Assembly: GCA_017535725.1 (NCBI GenBank)
Contig: JAFXTO010000050.1
Location: 1 to 42,773, forward strand
DNA: 42,773 bases
From: Bacteroidaceae bacterium
Lineage (GTDB): Bacteria; Bacteroidota; Bacteroidia; Bacteroidales; Bacteroidaceae
Reading direction: 5' to 3'
Below, piece by piece: positions 1-42,773 of this stretch. The notes beneath the pieces are model-generated. The model made no database searches and was not told the DNA's origin. It saw only the letters and a program-made list of their open reading frames with translations. The translations under genes were made by a program, and so were the position numbers. Numbering within the stretch: position 1 is the first letter of the stretch; each line of letters opens with the position of its first letter.

Positions 1-70
1 GGGGGCGGGGGGGGGGGGGGGGGGAAAAACATGGCGGGAAAACCGCCATGCACCAACGAAGGGTGATCGG

Positions 71-140
71 GCGCGCGGGCACAAAGGGTGTTCGTGCGCG
101 CGGGCACAAAGAGTGTACGTGCGCGCGGGCACGAAAGGAC
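71..140. repeat. 25-bp tandem direct repeat, about 2.8 copies
   Basis: Units begin at 71, 96 and 121 with the shared core GCGCGCGGGCAC followed by AAAG or GAAAG and a variable GTGT part. The 25-bp period is not a multiple of three and I see no gene across it. Confidence 0.8.
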
Positions 141-292
141 GGGAAATCTCGTCACTTCGTCACGGTGGGGTGTAATTTGGTGGATTACAATGGGATGGGT
201 GGTGACGGGGAGTGTGACGGGGTGTGACGAGGTGACGAAATGGTCACATGTGCGCAATAATTCGTTGTCTTTTGTCGACTTTGACCAGCGAT

Positions 293-318
293 AATTCATG
301 GAGAATTAACCATGAATT
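293..318. repeat. Perfect 9-bp inverted repeat
   Basis: AATTCATGG (293-301) and CCATGAATT (310-318) are exact reverse complements separated by 8 bases. There is no T-tract, so an intrinsic terminator is unlikely. It lies between two clusters of CGTCAC-type repeats. Confidence 0.75.
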
Positions 319-693
319 TTTCATAATTTGGGCGTTTTGGGGTATTTTCGTCACTTCGTCACGCTCCGTCACACTTTTCGTCACACTTACAAATATCTAC
401 TAATCAATAATTAGAAGTCTTAAAATCTCCATTTGTGACGAAGTGACGGGATTTTTTCATCTTTCGTGCCCGCGCGCGTGTGAGGGTGTAAGAGGACAGA
501 TAAGGTCTATGCTATACTTAGGACATACATCGGAGGCGTGGGCTACAGATGAACGGGCGCACGGCGCCCCCACGTTTTATCGAACAAGTGAGGAAGTGAT
601 TAGAAAAACACGGATGGCGGAAATCGCAGACAGATAAGGATGTGAAGTCAAACAGGTAAGGACGAAATGGCAAACAGGGACGGACGGGTGAAT

Positions 694-713
694 CGTTTGA
701 CAGTTGTCAAACG
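694..713. repeat. Perfect 8-bp inverted repeat
   Basis: CGTTTGAC (694-701) and GTCAAACG (706-713) are exact reverse complements around AGTT. It could be a protein-binding palindrome or a repeat fragment. No flanking gene indicates a role. Confidence 0.65.
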
Positions 714-885
714 GTTTGGGCGACTATATTGATTTCGCTATGATTGAGGCAGCGGGGCTCTTTTTTACATGTAATGTTCATGAATGAAGATACAGAAAAT
801 GTCCATGAATTCAGGATTATTTCATGAATGGAGCCATTTTATGCTTTTGCTCTTACAGGGCGTTGTTCTAATTCGGTGATTATCA

Positions 886-936
886 CCCAGGGCGTTGCCC
901 TGGGCTGGTGGCTTACAGTCCTTTTAGGACTTTTTT
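886..936 (+). terminator. Double hairpin ending in a T-tract (palindromic element)
   Basis: CCCAGGGC (886-893) pairs perfectly with GCCCTGGG (897-904) around GTT. A second stem AGTCC/GGACT (917-921, 927-931) runs straight into six T residues. The second stem has the form of an intrinsic terminator on the plus strand, but no gene upstream needs one. The pair resembles palindromic repeat elements that I recall in Bacteroidota intergenic DNA, so it may be repeat-derived. Confidence 0.5.
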
Positions 937-1012
937 AAGGTGGGGTCATGAGGATGGTGTGATTGTTTCATGATTGGAGCCGGATTAGTTTGGAATGATG
1001 GTTGGGGGAAAG

Positions 1013-1087
1013 GCGGGGTGGTGGTTGAGAGATGGCGGGGTGGTGGTTGAGAAATGGCGGGGTGGCGGTTGAGAGATGGCGGGGTGG
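1013..1087. repeat. 22-bp G-rich tandem repeat, about 3.4 copies
   Basis: Units start at 1013, 1035 and 1057 (partial at 1079) with the form GCGGGGTGG(T/C)GGTTGAGA. The period of 22 is not a multiple of three, so the proline- and serine-rich frames on the opposite strand are by-products. The array has runs of G that could form G-quadruplex-like structures. Confidence 0.8.
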
Positions 1088-1285
1088 GGAAGGAGGTTGA
1101 AAGGCGGTGAGATGGTGGAGAATGTGTTGTGAGATGACGATGAGATGGTGGGGGTATTGATGAGGAGGTGGGGTGGAGGTGGAATGGAAGAGGTAGAAAG
1201 GTGGAGGGGATGTGGTGAGGAGGTGGAGTTAGGGGCGTTTTTCTTGACAAAAAGCAAGGTTTTTTGAAAAAATGGGGTGAAAATG

Positions 1286-1316
1286 TTTGTGGAATGGAGG
1301 AATTTGTGTACTTTTG
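1286..1316 (+). promoter_or_regulatory. Bacteroidota promoter of the pheA-trp operon
   Basis: A TTTG box (1286-1289), 19 bases, then TACTTTTG (1309-1316) match the Bacteroidota sigma-70 consensus TTTG-N19-21-TAnnTTTG exactly. Transcription would start near 1321-1325, about 20 bases before the leader peptide ATG. Confidence 0.85.
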
Positions 1317-1342
1317 CAGCGCAAAACAAGCAAAAAGTACTC

Positions 1343-1399
1343 ATGCGACAATTTAATTCCTTCTATTGGTTCTATTTCGACTTTACTCAGCAAGGGTGA
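1343..1399 (+). CDS. Aromatic-rich leader peptide of the pheA-trp operon
   Basis: This 18-codon reading frame begins about 20 bases after the predicted transcription start and encodes MRQFNSFYWFYFDFTQQG. It contains five Phe, two Tyr and one Trp codon, with six aromatic codons in a row (codons 7-12, 1361-1378). It is followed by a terminator and then by pheA and the trp genes, so its role is almost certainly to sense charged aromatic tRNAs by ribosome stalling. Its stop codon overlaps the segment that can pair with the terminator's left arm. A similar leader precedes the tyrosine-side operon at 10678. It is too short for ordinary gene calling. Confidence 0.85.
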   Translation: MRQFNSFYWFYFDFTQQG

Positions 1400-1488
1400 A
1401 GCGGTAGGCCGTATGTCAAAGGAAGATTGAAAGATTGAGACATCGAAACACATAGGTCCCGCTTCCCAAGAAAGGAGCGGGGCTTTTT
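1398..1488 (+). promoter_or_regulatory. Transcription attenuator of the pheA-trp operon
   Basis: The left arm (CCCGCT, T bulge, CC; 1458-1466) pairs with the right arm GGAGCGGG (1474-1481) and is followed by TTTTT (1484-1488), an intrinsic terminator. Part of the left arm, CCGCTTC (1459-1465), is also complementary to GAAGCGG (1398-1404), which overlaps the leader stop codon. A ribosome that reaches the stop would cover this segment and let the terminator form. One stalled upstream on Phe, Tyr or Trp codons would leave it free to pair, giving antitermination. The pairings are seen directly; the switching is inferred from known attenuators. Confidence 0.8.
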
Positions 1489-1494
1489 GGTTGA

Positions 1495-1703
1495 AGCCCC
1501 CCGGCCCCCTAAAGGGGGTGTGAGATGAGCCCCCGCCCCCCTAAAGGGGGAGAGAGATTAGCCCCCCGGCCCCCTAAAGGGGGTGTGAGGGTGAAAATGG
1601 GGAGAGGAGGATTTTTTCGGAATAACGGAATGACGTGATAACGGAATAACGAAGCCGACTATGATTGTAATATTGAGAAGTTGAAATATTGAAAATTGGA
1701 TAT
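1495..1703. repeat. Repeat cluster between attenuator and pheA
   Basis: Three copies of a palindromic module containing CCCCCTAAAGGGGG (cores 1496-1518, 1529-1550, 1561-1583) are followed by one copy of the ATAACG module (1617-1654) and a short degenerate stretch of GTTGAAA units reaching to pheA. The same three components fill the later spacers of this operon. Confidence 0.8.
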
Positions 1704-1705
1704 AT

Positions 1706-2551
1706 ATGAAACGTATTGCGATTCAGGGAATTGAGGGTAGTTTTCATGATATTGCTGCCCACCAGTTTTTTAAGGACGAGGAGATACAGCTTATCTGTTG
1801 CTCCACGTTCGAGCAGGTCTTCTGTGAGATGAAGTCCGACGCCACGGTCATCGGCTTGGTGGCCATCGAGAACACCATAGCCGGTTCGCTGTTGCATAAC
1901 TATGAGTTGTTGCGGGACAGCGGCGCCACCATCGTCGGCGAGCACAAGCTACGCATCAAGCACTCCCTGATGTGCCTGCCCGATGATGACTGGGACGACA
2001 TCACCGAGGTACACTCTCATCCCGTTGCCCTGATGCAATGCCGTGAGTTTTTGAGACGACATGAAGCCTTGAAGGTCGTGGAAGCCAGCGATACCGCTGG
2101 TGCCGCGCGTGCTATTGCCCAAGGGCAGAAGCACGGGCACGCCGCCATCGGTTCCAAACACGTGGCGGAACTCTATGGGCTGAAGGTGCTGGAAGAAGGC
2201 ATCGAGACGAATAAACATAACTTCACCCGTTTCCTGGTCGTCGGTGCCCCCTCGCGCGCGAACCTATTGAGAAACATTATGGAGGCGGACAAGGCCAGCA
2301 TCGTCTTTGCCCTGCCTCACGAGGAGGGGTCGCTCTCTCATGTGCTCTCCGTCCTCTCGTTCTACAAGCTGAACCTGACGAAGATCCAGTCGCTGCCCAT
2401 CATCGGGCGCGAGTGGGAGTACCTGTTCTACGTGGATGTGCTGTTCAAGGACTACACGCGCTACTCACAGGGCATCGATGCCATACGTCCGCTGACTTCT
2501 GACTTAAAGATACTGGGGGAATACCTGCACGGGAAGGAGTGGTTGTTGTAA
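1706..2551 (+). CDS. pheA: Prephenate dehydratase
   Basis: The 281-residue protein converts prephenate to phenylpyruvate, the committed step to phenylalanine. The catalytic domain covers about residues 1-185 and includes the NFTRFLVVG segment with the conserved TRF motif. A C-terminal ACT domain follows (about 200-275) for feedback control by phenylalanine; the usual GALV and ESRP ligand motifs appear as GSLS and QSLP. There is no chorismate mutase domain; that activity is fused to the DAHP synthase at 12246. The ATG at 1706 is preceded by AT-rich sequence and no Shine-Dalgarno, as expected in this phylum. It is the first structural gene behind the Phe-rich leader, and having pheA at the head of a trp operon is notable. 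Confidence 0.95.
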   Translation: MKRIAIQGIEGSFHDIAAHQFFKDEEIQLICCSTFEQVFCEMKSDATVIGLVAIENTIAGSLLHNYELLRDSGATIVGEHKLRIKHSLMCLPDDDWDDITEVHSHPVALMQCREFLRRHEALKVVEASDTAGAARAIAQGQKHGHAAIGSKHVAELYGLKVLEEGIETNKHNFTRFLVVGAPSRANLLRNIMEADKASIVFALPHEEGSLSHVLSVLSFYKLNLTKIQSLPIIGREWEYLFYVDVLFKDYTRYSQGIDAIRPLTSDLKILGEYLHGKEWLL

Positions 2552-2931
2552 ATGGGGAGGGGGAAGGCTGAGGAGCCCCCTGGCCCCCTAAAGGGGGGAA
2601 AGGTTGAAAGGTTGAAAGGTTGAAAAGTTGAAAGATTGAAAGGTTGAAAAGTTGACAAGTTGACAAGTTGAAAGCGGCCGATGAATTGTCGGAATAACGT
2701 GATAACGGAATAACGAAGGGGGGATGAAGGTTGAAAGGTTGAAAGGTTGAAAAGTTGAAAGGTTGAAAATGGGGAGGCGGAGGATTTTTCGGAATAACGG
2801 AATAACGTGATAACGGAATAACGAAGGGGGGAGAAAGTTGAAAGATTGAAAATTGAAAGATTGAAAAGTTGAAAGATTGAAAGGTTGAAAGATTGAAAAT
2901 TGAAAGATTGAAACATTGAAAAAATAAAATA
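2552..2931. repeat. pheA-trpB spacer made of GTTGA octamers and repeat modules
   Basis: The 380-base spacer has no gene. It contains one CCCCCTAAAGGGGG palindrome (2575-2598), 8-bp GTTGAAAG-type arrays (about 2600-2670, 2727-2767, 2836-2925) and two copies of the ATAACG module (2671-2720, 2776-2827). The arrays run to within a few bases of the trpB ATG. Reading frames on the minus strand through this DNA are stop-free because the octamer contains no stop in that orientation, and they are artefacts. Confidence 0.9.
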
Positions 2932-4122
2932 ATGAGTAAGTATCAAGTTGACGAGAATGGTTTTTACGGAGAGTTCGGCGGAGCGTACGTGCCGGAGATT
3001 CTGTATAAGTGTGTGAAGGACTTGCAGGAGGCGTACAGGCCGATTGTGGAGAGCGAGGACTTCAAGGCGGCGTACCATGCGCTGCTGAAGGACTATGTGG
3101 GTAGGCCGTCGCCGCTGTACTTCGCTCAAAGAATGAGCGAACGCTATGGTTGTCAGCTGTACCTGAAGCGCGAGGACCTGAACCACACGGGGGCGCACAA
3201 AATCAACAACACCATCGGTCAAATCCTGCTGGCGAAGAAGATGGGTAAGACGCGTATCATCGCCGAGACGGGAGCCGGTCAACATGGAGTGGCCACGGCC
3301 ACGGTGTGCGCCCTGATGGGCATGAAGTGCGAGGTGTTCATGGGGGCTACGGATGTGGAACGACAGCACACGAACGTGGAGCGCATGAAGATGTTGGGTG
3401 CCGAGGTACACCCTGTGCGTACCGGCAACATGACGTTGAGTGACGCCTGCAGCGAGGCCATCCGCGACTGGTGCTGTCATCCGGCAGACACCTTCTACAT
3501 CGTTGGCTCAACGATGGGGCCGCATCCGTACCCAGACCTTGTGGCTCGTATGCAAAGCGTTATCAGCGAGGAGATTAAATGGCAATTAGAGGAGAAGATA
3601 GGTCGCGACTACCCCGACTACCTCATGGCATGTATCGGCGGCGGTAGCAATGCCGCGGGTACCATCTACCACTATATGGATGACGAGCGTGTGCGTATTG
3701 TGCTGGCCGAGGCTGGCGGTCACGGCTGGGACACCGATCATACGGCGGCGACCATCCATCGCGGCACCGTCGGCATCCTGCATGGCTCGAAGATGCTGGT
3801 GATGCAGGACGATGACGGACAGATCCAGGAAGCCTACACCATCAGCGCCGGCCTCGACTATCCGGGTGTCGGACCCATGCATTGCAACATGGCTCGACAA
3901 GGCCGGACACAAGTCCTGAGCATCAATGACGACGAGGCCCTGCGTGCTGGCTACGAGTTGACGCGACTGGAAGGCATTATCCCCGCCATAGAAAGTGCAC
4001 ACGCCATCGCAGCGCTCCAGAAGATGACGTTCAAGAAGGATGATGTCGTTGTGCTGACCGTCAGCGGACGAGGGGACAAGGATATTGAGACGTATTTGAG
4101 GTTTGGAAAGTTGACGAGTTGA
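2932..4122 (+). CDS. trpB: Tryptophan synthase beta subunit
   Basis: The enzyme condenses indole with L-serine to give tryptophan, working as an alpha2-beta2 complex with TrpA (9768). The 396-residue protein has the normal length. The PLP lysine is K90 in HTGAHKINN, the catalytic acid is E112 in ETGAGQHG, and the phosphate loop GGGSNAAG lies near residue 236. The ATG at 2932 gives the usual N-terminus. The last residues (GKLTS) and the TGA stop are read from the first units of the GTTGACGA repeat array that begins near 4105, so repeat DNA has replaced the original 3' end. Catalytic residues are all upstream of this. Confidence 0.97.
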   Translation: MSKYQVDENGFYGEFGGAYVPEILYKCVKDLQEAYRPIVESEDFKAAYHALLKDYVGRPSPLYFAQRMSERYGCQLYLKREDLNHTGAHKINNTIGQILLAKKMGKTRIIAETGAGQHGVATATVCALMGMKCEVFMGATDVERQHTNVERMKMLGAEVHPVRTGNMTLSDACSEAIRDWCCHPADTFYIVGSTMGPHPYPDLVARMQSVISEEIKWQLEEKIGRDYPDYLMACIGGGSNAAGTIYHYMDDERVRIVLAEAGGHGWDTDHTAATIHRGTVGILHGSKMLVMQDDDGQIQEAYTISAGLDYPGVGPMHCNMARQGRTQVLSINDDEALRAGYELTRLEGIIPAIESAHAIAALQKMTFKKDDVVVLTVSGRGDKDIETYLRFGKLTS

Positions 4123-4477
4123 CGAGTTGACGAGTTGACAAGTTGACGAGTTGGAAAGTTGACAAGTTGACGAGTTGACAAGTTGACGAGTTGGAAAGTT
4201 GAAAAGTTGACGAGTTGACAAGTTGAAAAGTTGACGAGTTGAAAGCGGCCGATGATTTTTCGTAATAACGGAATAACGTGATAACGGAATAACGAAGGGC
4301 GAGGAAGGCTGAGGAGCCCCCTGGCCCCCTAAAGGGGGGAGAGGTTGAAAGGTTGAAACATTGAAAGGTTGAAAGGTTGAAACATTGAAAGGTTGAAAGG
4401 TGGAAAAGTTGAAACATTGAAAAGTTGAAAGATTGAAAAGTTGAAAAATTGAAAAGTTGAAAGATAAAAGATAGATT
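4105..4477. repeat. trpB-trpE spacer of repeats
   Basis: A GTTGACGA/GTTGACAA-type octamer array (about 4108-4241) starts inside the end of trpB. It is followed by one ATAACG module (4242-4299), one CCCCCTAAAGGGGG palindrome (4315-4339) and a second array of GTTGAAAG/ATTGAAAC units (about 4342-4465) reaching to trpE. No gene is present. Confidence 0.9.
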
Positions 4478-5992
4478 ATGAATAGGTTCAGGTATAATAC
4501 AAGCTCGAAGACCATTTTGGCCGATTTGTACACGCCCGTTGGGGTGTATTTGCGTTTGCGGGATTTGTACCCCCAAAGCGCGTTGATGGAAAGCTCCGAC
4601 TACCACGACGCGAGCAATTCCCGTTCGTTCATTGGCATCCATCCGATGGCCAGCGTGGCGATAGGTCACGGCATGGTGACCGTAGGTTTTCCCGATGGCA
4701 GCACCCTTCATCGTCCCTTGTCGGCCGACTTCGGTTCAGCCGAGGCCATCCATGCGCTTATCGATAGCATCAAGGTGACAGGTCCGGATGCCGACATCTG
4801 CGGGCTGTTCGGCTACACCAGTTTCAATGCCGTTCGTTATTTCGAGAATATCCCCGTGAAGGATGAAACGCAGGAGAAGAACGATGCGCCGGATGTGCTG
4901 TATATATTATATAAGGTGGTCATCGAGTTCGACCATCACAACAATATGCTGAAGGTGGTCACGCTGGGTGATGCCGGCGATGTGGATGCCGTCCTGAAAG
5001 CGATGAACAAGGGAAGTGTGCCGACTTATGACTTTCGACCTGTGGGTGATGTCCGTAGCACGCTGACCGACGATGAGCACCGTGAAAATATCCGACGGGG
5101 CATCCAGCATTGTCTGCGCGGCGATGTGTTCCAGATTGTGCTCAGTCGGCGGTTTGTCCAGCAGTACGAGGGGGACGATTTTAAGTTGTATCGCGCGCTG
5201 CGTAGTATCAATCCTTCTCCTTATTTGTTCTATTTTGATTTCGGAGGGTTCCGCATATTTGGGTCGTCGCCGGAGACACATTGCAGGATAGAGAGGAGAG
5301 GGGGGGCCGGGGGGATGGTGGAGGCCGAGCGAGGGGAGGAGGGACCCGAAGCTGATGCTTCGGGCACGGTGGCTGGATTCAGGGGCGATGGGGCAGGATT
5401 GCGGGGTGATGGGGCAGGGTTCCGAGCGTATATTGACCCGATTGCTGGGACGACGAAGCGGACGGGGGATGCGGAGGTTGATAGGCAAGGGGCGGAGTAC
5501 CTGCGCAATGACCCGAAGGAGAACGCGGAACATGTGATGCTGGTTGATTTGGCGCGTAACGACCTGAGCCGCAACTGTAGCGGCGTGAAGGTGGACTTCT
5601 ACAAGGAGCTGCAGTACTACTCCCACGTGATTCACCTGGTGTCGCGTGTGAGTGGTGAACTGGAAAAGGATGCGGATCCTGTCAAGGCGTTTATCGACAC
5701 GTTCCCAGCTGGAACCTTGAGTGGCGCCCCCAAGGTGCGTGCGATGCAGCTCATCTCCGAGTACGAGCCTCACAACCGTGGAGCTTATGGGGGGTGTATT
5801 GGTATTATCGGGCTCGACGGCTCCCTGAATCAGGCCATCACTATCCGCACTTTCGTCTCGCGCAACGGGGAACTGTGGTTCCAGGCCGGTGGCGGCATCG
5901 TGGCCAAGAGCGACGTGGAGTACGAACTGCAGGAAGTGAACAACAAACTTGGCGCGCTGCGCAAGGCGATTGAAAAGGCGGCGGAGCTGTGA
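4478..5992 (+). CDS. trpE: Anthranilate synthase component I with in-frame G-rich insertion
   Basis: TrpE converts chorismate to anthranilate with ammonia supplied by TrpG (6198). The N-terminal domain keeps a form of the tryptophan-binding motif (ALMESSDYH, about residue 36), so feedback inhibition is likely. The C-terminal chorismate-binding domain has FQIVLSRR, SSPETH, PIAGTTKRTG, LVDLARNDL, GTLSGAPK and QAGGGIVAKSD. Between SSPETH and DPIAGT, residues about 271-318 form a Gly/Arg/Ala-rich segment absent from ordinary TrpE. Its DNA (about 5290-5431) has a perfect hairpin CCCGAAGC/GCTTCGGG and a 21-bp tandem repeat giving a seven-residue period. The frame is kept and motifs on both sides are intact, so the enzyme is probably active with an added surface loop. 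Confidence 0.95.
   Translation: MNRFRYNTSSKTILADLYTPVGVYLRLRDLYPQSALMESSDYHDASNSRSFIGIHPMASVAIGHGMVTVGFPDGSTLHRPLSADFGSAEAIHALIDSIKVTGPDADICGLFGYTSFNAVRYFENIPVKDETQEKNDAPDVLYILYKVVIEFDHHNNMLKVVTLGDAGDVDAVLKAMNKGSVPTYDFRPVGDVRSTLTDDEHRENIRRGIQHCLRGDVFQIVLSRRFVQQYEGDDFKLYRALRSINPSPYLFYFDFGGFRIFGSSPETHCRIERRGGAGGMVEAERGEEGPEADASGTVAGFRGDGAGLRGDGAGFRAYIDPIAGTTKRTGDAEVDRQGAEYLRNDPKENAEHVMLVDLARNDLSRNCSGVKVDFYKELQYYSHVIHLVSRVSGELEKDADPVKAFIDTFPAGTLSGAPKVRAMQLISEYEPHNRGAYGGCIGIIGLDGSLNQAITIRTFVSRNGELWFQAGGGIVAKSDVEYELQEVNNKLGALRKAIEKAAEL
5290..5431 (+). repeat. Repeat insertion inside trpE
   Basis: The segment is strongly G-rich, holds a perfect 8-bp hairpin (CCCGAAGC 5345-5352, GCTTCGGG 5357-5364) and a 21-bp tandem repeat (from 5375, 5396 and partly 5417). 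It adds about 47 in-frame residues to a loop between conserved TrpE motifs. The exact ends are estimated from the protein motifs. Confidence 0.75.
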
Positions 5993-6197
5993 AGAGCCCC
6001 CCGGCCCCCCTAAAGGGGGAGCGAGGGTGAAGGTGGGAGGAAAAATTAAAAAATTAAAGAATGAAAAATGGGGCAGGCGGTGAATTTTCGTCATAACGGA
6101 ATAACGTGATAACGGAATAACGAGGGCCGCGATAAAAAATTGAAAAGTTGAAAAGTTGAAAGGTTGAAAAGTTGAAAGGTTGAAATGCTACTTAACT
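5993..6197. repeat. trpE-trpG spacer of repeats
   Basis: A CCCCCTAAAGGGGG palindrome begins three bases after the trpE stop (5995-6019). It is followed by an A-rich stretch with AATGAAAAAT, one ATAACG module (6075-6127) and a short GTTGAAAA array (about 6137-6185) just before trpG. Confidence 0.85.
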
Positions 6198-6761
6198 ATG
6201 AAAATTGTTATTATTGATAATTATGACTCGTTCACTTATAATCTGAGTCATCTGGTCAAGGAACTGGGCGCGGAGGTCAGCGTTCTGCGCAACGACCAGT
6301 TCCAACTGCCAGACCTGGAGCCTTATAGCAAGATAATTCTGTCCCCGGGTCCGGGCATCCCTTCTGAGGCGGGGCTGCTGTTGGATGTCATCAAGACCTA
6401 CGCTGGACGTAAACCTATGCTCGGGGTCTGCCTCGGCCATCAGGCCATCGGCGAGGCCTTCGGTGCCAAGTTGGAGAACCTGTCCGATGTGTTCCATGGG
6501 GTGGCTACTCCCTGCCATCTCGTCGCTGAGGATCAACTCTTCGGCAGCATCGACACCGACTTTACCGTAGGACGCTACCACTCGTGGGTTGTCTCGAAAG
6601 AGGACTTCCCGGAGTGTCTGGAGATAACGGCCGTCAGCGATGAGGGACAGATCATGGCCTTGCGCCATCGTCAGTTCAATATACACGGCATCCAGTTCCA
6701 TCCGGAAAGTGTCCTCACTCCAGATGGAAAGAAGATGATGCTGAATTTTCTGTATATATAA
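6198..6761 (+). CDS. trpG: Anthranilate synthase component II (glutamine amidotransferase)
   Basis: TrpG hydrolyses glutamine and passes ammonia to TrpE. The 187-residue class I amidotransferase has the nucleophile in GVCLGHQ and the His-Glu pair in QFHPES, completing the catalytic triad. The ATG at 6198 gives the canonical start MKIVIIDNYDSF; a TTG at 6180 would add six unlikely residues derived from the repeat array. It is not fused to TrpE or TrpD. Confidence 0.96.
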   Translation: MKIVIIDNYDSFTYNLSHLVKELGAEVSVLRNDQFQLPDLEPYSKIILSPGPGIPSEAGLLLDVIKTYAGRKPMLGVCLGHQAIGEAFGAKLENLSDVFHGVATPCHLVAEDQLFGSIDTDFTVGRYHSWVVSKEDFPECLEITAVSDEGQIMALRHRQFNIHGIQFHPESVLTPDGKKMMLNFLYI

Positions 6762-7238
6762 GGTTTAAGGTTGACAAGTTGAAAAGTTGAAAAGTTGACA
6801 AGTTGACGAGTTGACAAGTTGACAAGTTGACGAGTTGACGAGTTGACGAGTTGAAAAGTTGAAAAGTTGAAAAGTTGACAAGTTGACGAGTTGACAAGTT
6901 GACAAGTTGACAAGTTGACGAGTTGACGAGTTGACAAGTTGACAAGTTGAAAGCGGCCGATGATTAGTCGGAATAACGGAATAACGTGATAACGGAATAA
7001 CGAGGGGCGAGGAAGGCTGAGGAGCCCCCTGGCCCCCTAAAGGGGGGAGAGGTTGAAAGGTTGAAACATTGAAAAGTTGAAATATTGAAAAGTTGAAACA
7101 TTGAAAAGTTGAAATATTGAAAGGTTGAAAAGTTGAAAGGTTGAAAGATTGAAAGGTTGAAACATTGAAAGGTTGAAAGGTTGAAACATTGAAAGGTTGA
7201 AAGGTTGAAAAGTTGAAAGATTGAAATATGGATTAATT
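6762..7238. repeat. trpG-trpD spacer: 23-unit octamer array and repeat modules
   Basis: Twenty-three uninterrupted 8-bp units of GTTGA(A/C)(A/G)(A/G) occupy 6770-6953. They show a higher-order period of ten units: units 2-10 match units 12-20 at eight of nine positions. One ATAACG module (6950-7008), one CCCCCTAAAGGGGG palindrome (7024-7047) and a second array mixing GTTGAAAG and ATTGAAAC units (about 7049-7225) follow, ending just before trpD. There is no gene. Confidence 0.92.
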
Positions 7239-8249
7239 ATGCAACAGACAATGAAAGATTATTTATTTAGGCTATTGAACCACGAAGAGCTCAGTCGCGA
7301 GGAGATGAAGAGCATTCTCATCGGGATTACACAGAGTGAGTACCAAAACGAGCAGATAACAGCCCTGCTCACCTGTCTGCAGATGCGTGGTATCACTGTG
7401 GACGAGCTGTTGGGTTTTCGCGACGGTATCTTGGAGACTGGCGTGCCCGTCCCCTTGGACTGCGACCGCTACATCGACGTCGTCGGTACCGGTGGAGACC
7501 GCAAGAACACGTTTAACATCTCCACCACGAGCTGTTTTGTCATCGCCGGTGCAGGCTATAAGGTGGCCAAACACGGTAACTACGCAGCCACCAGCACCAG
7601 TGGCGCCAGCAATGTCATCGCCCAACACGGCGTGAAGTTCACCGATGACCTGGAGCAGCTGAACCGCTGCATGGCCGAGGTCGGTATTGTCTATCTCCAT
7701 GCCCAGCTCTTCGCCAGGGCGATGAAGTTCGTAGGTCCCATCCGTAAGGCATTGCCTTTCCCCACCATCTTCAATCTGCTGGGGCCACTCGTCAATCCCA
7801 GTCAGCCCAGCTGTCAGTTGCTGGGCGTCGCCAATCTCGACCAGATGCGACTCTACCAGCAAGTGTATCAGCGACTTGGTATCGATTACGGGATTGTCAA
7901 CAGCATCGATGGCTACGATGAGATCTCCCTGACGGGCGACTTCAAGGTCACGACCAACACCTATGAACGTATCTTCTCGCCCCATGACCTCGGTTTCTCT
8001 CCCGCCCAGCCCGAAGAGCTGCAGGCCGGCGCCACCGAACAGGAGGCGAAGGAGATTTTCGACGCCGTCCTCGAAAACCGTGCCCTCCCCGCCCAGAAGA
8101 ACATCGTCCTCGCCAACGCCGCCTTCGGCATCCAGGTGCTGGAGAAGGGGAGTAAGACCATCGAGGAGTGTATAGAGATTGCCCGCGAGAGCATCGATAG
8201 CGGGGCGGCATTGAAGACGTTTAAGAGGTTTGTGGAGATGAACTCATGA
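7239..8249 (+). CDS. trpD: Anthranilate phosphoribosyltransferase
   Basis: TrpD transfers phosphoribose from PRPP to anthranilate. The 336-residue protein shows the PRPP loop VGTGGD followed by NISTTS, and the KHGN and SGASN segments near residue 110. I chose ATG 7239 (MQQTMKDYLF). ATG 7251 is equally reasonable because family members often start MKD, while the TTG at 7221 would use repeat DNA. The last codons are followed by a different 9-bp repeat that separates it from trpC. Confidence 0.95.
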   Translation: MQQTMKDYLFRLLNHEELSREEMKSILIGITQSEYQNEQITALLTCLQMRGITVDELLGFRDGILETGVPVPLDCDRYIDVVGTGGDRKNTFNISTTSCFVIAGAGYKVAKHGNYAATSTSGASNVIAQHGVKFTDDLEQLNRCMAEVGIVYLHAQLFARAMKFVGPIRKALPFPTIFNLLGPLVNPSQPSCQLLGVANLDQMRLYQQVYQRLGIDYGIVNSIDGYDEISLTGDFKVTTNTYERIFSPHDLGFSPAQPEELQAGATEQEAKEIFDAVLENRALPAQKNIVLANAAFGIQVLEKGSKTIEECIEIARESIDSGAALKTFKRFVEMNS

Positions 8250-8260
8250 GGGGGAGGATG

Positions 8261-8331
8261 ATGGGGTTGATGGGGTTGATGGGGTTGATGGGGTTGATGG
8301 GGTTGATGGATCAAATGGGTTTAATGGGTTG
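8261..8331 (+). repeat. 9-bp ATGGGGTTG tandem repeat between trpD and trpC
   Basis: Five perfect copies of ATGGGGTTG (8261-8305) are followed by degenerate copies to about 8331. Because the period is a multiple of three, the opposite strand reads as a His-Gln-Pro repeat, which is an artefact. The array lies directly before the trpC start. Confidence 0.88.
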
Positions 8332-8343
8332 TTTAAGAAGATT

Positions 8344-9105
8344 ATGAAAGATATTTTACAAGATATTATAGAGACCAAGCGAGGTGAGGTGGCGGCTATG
8401 CGTGCCAAGAAACCGTCGCTGCGCGAGGCACTGCTGAGTAGCGATACGGGCATCATCGCAGAATTCAAGCGCAAGTCGCCGTCGAAGGGATGGATCAAGG
8501 AGGAGGGACGTGCAGAGGTTATCCCCCTCAGCTACCAGCAGCATGGTGCCGCCGCTCTCAGCATCCTCACCGACAAGCACTACTTCGGCGGTCACGACCG
8601 CTTCATCCGTCAGGCACGTCAGTCGGGGGTGACTATACCTATATTATATAAGAACTTCGTCATCGATGAGTTCCAGCTTTACGAGGCCGCCCTCTGTGGC
8701 GCCTCCGCCGTCCTCCTCATTGCCGCTTGTCTCTCGAAGGCCGCCTGCAGCGAACTCATCCAGAAGGCCCACACCCTCGGCCTCGAAGTCCTCCTTGAGA
8801 TGCACTCTGAGTCCGAGCTCGAATATGCGGGCCTCGGCCCTGACCTCTGTGGTATCAACAATCGCAACCTGGGTTCCTTTGTCACCGATGTGACTCATTC
8901 CTTCCGCCTGGCAGAGCGTCTCCGCGATATGTGTGGCGATGACCCAGCCACATCCCCTGTCCTCGTCAGCGAGAGCGGTATCTCCGACCCTGCCACCGTT
9001 CGTGCTCTCCGTGCCGCCGGTTTCCGCGGTTTCCTCATCGGTGAAACCTTTATGAAGACACCCGACCCAGGCCAAGCGTTAAAAGAATTCATATCAGAGT
9101 TATGA
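8344..9105 (+). CDS. trpC: Indole-3-glycerol phosphate synthase
   Basis: TrpC closes the indole ring from carboxyphenylamino-deoxyribulose phosphate. The 253-residue TIM barrel keeps EFKRKSPSKG near the N-terminus, GINNRNL and VSESGI, all family hallmarks. ATG 8344 gives MKDILQDIIETKRGEV, the normal start. The stop overlaps the trpF start by four bases (ATGA), which suggests translational coupling. From here to trpA the operon is compact and free of the repeat modules. Confidence 0.96.
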   Translation: MKDILQDIIETKRGEVAAMRAKKPSLREALLSSDTGIIAEFKRKSPSKGWIKEEGRAEVIPLSYQQHGAAALSILTDKHYFGGHDRFIRQARQSGVTIPILYKNFVIDEFQLYEAALCGASAVLLIAACLSKAACSELIQKAHTLGLEVLLEMHSESELEYAGLGPDLCGINNRNLGSFVTDVTHSFRLAERLRDMCGDDPATSPVLVSESGISDPATVRALRAAGFRGFLIGETFMKTPDPGQALKEFISEL

Positions 9106-9749
9106 TTATCAAAGTCTGTGGTATGCGCGATGCGGAGAACATCCGCGAGGTTGAGGCCCTGCGTCCCGACTGGATGGGCTTTATCTTCTGGCCACGCTCC
9201 AAGCGTTGCGTCCGTGTCTTTCCTGAGTATATGCCTATCTATTGCAAGCGGGTAGGCGTGTTTGTGGATGAAGACGTTGAACAGGTCAAGCGCATCGCCG
9301 ATGACTATGCCCTCGACCTCATCCAGCTTCATGGCTCGGAGTCTCCGAACTACGTCCGCAAGCTTCGTGAATGGGAGGTCATCAAGGCCTTCAATATCGC
9401 CACCGCCGATGACCTGCAGGCAACCGCCGCCTACGAAGGCGTTGCCGACTACTTTCTTTTCGATGCCCGATGTCCCGTCCGCGGCGACGTCGGTGTTCTT
9501 CCTGGCGGAACCGGTCAGCGGTTCGACTGGTCCGTCCTCTCCGCTTACGACGGCTCCACGCCTTATCTCCTTAGTGGCGGTATCGGTCCCGATGATACCC
9601 CCCGGCTCCACACCTTCCTTGAAATCGGATCCGGCCCTGCCGCCGGCAAGTGCATTGGTGTTGACCTCAACTCCCGCTTTGAGTTATCCCCAGGTGTCAA
9701 GGACGTCGATACCCTCCGCCGCTTCCTCACAAGCCTGCGAGGCAACTAA
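9102..9749 (+). CDS. trpF: Phosphoribosylanthranilate isomerase
   Basis: TrpF carries out the Amadori rearrangement before TrpC. The 215-residue protein has the catalytic cysteine in IKVCGMRD and the C-terminal GVDLNSRFE with the catalytic aspartate. The loop between FLFDAR and GGTGQRFDW is a few residues longer than I expect for the family. It overlaps trpC by four bases. Confidence 0.94.
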   Translation: MIIKVCGMRDAENIREVEALRPDWMGFIFWPRSKRCVRVFPEYMPIYCKRVGVFVDEDVEQVKRIADDYALDLIQLHGSESPNYVRKLREWEVIKAFNIATADDLQATAAYEGVADYFLFDARCPVRGDVGVLPGGTGQRFDWSVLSAYDGSTPYLLSGGIGPDDTPRLHTFLEIGSGPAAGKCIGVDLNSRFELSPGVKDVDTLRRFLTSLRGN

Positions 9750-9767
9750 AAGACTCATTAATTCCCA

Positions 9768-10553
9768 ATGACTATGAATAAGATAAACGAGCTCTTCGCC
9801 CACCGTGGCGACCGCAAACTCCTCTCCCTCTATTTCTGTGCCGGCTGTCCGACACTCGAAGGAACCGGCGATGTGATAAAGACGATGCAACGACGAGGCA
9901 TCGACTTTGTTGAAGTCGGCATCCCCTTCAGCGACCCTCTCGCTGACGGTCCCGTCATCCAGTCCGCCGCCACTCAAGCCCTGAAGAACGGCATGAACCT
10001 GAAGACACTCTTCGCCCAGCTGAAAGCCATCAAGGACGAGGTGACCATCCCCCTCATCCTCATGGGCTACCTCAATCCCATCCTCCACTATGGTATAGAG
10101 GCCTTTTGTCGGTCCTGTGCTGAAGCAGGCGTCAGTGGCATGATTATCCCCGACCTCCCCTTCGATGACTACCTCAGCCAGGTCAAGCCCTTTGCCGACC
10201 GCTATGATCTCCGCGTCGTCATGCTCATCACTCCCGAGACCTCGGAGGAACGCATCCGCTTCATCGACGACAATACCGATGGCTTCATCTACATGGTCTC
10301 CAGCGCCGCCATCACCGGTGCCCAGCAACATTTCGATGATGCCAAGCAAGCCTACTTCCGCCGCATCGATGCCATGAACCTCCGTACGCCCCGAGTCATC
10401 GGCTTCGGTATTAGCAACAAGCAAACCTTGGAATCGGCCCACGCCAACGCTTCCGGAGCCATCATCGGTTCCAAGTTCGTCACCTTGCTCAACGAGTGCC
10501 ACGATGCCGACGAGGCTCTTGACCGTCTGTTCCAAGCCTTGGAGCGCGAGTGA
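9768..10553 (+). CDS. trpA: Tryptophan synthase alpha subunit
   Basis: TrpA cleaves indole-3-glycerol phosphate and channels indole to TrpB. The catalytic glutamate is in VEVGIPFSDPLADGP and the catalytic aspartate in IPDLPFDDY. The ATG at 9768 (MTMNKINELF) is used; ATG 9774 is also possible. Eighteen bases separate it from trpF. It is the last gene of the first aromatic unit, and the next promoter lies about 65 bases downstream. Confidence 0.96.
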   Translation: MTMNKINELFAHRGDRKLLSLYFCAGCPTLEGTGDVIKTMQRRGIDFVEVGIPFSDPLADGPVIQSAATQALKNGMNLKTLFAQLKAIKDEVTIPLILMGYLNPILHYGIEAFCRSCAEAGVSGMIIPDLPFDDYLSQVKPFADRYDLRVVMLITPETSEERIRFIDDNTDGFIYMVSSAAITGAQQHFDDAKQAYFRRIDAMNLRTPRVIGFGISNKQTLESAHANASGAIIGSKFVTLLNECHDADEALDRLFQALERE

Positions 10554-10580
10554 TTACGTCCTGCAAATGACAAAACGCAA

Positions 10581-10599
10581 CAAAATGAACGTCATTTTG
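10581..10599 (+). terminator. Hairpin after trpA
   Basis: CAAAATGA (10581-10588) pairs perfectly with TCATTTTG (10592-10599). There is no clear T-tract after it, so termination at this point is uncertain, and some transcripts from the trp operon may run on into the next unit. Confidence 0.45.
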
Positions 10600-10617
10600 T
10601 AAAAAGTGTGTAAAAAA

Positions 10618-10649
10618 GTTGGCGGTTTCAAGAAAAATGTGTTACTTTG
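10618..10649 (+). promoter_or_regulatory. Bacteroidota promoter of the tyrosine-side operon
   Basis: GTTG (10618-10621), 20 bases and TTACTTTG (10642-10649) match the Bacteroidota promoter with one deviation in each box. The 17 bases TTTGCAGCGCAAAACAA after the -7 box are identical to those at the pheA promoter, so the two leaders share ancestry. Confidence 0.75.
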
Positions 10650-10677
10650 CAGCGCAAAACAACAAAAAGCTGTAATT

Positions 10678-10734
10678 ATGCAAACGCTCAACGCATACTT
10701 CTATTCCTATTATTACTTTGCCTGGCAACGGTGA
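10678..10734 (+). CDS. Tyrosine-rich leader peptide of the second aromatic operon
   Basis: The 18-codon frame encodes MQTLNAYFYSYYYFAWQR, with five Tyr, two Phe and one Trp codon. Five of the Tyr/Phe codons lie at codons 7-9 and 11-12, followed by Tyr13 and Phe14. It sits just behind a promoter and ahead of an attenuator, and the genes downstream make chorismate, prephenate and hydroxyphenylpyruvate. The codon bias matches that role. The single Trp codon is so close to the stop that a ribosome stalled there would still partly cover the antiterminator segment. It is homologous in layout to the leader at 1343. Confidence 0.85.
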   Translation: MQTLNAYFYSYYYFAWQR

Positions 10735-10827
10735 AGCGGGAATTCGTATGCAAGAGTTGAGACAAAGAAAACGTTGAAACAAATAATACAAAGAGGTCCC
10801 GCTTCCTATCCGAAGTGGGATTTTTTT
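10733..10827 (+). promoter_or_regulatory. Transcription attenuator of the tyrosine-side operon
   Basis: TCCCGCTTC (10797-10805) pairs with GAAGTGGGA (10812-10820; one G-T wobble) and is followed by seven T residues (10821-10827), a clear intrinsic terminator. The same left arm pairs perfectly, nine of nine, with GAAGCGGGA (10733-10741), whose first two bases are part of the leader's TGA stop. The alternative pairing is therefore at least as strong as the terminator. A ribosome at the stop would favour the terminator; stalling at the Tyr/Phe codons would favour read-through. Confidence 0.83.
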
Positions 10828-10838
10828 AATAGTAAGAT

Positions 10839-12230
10839 ATGGCACACCCAACACCCACTCAAACATCCTCCACTTCCCTCGAAGGGAATCTTTTTCGTCC
10901 TGCCGATCGCCTGTCGCTCGTACAAGAATACTACTTCAGCCGCAAGCTGAAGGAGGTGGCGCAGTTGAACGCCGAGGGCAAAGACATCATCTCCTTAGCC
11001 ATCGGCAGCCCCGATATGCCGCCTTCGGAGCGCACTATCGAGGTGCTGTGTACGGAGGCCCGCAAGCCCAACGCTCATGGCTATCAGCCCACTATCGGTA
11101 CGCCGGAGTTGCGTCAGGCGATGGCCACTTTCTACCAGCGTTGGTACGGTGTGGAACTGGATCCTGCCTCGGAGGTGCAACCCCTCATTGGCAGCAAGGA
11201 AGGCATCCTGCATGTCACGCTGGCCTTCGTCAACCCCGGAGACACCGTGCTTGTGCCCAACCCGGGCTATCCCACCTACACCTCACTCTCCAAACTTTTA
11301 GGAGCCAACGTCGTGAGCTATGACCTCACGGAGGAGGGAGGCTGGCAGCCCGACTTCGACCAGCTGGAAAGCATGGATCTCAGCCGTGTGAAACTTATGT
11401 GGACCAACTATCCCCACATGCCGACAGGAGCCCGTGCACGTCGCGAGACCTACGAGCGGCTGGTGGCCTTCGGTCGCAAACACGGCATCGTCATTGTGAA
11501 TGATAATCCTTATAGCTTCATAGACCCCCTCCCCGCTCCCAAAGACCCCCTCCCCGCTCCCCCTCAGAGGGGGAGGGTGGAATGTACTGAGCGGGCGTCC
11601 GCATCGCAAGGGCCGTTGGTAACGTCATTGGTAACTACTTCCCCCCTTGAGGGGGGACGGGAGAGGGGTCTCCTGTCTATCTTGCAAATCCCTGGCGCCA
11701 AGGACTGCTGTATCGAGTTCAACTCTATGTCCAAGAGTCATAATATGCCCGGCTGGCGTGTGGCTATGTTGGTCACGAACAGCCAGTTTGTACAATGGAT
11801 ATTAAAGGTGAAGACAAATGTCGAGAATGGTACATTCCGCGCCATCCAGCTCGCCGCAGCCGATGCGCTCACGAACACCAGCGACGAGTGGCACTATGAG
11901 GCCAATGTCCGCACCTACGCACGCCGTCGTGTCATCGCAGAAGAAATCATGACGGCTCTCGGCTGTACCTTCGACCCCGACCAGACGGGTATGTTCCTCT
12001 GGGGACGCATTCCCGAGAGCTATGGCCATGTGGAAGAGCTGACGGAGCACGTGCTCCACAAGGCCCGTGTTTTCATCACCCCTGGTTTCATCTTCGGTAG
12101 CAACGGCGAACGCTACATCCGTATCTCCCTATGTGCCAAGGAGGAGAAGATGAGGGAAGCGCTGGAGAGGATAAAAGACCCCCTCCTCACTCCCCCTCAG
12201 AGGGGGAGAGTAGTCACCAAACAAGACTAA
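10839..12230 (+). CDS. Class I/II PLP aminotransferase of the aromatic locus, with repeat insertions
   Basis: A fold-type I aminotransferase, 463 residues, that probably acts in phenylalanine/tyrosine synthesis given its place between the attenuator and the DAHP synthase. The PLP lysine is in NSMSKSHNMPGWR and the active-site Asn-Pro stretch in VPNPGYPTY. After NDNPYSFI, residues about 229-278 are an insertion coded by 150 bp (11522-11671) with imperfect terminal inverted repeats and internal palindromes. Conserved sequence resumes at LLSILQIPGAKD. The C-terminal 18 or so residues come from a related 40-bp repeat (12174-12213). Both keep the frame. Substrate specificity cannot be read from sequence. 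Confidence 0.9.
   Translation: MAHPTPTQTSSTSLEGNLFRPADRLSLVQEYYFSRKLKEVAQLNAEGKDIISLAIGSPDMPPSERTIEVLCTEARKPNAHGYQPTIGTPELRQAMATFYQRWYGVELDPASEVQPLIGSKEGILHVTLAFVNPGDTVLVPNPGYPTYTSLSKLLGANVVSYDLTEEGGWQPDFDQLESMDLSRVKLMWTNYPHMPTGARARRETYERLVAFGRKHGIVIVNDNPYSFIDPLPAPKDPLPAPPQRGRVECTERASASQGPLVTSLVTTSPLEGGRERGLLSILQIPGAKDCCIEFNSMSKSHNMPGWRVAMLVTNSQFVQWILKVKTNVENGTFRAIQLAAADALTNTSDEWHYEANVRTYARRRVIAEEIMTALGCTFDPDQTGMFLWGRIPESYGHVEELTEHVLHKARVFITPGFIFGSNGERYIRISLCAKEEKMREALERIKDPLLTPPQRGRVVTKQD
11522..11671 (+). repeat. 150-bp palindromic element inserted in the aminotransferase gene
   Basis: The left end AGACCCCCTCCCCGCTCCC (11522-11540, repeated from 11543) and the right end GGGACGGGAGAGGGGTCT (11654-11671) form imperfect terminal inverted repeats. 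Inside are two strong palindromes, CCCCCTCAGAGGGGG and CCCCCCTTGAGGGGGG. The length of 150 bp is exactly 50 codons with no stop in the reading frame. The form resembles a small palindromic or MITE-like element that has become part of a protein. Confidence 0.75.
12174..12213 (+). repeat. Half-copy of the same element forming the gene's 3' end
   Basis: These 40 bases match 11541-11580 at 36 positions by my count. They encode most of the aminotransferase's C-terminal tail, and the stop codon lies 15 bases beyond the copy. Confidence 0.8.
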
Positions 12231-12245
12231 TTTTCTTTTTTTATA

Positions 12246-13319
12246 ATGGAATACGATTTAACATTAACTCCTCTTGCCCTTGCGGGCATTGAGCAGAAGC
12301 GGCCGCTGGTCATCGCAGGCCCCTGCTCTGCAGAGACCGAAGAACAAGTGATGGACACCGCCAAACAGTTGGCGAACAACGGCATCAAGATCTTCCGTGC
12401 CGGCGTGTGGAAACCACGCACGAAGCCCGGTGGCTTCGAAGGCAAAGGCGTTGAGGCACTGCCCTGGCTACAACGGGTGAAAGCTGAGACAGGCATGTTG
12501 CTGGCAACCGAAGTGGCAAACACAGAACATGTGGAGGCAGCATTGAAAGCCGGTGTCGATATTCTCTGGATTGGAGCCCGCACCAGCGCCAACCCCTTCT
12601 CGGTGCAGGCCATCGCCGACGCCCTGCGTGGCGTGGATGTCCCCGTTTTCGTCAAGAATCCCGTGAACCCCGATATCGAGCTGTGGACGGGCGCCCTGCT
12701 GCGCATCAACAATGCCGGTATCACCCGTCTCGGTGCCATTCACCGTGGGTTCTCCAGCGTGGACCAGAAGCTCTACCGCAATCCGCCCATGTGGCATCTG
12801 CCCATCGAGCTGAAACGTCGCTTCCCTTCGCTCCCCGTCATCTGCGACCCCAGCCACATGGGCGGGCGTCGCGATCTCATCGCACCCATCTCGCAGCAGG
12901 CCATGGACCTCGGTTTCGACGGCCTGATGATTGAGAGTCATTGTAACCCCGACTGTGCTTGGAGCGACGCCAAGCAGCAGGTGTTGCCCGAGGTTCTGGA
13001 CTTCATCCTCGACCGACTGGTCATCCGCGAGAACGTGGAGGCCACGGAGAGCATCAGCCAGCTGCGCAAGCAGATTGACGAACTGGACAACGCACTCATG
13101 GACCTGCTGACCAAGCGTATGCGCATCAGTCGGGAGATTGCCGAGTACAAGAAACTCCACAACATGACGGTCGTGCAGACCACCCGCTACAGCGAAATCC
13201 TCGACAAACGAGGAGCGCAGGGGGCACTCTGCGGCATGAACCCCGAATTCGTTAAGAAAGTCTATGAGGCCATACACAGTGAGAGTGTGAGGCAGCAGAT
13301 AGAGATAATGAATAAGTAG
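12246..13319 (+). CDS. DAHP synthase fused to chorismate mutase
   Basis: The 357-residue bifunctional protein has an N-terminal DAHP synthase domain (about 1-260: GPCSAE, FRAGVWKPRTKPGGFEG, KNPVNPD, ICDPSHMGGRR) that condenses PEP with erythrose 4-phosphate. The C-terminal AroQ-type chorismate mutase domain (about 270-355: LRKQIDELDNALMDLLTKRM) turns chorismate into prephenate. It therefore provides both the entry step of the shikimate pathway and the branch towards PheA and TyrA. The mutase domain may also be the allosteric sensor, as in related fusions. The ATG at 12246 follows an AT-rich stretch 15 bases after the aminotransferase stop. Confidence 0.95.
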   Translation: MEYDLTLTPLALAGIEQKRPLVIAGPCSAETEEQVMDTAKQLANNGIKIFRAGVWKPRTKPGGFEGKGVEALPWLQRVKAETGMLLATEVANTEHVEAALKAGVDILWIGARTSANPFSVQAIADALRGVDVPVFVKNPVNPDIELWTGALLRINNAGITRLGAIHRGFSSVDQKLYRNPPMWHLPIELKRRFPSLPVICDPSHMGGRRDLIAPISQQAMDLGFDGLMIESHCNPDCAWSDAKQQVLPEVLDFILDRLVIRENVEATESISQLRKQIDELDNALMDLLTKRMRISREIAEYKKLHNMTVVQTTRYSEILDKRGAQGALCGMNPEFVKKVYEAIHSESVRQQIEIMNK

Positions 13320-13330
13320 AATGAAAAATA

Positions 13331-13430
13331 AAAAATGAAAGAATGAAAAATAAAAATAACTAAAGACCTCTAAGGCTCATATAAGCAATAAAGGAAACTC
13401 TTATTTTTCATTTTTCATTCTTTCATTTTT
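13331..13430 (+). repeat. 21-bp perfect inverted repeat with 58-base loop
   Basis: AAAAATGAAAGAATGAAAAAT (13331-13351 here, 21 positions) is exactly reverse-complemented at 13410-13430. The stem is A/T-rich and lies between the DAHP synthase gene and tyrA. It consists of the same GAATGAAAAAT-type sequence placed in both orientations; fragments of it also occur near 6050 and 35350. Confidence 0.85.
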
Positions 13431-13447
13431 CACTAAATATTTTTATT

Positions 13448-14224
13448 ATGCGTATCCTAATTCTCGGTGCCGGCAAGATGGGCTCGTTCTTCGTGGACCT
13501 GCTCTCTTTTGACCATGAGGTGGCCGCCTTGGACAGCGACCCTCAGCGCCTTCGTTTCCTCTACAACACCCAGCGCTTCACCTCCCTGGATGAGGTGGAT
13601 GCCTTCGACCCCGAACTCGTCATCAATGCCGTGTCGCTGAAATACACGTTGCAGGTCTTCGACCAATTGCTGCCGCATATCGGAAAAGACTGTATTCTCA
13701 GCGATATCAGCAGCGTGAAAACCGGCTTCAAGGAGTACTACGAGCAGACCGGCCACCGCTATGTCAGCTCCCATCCCATGTTCGGTCCTACCTTCGCCAA
13801 CCTCGGCGACCTCTCGCGTGAGAACGCAATCCTCATCAGCGAAGGCGATTACATGGGTCGCATCTTCTTCCGCGACCTCTACACACGTCTCGGACTGAAC
13901 CTCAAGGAGATATCCTTTGCTGAGCACGACGAGACGATGTCCTACTCGCTCTCCATCCCCTTCGTCAGCACCTTCGTCTTCTCTGCCGTCATGAAGCACC
14001 AGGACACTCCGGGAACCACCTTCAAGCGACACATGAAGATAGCCCGTGGCGTGCTCTCGGAGGATGACACCCTCCTTCGTGAAATCCTCTTCAATCCCCA
14101 TACCAAGCCTAAGGTGGAGATGATTCGTGCTGAGCTCAAACAACTCATCCAGATTATCGATGACCGTGACGAGGATGCCATGACCCAGTACCTCACCCGC
14201 ATCCGCAAGAACATCCAGGAATAA
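13448..14224 (+). CDS. tyrA: Prephenate dehydrogenase
   Basis: TyrA oxidatively decarboxylates prephenate to 4-hydroxyphenylpyruvate with NAD(P). The 258-residue protein opens with the nucleotide-binding LILGAGKMGSFF, followed by ISSVKTGF and SSHPMFGPTFANL, typical of the family. There is no mutase or ACT domain. It closes the second aromatic unit. Confidence 0.93.
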   Translation: MRILILGAGKMGSFFVDLLSFDHEVAALDSDPQRLRFLYNTQRFTSLDEVDAFDPELVINAVSLKYTLQVFDQLLPHIGKDCILSDISSVKTGFKEYYEQTGHRYVSSHPMFGPTFANLGDLSRENAILISEGDYMGRIFFRDLYTRLGLNLKEISFAEHDETMSYSLSIPFVSTFVFSAVMKHQDTPGTTFKRHMKIARGVLSEDDTLLREILFNPHTKPKVEMIRAELKQLIQIIDDRDEDAMTQYLTRIRKNIQE

Positions 14225-14245
14225 GGAAAAAGGATTCCTTTTTAT
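14223..14245 (+). terminator. Weak terminator after tyrA
   Basis: AAAAAGG (14227-14233) and CCTTTTT (14237-14243) form a short stem with a T-rich right side, overlapping the alternative stem AAGGAA/TTCCTT. It starts at the tyrA stop codon. Confidence 0.55.
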
Positions 14246-14298
14246 TAGTCAGAGCGCAAAAAGTCTCGTAAAAGTGATAGGCGTGCCGGTTTTTTCGC

Positions 14299-14306
14299 TA
14301 TCTTTG
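14299..14306 (+). promoter_or_regulatory. -7 box of the secreted-protein operon
   Basis: TATCTTTG matches TAnnTTTG and is followed by GCAG, as at many promoters in this window. I do not see a good TTTG box at the right distance. Confidence 0.6.
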
Positions 14307-14346
14307 CAGCCGAATTGCGAAAAATCATTAACAGACTATCACTCTT

Positions 14347-15486
14347 ATGAGACTTTTCTATCCGTTCCTTGCGACCGCCATCCTCTTGACAGGCAGTTTC
14401 TCAGGAACCCATGCACAAGAGACGGACGGTAGTCCGCTTCGGATTGCTCGTCAGAGCGTGCTGACGGGTGCCAAGAACCTTACCCTCACGACCGACAAAG
14501 GCGTCACCTATTATTATCTGGTCAGTTCCGAGAGTATGCCCATGATGTATCTGGGCGACTCGGTACGTATTGGTCAGGATCGCTTTGCCTATAAGCAGGT
14601 CAAATCCATGCGTTTCCGTTCCTTGCCGCGTGCCGTCATGGACGAGGACAGCACCACCTTCGACAAGACCCTTGCCTTGGACCATGTGCTGTTGGCCCTA
14701 CGCCGTGACTTCCACGTCGGTAAGTGGAACAGCGTCGTCTTCCCCTTCGACCTCACTGGCGAACAGGTGCTCGATGCCTTTGGCGACGAGAGTGTGCTGG
14801 CAGCAGCCCGTGGCATCCGCGAGGCCAATGAGACCGTGGTGGAATTCCAGACCCTGAACCTGCACACTTCCGCCGTGGTACTTCAGGCCAACCAGCACTA
14901 CCTGCTCCGTCCCTCGCGTGAAGCCGATGTGGAGGAAGGCCACAGCCTCTATAACTTCAAGAAGACAAGCGTGCCGGGACCCATCTACCTCATCCCGAAC
15001 GTCACGATGAAAGCCAACCAGAATGCTCGTCTGACCAGCCTCAGTAATGAAGAAGGTACGCGCAAGGTGCGCATTCGCGGTACCTATGTAAAGCTGGATG
15101 ACTCCGTGGTCATCAGCCGTATCGTCCGCAACCGACGACTTGCGCCTGGAACATATATCTTCGACGACGAAGGGCGCGTGGTACTGACCGAGGACTCCAC
15201 CGAGGTGGGAGCTTTCCGCTCGTGGGTGGAGAACCTCAGCGAGGACGGCACGCCCCTGAAGTTCTATGTTGATGGAGTGGGAGAATACCTCACCGTTGTC
15301 GCCGACGGCATAGGGGAAGTCTTAGTGGATGAGAAATGGGACGTGGACAATGGAATCTCCGGAAATGGAGAGCCCGCCGTCTATGACCTCAGCGGAAGGA
15401 AATTGAATGTTGAAAGAGTGAACAGTAGTCAGTTGCCGCGTGGCATCTATATCATTAACGGCCGCAAGGTGGCCATCAAACAATAG
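14347..15486 (+). CDS. Secreted protein with T9SS-like C-terminal tail
   Basis: A 379-residue protein of unknown function. Residues 1-23 form a signal peptide ending GTHAQ. Near residue 70 is a segment like the 'VDSVEF' motif of many Prevotella secreted proteins (QVKSMRF), and WNSVVFPFDLT near 122 is another recurring motif of that group. The last 30 residues (VYDLSGRK, then GIYIINGRKVAIK) look like a type IX secretion type-A sorting domain, so it is probably exported to the cell surface. The segment LNVERVNSSQ within this tail may contain repeat-derived sequence. It is the first of three closely spaced genes. Confidence 0.75.
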   Translation: MRLFYPFLATAILLTGSFSGTHAQETDGSPLRIARQSVLTGAKNLTLTTDKGVTYYYLVSSESMPMMYLGDSVRIGQDRFAYKQVKSMRFRSLPRAVMDEDSTTFDKTLALDHVLLALRRDFHVGKWNSVVFPFDLTGEQVLDAFGDESVLAAARGIREANETVVEFQTLNLHTSAVVLQANQHYLLRPSREADVEEGHSLYNFKKTSVPGPIYLIPNVTMKANQNARLTSLSNEEGTRKVRIRGTYVKLDDSVVISRIVRNRRLAPGTYIFDDEGRVVLTEDSTEVGAFRSWVENLSEDGTPLKFYVDGVGEYLTVVADGIGEVLVDEKWDVDNGISGNGEPAVYDLSGRKLNVERVNSSQLPRGIYIINGRKVAIKQ

Positions 15487-15498
15487 GAGGACCCGACC

Positions 15499-17046
15499 AT
15501 GAAGAAAATACTCTCCGTCATCTGTGTTGTGATGTTATCACAACTCCCCCTTTTTGCTCAGGACACCCTGTGGGTGCGCTATGACGACCGCTTCAAGGCC
15601 AATCAGATCATCAGCCTGAAGGATGTGGACTCCGTAGAATTTCGTAGCCAGCAGCTGAGGCTGTACAACAACAGTGCGCTGGGCTACACCAACAAGAACA
15701 CGTCCAGCCTCGTTCCTACGGATGCTGCTGACATGCAGTTTACCGATCCTGGCCGTTATCTGCTGAAACCCAATACCTACAGCGGAACGGACTATCTGAA
15801 CAGCTCTGCCAAGTCTGGGTATAACTTCGCCCACAGCGTGGAGAGCGAGCACTATGCCGTCTTCTGGGATGCCCGCTACGGTGATGACCCCAAGAAAATC
15901 CAATATCCGGGTGATGGCAATGTCGCGAACGCCAACACGGTCCTTAGTATTTGCGAAAAGTGCTGGACGAAGTACGTGGAGCTGGGGTTCCTCGTTCCCG
16001 GCAAGTCCACCACCGACAAATGGAAGATTCAGCTCTATATCCCTTATCAGACGGAATGGCGCGCCGATGCCTCGGGCACGGACGGCGTGGGCGGCGGCAA
16101 GACCGGTATCGGACACTTTAATCCTTGGGCGGCCAATGCGCGTGGCGGTCACACCGTAGCGCATGAGGTGGGCCACACCTTCCAGTACCTCACCTCCGCT
16201 GACCTCGGCATGAACCACGGCCTGAACTACGGCTACGGCTCTGGTGCCTCGGGAGGCAACGGATGGTGGGAGAGCTGTGCTGACTGGCAGGCTTACAAGG
16301 TGTTCCCCGACCGACAGTTCACCGACGGCGAATATTTCGAACAACACCTGCCGCTGCATCACCTGAACCTGATGCATGAGGATTGGCGTTACCAGAACTG
16401 CTTCATCCAGGACTGGTGGTGCATGAAGCACGGCAAGGATTTCATCGGACGCATCTGGCGCGAGAGTAACAAACCCGAAGACCCCGTGGAAGCGTATATC
16501 AGGCTGTGCGGACTCACCTTGGATGAGTTCGCCGACGAACAGATGGAGGGCTTCATGCGTATGGCTACCTGGGATATCGACGGCGTGCGCGATGCCGCCA
16601 AGCACCGCATCGGTCAACACAAAACCTACCTCCAGCAGGTCAGTGGAACGCAGGACACCTGGGAGAGCGACGTTGACCATTGCATCCAGAACTTCGGCTA
16701 CTCCATTATTAATATGAAGGTTCCCAAGGCCGGCACCGAGGTCACCGCCCATTTCGAGGGCATCGCTGGCGCTGACGGTTGGCGCAAGATCAATGTCAGC
16801 AAGGCAGGGTGGCGTTATGCCTTCGTGGCATACACCTCTGCTGGCAAGCGCACCTACGGTGAGATTTCGAAAGACAAGACGGGTACGGCCACCCTGACCA
16901 TTCCCACAGGGTGCTCGCGTCTGTTCTTTGTCGTCATGGGATCACCCACCGAATACTGGCGTCATGCATGGGATGACAACAGCTCCAACGACGAGCAGTG
17001 GCCCTTCCGTGTCCGCTTCGAGAACACCAACCTGTTAGGAAAATAA
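15499..17046 (+). CDS. Secreted zincin-like metallopeptidase (DUF6055-like)
   Basis: The 515-residue protein has a signal peptide (1-20, ending LPLFA) and the secreted-protein motif LKDVDSVEF (40-48). The central domain has the zinc-binding motif HEVGH (222-226) in TVAHEVGHTFQYL and a likely third ligand E258 in GGNGWWESCADW, an HExxH-plus-Glu arrangement. This suggests a surface or periplasmic metallopeptidase; the resemblance to DUF6055 is from memory. C-terminal to about residue 390 is a beta-rich region. It starts 12 bases after the preceding gene and lacks that gene's sorting tail. Confidence 0.72.
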   Translation: MKKILSVICVVMLSQLPLFAQDTLWVRYDDRFKANQIISLKDVDSVEFRSQQLRLYNNSALGYTNKNTSSLVPTDAADMQFTDPGRYLLKPNTYSGTDYLNSSAKSGYNFAHSVESEHYAVFWDARYGDDPKKIQYPGDGNVANANTVLSICEKCWTKYVELGFLVPGKSTTDKWKIQLYIPYQTEWRADASGTDGVGGGKTGIGHFNPWAANARGGHTVAHEVGHTFQYLTSADLGMNHGLNYGYGSGASGGNGWWESCADWQAYKVFPDRQFTDGEYFEQHLPLHHLNLMHEDWRYQNCFIQDWWCMKHGKDFIGRIWRESNKPEDPVEAYIRLCGLTLDEFADEQMEGFMRMATWDIDGVRDAAKHRIGQHKTYLQQVSGTQDTWESDVDHCIQNFGYSIINMKVPKAGTEVTAHFEGIAGADGWRKINVSKAGWRYAFVAYTSAGKRTYGEISKDKTGTATLTIPTGCSRLFFVVMGSPTEYWRHAWDDNSSNDEQWPFRVRFENTNLLGK

Positions 17047-17071
17047 CTATTGAATTAATAGAATAAACCAA

Positions 17072-17272
17072 ATGAAAATACAAGAAAAGAAACATCGCTA
17101 TAAGACCCCAGAACTATTTGTCGTCCAATTGGAACCGGCACGCCTGATGACCGGTTCTGCGGGGGAAACCCTTATGGTGGGAGGCACAGATACGGATGCC
17201 AAAGTTGAGAAGGATGCTTCAGGACATGTCTGGGCTGACGTGAAGGCGAACACCGTTGACTGGGACGAATAA
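17072..17272 (+). CDS. Small hypothetical protein, 66 residues
   Basis: I do not recognise a function. The protein starts with a basic stretch (MKIQEKKHRYKTPE), has no signal peptide or membrane segment, contains a glycine-rich middle and ends acidic (VDWDE). Small proteins of this build, K/R-rich N-terminus followed by Gly-rich and acidic tail, recur in Prevotella next to secreted proteins. It lies 25 bases after the metallopeptidase gene and is probably co-transcribed. Confidence 0.65.
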   Translation: MKIQEKKHRYKTPELFVVQLEPARLMTGSAGETLMVGGTDTDAKVEKDASGHVWADVKANTVDWDE

Positions 17273-17275
17273 CCC

Positions 17276-17809
17276 TTATATTTCCACCTTCGTCACTGAT
17301 GCGTAATCGGGGATGTTGGCATAGCCCTGTTCCAAGGGGATGAGGCCGCCGTAGACCATCGCACAGATGATAGGACCTCCGTGGCAGAAGACGGCCACCG
17401 AAGCGTCTGGCGATAAGGTCGCTTTCAGCTCTTCGATGAAGGAGGCTACCCTGCGGTAGAGATCTTGAAAGGACTCGCCGTTGCGGGTAGGACTGTCGAG
17501 GTAGTTTTCGTAGTATTCCTTGAGTTGCGGATCTTTAATTTCGTCGAAGCGCTGCATCTCCCAGTCACCCATGTGCATCTCCTTCATCCGAGGCTCCATG
17601 AGGGCGTCGGGGTAACCACAGTAGTCTGCGAGCTTGCGGGCACGGGTGAGGGGAGAGGTGTAGACACGGTCGAACTGCAGGCCGCAGAGCTGTCGGCGGC
17701 ACGCCTCAGCCTCGATTTCAAAGTTGTTGGAAACGGGGACGTCGGTCCAACCGTAGCAGGTGCCGCGGGGGACGGAGACGCTGGTGTGGCGAATCAAATA
17801 GAGTTGCAT
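17276..17809 (-). CDS. cobC: Histidine phosphatase family protein, probable alpha-ribazole phosphatase
   Basis: The 177-residue protein has the phosphoglycerate-mutase-type LIRHT motif at the N-terminus with the phospho-accepting histidine, and the second histidine in FCHGGPI. In this setting next to cobS, cobT and cobU it most likely removes the 5'-phosphate of alpha-ribazole phosphate or of adenosylcobalamin phosphate. The family is promiscuous, so the specific role is inferred from neighbours. A 138-base repeat block separates it from cobS, while the other cob genes overlap. Confidence 0.82.
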   Translation of the reverse strand: MQLYLIRHTSVSVPRGTCYGWTDVPVSNNFEIEAEACRRQLCGLQFDRVYTSPLTRARKLADYCGYPDALMEPRMKEMHMGDWEMQRFDEIKDPQLKEYYENYLDSPTRNGESFQDLYRRVASFIEELKATLSPDASVAVFCHGGPIICAMVYGGLIPLEQGYANIPDYASVTKVEI

Positions 17810-17947
17810 TGAAAGGTTGAAATATTGAAAGGTTGAAACGTTGAAAGGTTGAGCGGCCGATGATTTGTCGTAATAACGAAATAACGTGATAACGGAATAA
17901 CGAAGGGCAGGGAAAGTAGAAAAGTTGAAAAGTTGAAGGATTGAATG
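17810..17947. repeat. cobS-cobC spacer with trp-type repeat modules
   Basis: GTTGAAAG units (about 17812-17850), one ATAACG module (17851-17908) and further GTTGAAA units fill the gap. They are the same families as in the trp spacers and are written in the same plus-strand orientation, but here the flanking genes lie on the minus strand. Relative to transcription the repeats are therefore inverted. Confidence 0.9.
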
Positions 17948-18709
17948 TCAGGGTATAAGTGGCAGGGAGAGATACAGGGATAGTTCGCAGAGGAGGAAGA
18001 GGGCTCCGCAACAGTCGCCAGTGTAGCCCCCGAGTCGATGGCGCATCCAGCGCATCAACAAGTATTCGACCACGAAGGGAATGGGGAGGAGGGCGAAGGC
18101 TTGAGGGTATCCGAAGTAACAGCAGAGGGTCAGTGGCAGGGAGAGCACAAGGATGCAGCGCAGGCTATGCCATAGCCAGTCGCCCAGGCTGCGTCCTGTA
18201 TATATTACCTTGTTTTTCGCCTCCTCTACCGTGCGGGCGTAGGGTAACTGGCCGGTGATGAGTGAGGCGGCACACTTGGCGGCAACGTCGAAGAAGAGGA
18301 TGAATGTCGAATGATGAATGTCGAATGATGAGATGCTTGCCCATAGCAGACCCAGGCAGATGATGAGGCCGAGGACACCGTAGGTTCCGATGTGAGAGTC
18401 CTTCATTATAGATAAGGTTCGCGCGCGAGAGATGCCACCGCCAAAGCCATCGCAGAAATCGGCCAGACCGTCCTCATGCAAGGCACCCGTCAGGAGTAGG
18501 CGGAAAGCGATGGCCAACAGGGCGGCCACTGAGGGCGGGAAACCGAGGAGCGAAGCACCCATGTAAACACCCGCCATAACACCGCCTGTGAGCCAACCAA
18601 CGAATGGCCACCAGTCCACCACGTGCTCGAATGCTTCCTGGGGCACGGAGCGCAGACGCCACCAGGGGAGGCGGGTGAAGAAGATGAGGGAGGCAAGGAG
18701 TTTATTCAT
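17948..18709 (-). CDS. cobS: Adenosylcobinamide-GDP ribazoletransferase
   Basis: CobS is the membrane enzyme that joins adenosylcobinamide-GDP to alpha-ribazole (phosphate). The 253-residue protein is hydrophobic with several predicted membrane spans, opens with SLIFFTRLPWW and contains EDGLADFCDGFGGG, the acidic metal-binding signature. The start ATG at 18709 overlaps the cobT stop (TGATG); a TTG one codon earlier also exists. Residues about 126-138 (SSFDIHHSTFILF) are coded by a 14-bp tandem repeat (18299-18326) and look like an in-frame repeat insertion. Confidence 0.93.
   Translation of the reverse strand: MNKLLASLIFFTRLPWWRLRSVPQEAFEHVVDWWPFVGWLTGGVMAGVYMGASLLGFPPSVAALLAIAFRLLLTGALHEDGLADFCDGFGGGISRARTLSIMKDSHIGTYGVLGLIICLGLLWASISSFDIHHSTFILFFDVAAKCAASLITGQLPYARTVEEAKNKVIYTGRSLGDWLWHSLRCILVLSLPLTLCCYFGYPQAFALLPIPFVVEYLLMRWMRHRLGGYTGDCCGALFLLCELSLYLSLPLIP
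18299..18330 (-). repeat. 14-bp tandem repeat inside cobS
   Basis: GATGAATGTCGAAT occurs at 18299-18312 and 18313-18326, followed by GATG. It encodes Ser/Asp/His-rich sequence in a hydrophobic membrane protein. Confidence 0.85.
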
Positions 18710-19752
18710 CAAAAGTATTTCGTTATATGGTTGTCCTCAAAATTACCCATCTCGTTGATCATACGGACGGCGGAGTCAATGATGGGGTAGGCGCAAAGAG
18801 CACCTGTTCCCTCACCAAGACGCAGTCCGAGGTGGAGTAGGGGCTTGGCTCCCATCGTGTCGAGCATCAGGCGATGACCGCTCTCGTCGCCACAGTGACA
18901 GAAGATGGCGTAGTCCAGGAAGGAGGGCGTCAGGCGGCTGGCCATGAGTGCGCAGGCCGACATGATGAAACCATCGATGAGGACGACCATACGATGTTCG
19001 GCCGCACGTAGCATGGCTCCTACGGCTGCCACCATCTCGAAGCCGCCGAAGTAAGCGAGGAGCTGGGATGGGTTAACATGATTATTAGTCGAACTATTCG
19101 TGGGACTATCGCTATTCAGGCGATAGAAACCTTCCACGCTGCGGCGTAGAATGTTTAGCTTATGCTGGATGCCTGCGTTATTCAAGCCAGCCCCGGCTCC
19201 CACACAGCGCTCCAAAGGTAGGTCGAGCAGCAAGGACATCCAGATACTCGATGGCGAGGTGTTGCCAATGCCCATCTCGCCAATGGAGAGAATATTGCAG
19301 CCAGCGGCAAAGACCTCGTCCACCAGCTCGCGACCTACGGCCAATGCCTGTTGGCACTGCTCTTCGGTCATGGCTGGGCCATGGAGAAAGTCCTCCGTGC
19401 CGTGGGGAGCCACCTTGCGGTTGAGGATAGCTGGGTAGGTGCTGAGGTCATAGTCCACACCGACATCTATTAAATGTAGCTCGAAGCCGTGCTGACGGCA
19501 GAACATGTTGACCCCGCCTCCGCCTCGGGTGAAGTTCACCATCTGTTGCCAGGTGATGCAGCGTGGTGAGACGCTGACACCTTCTCGTTCGATGCCGTGG
19601 TCTGCACCGAAGAGCAAGTGGACTGGGTGGCGCAGCTCGGGAGACAGCGTCTGTTGGATCATACCAATCTGAAAGGCCAGCTCCTCCAAGCGTCCTAAAG
19701 AGCCCTTGGGCTTGTTGAGGTTGTTGATTTTTTGCTGCAAAGCGGCAGCCAT
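18709..19752 (-). CDS. cobT: Nicotinate-nucleotide-dimethylbenzimidazole phosphoribosyltransferase
   Basis: CobT makes alpha-ribazole 5'-phosphate from the lower-ligand base and nicotinate mononucleotide. The 347-residue protein shows NKPKGSLGRLEELA at the N-terminus, FGADHGI, IGEMGIGNT and the C-terminal GEGTGAL segment with the catalytic glutamate. I chose ATG 19752 (MAAALQQK); GTG 19767 adds five residues. The segment SDSPTNSSTNN (about residues 211-223, coded near 19081-19121) is a polar low-complexity stretch I do not expect in CobT and may be a repeat-derived insertion. It overlaps cobS by one base. Confidence 0.94.
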   Translation of the reverse strand: MAAALQQKINNLNKPKGSLGRLEELAFQIGMIQQTLSPELRHPVHLLFGADHGIEREGVSVSPRCITWQQMVNFTRGGGGVNMFCRQHGFELHLIDVGVDYDLSTYPAILNRKVAPHGTEDFLHGPAMTEEQCQQALAVGRELVDEVFAAGCNILSIGEMGIGNTSPSSIWMSLLLDLPLERCVGAGAGLNNAGIQHKLNILRRSVEGFYRLNSDSPTNSSTNNHVNPSQLLAYFGGFEMVAAVGAMLRAAEHRMVVLIDGFIMSACALMASRLTPSFLDYAIFCHCGDESGHRLMLDTMGAKPLLHLGLRLGEGTGALCAYPIIDSAVRMINEMGNFEDNHITKYF

Positions 19753-19770
19753 GTTCTCACTTTTCACTTT

Positions 19771-20292
19771 TCAATGCTTAATTTTCACAGGTATTCCACT
19801 CACCATCATCACCACCTCATCAGCCTTGGATGCCACATACTGGTTCAGCCAGCCGAGGAGGTCGGTGAAGCGACGCTGAACATCGTTGACGGGTGTGCCG
19901 CCCGAACCTATCTCGTTGGTGACAAAGATGAAGGTGGCGTCCTGTTGGACGAAACGGTCGAACTCAGCCTTCAGCACCTCGAGTGCGCTGTTGACATCCG
20001 CCTCGGCCCCGTCGGCATAAAAGAAATTGGTGGCCCAGAGCGTGAGGCAGTCCACGAGGATTACGCGCCCTCGTAGGTCATGGCGGCTCAGCCACCGTTC
20101 CTCTTCGATATTCGTCCACTCCGCTCCCCGGCGCAGCTGGTGCTGTCGCACACGTTCGTGGAATTCCTCGTCCCAGATATGTGCCGTGGCCATGTAAACG
20201 GGATTTGCAGATAGAGACAGCGCCAGCCGCTCGGCATATTGACTCTTGCCGGAGCGTTGACCGCCAGTGATGAGGAAGATGTGCATGTTCAT
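19771..20292 (-). CDS. cobU: Adenosylcobinamide kinase / guanylyltransferase
   Basis: CobU phosphorylates adenosylcobinamide and adds GMP. The 173-residue protein has the P-loop GGQRSGKS near residue 10 and the VTNEIGSGG motif. Its start overlaps the end of the M48 peptidase gene by four bases, so the two are translationally coupled. No cobalamin riboswitch is visible upstream of the operon. Confidence 0.94.
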   Translation of the reverse strand: MNMHIFLITGGQRSGKSQYAERLALSLSANPVYMATAHIWDEEFHERVRQHQLRRGAEWTNIEEERWLSRHDLRGRVILVDCLTLWATNFFYADGAEADVNSALEVLKAEFDRFVQQDATFIFVTNEIGSGGTPVNDVQRRFTDLLGWLNQYVASKADEVVMMVSGIPVKIKH

Positions 20293-21191
20293 CCAATCTT
20301 GAAGCCCGTTCCACTCTTTGAAGAACTACTCTTCTTGGTGCTGGATGACGAAGAGCTCTTTGTGGCAGCAGCCTTGGAAGCCTGTCCTGCGGCACCGAAG
20401 GCTTTCTGAACCTCAGGAATCTTCTTCTGCAGCTCGGAGATGCGGGTGTCGCTGCTGGGGTGTGTGCTGGCGAACTCCGGAGTGGAGGTGGTGCTGGCCG
20501 CCTGCATCTTCTGCCAGAGCGTCACGGCAGCGTTGGCGTCGTAGCCCGCAATGGTGGCTAAGACGATACCTATATAATCTGCCTCTAATTCATGCTTGCG
20601 GCTGAAGGGCAACAAGGCACCATACTGAGTACCCATACCGTAGGCTAATCCCACGGCCTGCTGTACTGCTTCGCTCTTTCCGGCGGTGAGTCCTCCCAGT
20701 ACCTGGCTGCCCAGGCTTGTCAGCACCTGCTGACTGGCTCGTTCCTGTCCGTGCTTGGCGATGGCATGTCCCACCTCATGTCCGATGACAGCCGCCAGTT
20801 CATCGTCGGCATCAGCTCCGGAGCCGGCCAAGGCCACCATACCTGTATAGACGACAATCTTACCGCCAGGCATACAAAAAGCGTTGAGCTGATTGTCTTG
20901 GACGAGGTTGCACTCCCATGCATAGTTCTGCAAGTCGGCTTCCTGTCCTGTTGCTTGGAGGTAAGCCTCGGCAGCAGCGGCGATGCGTTGTGCGATGCCC
21001 TTCACACGAGTGGTGGCAGCAGCATCCGTGGACACCTTAGCTGTCTTCATGTAACTCTGATATTCCGAAAGACTGGCAGAGAGAACCTCAGATTCCGATA
21101 CGAGGTTCAACTGTTTGCGACCCGTCAGGGCCACCGTGCTGCACGAGGCAAGCACCACGCCGCAGAGCGGCAAAAGGATGGATTTTTTCAT
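20289..21191 (-). CDS. M48 family metallopeptidase, lipoprotein
   Basis: A 300-residue periplasmic lipoprotein protease of the LoiP/BepA-like group. The signal sequence ends in the lipobox LASC (starting at MKKSILL, ATG 21191; an upstream frame extension is not credible). The zinc site is HEVGH in VIGHEVGHAIAKHGQERAS with the third ligand in HELEADYIG. A Ser/Lys-rich tail (about 270-300) ends GTGFKIG. Such enzymes serve in outer-membrane quality control. It is the promoter-proximal gene of the cobUTS unit, a pairing with no obvious metabolic reason. Confidence 0.9.
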   Translation of the reverse strand: MKKSILLPLCGVVLASCSTVALTGRKQLNLVSESEVLSASLSEYQSYMKTAKVSTDAAATTRVKGIAQRIAAAAEAYLQATGQEADLQNYAWECNLVQDNQLNAFCMPGGKIVVYTGMVALAGSGADADDELAAVIGHEVGHAIAKHGQERASQQVLTSLGSQVLGGLTAGKSEAVQQAVGLAYGMGTQYGALLPFSRKHELEADYIGIVLATIAGYDANAAVTLWQKMQAASTTSTPEFASTHPSSDTRISELQKKIPEVQKAFGAAGQASKAAATKSSSSSSTKKSSSSKSGTGFKIG

Positions 21192-21222
21192 TTTAATATA
21201 GGTTTTTATCGTTTTGATGCTG

Positions 21223-21254
21223 CAAAAATACACTATCTTATCCGTTCGGCCAAA
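21223..21254 (-). promoter_or_regulatory. Promoter of the M48-cobUTS operon
   Basis: Read on the minus strand, TTTG (21254-21251), 20 bases and TATTTTTG (21230-21223) match the Bacteroidota consensus exactly, about 32 bases before the M48 ATG. Confidence 0.85.
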
Positions 21255-21464
21255 TTTTCAGCGTCTTTTCTATCTGTTCGCATGTATTTTGTATCCTATG
21301 AGAACACCTAAGACACACATGGTTAGGTTTGGATACTTAAAGTGCTGTTGTAATCCTCGTCGTCTTTTTGGGAAACTTTTACCATGTCAATAATTTTCAA
21401 CTTGCTGATTATTAGGAATGTTATAAAAATTTTTGGAAAACTTTGAAAAAATATTTGAAAAATA

Positions 21465-21496
21465 CTTGCACGAATCGGAGAATCTTATTACCTTTG
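21465..21496 (+). promoter_or_regulatory. Promoter of nrdD
   Basis: CTTG (21465-21468), 20 bases and TACCTTTG (21489-21496) match the Bacteroidota promoter with one deviation. The 5' leader would be about 95 bases. Confidence 0.75.
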
Positions 21497-21595
21497 CACC
21501 GTCTTTCGGCACAACAAATCACAAGTGCTTAGAATAGAGGGTAAAAGGAGAATCAAACCCTGAAAAAACAAAAACGCATAATCATAAACTAACAG

Positions 21596-23824
21596 ATGAT
21601 TCAGACAGTTGTTAAGCGCGACGGACGCATCGTGGGCTTCAACGAAGAGAAAATAGTTGCAGCCATCCGTAAAGCCATGCTTCGTACAGACGAAGGTGAG
21701 GACGAACACCTCGTGCACCAGATTGCCGACCGCATTGCCATGCGTGGCAAGCCCCAGATGACCGTGGAGGAAATCCAGGACCTCGTGGAGCTGGAGCTCA
21801 TGAAGAGCGCCCGCAAGGATGTAGCTAAGATCTACATACAATACCGTAACCAGCGCAGCATTGCACGTAAGGCCAAGACGCGCGAGATGTTCCTTGAAAT
21901 CATCAACATCAAGAGCAACGACATCACGCGTGAGAATGCTAATATGAACGCGGACACGCCCGCAGGAATGATGATGAAGTTCGCCTCGGAGACTACCAAG
22001 CCTTTCGTGGACGACTACCTCCTGAGCGATGAGGTGCGCGAGGCCGTGAAGAAGAATTACCTCCATATCCACGATAAGGACTACTATCCCACCAAATCAC
22101 TGACTTGTGTACAGCATCCTCTGGATCATGTCCTTGAAGGAGGATATATGGCTGGACACGGTGAGAGTCGTCCCGCAAAACGCATTGAGACCGCCAGCGT
22201 CATGGCATGTATCAGCATGGAGACTGCGCAGAACGAGATGCACGGAGGACAGGCTATCCCCGCCTTTGATTTCTACCTCGCTCCTTATGTGCGCCTGACC
22301 TTCATCGAAGAAGTGAAGAAACTGGAAGAACTTTTCGCCGCCGACTACAGCCACCTGTATCAGATGACGCTTGATGACTTCCTCGTCAAGTCCTTGGATG
22401 GTCTCGAGGGCGAAGCCCGTGTCATCCAACATGCTGTCAACAAGACGGTGGGTCGCGTGCATCAGGCCATGGAGGCTTTTATCCACAACATGAACACCAT
22501 CCACAGCCGTGGTGGTAATCAGGTGGTCTTCTCCTCTATTAACTATGGTACGGACACGAGCGCTGAAGGCCGTTGCATCATCCGCGAGATACTGAACAGC
22601 ACCTACGAGGGAGTGGGTAGCGGCGTCACCGCCATCTTCCCCATCCAAATCTGGAAGAAGAAGCGCGGTGTCAGCTATCTCCCCACGGATCCCAACTACG
22701 ACCTCTATTGTCTTGCCTGCAAGGTCACGGCACGTCGTTTCTTCCCCAACTTCCTGAATCTCGACGCCAGCTACAACCAAGATCCCGATTGGCGTGAGGA
22801 CGACCCCAAACGCTATATTCACGAGGTGGCCACGATGGGTTGCCGTACCCGTGTCTTCGAGAATCGCTTTGGTCCCCGTACCAGTATCGGTCGCGGTAAT
22901 ATCAGTTTCTCCACCATCAATATCGTGAAGCTCGCCATTGAGTGCATGGGTATCAAGGATCAGGAACAGCGTATCGCCGCCTTCTTTGCCAAACTCGACA
23001 ACCTGCTTGAACTCACCGCCAAGCAGTTGCATGAGCGCTTCGAGTTCCAGAAGACCGCTTTCGTCAAGCAGTTCCCGCTACTGATGCACAGCCTCTGGGT
23101 AGGCTGCGAGAAATTGGGTCCCAACGACACCATCGAGAGCGTCATCAATCAGGGAACCTTGGGTATCGGCTTCATAGGACTGGCAGAATGCTTAGTGGCC
23201 CTCATCGGCAAGCATCATGGTGAAAGTGCAGAGGCCCAGCAACTGGGACTGAAGATTGTGACCTACATGCGCGACCGCATCAATGATTTCTGTGAGCGCT
23301 ACCAGCACAACTACAGCGTCCTTGCCACCCCGGCTGAAGGTCTCAGTGGCCGCTTCACGCGTGGCGACCAGAAGGAATTCGGCAAGCTGCCCGGCATCAC
23401 AGACCGCGAGTACTACACCAACTCCAACCACGTGCCTGTGTACTACAAATGCTCTGCCCGTCACAAGGCCGAGATAGAAGCTCCCTACCACAACCTCACT
23501 CGTGGCGGACACATTTTCTATGTCGAGATTGACGGTGATGCCACCCACAATCCTGAAGCCGTGATGAACATCGTGGATATGATGGATGCACTGAACATCG
23601 GTTATGGCAGCGTCAATCACACCCGTGTCCGCTGTATGGACTGCGGCTATGAGACCGCCGACCACATCGACGAATGCCCTCATTGCCACAGCACGAACCT
23701 TGACCGTTTGCAGCGTATCACTGGCTACCTCGTAGGTACCACCGACCGCTGGAATCGTGCCAAGCTGGCAGAACTCGACGACCGTGTCATCCACAACACC
23801 GATTACCTCCCCTTCCAGGAATAA
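21596..23824 (+). CDS. nrdD: Anaerobic (class III) ribonucleoside-triphosphate reductase
   Basis: NrdD reduces ribonucleotides to deoxyribonucleotides under anaerobic conditions using a glycyl radical. The 742-residue protein starts with an ATP-cone (IQTVVKRDGRIVGFNEEKI), which senses ATP/dATP. The C-terminal region has the zinc site CMDCGY ... CPHCHS and the glycyl radical motif RITGYLVGTTDRW. The radical is installed by NrdG, encoded 28 bases downstream. Confidence 0.96.
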   Translation: MIQTVVKRDGRIVGFNEEKIVAAIRKAMLRTDEGEDEHLVHQIADRIAMRGKPQMTVEEIQDLVELELMKSARKDVAKIYIQYRNQRSIARKAKTREMFLEIINIKSNDITRENANMNADTPAGMMMKFASETTKPFVDDYLLSDEVREAVKKNYLHIHDKDYYPTKSLTCVQHPLDHVLEGGYMAGHGESRPAKRIETASVMACISMETAQNEMHGGQAIPAFDFYLAPYVRLTFIEEVKKLEELFAADYSHLYQMTLDDFLVKSLDGLEGEARVIQHAVNKTVGRVHQAMEAFIHNMNTIHSRGGNQVVFSSINYGTDTSAEGRCIIREILNSTYEGVGSGVTAIFPIQIWKKKRGVSYLPTDPNYDLYCLACKVTARRFFPNFLNLDASYNQDPDWREDDPKRYIHEVATMGCRTRVFENRFGPRTSIGRGNISFSTINIVKLAIECMGIKDQEQRIAAFFAKLDNLLELTAKQLHERFEFQKTAFVKQFPLLMHSLWVGCEKLGPNDTIESVINQGTLGIGFIGLAECLVALIGKHHGESAEAQQLGLKIVTYMRDRINDFCERYQHNYSVLATPAEGLSGRFTRGDQKEFGKLPGITDREYYTNSNHVPVYYKCSARHKAEIEAPYHNLTRGGHIFYVEIDGDATHNPEAVMNIVDMMDALNIGYGSVNHTRVRCMDCGYETADHIDECPHCHSTNLDRLQRITGYLVGTTDRWNRAKLAELDDRVIHNTDYLPFQE

Positions 23825-23852
23825 GACCCATAGCTCTTTCATCAACGATATT

Positions 23853-24356
23853 ATGAGCATTCGTGTACTGAATATTATCGAAGACACCACGGTGGATGGT
23901 CCGGGGTTCCGGACATCCATTTACTGTGCCGGATGCCCTCACCACTGTCCGGGCTGTCACAACCCGCAGTCCTGGATGGCCGACGGGGGGCACGAGATGT
24001 CCGTGGAGGATATCATGGAGGTTATCGAGGCAGACCCCTTTGCCCATGTCACCTTCACTGGCGGCGACCCCATGCAACAGGCCGAGGGCTTCACGGAACT
24101 TGCACAGGCCATTCATCAGCGTACGAATAAAACTATTTGGTGTTACACTGGTTATACCTTTGAGAAACTCTTGAAGATGCCCGCCCAGCGTAGGTTGTTG
24201 GAGCACCTCGATGTCCTTGTGGACGGCCCTTACGTGGAAAACCAGAGAGACACGGAACTCCTTTTCCGGGGTTCTGCTAACCAGCGCCTCATCAATGTCC
24301 CGCGTAGTTTGGCGGCAGACAAGGTTGTCCTCTGGCAGCGCCCTTCATTTGCATAG
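23853..24356 (+). CDS. nrdG: Anaerobic ribonucleotide reductase activating protein
   Basis: This 167-residue radical SAM enzyme installs the glycyl radical on NrdD. The cluster motif is CPHHCPGC (CxxxCxxC) within YCAGCPHHCPGCHNPQSW, followed by the SAM-binding FTGGDPM. ATG 23853 gives MSIRVLNIIEDT, and earlier in-frame codons belong to the nrdD end. Confidence 0.95.
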   Translation: MSIRVLNIIEDTTVDGPGFRTSIYCAGCPHHCPGCHNPQSWMADGGHEMSVEDIMEVIEADPFAHVTFTGGDPMQQAEGFTELAQAIHQRTNKTIWCYTGYTFEKLLKMPAQRRLLEHLDVLVDGPYVENQRDTELLFRGSANQRLINVPRSLAADKVVLWQRPSFA

Positions 24357-24387
24357 AAACGGTCTTTTTAGAGTTATACGACTACTT

Positions 24388-24431
24388 GGAAACCTACGTC
24401 CGCAAGCCCTGATGGACGTAGGTTTCCTTTT
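24388..24431 (+). terminator. Strong intrinsic terminator after nrdG
   Basis: GGAAACCTACGTCC (24388-24401) and GGACGTAGGTTTCC (24414-24427) form a perfect 14-bp stem with a 12-base loop and are followed by TTTT. Confidence 0.9.
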
Positions 24432-24489
24432 CGATGCCTGTTTAATGATATTTAACAGGACGTAAGTGCAAGGTTGTTTATTTAATTGG

Positions 24490-24497
24490 TAACTTTG
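24490..24497 (+). promoter_or_regulatory. -7 box of the P5C dehydrogenase-hypD operon
   Basis: TAACTTTG fits TAnnTTTG, 41 bases before the ATG. No good TTTG box lies 19-21 bases upstream, so the promoter may need an activator. I see no other promoter before the hypD activase gene. Confidence 0.6.
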
Positions 24498-24537
24498 CGG
24501 CGCATTTCGTCAAAAACACAATAACTAACAGATCAAC

Positions 24538-26163
24538 ATGCGTAATTCCATCATTACCTTTCCCCTGCCGGCCAATGAGCCGGTGAAGAGTTATCTCGCA
24601 GGCTCCCCCGAACGCCTCGCACTCGAGGCAGAACTTGAACGCCAGTCAAACATCGTCGTCGATATACCTATCATCATTGGTGGTAAGGAAATCCGCACAG
24701 GCAACACCGGTACCGTGACCTGTCCGCACGACCACGACCACATCCTCGCCACCTACCACAAGGTCAGTGAGAAGGAAGTACAGCTGGCTATCGAGACTGC
24801 GATGAAGGCGTGGGAAGAATGGTCGAAGACAGACTGGACCGTACGTGCAGGTATCGTCATGAAGATGGCGGAACTGTTGGCCACGAAGTATCGTCCCATC
24901 ATGAATGCAGCCTGCATGCTTGGACAGAGCAAGAACATCTATCAGGCAGAAATCGATTCGGCCTGTGAGACCATCGACTTCTTCAGATACAATGTCCATT
25001 ATGCTTCAAAGATCTATGCCATGCAGCCCAAGGACGGTGCTGGTAATATCAACCACACGGAGTACCGTCCTCTGGAAGGTTTCGTGCTGGCCGTGACACC
25101 TTTCAACTTTACGTCCATCGCCTCCAACCTCTGCATGACACCCGTGCTGATGGGTAACGTGGCTGTCTGGAAACCTTCCACCACCGCCCTGCTCTCTAAC
25201 TATTACCTGATGCAGCTCTACAAGGAAGCCGGGCTGCCCGATGGTGTCATCAATTTCTTGCCGGGTAGTGGTGCATTGATTGGCAAGGTTTGCACGGAAA
25301 GCAAGTACTTTGCCGGCATCCATTTCACCGGATCGACCGCCACCTTCAAGAGCCTGTGGAGTCAGGCCTGCTCGAATCTTGACCGCTACATCTCCTATCC
25401 GCGTCTGGTGGGTGAGACGGGTGGCAAGGACTTCATCTTTGTGCATCCCTCTGCTGACCCGAAAGCCGTGGCTACGGCAGCCTTTTGCGGAGCCTTTGAG
25501 TTCCAGGGACAGAAGTGCTCTGCAGCCAGCCGTATGTATATCCCGAAGAGTCTCTGGGCTGGTGTCTTGGAAGACATGAAGCGCATGGCCGCAGAAATCA
25601 AAATGGGCGACGTCCGTAATCCAATGAACTTTGTCAACGCCGTCATCGATGAGGCCAGCTTTGACAAGTGCAAGAGCTATATTGACTTCGCGGAAGCAGC
25701 CACAGATGCAAAGGTGGTGTTAGGAGGTACTTGTGACAAGAGTGTTGGCTGGTTCGTGGAACCCACGGTTATCGAGACCACCAATCCACACTTCAAGTCG
25801 ATGGAAGAGGAAATCTTCGGTCCCATCATCACGGTCTATCCCTACGACGATGATAAGGTGGAAGAGACTGCTACCTTCTGCGACGAGACCTCGCCCTACG
25901 GCCTCACAGGCGCAGTCTTCGGTCGCGACCGTCTGGCCGTGGAGAAGATTGCCGACAAGCTGGCCTACGCAGCAGGAAACTTCTACATCAATGACAAGCC
26001 GACAGGTGCTGTAGTAGGTATGCAACCCTTTGGAGGAGCACGTGCCAGTGGCACCAACGACAAGGCAGGCGGCGAGTTCAACCTTATCCGTTGGATTATC
26101 CCGAGGGTCATCAAGGAAACACTTGTAAGTCCCACAGACTATAGGTACACCTATATGAAATGA
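24538..26163 (+). CDS. 1-Pyrroline-5-carboxylate dehydrogenase (L-glutamate gamma-semialdehyde dehydrogenase)
   Basis: The enzyme oxidises P5C/glutamate semialdehyde to glutamate with NAD. At 541 residues it resembles the ALDH4-type single-function enzymes rather than the P5CDH half of PutA. The catalytic cysteine is C327 in FQGQKCSAA and the general base E293 in VGETGGKDF; WKPSTTA and NFYINDKPTGA are family motifs. No proline dehydrogenase is present in the window, but HypD encoded downstream produces P5C from hydroxyproline, which explains its place here. The stop overlaps the next start (ATGA). Confidence 0.93.
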   Translation: MRNSIITFPLPANEPVKSYLAGSPERLALEAELERQSNIVVDIPIIIGGKEIRTGNTGTVTCPHDHDHILATYHKVSEKEVQLAIETAMKAWEEWSKTDWTVRAGIVMKMAELLATKYRPIMNAACMLGQSKNIYQAEIDSACETIDFFRYNVHYASKIYAMQPKDGAGNINHTEYRPLEGFVLAVTPFNFTSIASNLCMTPVLMGNVAVWKPSTTALLSNYYLMQLYKEAGLPDGVINFLPGSGALIGKVCTESKYFAGIHFTGSTATFKSLWSQACSNLDRYISYPRLVGETGGKDFIFVHPSADPKAVATAAFCGAFEFQGQKCSAASRMYIPKSLWAGVLEDMKRMAAEIKMGDVRNPMNFVNAVIDEASFDKCKSYIDFAEAATDAKVVLGGTCDKSVGWFVEPTVIETTNPHFKSMEEEIFGPIITVYPYDDDKVEETATFCDETSPYGLTGAVFGRDRLAVEKIADKLAYAAGNFYINDKPTGAVVGMQPFGGARASGTNDKAGGEFNLIRWIIPRVIKETLVSPTDYRYTYMK

Positions 26164-27041
26164 AGACCCACCCCATGAAGAAGCAACTCTTAACCCTTAT
26201 ATGCTTTGTTGGTCTCATGGCCGCATGCAATCAGTCCGCACAACATTCCACTCCCCTCTCTAATGAAGTGGCCAGGGAGGGGCTGGGGGATGGGTCTATC
26301 CCTGAGTGTATTGTGTCTTCCGTCCCCGACTCTTTAGGGTTGGACTCCTTCTATGTGAAGTATGTGGATGTGAATGGGTTGCCGCTGGTGTCGTCATGGA
26401 GGGTGCCAGACTCCGCTTTTGTGGCAGCACACAGGACGCTCTATGCCATGACCTGTATGTTGAAGCCCGAAGTGCTGGATGCCATGATCAAAGCCAACGC
26501 CCGCGTAGCTATCATGGCTCGCTATGAGGGCACCACCGACCTGCCAGAGCACCATTACCTCATCAACGACACCGCCCTGAACTGGGATTTACGCGCGAGA
26601 GGTCTTGGAGGCACTATTGAAGAACCGCTGACAAGTTGTGCGGAGGAGAATGTGCTGGCATACCAGATAGACAAATACCATGCCGAGGATATCCTCATCC
26701 ATGAATTTGCCCACGCCATCCACTGCATCGGGCTGATGATAGCAGAACCTGATTTCGATGGACGGCTACAGCAACTCTATGAGAATGCCAAAGACCGTGG
26801 CATTCTCGAAGGCACCTACCGCATCACCGACCACATGGAATATTTCGCAGAGGCGGTGCAGGATTGGTTCAATGTCAATGCCGAGATGCCCTATGCCGAT
26901 GGTAAACATAACTGGTGTAACACCCGTGAAGAGCTGAAGGTATATGACCCTGACCTCTATGCCCTCCTCGCAGAGTACTTCCCCGAAACGGATGTGCAAA
27001 TCAGCAAACATAAAAAAGTCAACAACTGCCATAAACCATAA
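26160..27041 (+). CDS. Lipoprotein with gluzincin-type metallopeptidase motif
   Basis: The 293-residue protein has a lipoprotein signal with the lipobox cysteine C23 (GLMAAC) and is probably attached to the outer membrane. The zinc motif HEFAH (181-185, in ILIHEFAHAIH) is followed by a likely third ligand E227 or E231 in HMEYFAEAVQDWF, with TSCAEENVLAY before it. I recognise the general type but not a named family. It overlaps the P5C dehydrogenase stop by four bases. ATG 26175 is an alternative start. Residues about 31-44 are coded by a palindromic, C/G-rich stretch that may be repeat-derived. A role in breaking down proline-rich protein is inferred from context only. Confidence 0.75.
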   Translation: MKTHPMKKQLLTLICFVGLMAACNQSAQHSTPLSNEVAREGLGDGSIPECIVSSVPDSLGLDSFYVKYVDVNGLPLVSSWRVPDSAFVAAHRTLYAMTCMLKPEVLDAMIKANARVAIMARYEGTTDLPEHHYLINDTALNWDLRARGLGGTIEEPLTSCAEENVLAYQIDKYHAEDILIHEFAHAIHCIGLMIAEPDFDGRLQQLYENAKDRGILEGTYRITDHMEYFAEAVQDWFNVNAEMPYADGKHNWCNTREELKVYDPDLYALLAEYFPETDVQISKHKKVNNCHKP

Positions 27042-27043
27042 TT

Positions 27044-27103
27044 CCTCATTGGTCTTATGGGTTCCATAAGCCTCATGGGTCTCATAAGCCTCATAAGCCC
27101 ATT
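27044..27103. repeat. CTCATAAGC-type repeat between peptidase genes
   Basis: Short degenerate units (CTTATGGG, CCATAAGC, CTCATGGG, CTCATAAGC twice) fill the 68-base spacer. This family differs from the trp-spacer repeats. Confidence 0.75.
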
Positions 27104-27109
27104 CACCCC

Positions 27110-28507
27110 ATGCAAATCAGTAAAGAATCCTATATCCGTCGCCGTGCCCGCTTGAAGAAAGACCTCGGTAGTGGCCTGTTGCTTTTTCTCGGCAACGCCG
27201 AGGTGGGCATGAACTATGCCGACAACACCTATAAGTTCCGTCAGGACTCCACGTTCCTGTATTTCTTTGGCCTTGATAACCCAGATCTCGCCGCACTCAT
27301 TGATATTGATGAAGACAAGGAAATCGTCTTCGGAAACGAGCTGACCATTGATGATATCGTATGGACAGGCACGCTACCAACGTTGAAGGAACGTGCCAGC
27401 GCTTTCGGACTTACCGACACCCGTCCCATGAACGAGCTGAAGAACTACCTCGATAAAGCCCGTGGTAAGGGGCAAACCATCCATTTCCTGCCACCTTACC
27501 GTGGTGACCACCGTGTATGGTTGTGGGAACTCTTAGGGGTGGAGCCTGCGGCACAAGCATCGCGCGCGAGTGTCTTTTTTATTAAAGCCATCGTAGCACA
27601 GCGCAACCACAAGGATCTGGAGGAGATCGCTCTCATAGAGGAGTCCGTAGACTTGAGCACAGAGATGCATCTTGCAGCCTATCGCACCGTGCGGCCGGGT
27701 TGCCATGAATCCGAGGTTGCTGCTGCCGTGGAAGAGGTGGCTTGTCGCCACGGCAACGCTCTTGCTTTCCCGACGATAGCTACCGTTCAGGGACAGGTGT
27801 TGCACAACCACGGGTTCATCCATGAACTGAAGGAAGGCGACATCTTCCTACTCGATGCTGGCGCCGAGACGAAGTCGCACTATGCAGGAGACTTGTCTTC
27901 CTCAATGCCCGTAGGAGATTGTTTCACTGAGCGTAAGAAGACCATCTACGAGATTCACCTCGCCTCGTTTCAGGCGGCTGTGGACACGCTGGCCGTGGGG
28001 ATTCCTTTCCGCGATGCCCATATTGCAGCAGCCACCAAGATTTGCGAAGGCATGAGAGCCCTCGGATTGATGAAGGGAGACCCTGCTGAGGCCGCCCGCA
28101 TCGGAGCATACGCTCTCTTCTTTCCCTGCGGCCTTGGGCACATGATGGGATTGGATGTCCATGACATGGAGAACCTCGGCGAACAGTATGTCGGTTACCT
28201 CGACGGCGACAAGAAGAGTACACAGTTCGGTTTCAAGAGTCTGCGTCTGGCACGTCCTTTGGAACCAGGTTTCGTCTTCACCGTGGAACCCGGTATCTAC
28301 TTTATCCCTGAGCTGATGGACAAATGGCAGGCAGAACACCAGTTCACCGACTTTATCTGCTACGACAAACTCGGTCCTTGGCGCGACTTCACCGGTCTTC
28401 GCAACGAACTCAACTATGCTGTATTCCCAGATGGAAGCGTTCGGCAGCTGGGACATATCAAAAAGCCGATGACTGTAGAGGAAGTCTATCAAGCAAAAAG
28501 ACCCTAA
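27110..28507 (+). CDS. pepP: Xaa-Pro aminopeptidase (M24B)
   Basis: The enzyme removes the N-terminal residue from peptides with proline in position two. The 465-residue protein has a creatinase-like N-terminal domain and a pita-bread catalytic domain with the five metal ligands in DAGAETKSHYAGD (two Asp), HMMGLDVHD (His), EPGIYF (Glu) and GLRNELNYAV (Glu). There is no signal peptide, so it acts in the cytoplasm on imported peptides. In this operon it would liberate (hydroxy)proline-containing products for HypD; activity on hydroxyproline peptides is inferred. Confidence 0.93.
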   Translation: MQISKESYIRRRARLKKDLGSGLLLFLGNAEVGMNYADNTYKFRQDSTFLYFFGLDNPDLAALIDIDEDKEIVFGNELTIDDIVWTGTLPTLKERASAFGLTDTRPMNELKNYLDKARGKGQTIHFLPPYRGDHRVWLWELLGVEPAAQASRASVFFIKAIVAQRNHKDLEEIALIEESVDLSTEMHLAAYRTVRPGCHESEVAAAVEEVACRHGNALAFPTIATVQGQVLHNHGFIHELKEGDIFLLDAGAETKSHYAGDLSSSMPVGDCFTERKKTIYEIHLASFQAAVDTLAVGIPFRDAHIAAATKICEGMRALGLMKGDPAEAARIGAYALFFPCGLGHMMGLDVHDMENLGEQYVGYLDGDKKSTQFGFKSLRLARPLEPGFVFTVEPGIYFIPELMDKWQAEHQFTDFICYDKLGPWRDFTGLRNELNYAVFPDGSVRQLGHIKKPMTVEEVYQAKRP

Positions 28508-28520
28508 AATTCCAAAAGAA

Positions 28521-28566
28521 CTTAGGACTACCTAGGAAATCCTAGGGCCACTTAGGAAATTCTAGT
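28521..28566. repeat. CCTAGGAAAT-type repeat before hypD
   Basis: Units such as CTTAGGA, CCTAGGAAAT, CCTAGGG and CTTAGGAAAT follow each other; CCTAGG is itself palindromic. This is another distinct spacer repeat family. Confidence 0.75.
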
Positions 28567-28588
28567 TTATCTATAAAAAATCCCCAAG

Positions 28589-30988
28589 ATGAATTTCACT
28601 ATTAAGAACCCCGCCAACGAAGGCGGTATGAACGAGAGAATAAAAAGGTTGCGGCAGGAAAACTTCGATACGCCGACCACGCTCAGCATTGAGCGTGCAC
28701 TCATTGAGACGGAGTTTTACAAGCAGTACTATGGCACGATGCCTATCGCTGTGTTGCGAGCGCGCAACTTCTATGAAATCTGCAAGAAGAAGACTATCTA
28801 TATTGGTAAGGATGAACTGATTGTAGGCGAACGTGGCCCTGTGCCCAAGGCTGTGCCCACCTTCCCCGAACTGACCTGCCACAGTGTGGAAGACTTGCAT
28901 ACCTTGGATACCCGTGAATTGCAAAGCTACCATATCTCTCAGGAGGACATCGACACCTACGAGCGGGAGGTCATCCCTTACTGGGCAGGAAAGACTCAGC
29001 GCGAGCGCATCTTCAACCATGTTTCGAAGGAGTGGGAAGAAGCCTATCATGCAGGTGTCTTTACGGAATTCATGGAGCAGCGTGCCGCGGGACATACTGC
29101 CATGGACGGTAAGATGTACCACGAAGGTCTTCTGGACGTGAAAGCCCGCATCGAATCAAAGATAAAGAGTCTGGACTTCATCTACGATCCCGAAGCCACC
29201 GACAAACAACAGGAATTGGAGGCTATGGCCATTTCCTGTGAAGCTGCTATCCTTTTTGCCGAGAGACATGCTGAGTTGGCAGAGCAACTTGCCTCCAAAG
29301 AAACGGATCCACAGCGCCAGAAAGAATTATTGAAGATAGCTTCCGTCTGTCATCATGTTCCAGCTCATGCTCCTCGTGACCTTTGGGAAGCCATACAAAT
29401 GTACTGGTTCGTACACCTTGGCACCGTGACCGAGCTGAATGGTTGGGACAGCATGAACCCAGGCCATCTTGACCAGCACCTCTTCCCCTTCTATCAAAAA
29501 GGTCTTGAAGAAGGTACGCTGACGCGTGACAAGGCCAAGGAACTCATCTCCTGCCTCTGGATAAAGTTCAACAACCAACCAGCCCCCCCGAAGGTGGGCA
29601 TCACGGCCCTCGAAAGCGGCACTTACAACGACTTCACCAATATCAATATTGGAGGCGTAGACCGTGAAGGCAATAGTGCTGCTAATGAGATTTCCTACAT
29701 GATTCTGGAAATTCAGGAAGAACTACACGAGTTACAGCCGGGGCTCAGCATTCATATTGCAGAGAATACGCCCGATGACTTCCTGCTTGCTGGCATCAAG
29801 GTCATCCGTCAGGGGCATGGCTATCCTTCCGTTTTCAATCCAGACACGTATGTCAAAGAGATGACTCGTGCAGGCAAGACTTTGGAGGATGCCCGTGAGG
29901 GAGGCTGTTCCGGTTGCATCGAGGTGGGTGCATTCGGTAAGGAAGCTTACCTGCTGACAGGCTACCTCAACACCCCAAAGATCTTGGAGATTACGCTCAA
30001 CAACGGCATTGACCCGGAGACGGGAAAGAAACTTGGATTGGAAACAGGGAATCCGTGTGATTTCAAGAGCTTTGAGGATTTATATGAGGCCTGGCACAAG
30101 CAGATGGTGTACTTCGTGAACCTGAAGCTCAGCGTGAACAACTACATCGAACGCATGTTCTCCCTCTATGCCCCCGCGACCTTCCTCAGTCTTTATATCG
30201 ACGACTGCATCGAGAAAGGTAAGGACTATTACAGCGGCGGTGCGCGGTATAACACCACTTACATCCAGTGTACTGGCCTTGGTACCATCACCGACTGCTT
30301 CACCACCCTCAAGAAACATGTCTTTGAAGACAAGAAATATCCCATGGAGAAGATATTGGAGGCGTGTAAGAACAACTGGGAAAATGAGGAGGTCATGCGT
30401 CAATATATCCGTAACCACACGCCCTTCTTTGGTAATGATGACAAGTATGCTGACGACATAGCCGTACGCGTCTACGATGACTTGGTGAAGGCTATTGAGG
30501 GACGTCCGAACACCCGTGGCGGTCAGACTCACCTGAACATGCTTTCCACAACGTGCCATAATTACTTCGGTTCGGTCTGTGGCGCTACTCCCAACGGTCG
30601 TTTCGCCCACTTTGCTATCTCGGATGGCACCTCTCCTGCTCACGGCAGCGACAGTCACGGCCCTACCGCCGTTATCAAGTCCTTGGGCAAGCTCGATCAG
30701 ACGAAGAGTGGAGGTACATTGCTGAATGTTCGTTTTGTACCAGCTCTGCTGAGGCGTGAAGAGGATATGTGTAAGCTTGGGCATCTCATACGGACTTACT
30801 TCCGCCACGGAGGGCATCATATCCAGTTCAATATTGTGGATACGGCAACCCTGCTTGATGCCCAGCAACACCCGGATCAGTACCGTGACCTCCTTGTCCG
30901 TGTAGCAGGCTACTCTGACTACTTCAACGACATGACCGAGCAGCTGCAAAACGAAATCATCGCCCGTACAGAGAACGAAGAGGTATGA
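28589..30988 (+). CDS. hypD: trans-4-Hydroxy-L-proline dehydratase (glycyl radical enzyme)
   Basis: HypD removes water from trans-4-hydroxy-L-proline to give 1-pyrroline-5-carboxylate. The glycyl radical motif RVAGYSDYF puts the radical on G774 and the thiyl cysteine is C443 in SGCIEVGAFGKEAY, with E445 two residues on. The active-site residues I recall for the Clostridioides difficile enzyme (H160, D278, S334, F340, C434, E436, Y450, T645, G765) all occur here at a constant shift of nine: H169, D287, S343, F349, C443, E445, Y459, T654, G774. This excludes pyruvate formate-lyase and glycerol or choline enzymes. The start is ATG 28589 or ATG 28628 (MNERIKRLRQ). Confidence 0.95.
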   Translation: MNFTIKNPANEGGMNERIKRLRQENFDTPTTLSIERALIETEFYKQYYGTMPIAVLRARNFYEICKKKTIYIGKDELIVGERGPVPKAVPTFPELTCHSVEDLHTLDTRELQSYHISQEDIDTYEREVIPYWAGKTQRERIFNHVSKEWEEAYHAGVFTEFMEQRAAGHTAMDGKMYHEGLLDVKARIESKIKSLDFIYDPEATDKQQELEAMAISCEAAILFAERHAELAEQLASKETDPQRQKELLKIASVCHHVPAHAPRDLWEAIQMYWFVHLGTVTELNGWDSMNPGHLDQHLFPFYQKGLEEGTLTRDKAKELISCLWIKFNNQPAPPKVGITALESGTYNDFTNINIGGVDREGNSAANEISYMILEIQEELHELQPGLSIHIAENTPDDFLLAGIKVIRQGHGYPSVFNPDTYVKEMTRAGKTLEDAREGGCSGCIEVGAFGKEAYLLTGYLNTPKILEITLNNGIDPETGKKLGLETGNPCDFKSFEDLYEAWHKQMVYFVNLKLSVNNYIERMFSLYAPATFLSLYIDDCIEKGKDYYSGGARYNTTYIQCTGLGTITDCFTTLKKHVFEDKKYPMEKILEACKNNWENEEVMRQYIRNHTPFFGNDDKYADDIAVRVYDDLVKAIEGRPNTRGGQTHLNMLSTTCHNYFGSVCGATPNGRFAHFAISDGTSPAHGSDSHGPTAVIKSLGKLDQTKSGGTLLNVRFVPALLRREEDMCKLGHLIRTYFRHGGHHIQFNIVDTATLLDAQQHPDQYRDLLVRVAGYSDYFNDMTEQLQNEIIARTENEEV

Positions 30989-31899
30989 TTGTTTTTGATA
31001 TTAAGAGGTATGCGATAAATGATGGTCCGGGAATCCGGACCACCATTTTTCTGAAGGGATGTCCGTTGCGTTGTGTGTGGTGTCATAATCCTGAATCGTG
31101 GCGTCCAGAGCCTGAATTCCTATTCAAGCGGAAGAAATGTATTGGGTGTAACTGCTGTGGGGTGCATCCGTATCAGTTGGATTATATCAGAAAGAAAAAT
31201 GTTGAATTACGAATTAAGGATGAGTGCCCCACTCTCGCCCTTGAAATGTGTGGACGGGAGTGGAGTGTTGAGGATTTGCTGGAAGAGATAGAGAAGGAAC
31301 GGGATGTGATGATGGAAAGCGGTGGCGGAGTGACTATCAGTGGTGGAGAGCCGCTCATGCAGATGAACAATGAGAGAGTGAACGGTGAAAGATGTGATTC
31401 CCTGCTTGTTCTCCTTCGTGAACTGGGTCAGCGTGGTTTTCATCGTGTTGTGGACACCACACTCCATGCGCCTATGGAAGTAGTGCAGGAGGTGGCAGCA
31501 GAAACTGACCTATTTCTTGTAGATCTGAAGGTGATGGATGCAGAGAAACACAAGCACTATACGGGAGTGTCCAACGAACGCATCCTTTCTAACCTGCGCC
31601 TGCTTGCGGGATTGGGTGTTTCTTTCCAGATTCGTGTTCCCCTTATTGAAGGCATCAATGCCGACGAGGAGAATATAGAAGAAACAGCACGGTTTATTGA
31701 TGAATTGGTCACTCTTCCATCTTCGTTAAAGGGCGTCGCTTTATTGCCTTACCACGATGCTGGCCGTGATAAACATGCTCGTAGGGGAACCTCTTATAAT
31801 CCTTCTGGTATTGGGATGTGTACACCTTCCGATGCTGTTATTCAGCGTTGCATCAACCAGTTCGCAGCTCATGGTATTGACACCATCGTAGGAGGATAG
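30985..31899 (+). CDS. HypD activating enzyme (radical SAM)
   Basis: It installs the glycyl radical on HypD; the start overlaps the hypD stop by four bases. The 304-residue protein has the SAM cluster motif C26-C30-C33 (CPLRCVWC) and the SAM-binding ISGGEPLMQ. The auxiliary ferredoxin-like insert is short: C52, C55, C57, C58, C81 and C89, enough for one [4Fe-4S] cluster but not the two often seen in glycyl radical activases. Residues 127-139 (MNNERVNGERCDS, coded 31363-31401) interrupt the normal sequence after GGEPLMQ and look like a repeat-derived in-frame insertion. Confidence 0.92.
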   Translation: MIVFDIKRYAINDGPGIRTTIFLKGCPLRCVWCHNPESWRPEPEFLFKRKKCIGCNCCGVHPYQLDYIRKKNVELRIKDECPTLALEMCGREWSVEDLLEEIEKERDVMMESGGGVTISGGEPLMQMNNERVNGERCDSLLVLLRELGQRGFHRVVDTTLHAPMEVVQEVAAETDLFLVDLKVMDAEKHKHYTGVSNERILSNLRLLAGLGVSFQIRVPLIEGINADEENIEETARFIDELVTLPSSLKGVALLPYHDAGRDKHARRGTSYNPSGIGMCTPSDAVIQRCINQFAAHGIDTIVGG

Positions 31900-31929
31900 G
31901 CAACGGATTCCCTCCTGCGTGACTTCCGT

Positions 31930-33597
31930 TTAGCGTTTACGTTTCTTCTTTCGTCCAGATTCTTTCTCTTTCTTTTGTGCTGTGGTTAGTGGACGTATGA
32001 TGAGACTTCTGGAAAGTCCGTTGGAGTTCCACTCAAGTTTCGGCGTACATGTAGAATTACCGGAAGAGGAAAGTTGGATGGCTGTGCTCTCATTGCCACA
32101 GCGATCTACTGCTGTAACGGCCAGATGGAGTCGGGAAAGTGCTGTGTAGACAGGGTCGATGGAGAAGTGGGATTGGGGTAGGAGGGTGGCCACGAGGTTT
32201 TCGGGGCGACTGATGTCTACAGGCCATGAGGTGGAGGCGTAGACGTTGTAGCGGAGGGATGAAGCTTCTGTTACTTCCGTGCTCCTTCCGTTTTCCCACA
32301 CAAGTTCTGTCTGACCGAAAGAGGTGGTTCGCAGTTGCAGATTCTTGGGAGCCGGAGGTGCTATGCTGTCCAGCCACGTGCAGGCAGGTGGAAGGGCTGG
32401 GAAGGCGTAGAAGTCTTGACGGAGGTAGTCGTAAAGCCCTTTTACGTTGTCGGTGAGGAACTTGCTTCGGAAATATGCTTGACCGGCAAGACCCTGTTGC
32501 CGGACGTAGTGAAGCTGACGTGTGATAGTACTCAGAGGCCAATTCTTTTCCTGCGGATGGAGGAAGTAGATGCCGAGCCCAGGTGCTACGAAGCGTTGTG
32601 ATGAGTGTTCCTGCCAATCTGCGGCGAAAGGATAGAAATGATTGCCATCGAAATACATCATGGGAAAAAGCATGTCGTGGATGCCCTGACGCAGCCAGCC
32701 TTGTGCGTCTTGATGAACGGCGTCACGAGCGTTCCATCCTCGTGAGGGGTAGCGGCTGACATCGGCGTATTTCCCTACGGGAGAGCTACTTATGCGTATC
32801 CAAGGCTTCAGCTGGTGGGTATCTTCATAGATGCGTCGCACAATGCGAGTGATGTTATTGCTGCGCCAGACAGCTTTTGACTGTCCTTTGGCTGCATACT
32901 TCTTGAAGGTAGCTGCATCGTTGAAGGAAGAGGCTCCTTCCGGGTATCGGATGTAGTCGAAGTGAATGCCATCCACGTCGTAGTGACTGATGATTTCATG
33001 GCAGATGCGCAGGAGGTAGTCTGCTGTTCCTGGGTGTCCGGGATCGAGGTAATAGGTGTCGCCATGCTTACGGCATAACTCAGGATGAGTCTTCAATACG
33101 CTTTTTGCTCCCATTTGTCGGGCGACGGCAATCTTGAAACAAGGAATGGTGACGATCCATGCATGGAGTTCCATTCCGCGGCGATGTGTTTCTTCTATCG
33201 CAAAAGCCAGAGGGTCGTAGCCAGGGTCACGTCCGATGGCTCCCGTGAGTGCTCCATCCCAAGGTTCAATGGCAGAGGGGTAGATGACAGTTCCACGGAT
33301 GCGAGTCTGGAGGAATATGGTATTGATGTTTGCAGCTTTTAGCTGGTCGAGAATTTGGCACAACTCACGTTGCTGCTGTTGGCGACTTGAAGTGTCGGTC
33401 GCTCGAGTTTTTGGCCAGTCAAGACCAAATAGCGTCGTGAGCCACACAGCACGCAGTTCGCGCTTGGGACAAGGTGTTGATTGGGTGAAGAGGCCAAAGT
33501 CCTGGGCCTTGGTACAAACAGTTATTTGCAAAAGCAAGAGTGATGCCAGAAGGAACCTCGCGCGTGTATATATATAATAAGGTGTATTTCTTGTCAT
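31930..33597 (-). CDS. DUF187 (GH10-like) secreted family protein
   Basis: The 555-residue protein has a signal peptide (about 1-31, ending TKAQ) and a TIM-barrel domain of the glycosyl-hydrolase-like 10 family, marked by KRELRAVWLTTLFGLDWP and DVDGIHFDYIRYPEG. A fibronectin-III-like domain follows (about 410-520) and the C-terminus is very basic (KKEKESGRKKKRKR). The substrate is unknown; relatives are linked to cell-envelope or peptidoglycan-glycan turnover. It lies convergently to the hypD operon, 30 bases from its end. Confidence 0.85.
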   Translation of the reverse strand: MTRNTPYYIYTRARFLLASLLLLQITVCTKAQDFGLFTQSTPCPKRELRAVWLTTLFGLDWPKTRATDTSSRQQQQRELCQILDQLKAANINTIFLQTRIRGTVIYPSAIEPWDGALTGAIGRDPGYDPLAFAIEETHRRGMELHAWIVTIPCFKIAVARQMGAKSVLKTHPELCRKHGDTYYLDPGHPGTADYLLRICHEIISHYDVDGIHFDYIRYPEGASSFNDAATFKKYAAKGQSKAVWRSNNITRIVRRIYEDTHQLKPWIRISSSPVGKYADVSRYPSRGWNARDAVHQDAQGWLRQGIHDMLFPMMYFDGNHFYPFAADWQEHSSQRFVAPGLGIYFLHPQEKNWPLSTITRQLHYVRQQGLAGQAYFRSKFLTDNVKGLYDYLRQDFYAFPALPPACTWLDSIAPPAPKNLQLRTTSFGQTELVWENGRSTEVTEASSLRYNVYASTSWPVDISRPENLVATLLPQSHFSIDPVYTALSRLHLAVTAVDRCGNESTAIQLSSSGNSTCTPKLEWNSNGLSRSLIIRPLTTAQKKEKESGRKKKRKR

Positions 33598-33616
33598 TCT
33601 TTCGTCCTTTTGGCCG

Positions 33617-33647
33617 CAAAGTTACTGAGAAAAGCTAATATGGCAAA
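33617..33647 (-). promoter_or_regulatory. Promoter of the DUF187 gene
   Basis: On the minus strand TTTG (33647-33644), 19 bases and TAACTTTG (33624-33617) fit the Bacteroidota consensus, 20 bases before the ATG. Confidence 0.85.
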
Positions 33648-33722
33648 AGAAAGGTACAAAAAACTCCCTGGAATTGACAAAAAGCAAGTTTATTTGTGCT
33701 TTTGTCAACTTTTTGATTGTTC

Positions 33723-33756
33723 TTTGGTGGTTTTTGCTTGATTTTCGTTATCTTTG
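33723..33756 (+). promoter_or_regulatory. Promoter of gdhA
   Basis: TATCTTTG (33749-33756) is a good -7 box. The nearest TTTG (33723-33726) is 22 bases upstream, slightly too far. The leader would be about 75 bases and A/T-rich. Confidence 0.65.
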
Positions 33757-33838
33757 CGCCCGAAAAGCAGGACTTCTGCTTCTTTCCATCCATAAAGAAA
33801 CATTTTTTCCCTATTTACAATCATAAAATAATAACATC

Positions 33839-35179
33839 ATGGACGCAAAAAAAGTCTTAGAAGACCTCAAGCGCCGCTTTCCCGGAGAGCCCGAGTATCA
33901 TCAGGCCGTGGAGGAGGTGCTCGGAACGATTGAAGAAGAGTACAACAAACATCCCGAGTTCGAGGCAGTAAACCTCATCGAACGCCTGTGTATCCCCGAC
34001 AGGATCTATCAGTTCCGTGTGACGTGGACTGATGATCAGGGCAAGGTTCAAACCAACATGGGTTATCGTGTTCAGCACAACAATGCTATTGGCCCGTACA
34101 AAGGAGGCATCCGTTTCCACAAGAGTGTGAACCTTGGCATCCTGAAGTTCCTTGCTTTCGAGCAGACTTTCAAGAACTCGCTTACAACGTTGCCCATGGG
34201 TGGCGGCAAGGGCGGTTCTGATTTCAGCCCCCGTGGTAAGTCCAACGCAGAGGTGATGCGCTTCTGTCAGGCATTTATGCTTGAACTGACTCGTCACATT
34301 GGTCCCGATGTGGATGTGCCTGCTGGTGACATTGGTGTTGGTGGCCGTGAAGTGGGTTATATGTTTGGTATGTATAAGAAGCTGACACGCGAGTTCAGTG
34401 GCGTGCTCACAGGTAAGGGTCTGGAGTTTGGCGGCTCTCTGATTCGTCCCGAGGCTACAGGCTACGGTAATGTTTACTTCCTCCGTGCCATGCTCCGCAC
34501 TAAGGGTGAAACCATCGAAGGCAAGAAGGTTCTGATTTCTGGTGCCGGAAACGTGGCTCAGTATTGTGCCGAGAAGGTGCTGCAGCTGGGTGGCAAGGTG
34601 ATGACCATGAGCGATAGCGACGGTTACATCTACGACCCGGATGGCATTGACCGCGAGAAACTCGACTATATCATGGAGTTGAAGAATGTCTATCGTGGAC
34701 GTATCCGTGAGTATGTGGAAGAATATCCGAATGCCAAGTATGTAGGTGATGGTGCCAAGCCTTGGTTCGAAAAGGCTGACATCGCTTGTCCTTGCGCTAC
34801 CCAGAATGAGCTCAACGAGGAAGCTGCTAAGGCTCTGGTTGCAAATGGCGTGATTGCCGTTGCTGAAGGTGCTAATATGCCCTCCACTCCTGGTGCTATC
34901 AAGGTCTTCCAGGATGCTAAGATCCTCTACTCTCCGGGTAAGGCCAGCAATGCTGGTGGTGTAAGTGTCAGCGGTCTGGAGATGTCACAGAACTCTGAAC
35001 GTCTGAGTTGGTCATCTGAGGAAGTGGATGCTAAGCTGCTCTGGATTATGGAGAACATCCACGACAACTGTGTGAAGTATGGCACAGAGCCTGACGGTTA
35101 TGTTAACTACGTGAAGGGTGCTAACGTGGCCGGCTTCATGAAGGTTGCCAAGGCTATGATGGCTCAAGGTCTCGTATAA
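33839..35179 (+). CDS. gdhA: Glutamate dehydrogenase
   Basis: It interconverts glutamate with 2-oxoglutarate and ammonia. The 446-residue hexameric-type enzyme has the catalytic lysine K124 in LPMGGGKGGSDF, K88 in IGPYKGGIRFH, DVPAGDIGVGGRE, and the Rossmann motif ISGAGNVAQ with a serine-aspartate pair (SDSDG) consistent with NADP preference. It can assimilate ammonia or deaminate the glutamate made by the P5C dehydrogenase. It has its own promoter. Confidence 0.96.
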   Translation: MDAKKVLEDLKRRFPGEPEYHQAVEEVLGTIEEEYNKHPEFEAVNLIERLCIPDRIYQFRVTWTDDQGKVQTNMGYRVQHNNAIGPYKGGIRFHKSVNLGILKFLAFEQTFKNSLTTLPMGGGKGGSDFSPRGKSNAEVMRFCQAFMLELTRHIGPDVDVPAGDIGVGGREVGYMFGMYKKLTREFSGVLTGKGLEFGGSLIRPEATGYGNVYFLRAMLRTKGETIEGKKVLISGAGNVAQYCAEKVLQLGGKVMTMSDSDGYIYDPDGIDREKLDYIMELKNVYRGRIREYVEEYPNAKYVGDGAKPWFEKADIACPCATQNELNEEAAKALVANGVIAVAEGANMPSTPGAIKVFQDAKILYSPGKASNAGGVSVSGLEMSQNSERLSWSSEEVDAKLLWIMENIHDNCVKYGTEPDGYVNYVKGANVAGFMKVAKAMMAQGLV

Positions 35180-35211
35180 GATACAACCCAACGAACACAA
35201 TTAAACATGCA

Positions 35212-35240
35212 AGAGGCGGCCAGCAATGGTCGCCTCTATT
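35212..35240 (+). terminator. Hairpin after gdhA
   Basis: AGAGGCGGCC (35212-35221) and GGTCGCCTCT (35228-35237) form a 10-bp stem with one G-T pair and a six-base loop. The following sequence has few T residues, so termination may be inefficient. Confidence 0.65.
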
Positions 35241-35629
35241 CGTCTTATACAACAAGTTATTCTTCTTATAAGTAACTAATCACAATTTAAAGACATGTTT
35301 TAGTATACAGAGATATGGAGACACAGAGGTATCATATATTATTCAATTTTCATTCTTTCATTTCTCAATTATAGGTGTCTCTGTGTCCTAAATAATAGTG
35401 GGTACACTATTTTTGAACACCTTCTTATTATAGTCTAATCGCGTTGAAGTGTATAACACTTGCTGCAACGTGGGTTAACAATTACGGTGTTTTCGGTGAT
35501 ACAAACATATATGGCCTTGTCGGTTGATGCGTGCTCGCTTGTATCAGGAGTTATGCCACAGGTACAGTTAAATAGCAACCGTTTTTTTGAGGGTGCGAAA
35601 TGACGAGGAATGAGAGGTGTTAAACGAAT
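35238..35629. other. Gene-free stretch between gdhA and ompA
   Basis: No gene is visible. It contains the inverted pair GACACAGAG (35320-35328) and CTCTGTGTC (35379-35387) flanking a TTTCATTCTTTCATTT-type stretch, a repeat arrangement like those seen elsewhere in the window. The remainder shows no structure I can name. Confidence 0.6.
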
Positions 35630-35657
35630 GGCGCCCCTCCTGCTTAGGAGAGGCGCC
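35630..35657 (-). terminator. Hairpin after the OmpA gene
   Basis: GGCGCC (35630-35635) and GGCGCC (35652-35657), plus CTCCT/AGGAG inside, form a strong stem with one mismatch and a four-base loop. On the minus strand it follows the ompA-like gene; the downstream T-tract is weak. Confidence 0.65.
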
Positions 35658-35680
35658 GATTAACTTATGCCAAATGGGAT

Positions 35681-36781
35681 TTACTTAGCAATAGCGATGG
35701 TCACGCGGTTCTTGTCGTTCTCGCTGTAGGGCTGAACGGTGTCACCCTTAGCGTCGACGGTGATGCGAGCAGCGTCGATACCAGCCTCTTTGAGAGCCTT
35801 GGCAACGTTCTCAGCACGACCCTGGGAGTACTTCATGTTGATTCTGGGGTTACCAGTACCAGCGTCAGCATAACCGGTGACAGTTACCTTTGTCTCGGGG
35901 TTAGCCTTCAGGAAGTTGATGAGGTTGGTGACCTTACCCTGTTCGCCTTCGGGAATAACGGTCTGGCGGATAGAGTAGAAGATTTCGGTCTGCATCTCAG
36001 GAGCCTTCTTCACGACGGGCTGGGGCTTCGGAGTCTCCTTAACAACGGGCTTGGGAGCGGGTGCGGGAGCGGGTTCTTCAACAACAACGGGAACAGCAAC
36101 GGGGATAACGTTCTCCACCTTGCCGAGGTTGATCTTCACACCTGCGAGAGCGGTGAAGTACCAGTCAAGTTCCTTGACGAAGTTGTCGCCATCGAATTTC
36201 TTGCTGTTGTACTTGTCGCTGAGGAAGTTGCTCATAGCCTCAATGTTCAGGCTGACGCGCTTGCTGAGACGGAAGTCGAAGTCAAGACCCAGACGGCCAA
36301 CGGGAAGTACGGAAGTTCCGTCCCAAACATCCACCTGAGAAGGCAGCAGGCGAGCAACTGCAGCAGCAGCATCGTCGTTACCGAAACCAATGTTAGCACC
36401 AACACCAGCGATGATGTTCAGGCCAAATACTCGTTTGGGGTTCCAGCCGCCGATAGCGTTAACGAGGTTAATCTTAACATCCAAAGCAGGAGTTACATAG
36501 TTCCACTTGTAAGTGGTGTTGTCAGAGAAGCCACCTTTGGATTCCCAACCGTTCACGGCCAGACGAAGTGCCCATACGGGTGTGAACTGATAACCAACGG
36601 CCAGCTGAGCAGCAGGAGAGATCAGCTTGTTGAAATCAGCTTCGCCTAATGTGTAGCTTGCGCCACCCTGAAGCTGGAGGAACCAGTGGTGATTGAACTC
36701 AACGCGCTCAGTCTCCTGTGCGCTTGCAGTCAGGCCTGAAACCATCAGGGCTGCTGCGAGAAGAAATTTACCAAATTTCAT
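35681..36781 (-). CDS. OmpA-family outer membrane protein
   Basis: The 366-residue protein anchors the outer membrane to peptidoglycan. It has a signal peptide (1-21, ending LTASAQ), an N-terminal beta-barrel (about 25-220), a Pro/Ala/Val-rich linker (about 225-260) and a C-terminal OmpA peptidoglycan-binding domain with VTGYADAGTGN and SQGRAENVAKAL. Major porins of this type are abundant in Bacteroidales. It has its own consensus promoter and terminator. Confidence 0.93.
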   Translation of the reverse strand: MKFGKFLLAAALMVSGLTASAQETERVEFNHHWFLQLQGGASYTLGEADFNKLISPAAQLAVGYQFTPVWALRLAVNGWESKGGFSDNTTYKWNYVTPALDVKINLVNAIGGWNPKRVFGLNIIAGVGANIGFGNDDAAAAVARLLPSQVDVWDGTSVLPVGRLGLDFDFRLSKRVSLNIEAMSNFLSDKYNSKKFDGDNFVKELDWYFTALAGVKINLGKVENVIPVAVPVVVEEPAPAPAPKPVVKETPKPQPVVKKAPEMQTEIFYSIRQTVIPEGEQGKVTNLINFLKANPETKVTVTGYADAGTGNPRINMKYSQGRAENVAKALKEAGIDAARITVDAKGDTVQPYSENDKNRVTIAIAK

Positions 36782-36838
36782 TGTTACACAAAATAATTAT
36801 TGTTAAATAATGTCGTTAATAACCTTCATTATGCGGTG

Positions 36839-36869
36839 CAAAGGTAGTGATAATATTGCAACCTGCAAA
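36839..36869 (-). promoter_or_regulatory. Promoter of the OmpA gene
   Basis: On the minus strand TTTG (36869-36866), 19 bases and TACCTTTG (36846-36839) match the consensus perfectly, in keeping with strong expression. The leader is about 50 bases and A/T-rich. Confidence 0.88.
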
Positions 36870-36898
36870 GAAATCTTAAACAAAATTACTGAAAAGGA

Positions 36899-39850
36899 CT
36901 AATTTTCCTTGATTTTAGGCAATAATATGACCCCATTTTTCTTCATTCCATCTACTTTTATGGTAAAGGGCGTGTCGAAATGCACTACGCGGACGTGTTT
37001 TGTCTCTTGGGCGGCAGGCATGGAGTTGAAAAGGTCTTGGCTGTAGATGCCATCTCCGAGATAGTCGTTGATGGTGAAATATCCGACTCCAAAGCTGGTG
37101 AGGTTCTGGAAAAAGTGCGTTCCCTGACTGGGATCCACTCGGTAATTCTCCAGACCGGCTTCGACGATGATGCGCGCAGCGGAGATGTGTGGCCATTTGA
37201 CGGGGATGCCTAACCAGGGGTCGCTGCTTCCCCAGCGGCCTGGTCCCACAAGGACATAGTTCTTTCCTTGGTCAAGGAAATGGCGGTTGATGCCGGCTAT
37301 TTCTTCTGCAACTTCAGGGTTGTTTCCTGCTGACCATCCTTCGGTCTTCACGTAGACGATATCTTGCACGTCGTTGGAGATGCCGTGGCCGATGGCGTTG
37401 TATGAGCGGAGCATACAGTCTTCGTCTGGAATGGCGGAGAGATCCTCGTCAAGCATGAGCTTGTTGTCAACCATGGGTCGTATCTGCAAAAGGTAGAATT
37501 CGCCAGTCCTGTTTGCATTGAGGTTTGCGGCAAATTCTATTTCCAAAGCTCGTCGCATCTCGCTCTGTCCGTACTCCATGACCTTTTTCAGAATATCGGG
37601 CAGAGGAAAGACGTCGTGCTGAAGAACTCCGCAGAAGGTGATGACCTTGCGTCCTCCCTCGTAGATGCCATCGCGAATAACTTGGTCGTAGGGGTCGTAC
37701 GTGGAGGCGATATATTGCAGGGTGCCGTCTTTCTCGGCAGCATTTACACGCAACTTCAGCAAGTTGAAGCCGTCGTCCTTCTGGAAATCTGTTGGAGGGT
37801 GTTTCAGGTCGAGGGCGTAGAATCGTGTTTGCGTCTCTTTCAACGCAATTTCCAGTTCGCTTGTCTGCAGAACCTGATGCGGATGTGCCGGACAAACACG
37901 CAGGCATTGGCCTCCGTCGACGATGTACTTACCCAGTCCCAGCGCCAGATTCACGGTTCCCTCGTCTGCCTTTTCGTCGCCGATGGGGTAGTAGTTGACC
38001 GAACGTGCCACACCAGAGAAGGTGGGATAAAAGCGGTCTTCGTGCTGTGAGCCTACGACTTCTTGCAGGATGACGGCCATCTTCTCCTGGTCTATCACGT
38101 TGGAAGTCGCGGTCATGTATGCCTTGGAGTCGGCGTAGAAGACGCTGGCATATACTGCCTTGATGGCGTCTGAGAGCATGTGCAACCGTTCGTATTTGTC
38201 TGAAGCGTGGGGAATCATATAGGTGGCATAGATACCGGCAAAGGGCTGGTAGTGCGCGTCCTCGAGCAACGAACTGGAGCGTATGGCTATAGGGGTATCG
38301 ACTACATCGAGGAAGGTCATGAGGTCTCCGATGAGGCGTGACGGCAGGCGGGCGTGGAGGAAGTAGTGCAGGATATCCTCGTCGGGGATGTCGGATAGAG
38401 CCACCTGATAGAGTTCATTTGAATCCATGAACTCATCAAAGATATCCGTGCAGAGAACCACCGTCTTCGGTATCATCACGGAAGCGTTGTCGTAGTCGTT
38501 GAGGTCGGTATGGCGCTTGATGATGTGGTCGATGAACGCCAGACCACGTCCTTTTCCGCCCAGACTACCGTCGCCGATGCGGGCAAAGTTCGAGTAGCGG
38601 TCGAAACGTTCGCGCTGGAAGACGGCTACGACGCCCTGGTTCTTCATGCGGCGGTAGGACACGATGGCGTCGAAGATAATCTGGCGGTGCTGGTCGATGT
38701 CCTGTACGGAATTCCAGGTGATGTGCTTCAGGAATTCGGCAATGGGGAACAAGGCACGCGAACATAGCCATCGCGAGACGTTGTTGTGCTGCACGTGGTA
38801 GAGCAACGACTGCTTGGGTAGCGAGAAGATGTTGTCCTGAAGGTCCTTGAGGTTCCGTAGGCGGGCCACCTCGCCCATCGTGGTGGGGTCGCGGAAGACG
38901 AAGTCGCCGAAACCGAAGTAGTGGAGAATGAGCTTGCGCAGGTCCACCGACATCTTTTTCGAGTTCTTGTCGACGAAGCGTATCTTCAGGGGTGCGCACA
39001 ATTCTGCTTTCGAGGTCTCGGACGATTCCATGATGAGGGGGATGAACTCATCGCGTTCGCGTATATTTTTTAATAAGGTAATACCAGCCATTTCATCCAG
39101 CACTCCTTCATGGGGGAAACGGCAGTCGGAAATGACTCCGAGGGTGTTGTTTGAAAAACGGTCGTACAAGGCCCACGCCTCCTCGTAGTTACGAGCCAGC
39201 ACAATCTTTGGTCTGCCTCGCATGCGCAACGTTTCGAGCTGAGAGTTTAGGGCTTCGGTGGCGAATTCCAGACTCTGCTGCAGCACAAACTTATAGAGGT
39301 TGGGCAGAATGCTGGAGTAGAATCTCACGTTGTCCTCCACAAGCATAATCATCTGAACGCCGGCTTCAAGGTCATGTTCCAGGTTCATCTTGTCCTCGAT
39401 GAGCTTGATGATAGAGAGCAGTAGCTCGGTGTTGCCTAGCCAGCAGAAGATGTATTCGAAGGCGGACATATCCTCGTCTGCCATACGCTTGCTGATACCG
39501 TGGCTGAAGGGGGTCAGCACGACGCAGGGTATCTGGGGATGTGAGTTCTTGATGCCTCGGGCGATGTCAAAGATGTCGTTGTTGTCAGTTCCAGGCATGA
39601 CGATGACGAGGTCAAAGGATAGCCGCTCCATCTGCATCAGCGCCTCTTCCTCCGAAGCGACCTGAATGAAGCGAGGCGGATAGCGAAGGCCTAACTTGGC
39701 GTATTCGTCAAATATTTTCTCGTCCACGCGTCCGTCATCTTCCAGCATGAAAGCATCGTAAGGGTTGGCGATGAGCAGCACGTTGAAGATGCGTCGTGCC
39801 ATGAGGTCGACAAACGAGGTGTCGCGCAGTATCAGAGTCTCTTTTTTCAT
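36899..39850 (-). CDS. PEP-synthase-like protein with two receiver domains
   Basis: A 983-residue cytoplasmic protein, often labelled phosphoenolpyruvate synthase in this phylum. Residues about 20-155 form a receiver-like domain without a phospho-acceptor aspartate (VIVMPG). Residues about 165-315 form a second receiver with an intact acidic pair (E172, D173), acceptor D242 in VISDCRFP, S276/S277 and K295. From about 430 comes the PPDK/PEP-synthase ATP-grasp domain (SLGGKGRGLAF, AIRSSSLLEDAHYQPFAG). I find no phosphohistidine swivel domain (TGG-x-TSH) and no PEP/pyruvate barrel; the C-terminus instead has GPGRWGSSDPWLG and a unique end. It cannot be a complete PEP synthase; the true reaction is unknown. 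Confidence 0.85.
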   Translation of the reverse strand: MKKETLILRDTSFVDLMARRIFNVLLIANPYDAFMLEDDGRVDEKIFDEYAKLGLRYPPRFIQVASEEEALMQMERLSFDLVIVMPGTDNNDIFDIARGIKNSHPQIPCVVLTPFSHGISKRMADEDMSAFEYIFCWLGNTELLLSIIKLIEDKMNLEHDLEAGVQMIMLVEDNVRFYSSILPNLYKFVLQQSLEFATEALNSQLETLRMRGRPKIVLARNYEEAWALYDRFSNNTLGVISDCRFPHEGVLDEMAGITLLKNIRERDEFIPLIMESSETSKAELCAPLKIRFVDKNSKKMSVDLRKLILHYFGFGDFVFRDPTTMGEVARLRNLKDLQDNIFSLPKQSLLYHVQHNNVSRWLCSRALFPIAEFLKHITWNSVQDIDQHRQIIFDAIVSYRRMKNQGVVAVFQRERFDRYSNFARIGDGSLGGKGRGLAFIDHIIKRHTDLNDYDNASVMIPKTVVLCTDIFDEFMDSNELYQVALSDIPDEDILHYFLHARLPSRLIGDLMTFLDVVDTPIAIRSSSLLEDAHYQPFAGIYATYMIPHASDKYERLHMLSDAIKAVYASVFYADSKAYMTATSNVIDQEKMAVILQEVVGSQHEDRFYPTFSGVARSVNYYPIGDEKADEGTVNLALGLGKYIVDGGQCLRVCPAHPHQVLQTSELEIALKETQTRFYALDLKHPPTDFQKDDGFNLLKLRVNAAEKDGTLQYIASTYDPYDQVIRDGIYEGGRKVITFCGVLQHDVFPLPDILKKVMEYGQSEMRRALEIEFAANLNANRTGEFYLLQIRPMVDNKLMLDEDLSAIPDEDCMLRSYNAIGHGISNDVQDIVYVKTEGWSAGNNPEVAEEIAGINRHFLDQGKNYVLVGPGRWGSSDPWLGIPVKWPHISAARIIVEAGLENYRVDPSQGTHFFQNLTSFGVGYFTINDYLGDGIYSQDLFNSMPAAQETKHVRVVHFDTPFTIKVDGMKKNGVILLPKIKEN

Positions 39851-39872
39851 TGGTTATTGTTTATTTTGGCTG

Positions 39873-39880
39873 CAAAGATA
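39873..39880 (-). promoter_or_regulatory. -7 box of the PEP-synthase-like gene
   Basis: On the minus strand TATCTTTG (39880-39873) fits TAnnTTTG, 23 bases before the ATG. No TTTG lies at the ideal distance. Confidence 0.6.
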
Positions 39881-39955
39881 CATTATATTTCTGACACCAT
39901 CGGCCCAAATGCAGTTTTTCTATGTCTGTGATGTCATTTTTTAGCAAAAAGTTTG

Positions 39956-39963
39956 TACTTTTG
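39956..39963 (+). promoter_or_regulatory. -7 box of the ATP-grasp gene
   Basis: TACTTTTG fits TAnnTTTG, 23 bases before ATG 39986. The upstream box is not clear. It faces away from the divergent PEP-synthase-like gene. Confidence 0.6.
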
Positions 39964-39985
39964 CATTTGGAAAAACATCAGACCT

Positions 39986-41065
39986 ATGCGATTGTTGTAT
40001 TTCAACCCAGAGAACGACCTCGCCCTTGCCGCCAACGACCCTCACTATACTCCTCCTGCTTCAGCGAGGCAGATGGCGAGCGATTTGCGGGAGTTTCCCC
40101 GCCTTTGGGTTGCTAATGAACTCACCTCCAAAGCTTCACTTGGGGACAATCTCGCGCCGGTAATCTGGTGTGAACGTGAAGAGGAAGGCATTCTGCTTTG
40201 GGGCTGGAGTCCACTTGCCGTCCACCAACTACGGACGCTGGGGGTGGCAGATGAATTGCTCCCAAACGACGAGCAGCTGGCTTCTTACAGGAACTTCGCT
40301 TCCCGGAAGAACGCAGCACGTTTGTTAAGAATTTTCCGAGAACGATGGCCGCAGGATTTCGCAGAAGGACGTTTGGTGGGGGAGTCTTGCTGGTGTCGTA
40401 CGGAAGAGGCTGTGCGGATGGCGTGCGAGCGGTATGGTTCCGCGATGCTGAAGATGCCGTGGAGTGGTAGCGGACGCGGAGTGCGTCCTGTAGGAGAAGA
40501 CGGTTTGAATGAGAAAGACCTTTTTTGGGTACTCAGAACCCTCCAGCGGCAGGGTGGGGTGGAGGTAGAGCCAAAATATAATAAGGTGCAAGATTGTGCC
40601 ATGGAGTTCTGGGCGGAGGGCGGTCTGGTGCGCTATGAGGGTCTGTCTGTCTTCGAGACCACGGCGGGAGGAGTCTATGCAGGTAACCTGGTGGCTCCAG
40701 AGGAGGTGAAAGAGGCTCGGTTGGCTCAGTTCATTCCCATGGGCTTGCTTCATGAAGTACGTTTGCACTTCGTGGAACTGCTCTCCGAAGCGGGTTTGCC
40801 AACGTGGTACACGGGTCCGCTTGGAGTGGATATGATGATTGTGGAAAACATGGTTCTTTCCTCATCAGAAACCTCTCATCCCTCGTCCGGCCCCCTTCAT
40901 TCCCGTTATGCCCTCCATCCTCTTGTGGAAATCAATCTTCGGATGACGATGGGGTGGGTGGCCCTTCGGTTGCAACGTAAACTGCATGCCGGAGAGGTCG
41001 GAACGTTCAAAATTCAGCGCTTGGATGGTCGATATAGCGCTCTTTTTATTAAAAAAAGTGTATAA
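39986..41065 (+). CDS. Predicted ATP-grasp protein of unknown function
   Basis: The 359-residue protein belongs to a family I recall as widespread and uncharacterised in Bacteroidales (N-terminus MRLLYFNPENDLALAANDP). ATP-grasp features include SRKNAARLL, the glycine-rich loop LKMPWSGSGRGVRPV, an acidic patch around VEVEPKYNKVQDC and the metal-ligand motif EINLRMTMG near the C-terminus. That makes it a probable carboxylate-amine or similar ligase, substrate unknown. Residues about 290-310 (around SSSETSHPSSGPLHSRY) form a low-complexity insertion just before the EINLR motif. An in-frame ATG at 39953 overlaps the promoter, so 39986 is chosen. Confidence 0.75.
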   Translation: MRLLYFNPENDLALAANDPHYTPPASARQMASDLREFPRLWVANELTSKASLGDNLAPVIWCEREEEGILLWGWSPLAVHQLRTLGVADELLPNDEQLASYRNFASRKNAARLLRIFRERWPQDFAEGRLVGESCWCRTEEAVRMACERYGSAMLKMPWSGSGRGVRPVGEDGLNEKDLFWVLRTLQRQGGVEVEPKYNKVQDCAMEFWAEGGLVRYEGLSVFETTAGGVYAGNLVAPEEVKEARLAQFIPMGLLHEVRLHFVELLSEAGLPTWYTGPLGVDMMIVENMVLSSSETSHPSSGPLHSRYALHPLVEINLRMTMGWVALRLQRKLHAGEVGTFKIQRLDGRYSALFIKKSV

Positions 41066-41077
41066 AAATCACTTTTT
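41053..41077 (+). terminator. Terminator overlapping the end of the ATP-grasp gene
   Basis: AAAAAGTG (41053-41060) pairs with CACTTTTT (41070-41077) around a nine-base loop that contains the TAA stop. The T-run is part of the right arm, so it could act in both directions. Confidence 0.6.
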
Positions 41078-41088
41078 GTCATCTCGGC

Positions 41089-41119
41089 TTTGCACTCTCA
41101 TAGTTTTTTCCTACCTTTG
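41089..41119 (+). promoter_or_regulatory. Promoter of the AAA ATPase gene
   Basis: TTTG (41089-41092), 19 bases and TACCTTTG (41112-41119) match the consensus exactly; transcription would start about 20 bases before the TTG start codon. Confidence 0.88.
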
Positions 41120-41144
41120 CGGCCGTTAATTAACAGCTACGCTT

Positions 41145-42320
41145 TTGGAAGCATTTTTTAGAACACATGCATACTTGGTGCAGCACACGGATTTGCCCGT
41201 GAGCCGTGCCCTTATGAACGAGATAGACTGGCGAGCTCCCCTCATCGGTATCAAGGGCACTCGTGGCGTGGGCAAGACGAGTTTCCTGCTTCAATATGCC
41301 AAGGAGAATTTTGATGTACGTCGCCGAAAGTGCTTGTACATCAACATGAACAATTTTTATTTTCAGGGGCGCGGTCTTGCTGACTTTGCCCGTGAGTTCA
41401 GGCTTGGTGGTGGCGAGGTGTTGCTGATAGATCAGGTCTTCAAGCAACCCGAGTGGAGTGCAGAGCTTCGCCGATGTCACGATGAGAATCCAGGACTTCG
41501 AATCGTCTTCACGGGCAGTTCCGTGATGCGTTTGAAGGAAGAGAATCCGGAGCTGAACGGGTTGGTGAAGAGCTACAACCTGCGTGGCTTCTCGTTCCGC
41601 GAGTTCCTGAACATGCAGACAAACAAGAACTTCCCAGCTTATTCCTTGGATGAGATTGTGCGGAATCACGAACGCATCACGGAGAGTATCCTGCAGCAAG
41701 TCAATCCGTTGGATTATTTTCAGAGTTATCTGCATCATGGCTTCTACCCCTTCTTCCTCGAGAAACGCAATTTCTCGGAGAACCTGCTGAAGACCATGAA
41801 TATGATGATAGAGGTGGACATCCTCCTCATCAAGCAGGTGGAGTTGAAGTATCTGCCGAAGTTGAAGAAACTGCTCTACCTCTTGGCCATAGACCGTCCC
41901 TCGGCTCCTAATGTCAGCGCTTTGGCTCACGAAATAAATACTTCGCGGGCCACGGTGATGAATTACATCAAGTACCTCTCCGATGCGCGCTTGTTGAACC
42001 TCATCTACCATCCGGGCGAGGAATTCCCCAAGAAGCCAGCCCGTGTGATGATGCACAACAGCAACTTGATGTACGCCATCTACCCCAACCGCATGGAGCG
42101 CATCGATGTCTTCGAAACCTTCTTCCAGAATGCCCTTTGGGCGTACCACGACGTCCGCTTGAGCGACCGTCCCGACACGTTCCTCGTCGATGGCCGTCCC
42201 TTCCGTGTCTGCCTCGATGCTCCTCATCGTGTGAAATCTGGCATCATATACGCTCAGTCCGAGTTGCAGAAGGGCGAGGGTTCCATACTTCCCCTCTGGC
42301 TTCTTGGATTCCTTTATTAA
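41145..42320 (+). CDS. AAA family ATPase (AAA_14/DUF4143-like)
   Basis: The 391-residue protein has a Walker A motif in GIKGTRGVGKTSFLL (about 36-50), Walker B in EVLLIDQV (about 91) and sensor-like RIVFTGSSVMRL (about 120). A winged-helix region (NVSALAHEINTSRATVMNYIKYL, about 252-274, here given by its ends) and a C-terminal nuclease-like half follow. These ATPases are common in Bacteroidales and their role is unclear. The start appears to be TTG 41145: it lies about 20 bases behind a perfect promoter and yields MEAFFRTHAYLV, which is how relatives begin as I recall. The next ATG is at 41214, close to the P-loop. Confidence 0.82.
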   Translation: MEAFFRTHAYLVQHTDLPVSRALMNEIDWRAPLIGIKGTRGVGKTSFLLQYAKENFDVRRRKCLYINMNNFYFQGRGLADFAREFRLGGGEVLLIDQVFKQPEWSAELRRCHDENPGLRIVFTGSSVMRLKEENPELNGLVKSYNLRGFSFREFLNMQTNKNFPAYSLDEIVRNHERITESILQQVNPLDYFQSYLHHGFYPFFLEKRNFSENLLKTMNMMIEVDILLIKQVELKYLPKLKKLLYLLAIDRPSAPNVSALAHEINTSRATVMNYIKYLSDARLLNLIYHPGEEFPKKPARVMMHNSNLMYAIYPNRMERIDVFETFFQNALWAYHDVRLSDRPDTFLVDGRPFRVCLDAPHRVKSGIIYAQSELQKGEGSILPLWLLGFLY

Positions 42321-42344
42321 GAATTCCTATATTATTGTTGATAA

Positions 42345-42483
42345 GTCAAACTCATAACTCAAAAAACTCAAAAACTTAAGAACTCATAAACTCATAACTT
42401 AAACTCAACAACTCAAAAACTTATAACAAACTCAATAACTCAAAAACTTATAACTTAATAACTCATAAACTTAATTACTCTTA
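42345..42483. repeat. AACTCAWAA-type A/T-rich repeat before the oxidoreductase gene
   Basis: Degenerate 8-11 base units (AACTCATAA, AACTCAAAA, AACTTATAA) run from about 42345 to within a few bases of the ATG. It is yet another spacer repeat family in this window. No promoter box is visible in the spacer. Confidence 0.82.
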
Positions 42484-42484
42484 A

Positions 42485-42773
<289 letters not shown>

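What the first reader, a model, noticed from the sequence alone, without database searches (positions are those of the whole stretch)
24490..31899. Candidate operon for (hydroxy)proline peptide catabolism built on HypD
P5C dehydrogenase, a lipoprotein metallopeptidase, Xaa-Pro aminopeptidase, HypD and its activase lie on one strand with four-base overlaps or spacers below 85 bases and no internal promoter. HypD yields P5C, which the dehydrogenase turns into glutamate. Known HypD settings mostly reduce P5C to proline by ProC; here the coupling is oxidative. Collagen-type peptides would give the organism glutamate, carbon and NADH.
Basis: partly seen in the sequence, partly recalled or inferred. 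Interest (0 to 1): 0.8.

Follow-up and report, generated by a model that had tools for sequence, protein, structure and literature searches.

The report
Gene cluster turning hydroxyproline into glutamate
A bacterium whose close relatives live mostly in ruminant stomachs carries neighbouring genes that probably clip hydroxyproline-containing peptides, dehydrate the hydroxyproline with a radical enzyme and oxidise the product to glutamate; parts of the set recur in relatives, and one gene is an undescribed surface peptidase.

Summary
The five genes are present at 24,538-31,899 on one strand. Four are clear: TIGR01236 P5C dehydrogenase, a prolidase-like M24 peptidase, HypD (over its curated cut-off, 12 of 12 active-site residues) and a radical-SAM activase. 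The fifth is a lipoprotein HExxH metallopeptidase of no named family. The association exceeds chance: in 107 non-redundant close relatives, P5C dehydrogenase lies in the hypD stretch in 23, the lipoprotein in 44 and the M24 peptidase in 53; the window's nrdD and nrdG do so in 2. Of 201 genomes of the family, 24 have this P5C dehydrogenase and 23 of those have HypD (46 of 201 do); 22 of the 24 lack PF01619 proline dehydrogenase. Oxidative Hyp-P5C-glutamate is the best reading, by context only; no chemistry was measured. Limits: the set comes apart (in one genus dehydrogenase-lipoprotein-M24 sits away from hypD); two genomes of the window's own genus have proC in the hypD run, and another genus has proBA. 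Collagen as source is not indicated: 26 of 80 named relatives have ruminant gut-site names and 30 more RUG/RUI names, so plant Hyp-rich protein is as likely. The 4-base overlap of genes 1 and 2 probably vanishes (conserved start 15 bases later). The lipoprotein peptidase is the most novel part.

The parts
24388..24427 (+). 14-nt perfect inverted repeat followed by T-rich tail, likely terminator of nrdG and 5' boundary of the cluster
   Evidence: not listed by the terminator scan, whose loop limit is 8 nt; the loop here is 12
24490..24497 (+). TAACTTTG, match to TAnnTTTG (-7 element of Bacteroidetes promoters; motif recalled), 40 nt before the first gene
   Evidence: 28 matches in window, 14.2 expected
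24538..26163 (+). P5C (glutamate semialdehyde) dehydrogenase, ALDH4 type; QGQKCSA motif with Cys327
   Evidence: TIGR01236 748.4 bits over cut-off; PDB P5CDH 4idm 545 bits; motif position
26175..27041 (+). Lipoprotein zinc-metallopeptidase candidate, HEFAH 181-185 and EYFAEA 227-232, lipobox Cys23 (numbers from ATG 26160); likely start 26175
   Evidence: alignment A1 of 32, H181 E182 H185 E227 E231 C23 invariant; no hit for the window protein; only weak matches in homologues
27110..28507 (+). M24B X-Pro peptidase, prolidase-like (metal ligands D249 D261 H344 E393 E433; Arg379 aligned with prolidase R398)
   Evidence: the human numbering is recalled
28589..30988 (+). [quoted passage not shown] Cys443, Glu445, Gly774)
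   Evidence: NF043068 over cut-off; PDB 6vxc 935 bits; 12 of 12 active-site residues
30985..31899 (+). Radical-SAM glycyl-radical activase (CPLRCVWC)
   Evidence: TIGR02494 over cut-off, NF043069 not over cut-off; motif

Best explanation
A (hydroxy)proline-peptide catabolic cluster of an anaerobic member of the Bacteroidales, probably from a herbivore gut. Proposed working: the lipoprotein metallopeptidase cuts Pro/Hyp-containing proteins or peptides in the cell envelope (inferred). Peptides are imported by a transporter encoded elsewhere (inferred). The prolidase-like M24 enzyme hydrolyses X-Pro and X-Hyp dipeptides and frees the imino acid (inferred from residues). HypD, charged by the activase, dehydrates trans-4-hydroxy-L-proline to P5C (supported by family score and conserved active site, not assayed). 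The ALDH4-type dehydrogenase oxidises P5C/glutamate semialdehyde to glutamate with NAD+ (supported by family; cofactor from general knowledge). Free proline itself is probably not oxidised in this genome, since no PF01619 proline dehydrogenase was found. ProC elsewhere in the genome can still draw P5C to proline.
For: Families over cut-off and complete HypD active site in the window and in 218 of 218 surveyed homologues. Co-location: P5CDH 23, lipoprotein 44, M24 53 of 107 non-redundant loci with HypD at least 75% identical, 20, 39 and 52 of them within 4 kb and 23, 41 and 50 on hypD's strand, against 2 each for nrdD and nrdG and 0 for the GDH and GHL10 neighbours. Order P5CDH-lipoprotein-M24-HypD-activase, other genes allowed between, in 12 of 107; rearranged versions keep the same genes (L079, L090, L088, L091). 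Genome co-occurrence: 23 of 24 P5CDH genomes have HypD, 46 of 201 overall, Fisher 1.8e-16; close lipoprotein relatives (56% identity or more) 24 of 25 (not corrected for kinship). PF01619 in 2 of 24 P5CDH genomes, not found in the window's; ornithine aminotransferase over cut-off in 1 of 24. Another oxidative partner elsewhere: PutA-type genes in 5 of 219 hypD stretches, four of them in line with hypD or its activase (domains checked for L095 and L225).
Against: No expression or enzyme data. Linkage is loose: in several genomes P5CDH-lipoprotein(-M24) is far from hypD, and of the five gene types 35 of 107 loci show only hypD and activase and 14 only hypD, partly from contig ends. 80 of the 107 came from a search that kept the 80 best of 568 candidates, so the sample leans to close relatives. 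The more distant hypD loci have no such P5CDH or lipoprotein (0 of 106). Counting lipoprotein relatives down to about 40% identity, only 24 of 36 genomes have HypD. Within the window's own genus two genomes carry proC in the hypD run (L247, L250). The window's genome is about 76% complete, so absences there are weak. The only other P5CDH genomes of the own genus in the sample, G369 and G401, both do have a proline dehydrogenase. No transporter or iminopeptidase in the cluster.
Confidence: 0.7

Rival explanations
1. Assimilatory use: HypD supplies P5C mainly for proline synthesis through ProC; the P5C dehydrogenase only removes excess P5C or serves other amino acids.
For: ProC exists in the genome in a proC-proB-proA run. 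In relatives hypD lies with proBA (8 of 107) or proC (2 of 107).
Against: Here ProC is on another contig and P5CDH is in the cluster; P5CDH tracks HypD in 23 of 24 genomes.
Confidence: 0.16
2. Generic proline/arginine catabolism: P5CDH and the peptidases handle proline or ornithine, and hypD is a bystander.
For: P5CDH-lipoprotein-M24 stands without adjacent hypD in one genus; two congeners hold a PF01619 proline dehydrogenase; another genus has a SoxA/DAO-like flavoprotein between these genes that could oxidise proline.
Against: No PF01619 in 22 of 24 and ornithine aminotransferase over cut-off in only 1 of 24 P5CDH genomes; 23 of 24 keep HypD.
Confidence: 0.11
3. The glycyl radical enzyme of this clade has drifted to another substrate (another hydroxyproline isomer).
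For: It scores just above the HypD cut-off (1143.8 against 1100), is 49.7% identical to the C. difficile enzyme, and its activase misses the HypD-activase equivalog.
Against: All 12 residues named for Hyp binding and catalysis are conserved in 218 of 218 (residues from passages of PMC7077986).
Confidence: 0.03

Closest known systems
HypD-P5CR (ProC) pathway of C. difficile and other Clostridia
   Same: HypD and its activase make P5C from Hyp
   Different: There P5C is reduced to proline for Stickland fermentation (PMC7077986, PMC9044972, passages); here the cluster holds a P5C dehydrogenase and peptidases and no proC
PutA / proline dehydrogenase-P5CDH oxidation of proline
   Same: P5C oxidised to glutamate by an aldehyde dehydrogenase
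   Different: P5C is made by a glycyl radical dehydratase, not by flavin-linked proline oxidation; no PF01619 found in this genome
ATLF/M34 and M90 gluzincin peptidases (lethal-factor-like domain, MtfA)
   Same: HEFAH motif followed by an E-Y-F-A-E motif; weak profile similarity
   Different: No match over a curated cut-off for the window protein; a lipoprotein in a Hyp cluster; in one relative of another genus the domain follows a GH97 enzyme (L276)

Membership tests
[quoted passage not shown]
   NF043068 1143.8 against 1100 bits
[quoted passage not shown]
   12 of 12 in the window
[quoted passage not shown]
   needs assay
HypD activase NF043069 | Above equivalog cut-off | tested here: not met
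   263.2 against 425; general TIGR02494 is met
P5C dehydrogenase TIGR01236 (ALDH4) | Above equivalog cut-off; catalytic Cys in QGQKCSA | tested here: met
   748.4 against 613.6
Xaa-Pro aminopeptidase PRK10879 | Above equivalog cut-off | tested here: not met
   137.8 against 465
Prolidase (Xaa-Pro dipeptidase) | Metal ligands and Arg398 equivalent | tested here: met
   64 of 64 rows (63 relatives and the window); role of R398 in dipeptide carboxylate binding is recalled
Prolidase (Xaa-Pro dipeptidase) PRK13607 | Above equivalog cut-off | tested here: not met
   119.6 against 339
ATLF domain (Pfam PF07737) | Above gathering score | tested here: not met
   window protein no hit; 23 of 32 rows match weakly, best E 1.8e-4; two further relatives 21.0 and 19.7 bits against 27.4
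Peptidase M90 (Pfam PF06167) | Above gathering score | tested here: not met
   window protein 10.5 against 26.2 bits
HypD-ProC Stickland unit | proC beside hypD | tested here: not met
   the one ProC found lies on another contig in a proC-proB-proA run

The most novel reading that the evidence does not exclude
The lipoprotein founds an undescribed family of surface metallopeptidases that cut hydroxyproline- or proline-rich proteins (plant extensin-like or collagen-like) and that evolved together with anaerobic Hyp oxidation, so that these bacteria hold a complete route from Hyp-rich protein to glutamate. Its relatives, one near a nodA-type gene on a Rhizobium plasmid and one fused to GH97 in another genus of the family, would use the same cut on plant wall glycoproteins.
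Probability: 0.28. Interest if true: 0.75.

Novelty: new variant of a known kind. Interest (0 to 1): 0.5.

Why it matters
HypD is called one of the most abundant glycyl radical enzymes of the healthy human gut (PMC7077986, citing Levin 2017), but the physiology described in the papers I saw is that of Clostridia that reduce P5C to proline. A recurrent P5CDH-peptidase-HypD set in Bacteroidales, replaced by proC or proBA in close relatives, gives testable genomes in which Hyp should serve as carbon, nitrogen and reductant source, and names an unstudied peptidase family as the candidate entry step.

Tried and rejected
Considered and rejected: collagen as the indicated source (no collagenase match among the five genes; titles of relatives). 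The glutamate dehydrogenase at 33839 as a sixth member (0 of 107 relatives). Filing the lipoprotein under ATLF/M34 or M90. Svx peptidases of plant pathogens as relatives: known to me only from passages of PMC9266454 and a listing; their sequences were not compared. The SoxA/DAO-like 1123-aa protein of L289 as a proven proline dehydrogenase (domains only; best NCBIfam match soxA 63.8 bits against a cut-off of 1164; only a 40-residue match in the window's genome). Fisher values are not corrected for kinship. A parsimony count on a FastTree HypD tree of 87 rows gave 11 changes for P5CDH and 17 each for lipoprotein and M24; no shuffle control was printed, so only patchiness is claimed.

Led nowhere: structure prediction (off); the -33 promoter box (no clear match by eye); paper search for extensin plus hydroxyproline plus rumen plus Prevotella (0 papers).

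Dropped rows: L221 (hypD in pieces) from the 220 hypD stretches, leaving 219; one short HypD, leaving 218; 5 near-duplicates, leaving 213. G177 (short contig) was over the cut-off but was not fetched again at more length. Six genomes with HypD below the cut-off, five of them only as fragments, were counted as HypD-positive; with over-cut-off genomes only, it is 19 of 24.
Full report
WHAT IS THERE. The five ORFs are as reported. Gene 1 is an ALDH4-type P5C dehydrogenase: TIGR01236 748.4 bits over a cut-off of 613.6; the 8 PDB sequences matched at E 1e-80 are all named P5C dehydrogenases. Gene 4 is HypD (PDB 6vxc): the 12 residues that PMC7077986 (abstract, first of eleven parts of the text, and passages seen) names around the substrate and radical site are present, and also in 218 of 218 surveyed homologues. 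Gene 5 is a glycyl-radical activase that passes the general model but not the HypD-activase equivalog. Gene 3 is an M24B peptidase. It passes neither the aminopeptidase P nor the prolidase equivalog cut-off; its best PDB matches are called Xaa-Pro dipeptidase (144.5 bits for the best, against 127.2 for the best called aminopeptidase P), and the metal ligands and the Arg398 equivalent are kept in 64 of 64 rows. So prolidase is the better name; the human numbering and the meaning of Arg398 are recalled. Gene 2 is a lipoprotein with lipobox Cys23, HExxH and EYxAE invariant in 32 rows. The window protein has no hit in Pfam or NCBIfam at E 0.001; homologues match ATLF, M90 or lipoprotein models weakly; a profile search of the PDB gave one lethal-factor-domain chain at E 0.072.

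TRANSCRIPTION UNIT. A perfect inverted repeat with T-rich tail (24388-24427) and a TAnnTTTG element (24490-24497) lie before gene 1. The next gene downstream is convergent (31930-33597). Spacers are 11 (with start 26175), 68, 81 and -4 nt. This looks like one unit, but no transcript was seen and the sigma-70 and terminator consensus scans found no excess of sites.

IS THE NEIGHBOURHOOD MORE THAN CHANCE? 219 of 220 held a usable hypD; 88 are about 50% identical to the window HypD and 131 at least 60%. In these the stretch (up to about 10 kb each side, often cut by contig ends) holds the activase in 86, M24 in 53, lipoprotein in 44, P5CDH in 23, proBA in 8, proC in 2, PutA in 2. Within 4 kb: M24 52, lipoprotein 39, P5CDH 20. 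The window's non-member neighbours serve as a control: nrdD 2, nrdG 2, GDH 0, GHL10 0 of 107. In 18 loci at 60-75%: P5CDH 0, lipoprotein 0, M24 1. In the 88 distant loci: P5CDH 0, lipoprotein 0, M24 7, PutA 3, proC 1, S37 peptidase 17. Peptidases of other types also occur near hypD (M64, S9/DPP4-like, C69, a second M24 enzyme of about 598 aa), and a POT peptide transporter in 5 of the 9 proBA loci; for these no control was run.

CO-OCCURRENCE. In 201 genomes of the family (the window's included), TIGR01236 P5CDH at E 1e-100 is in 24. The lipoprotein is in 36 at E 1e-8, of which 25 have a match of 56% identity or more (sorted). HypD is in 46: 40 over cut-off and 6 below it, five of these as fragments. 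23 of 24 P5CDH genomes, 24 of 25 close-lipoprotein genomes and 24 of all 36 lipoprotein genomes have HypD (Fisher 1.8e-16, 2.4e-17 and 2.8e-10, uncorrected for kinship; over-cut-off HypD only: 19 of 24, 1.6e-11). Within the own genus, 3 of 5 listed HypD genomes have P5CDH and 0 of 8 listed without HypD; in genus g211, 5 of 5 and 0 of 6 (listed rows only). By my reading of the match coordinates, the lipoprotein lies within about 2.2 kb of P5CDH in 20 of 24. PF01619 is found in 2 of 24 (G369 and G401, congeners of the window) and not in the window's genome. Ornithine aminotransferase passes its cut-off in 1 of 24; 22 others have only a weaker match of the kind that also appears in all 14 control genomes. 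So for most of these genomes HypD is the only dedicated source of P5C that I found, apart from proline synthesis.

HOW FIRMLY LINKED. The set is not rigid. P5CDH, lipoprotein, M24, HypD and activase in that order and on one strand, other genes allowed between, occur in 12 of 107. In three genomes of genus g202 whose stretch I read (L277-L279), P5CDH-lipoprotein-M24 stand together without hypD; hypD is on another contig. In G369, of the window's genus, P5CDH-lipoprotein-M24 and hypD are about 13 kb apart with other genes between. In genus g211 a CotH-like, a SoxA/DAO-like flavoprotein and a GH94 gene are interleaved (L289), and the lipoprotein holds two peptidase domains. In the window's own genus G329 and G415 carry proC-M24-hypD-activase. 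On a FastTree HypD tree of 87 rows P5CDH presence changes 11 times at least. The reading: HypD is a plug-in P5C source whose partner (P5CDH, PutA, ProC or ProBA) varies between close relatives.

SOURCE OF HYP. Of the 80 named relatives, 26 titles name a ruminant gut site (rumen, omasum, reticulum, abomasum, two duodenum), 30 more bear RUG/RUI names (rumen genome catalogues, recalled), and the other 24 include 3 further deer/sheep and 3 horse-faeces genomes. Hyp there may come from plant wall glycoproteins as well as animal protein; this is inference. tblastn finds lipoprotein relatives (under 60% identity) on 53 plasmids, 51 from Rhizobium; of the two I opened, one lies near a NodA-family gene and one, split in two frames, does not. 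One relative in another genus of the family is fused behind GH97. These are leads toward plant material, not proof.

LITERATURE. PMC7077986 says in its Figure 1 legend that Hyp may be catabolised for carbon and nitrogen, so oxidation was foreseen. PMC9044972 (passages) says a subset of hypD holders, largely Clostridia, have an adjacent P5CR. PMC11574389 and PMC12899673 (passages) give the reduction-to-proline route. The listings (15 of 139 shown) show no paper whose title or abstract start describes hypD clustered with a P5C dehydrogenase or this lipoprotein. Levin 2017 and Huang 2018 are not held and may discuss it, so I do not claim it is unpublished.

VERDICT. Observation confirmed; interpretation partly supported; a new variant of a known kind, with an unnamed peptidase family as its most open part.

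Noticed in passing
window 1618-1711, 2598-2921, 4103-4473, 6041-6185, 6770-7226, 17807-17937: Degenerate 8-bp-period tandem repeats (GTTGAAAA-like), in most of these places on both sides of a CGTAATAACGGAATAA-like core, in the first 18 kb.
   Followed up: no
window 27044-27099 and 28523-28562: Both spacers inside the cluster hold short degenerate repeats (9-bp CATAAGCCT units; two 20-bp TAGGACTACCTAGGAAATCC-like units).
   Followed up: no
L298 6001-6882 (NZ_CP104160.1 113906-114787): A relative of the lipoprotein peptidase, annotated glycoside hydrolase, lies near a NodA-family gene on a Rhizobium plasmid (one LysR gene between); 51 of the 53 plasmids with a relative are from Rhizobium.
   Followed up: partly
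L230, L232, L234, L252-L255, L257, L260: In one genus hypD and activase are followed by proB-proA, in 5 of these 9 loci with a POT peptide transporter gene just upstream: a likely assimilatory use of Hyp.
   Followed up: partly
L289 8032-11403: 1123-aa fused Fer2/Pyr_redox/4Fe-4S/BFD/DAO flavoprotein between the lipoprotein and M24 genes, a candidate proline dehydrogenase of another type.
   Followed up: partly
L276 1174-3894: GH97 glycoside hydrolase with a C-terminal domain homologous to the lipoprotein peptidase (42% identity; weak ATLF hit).
   Followed up: no
window 36899-39850 (-): 983-aa protein with PPDK ATP-binding domain and a weak response-regulator match.
   Followed up: no
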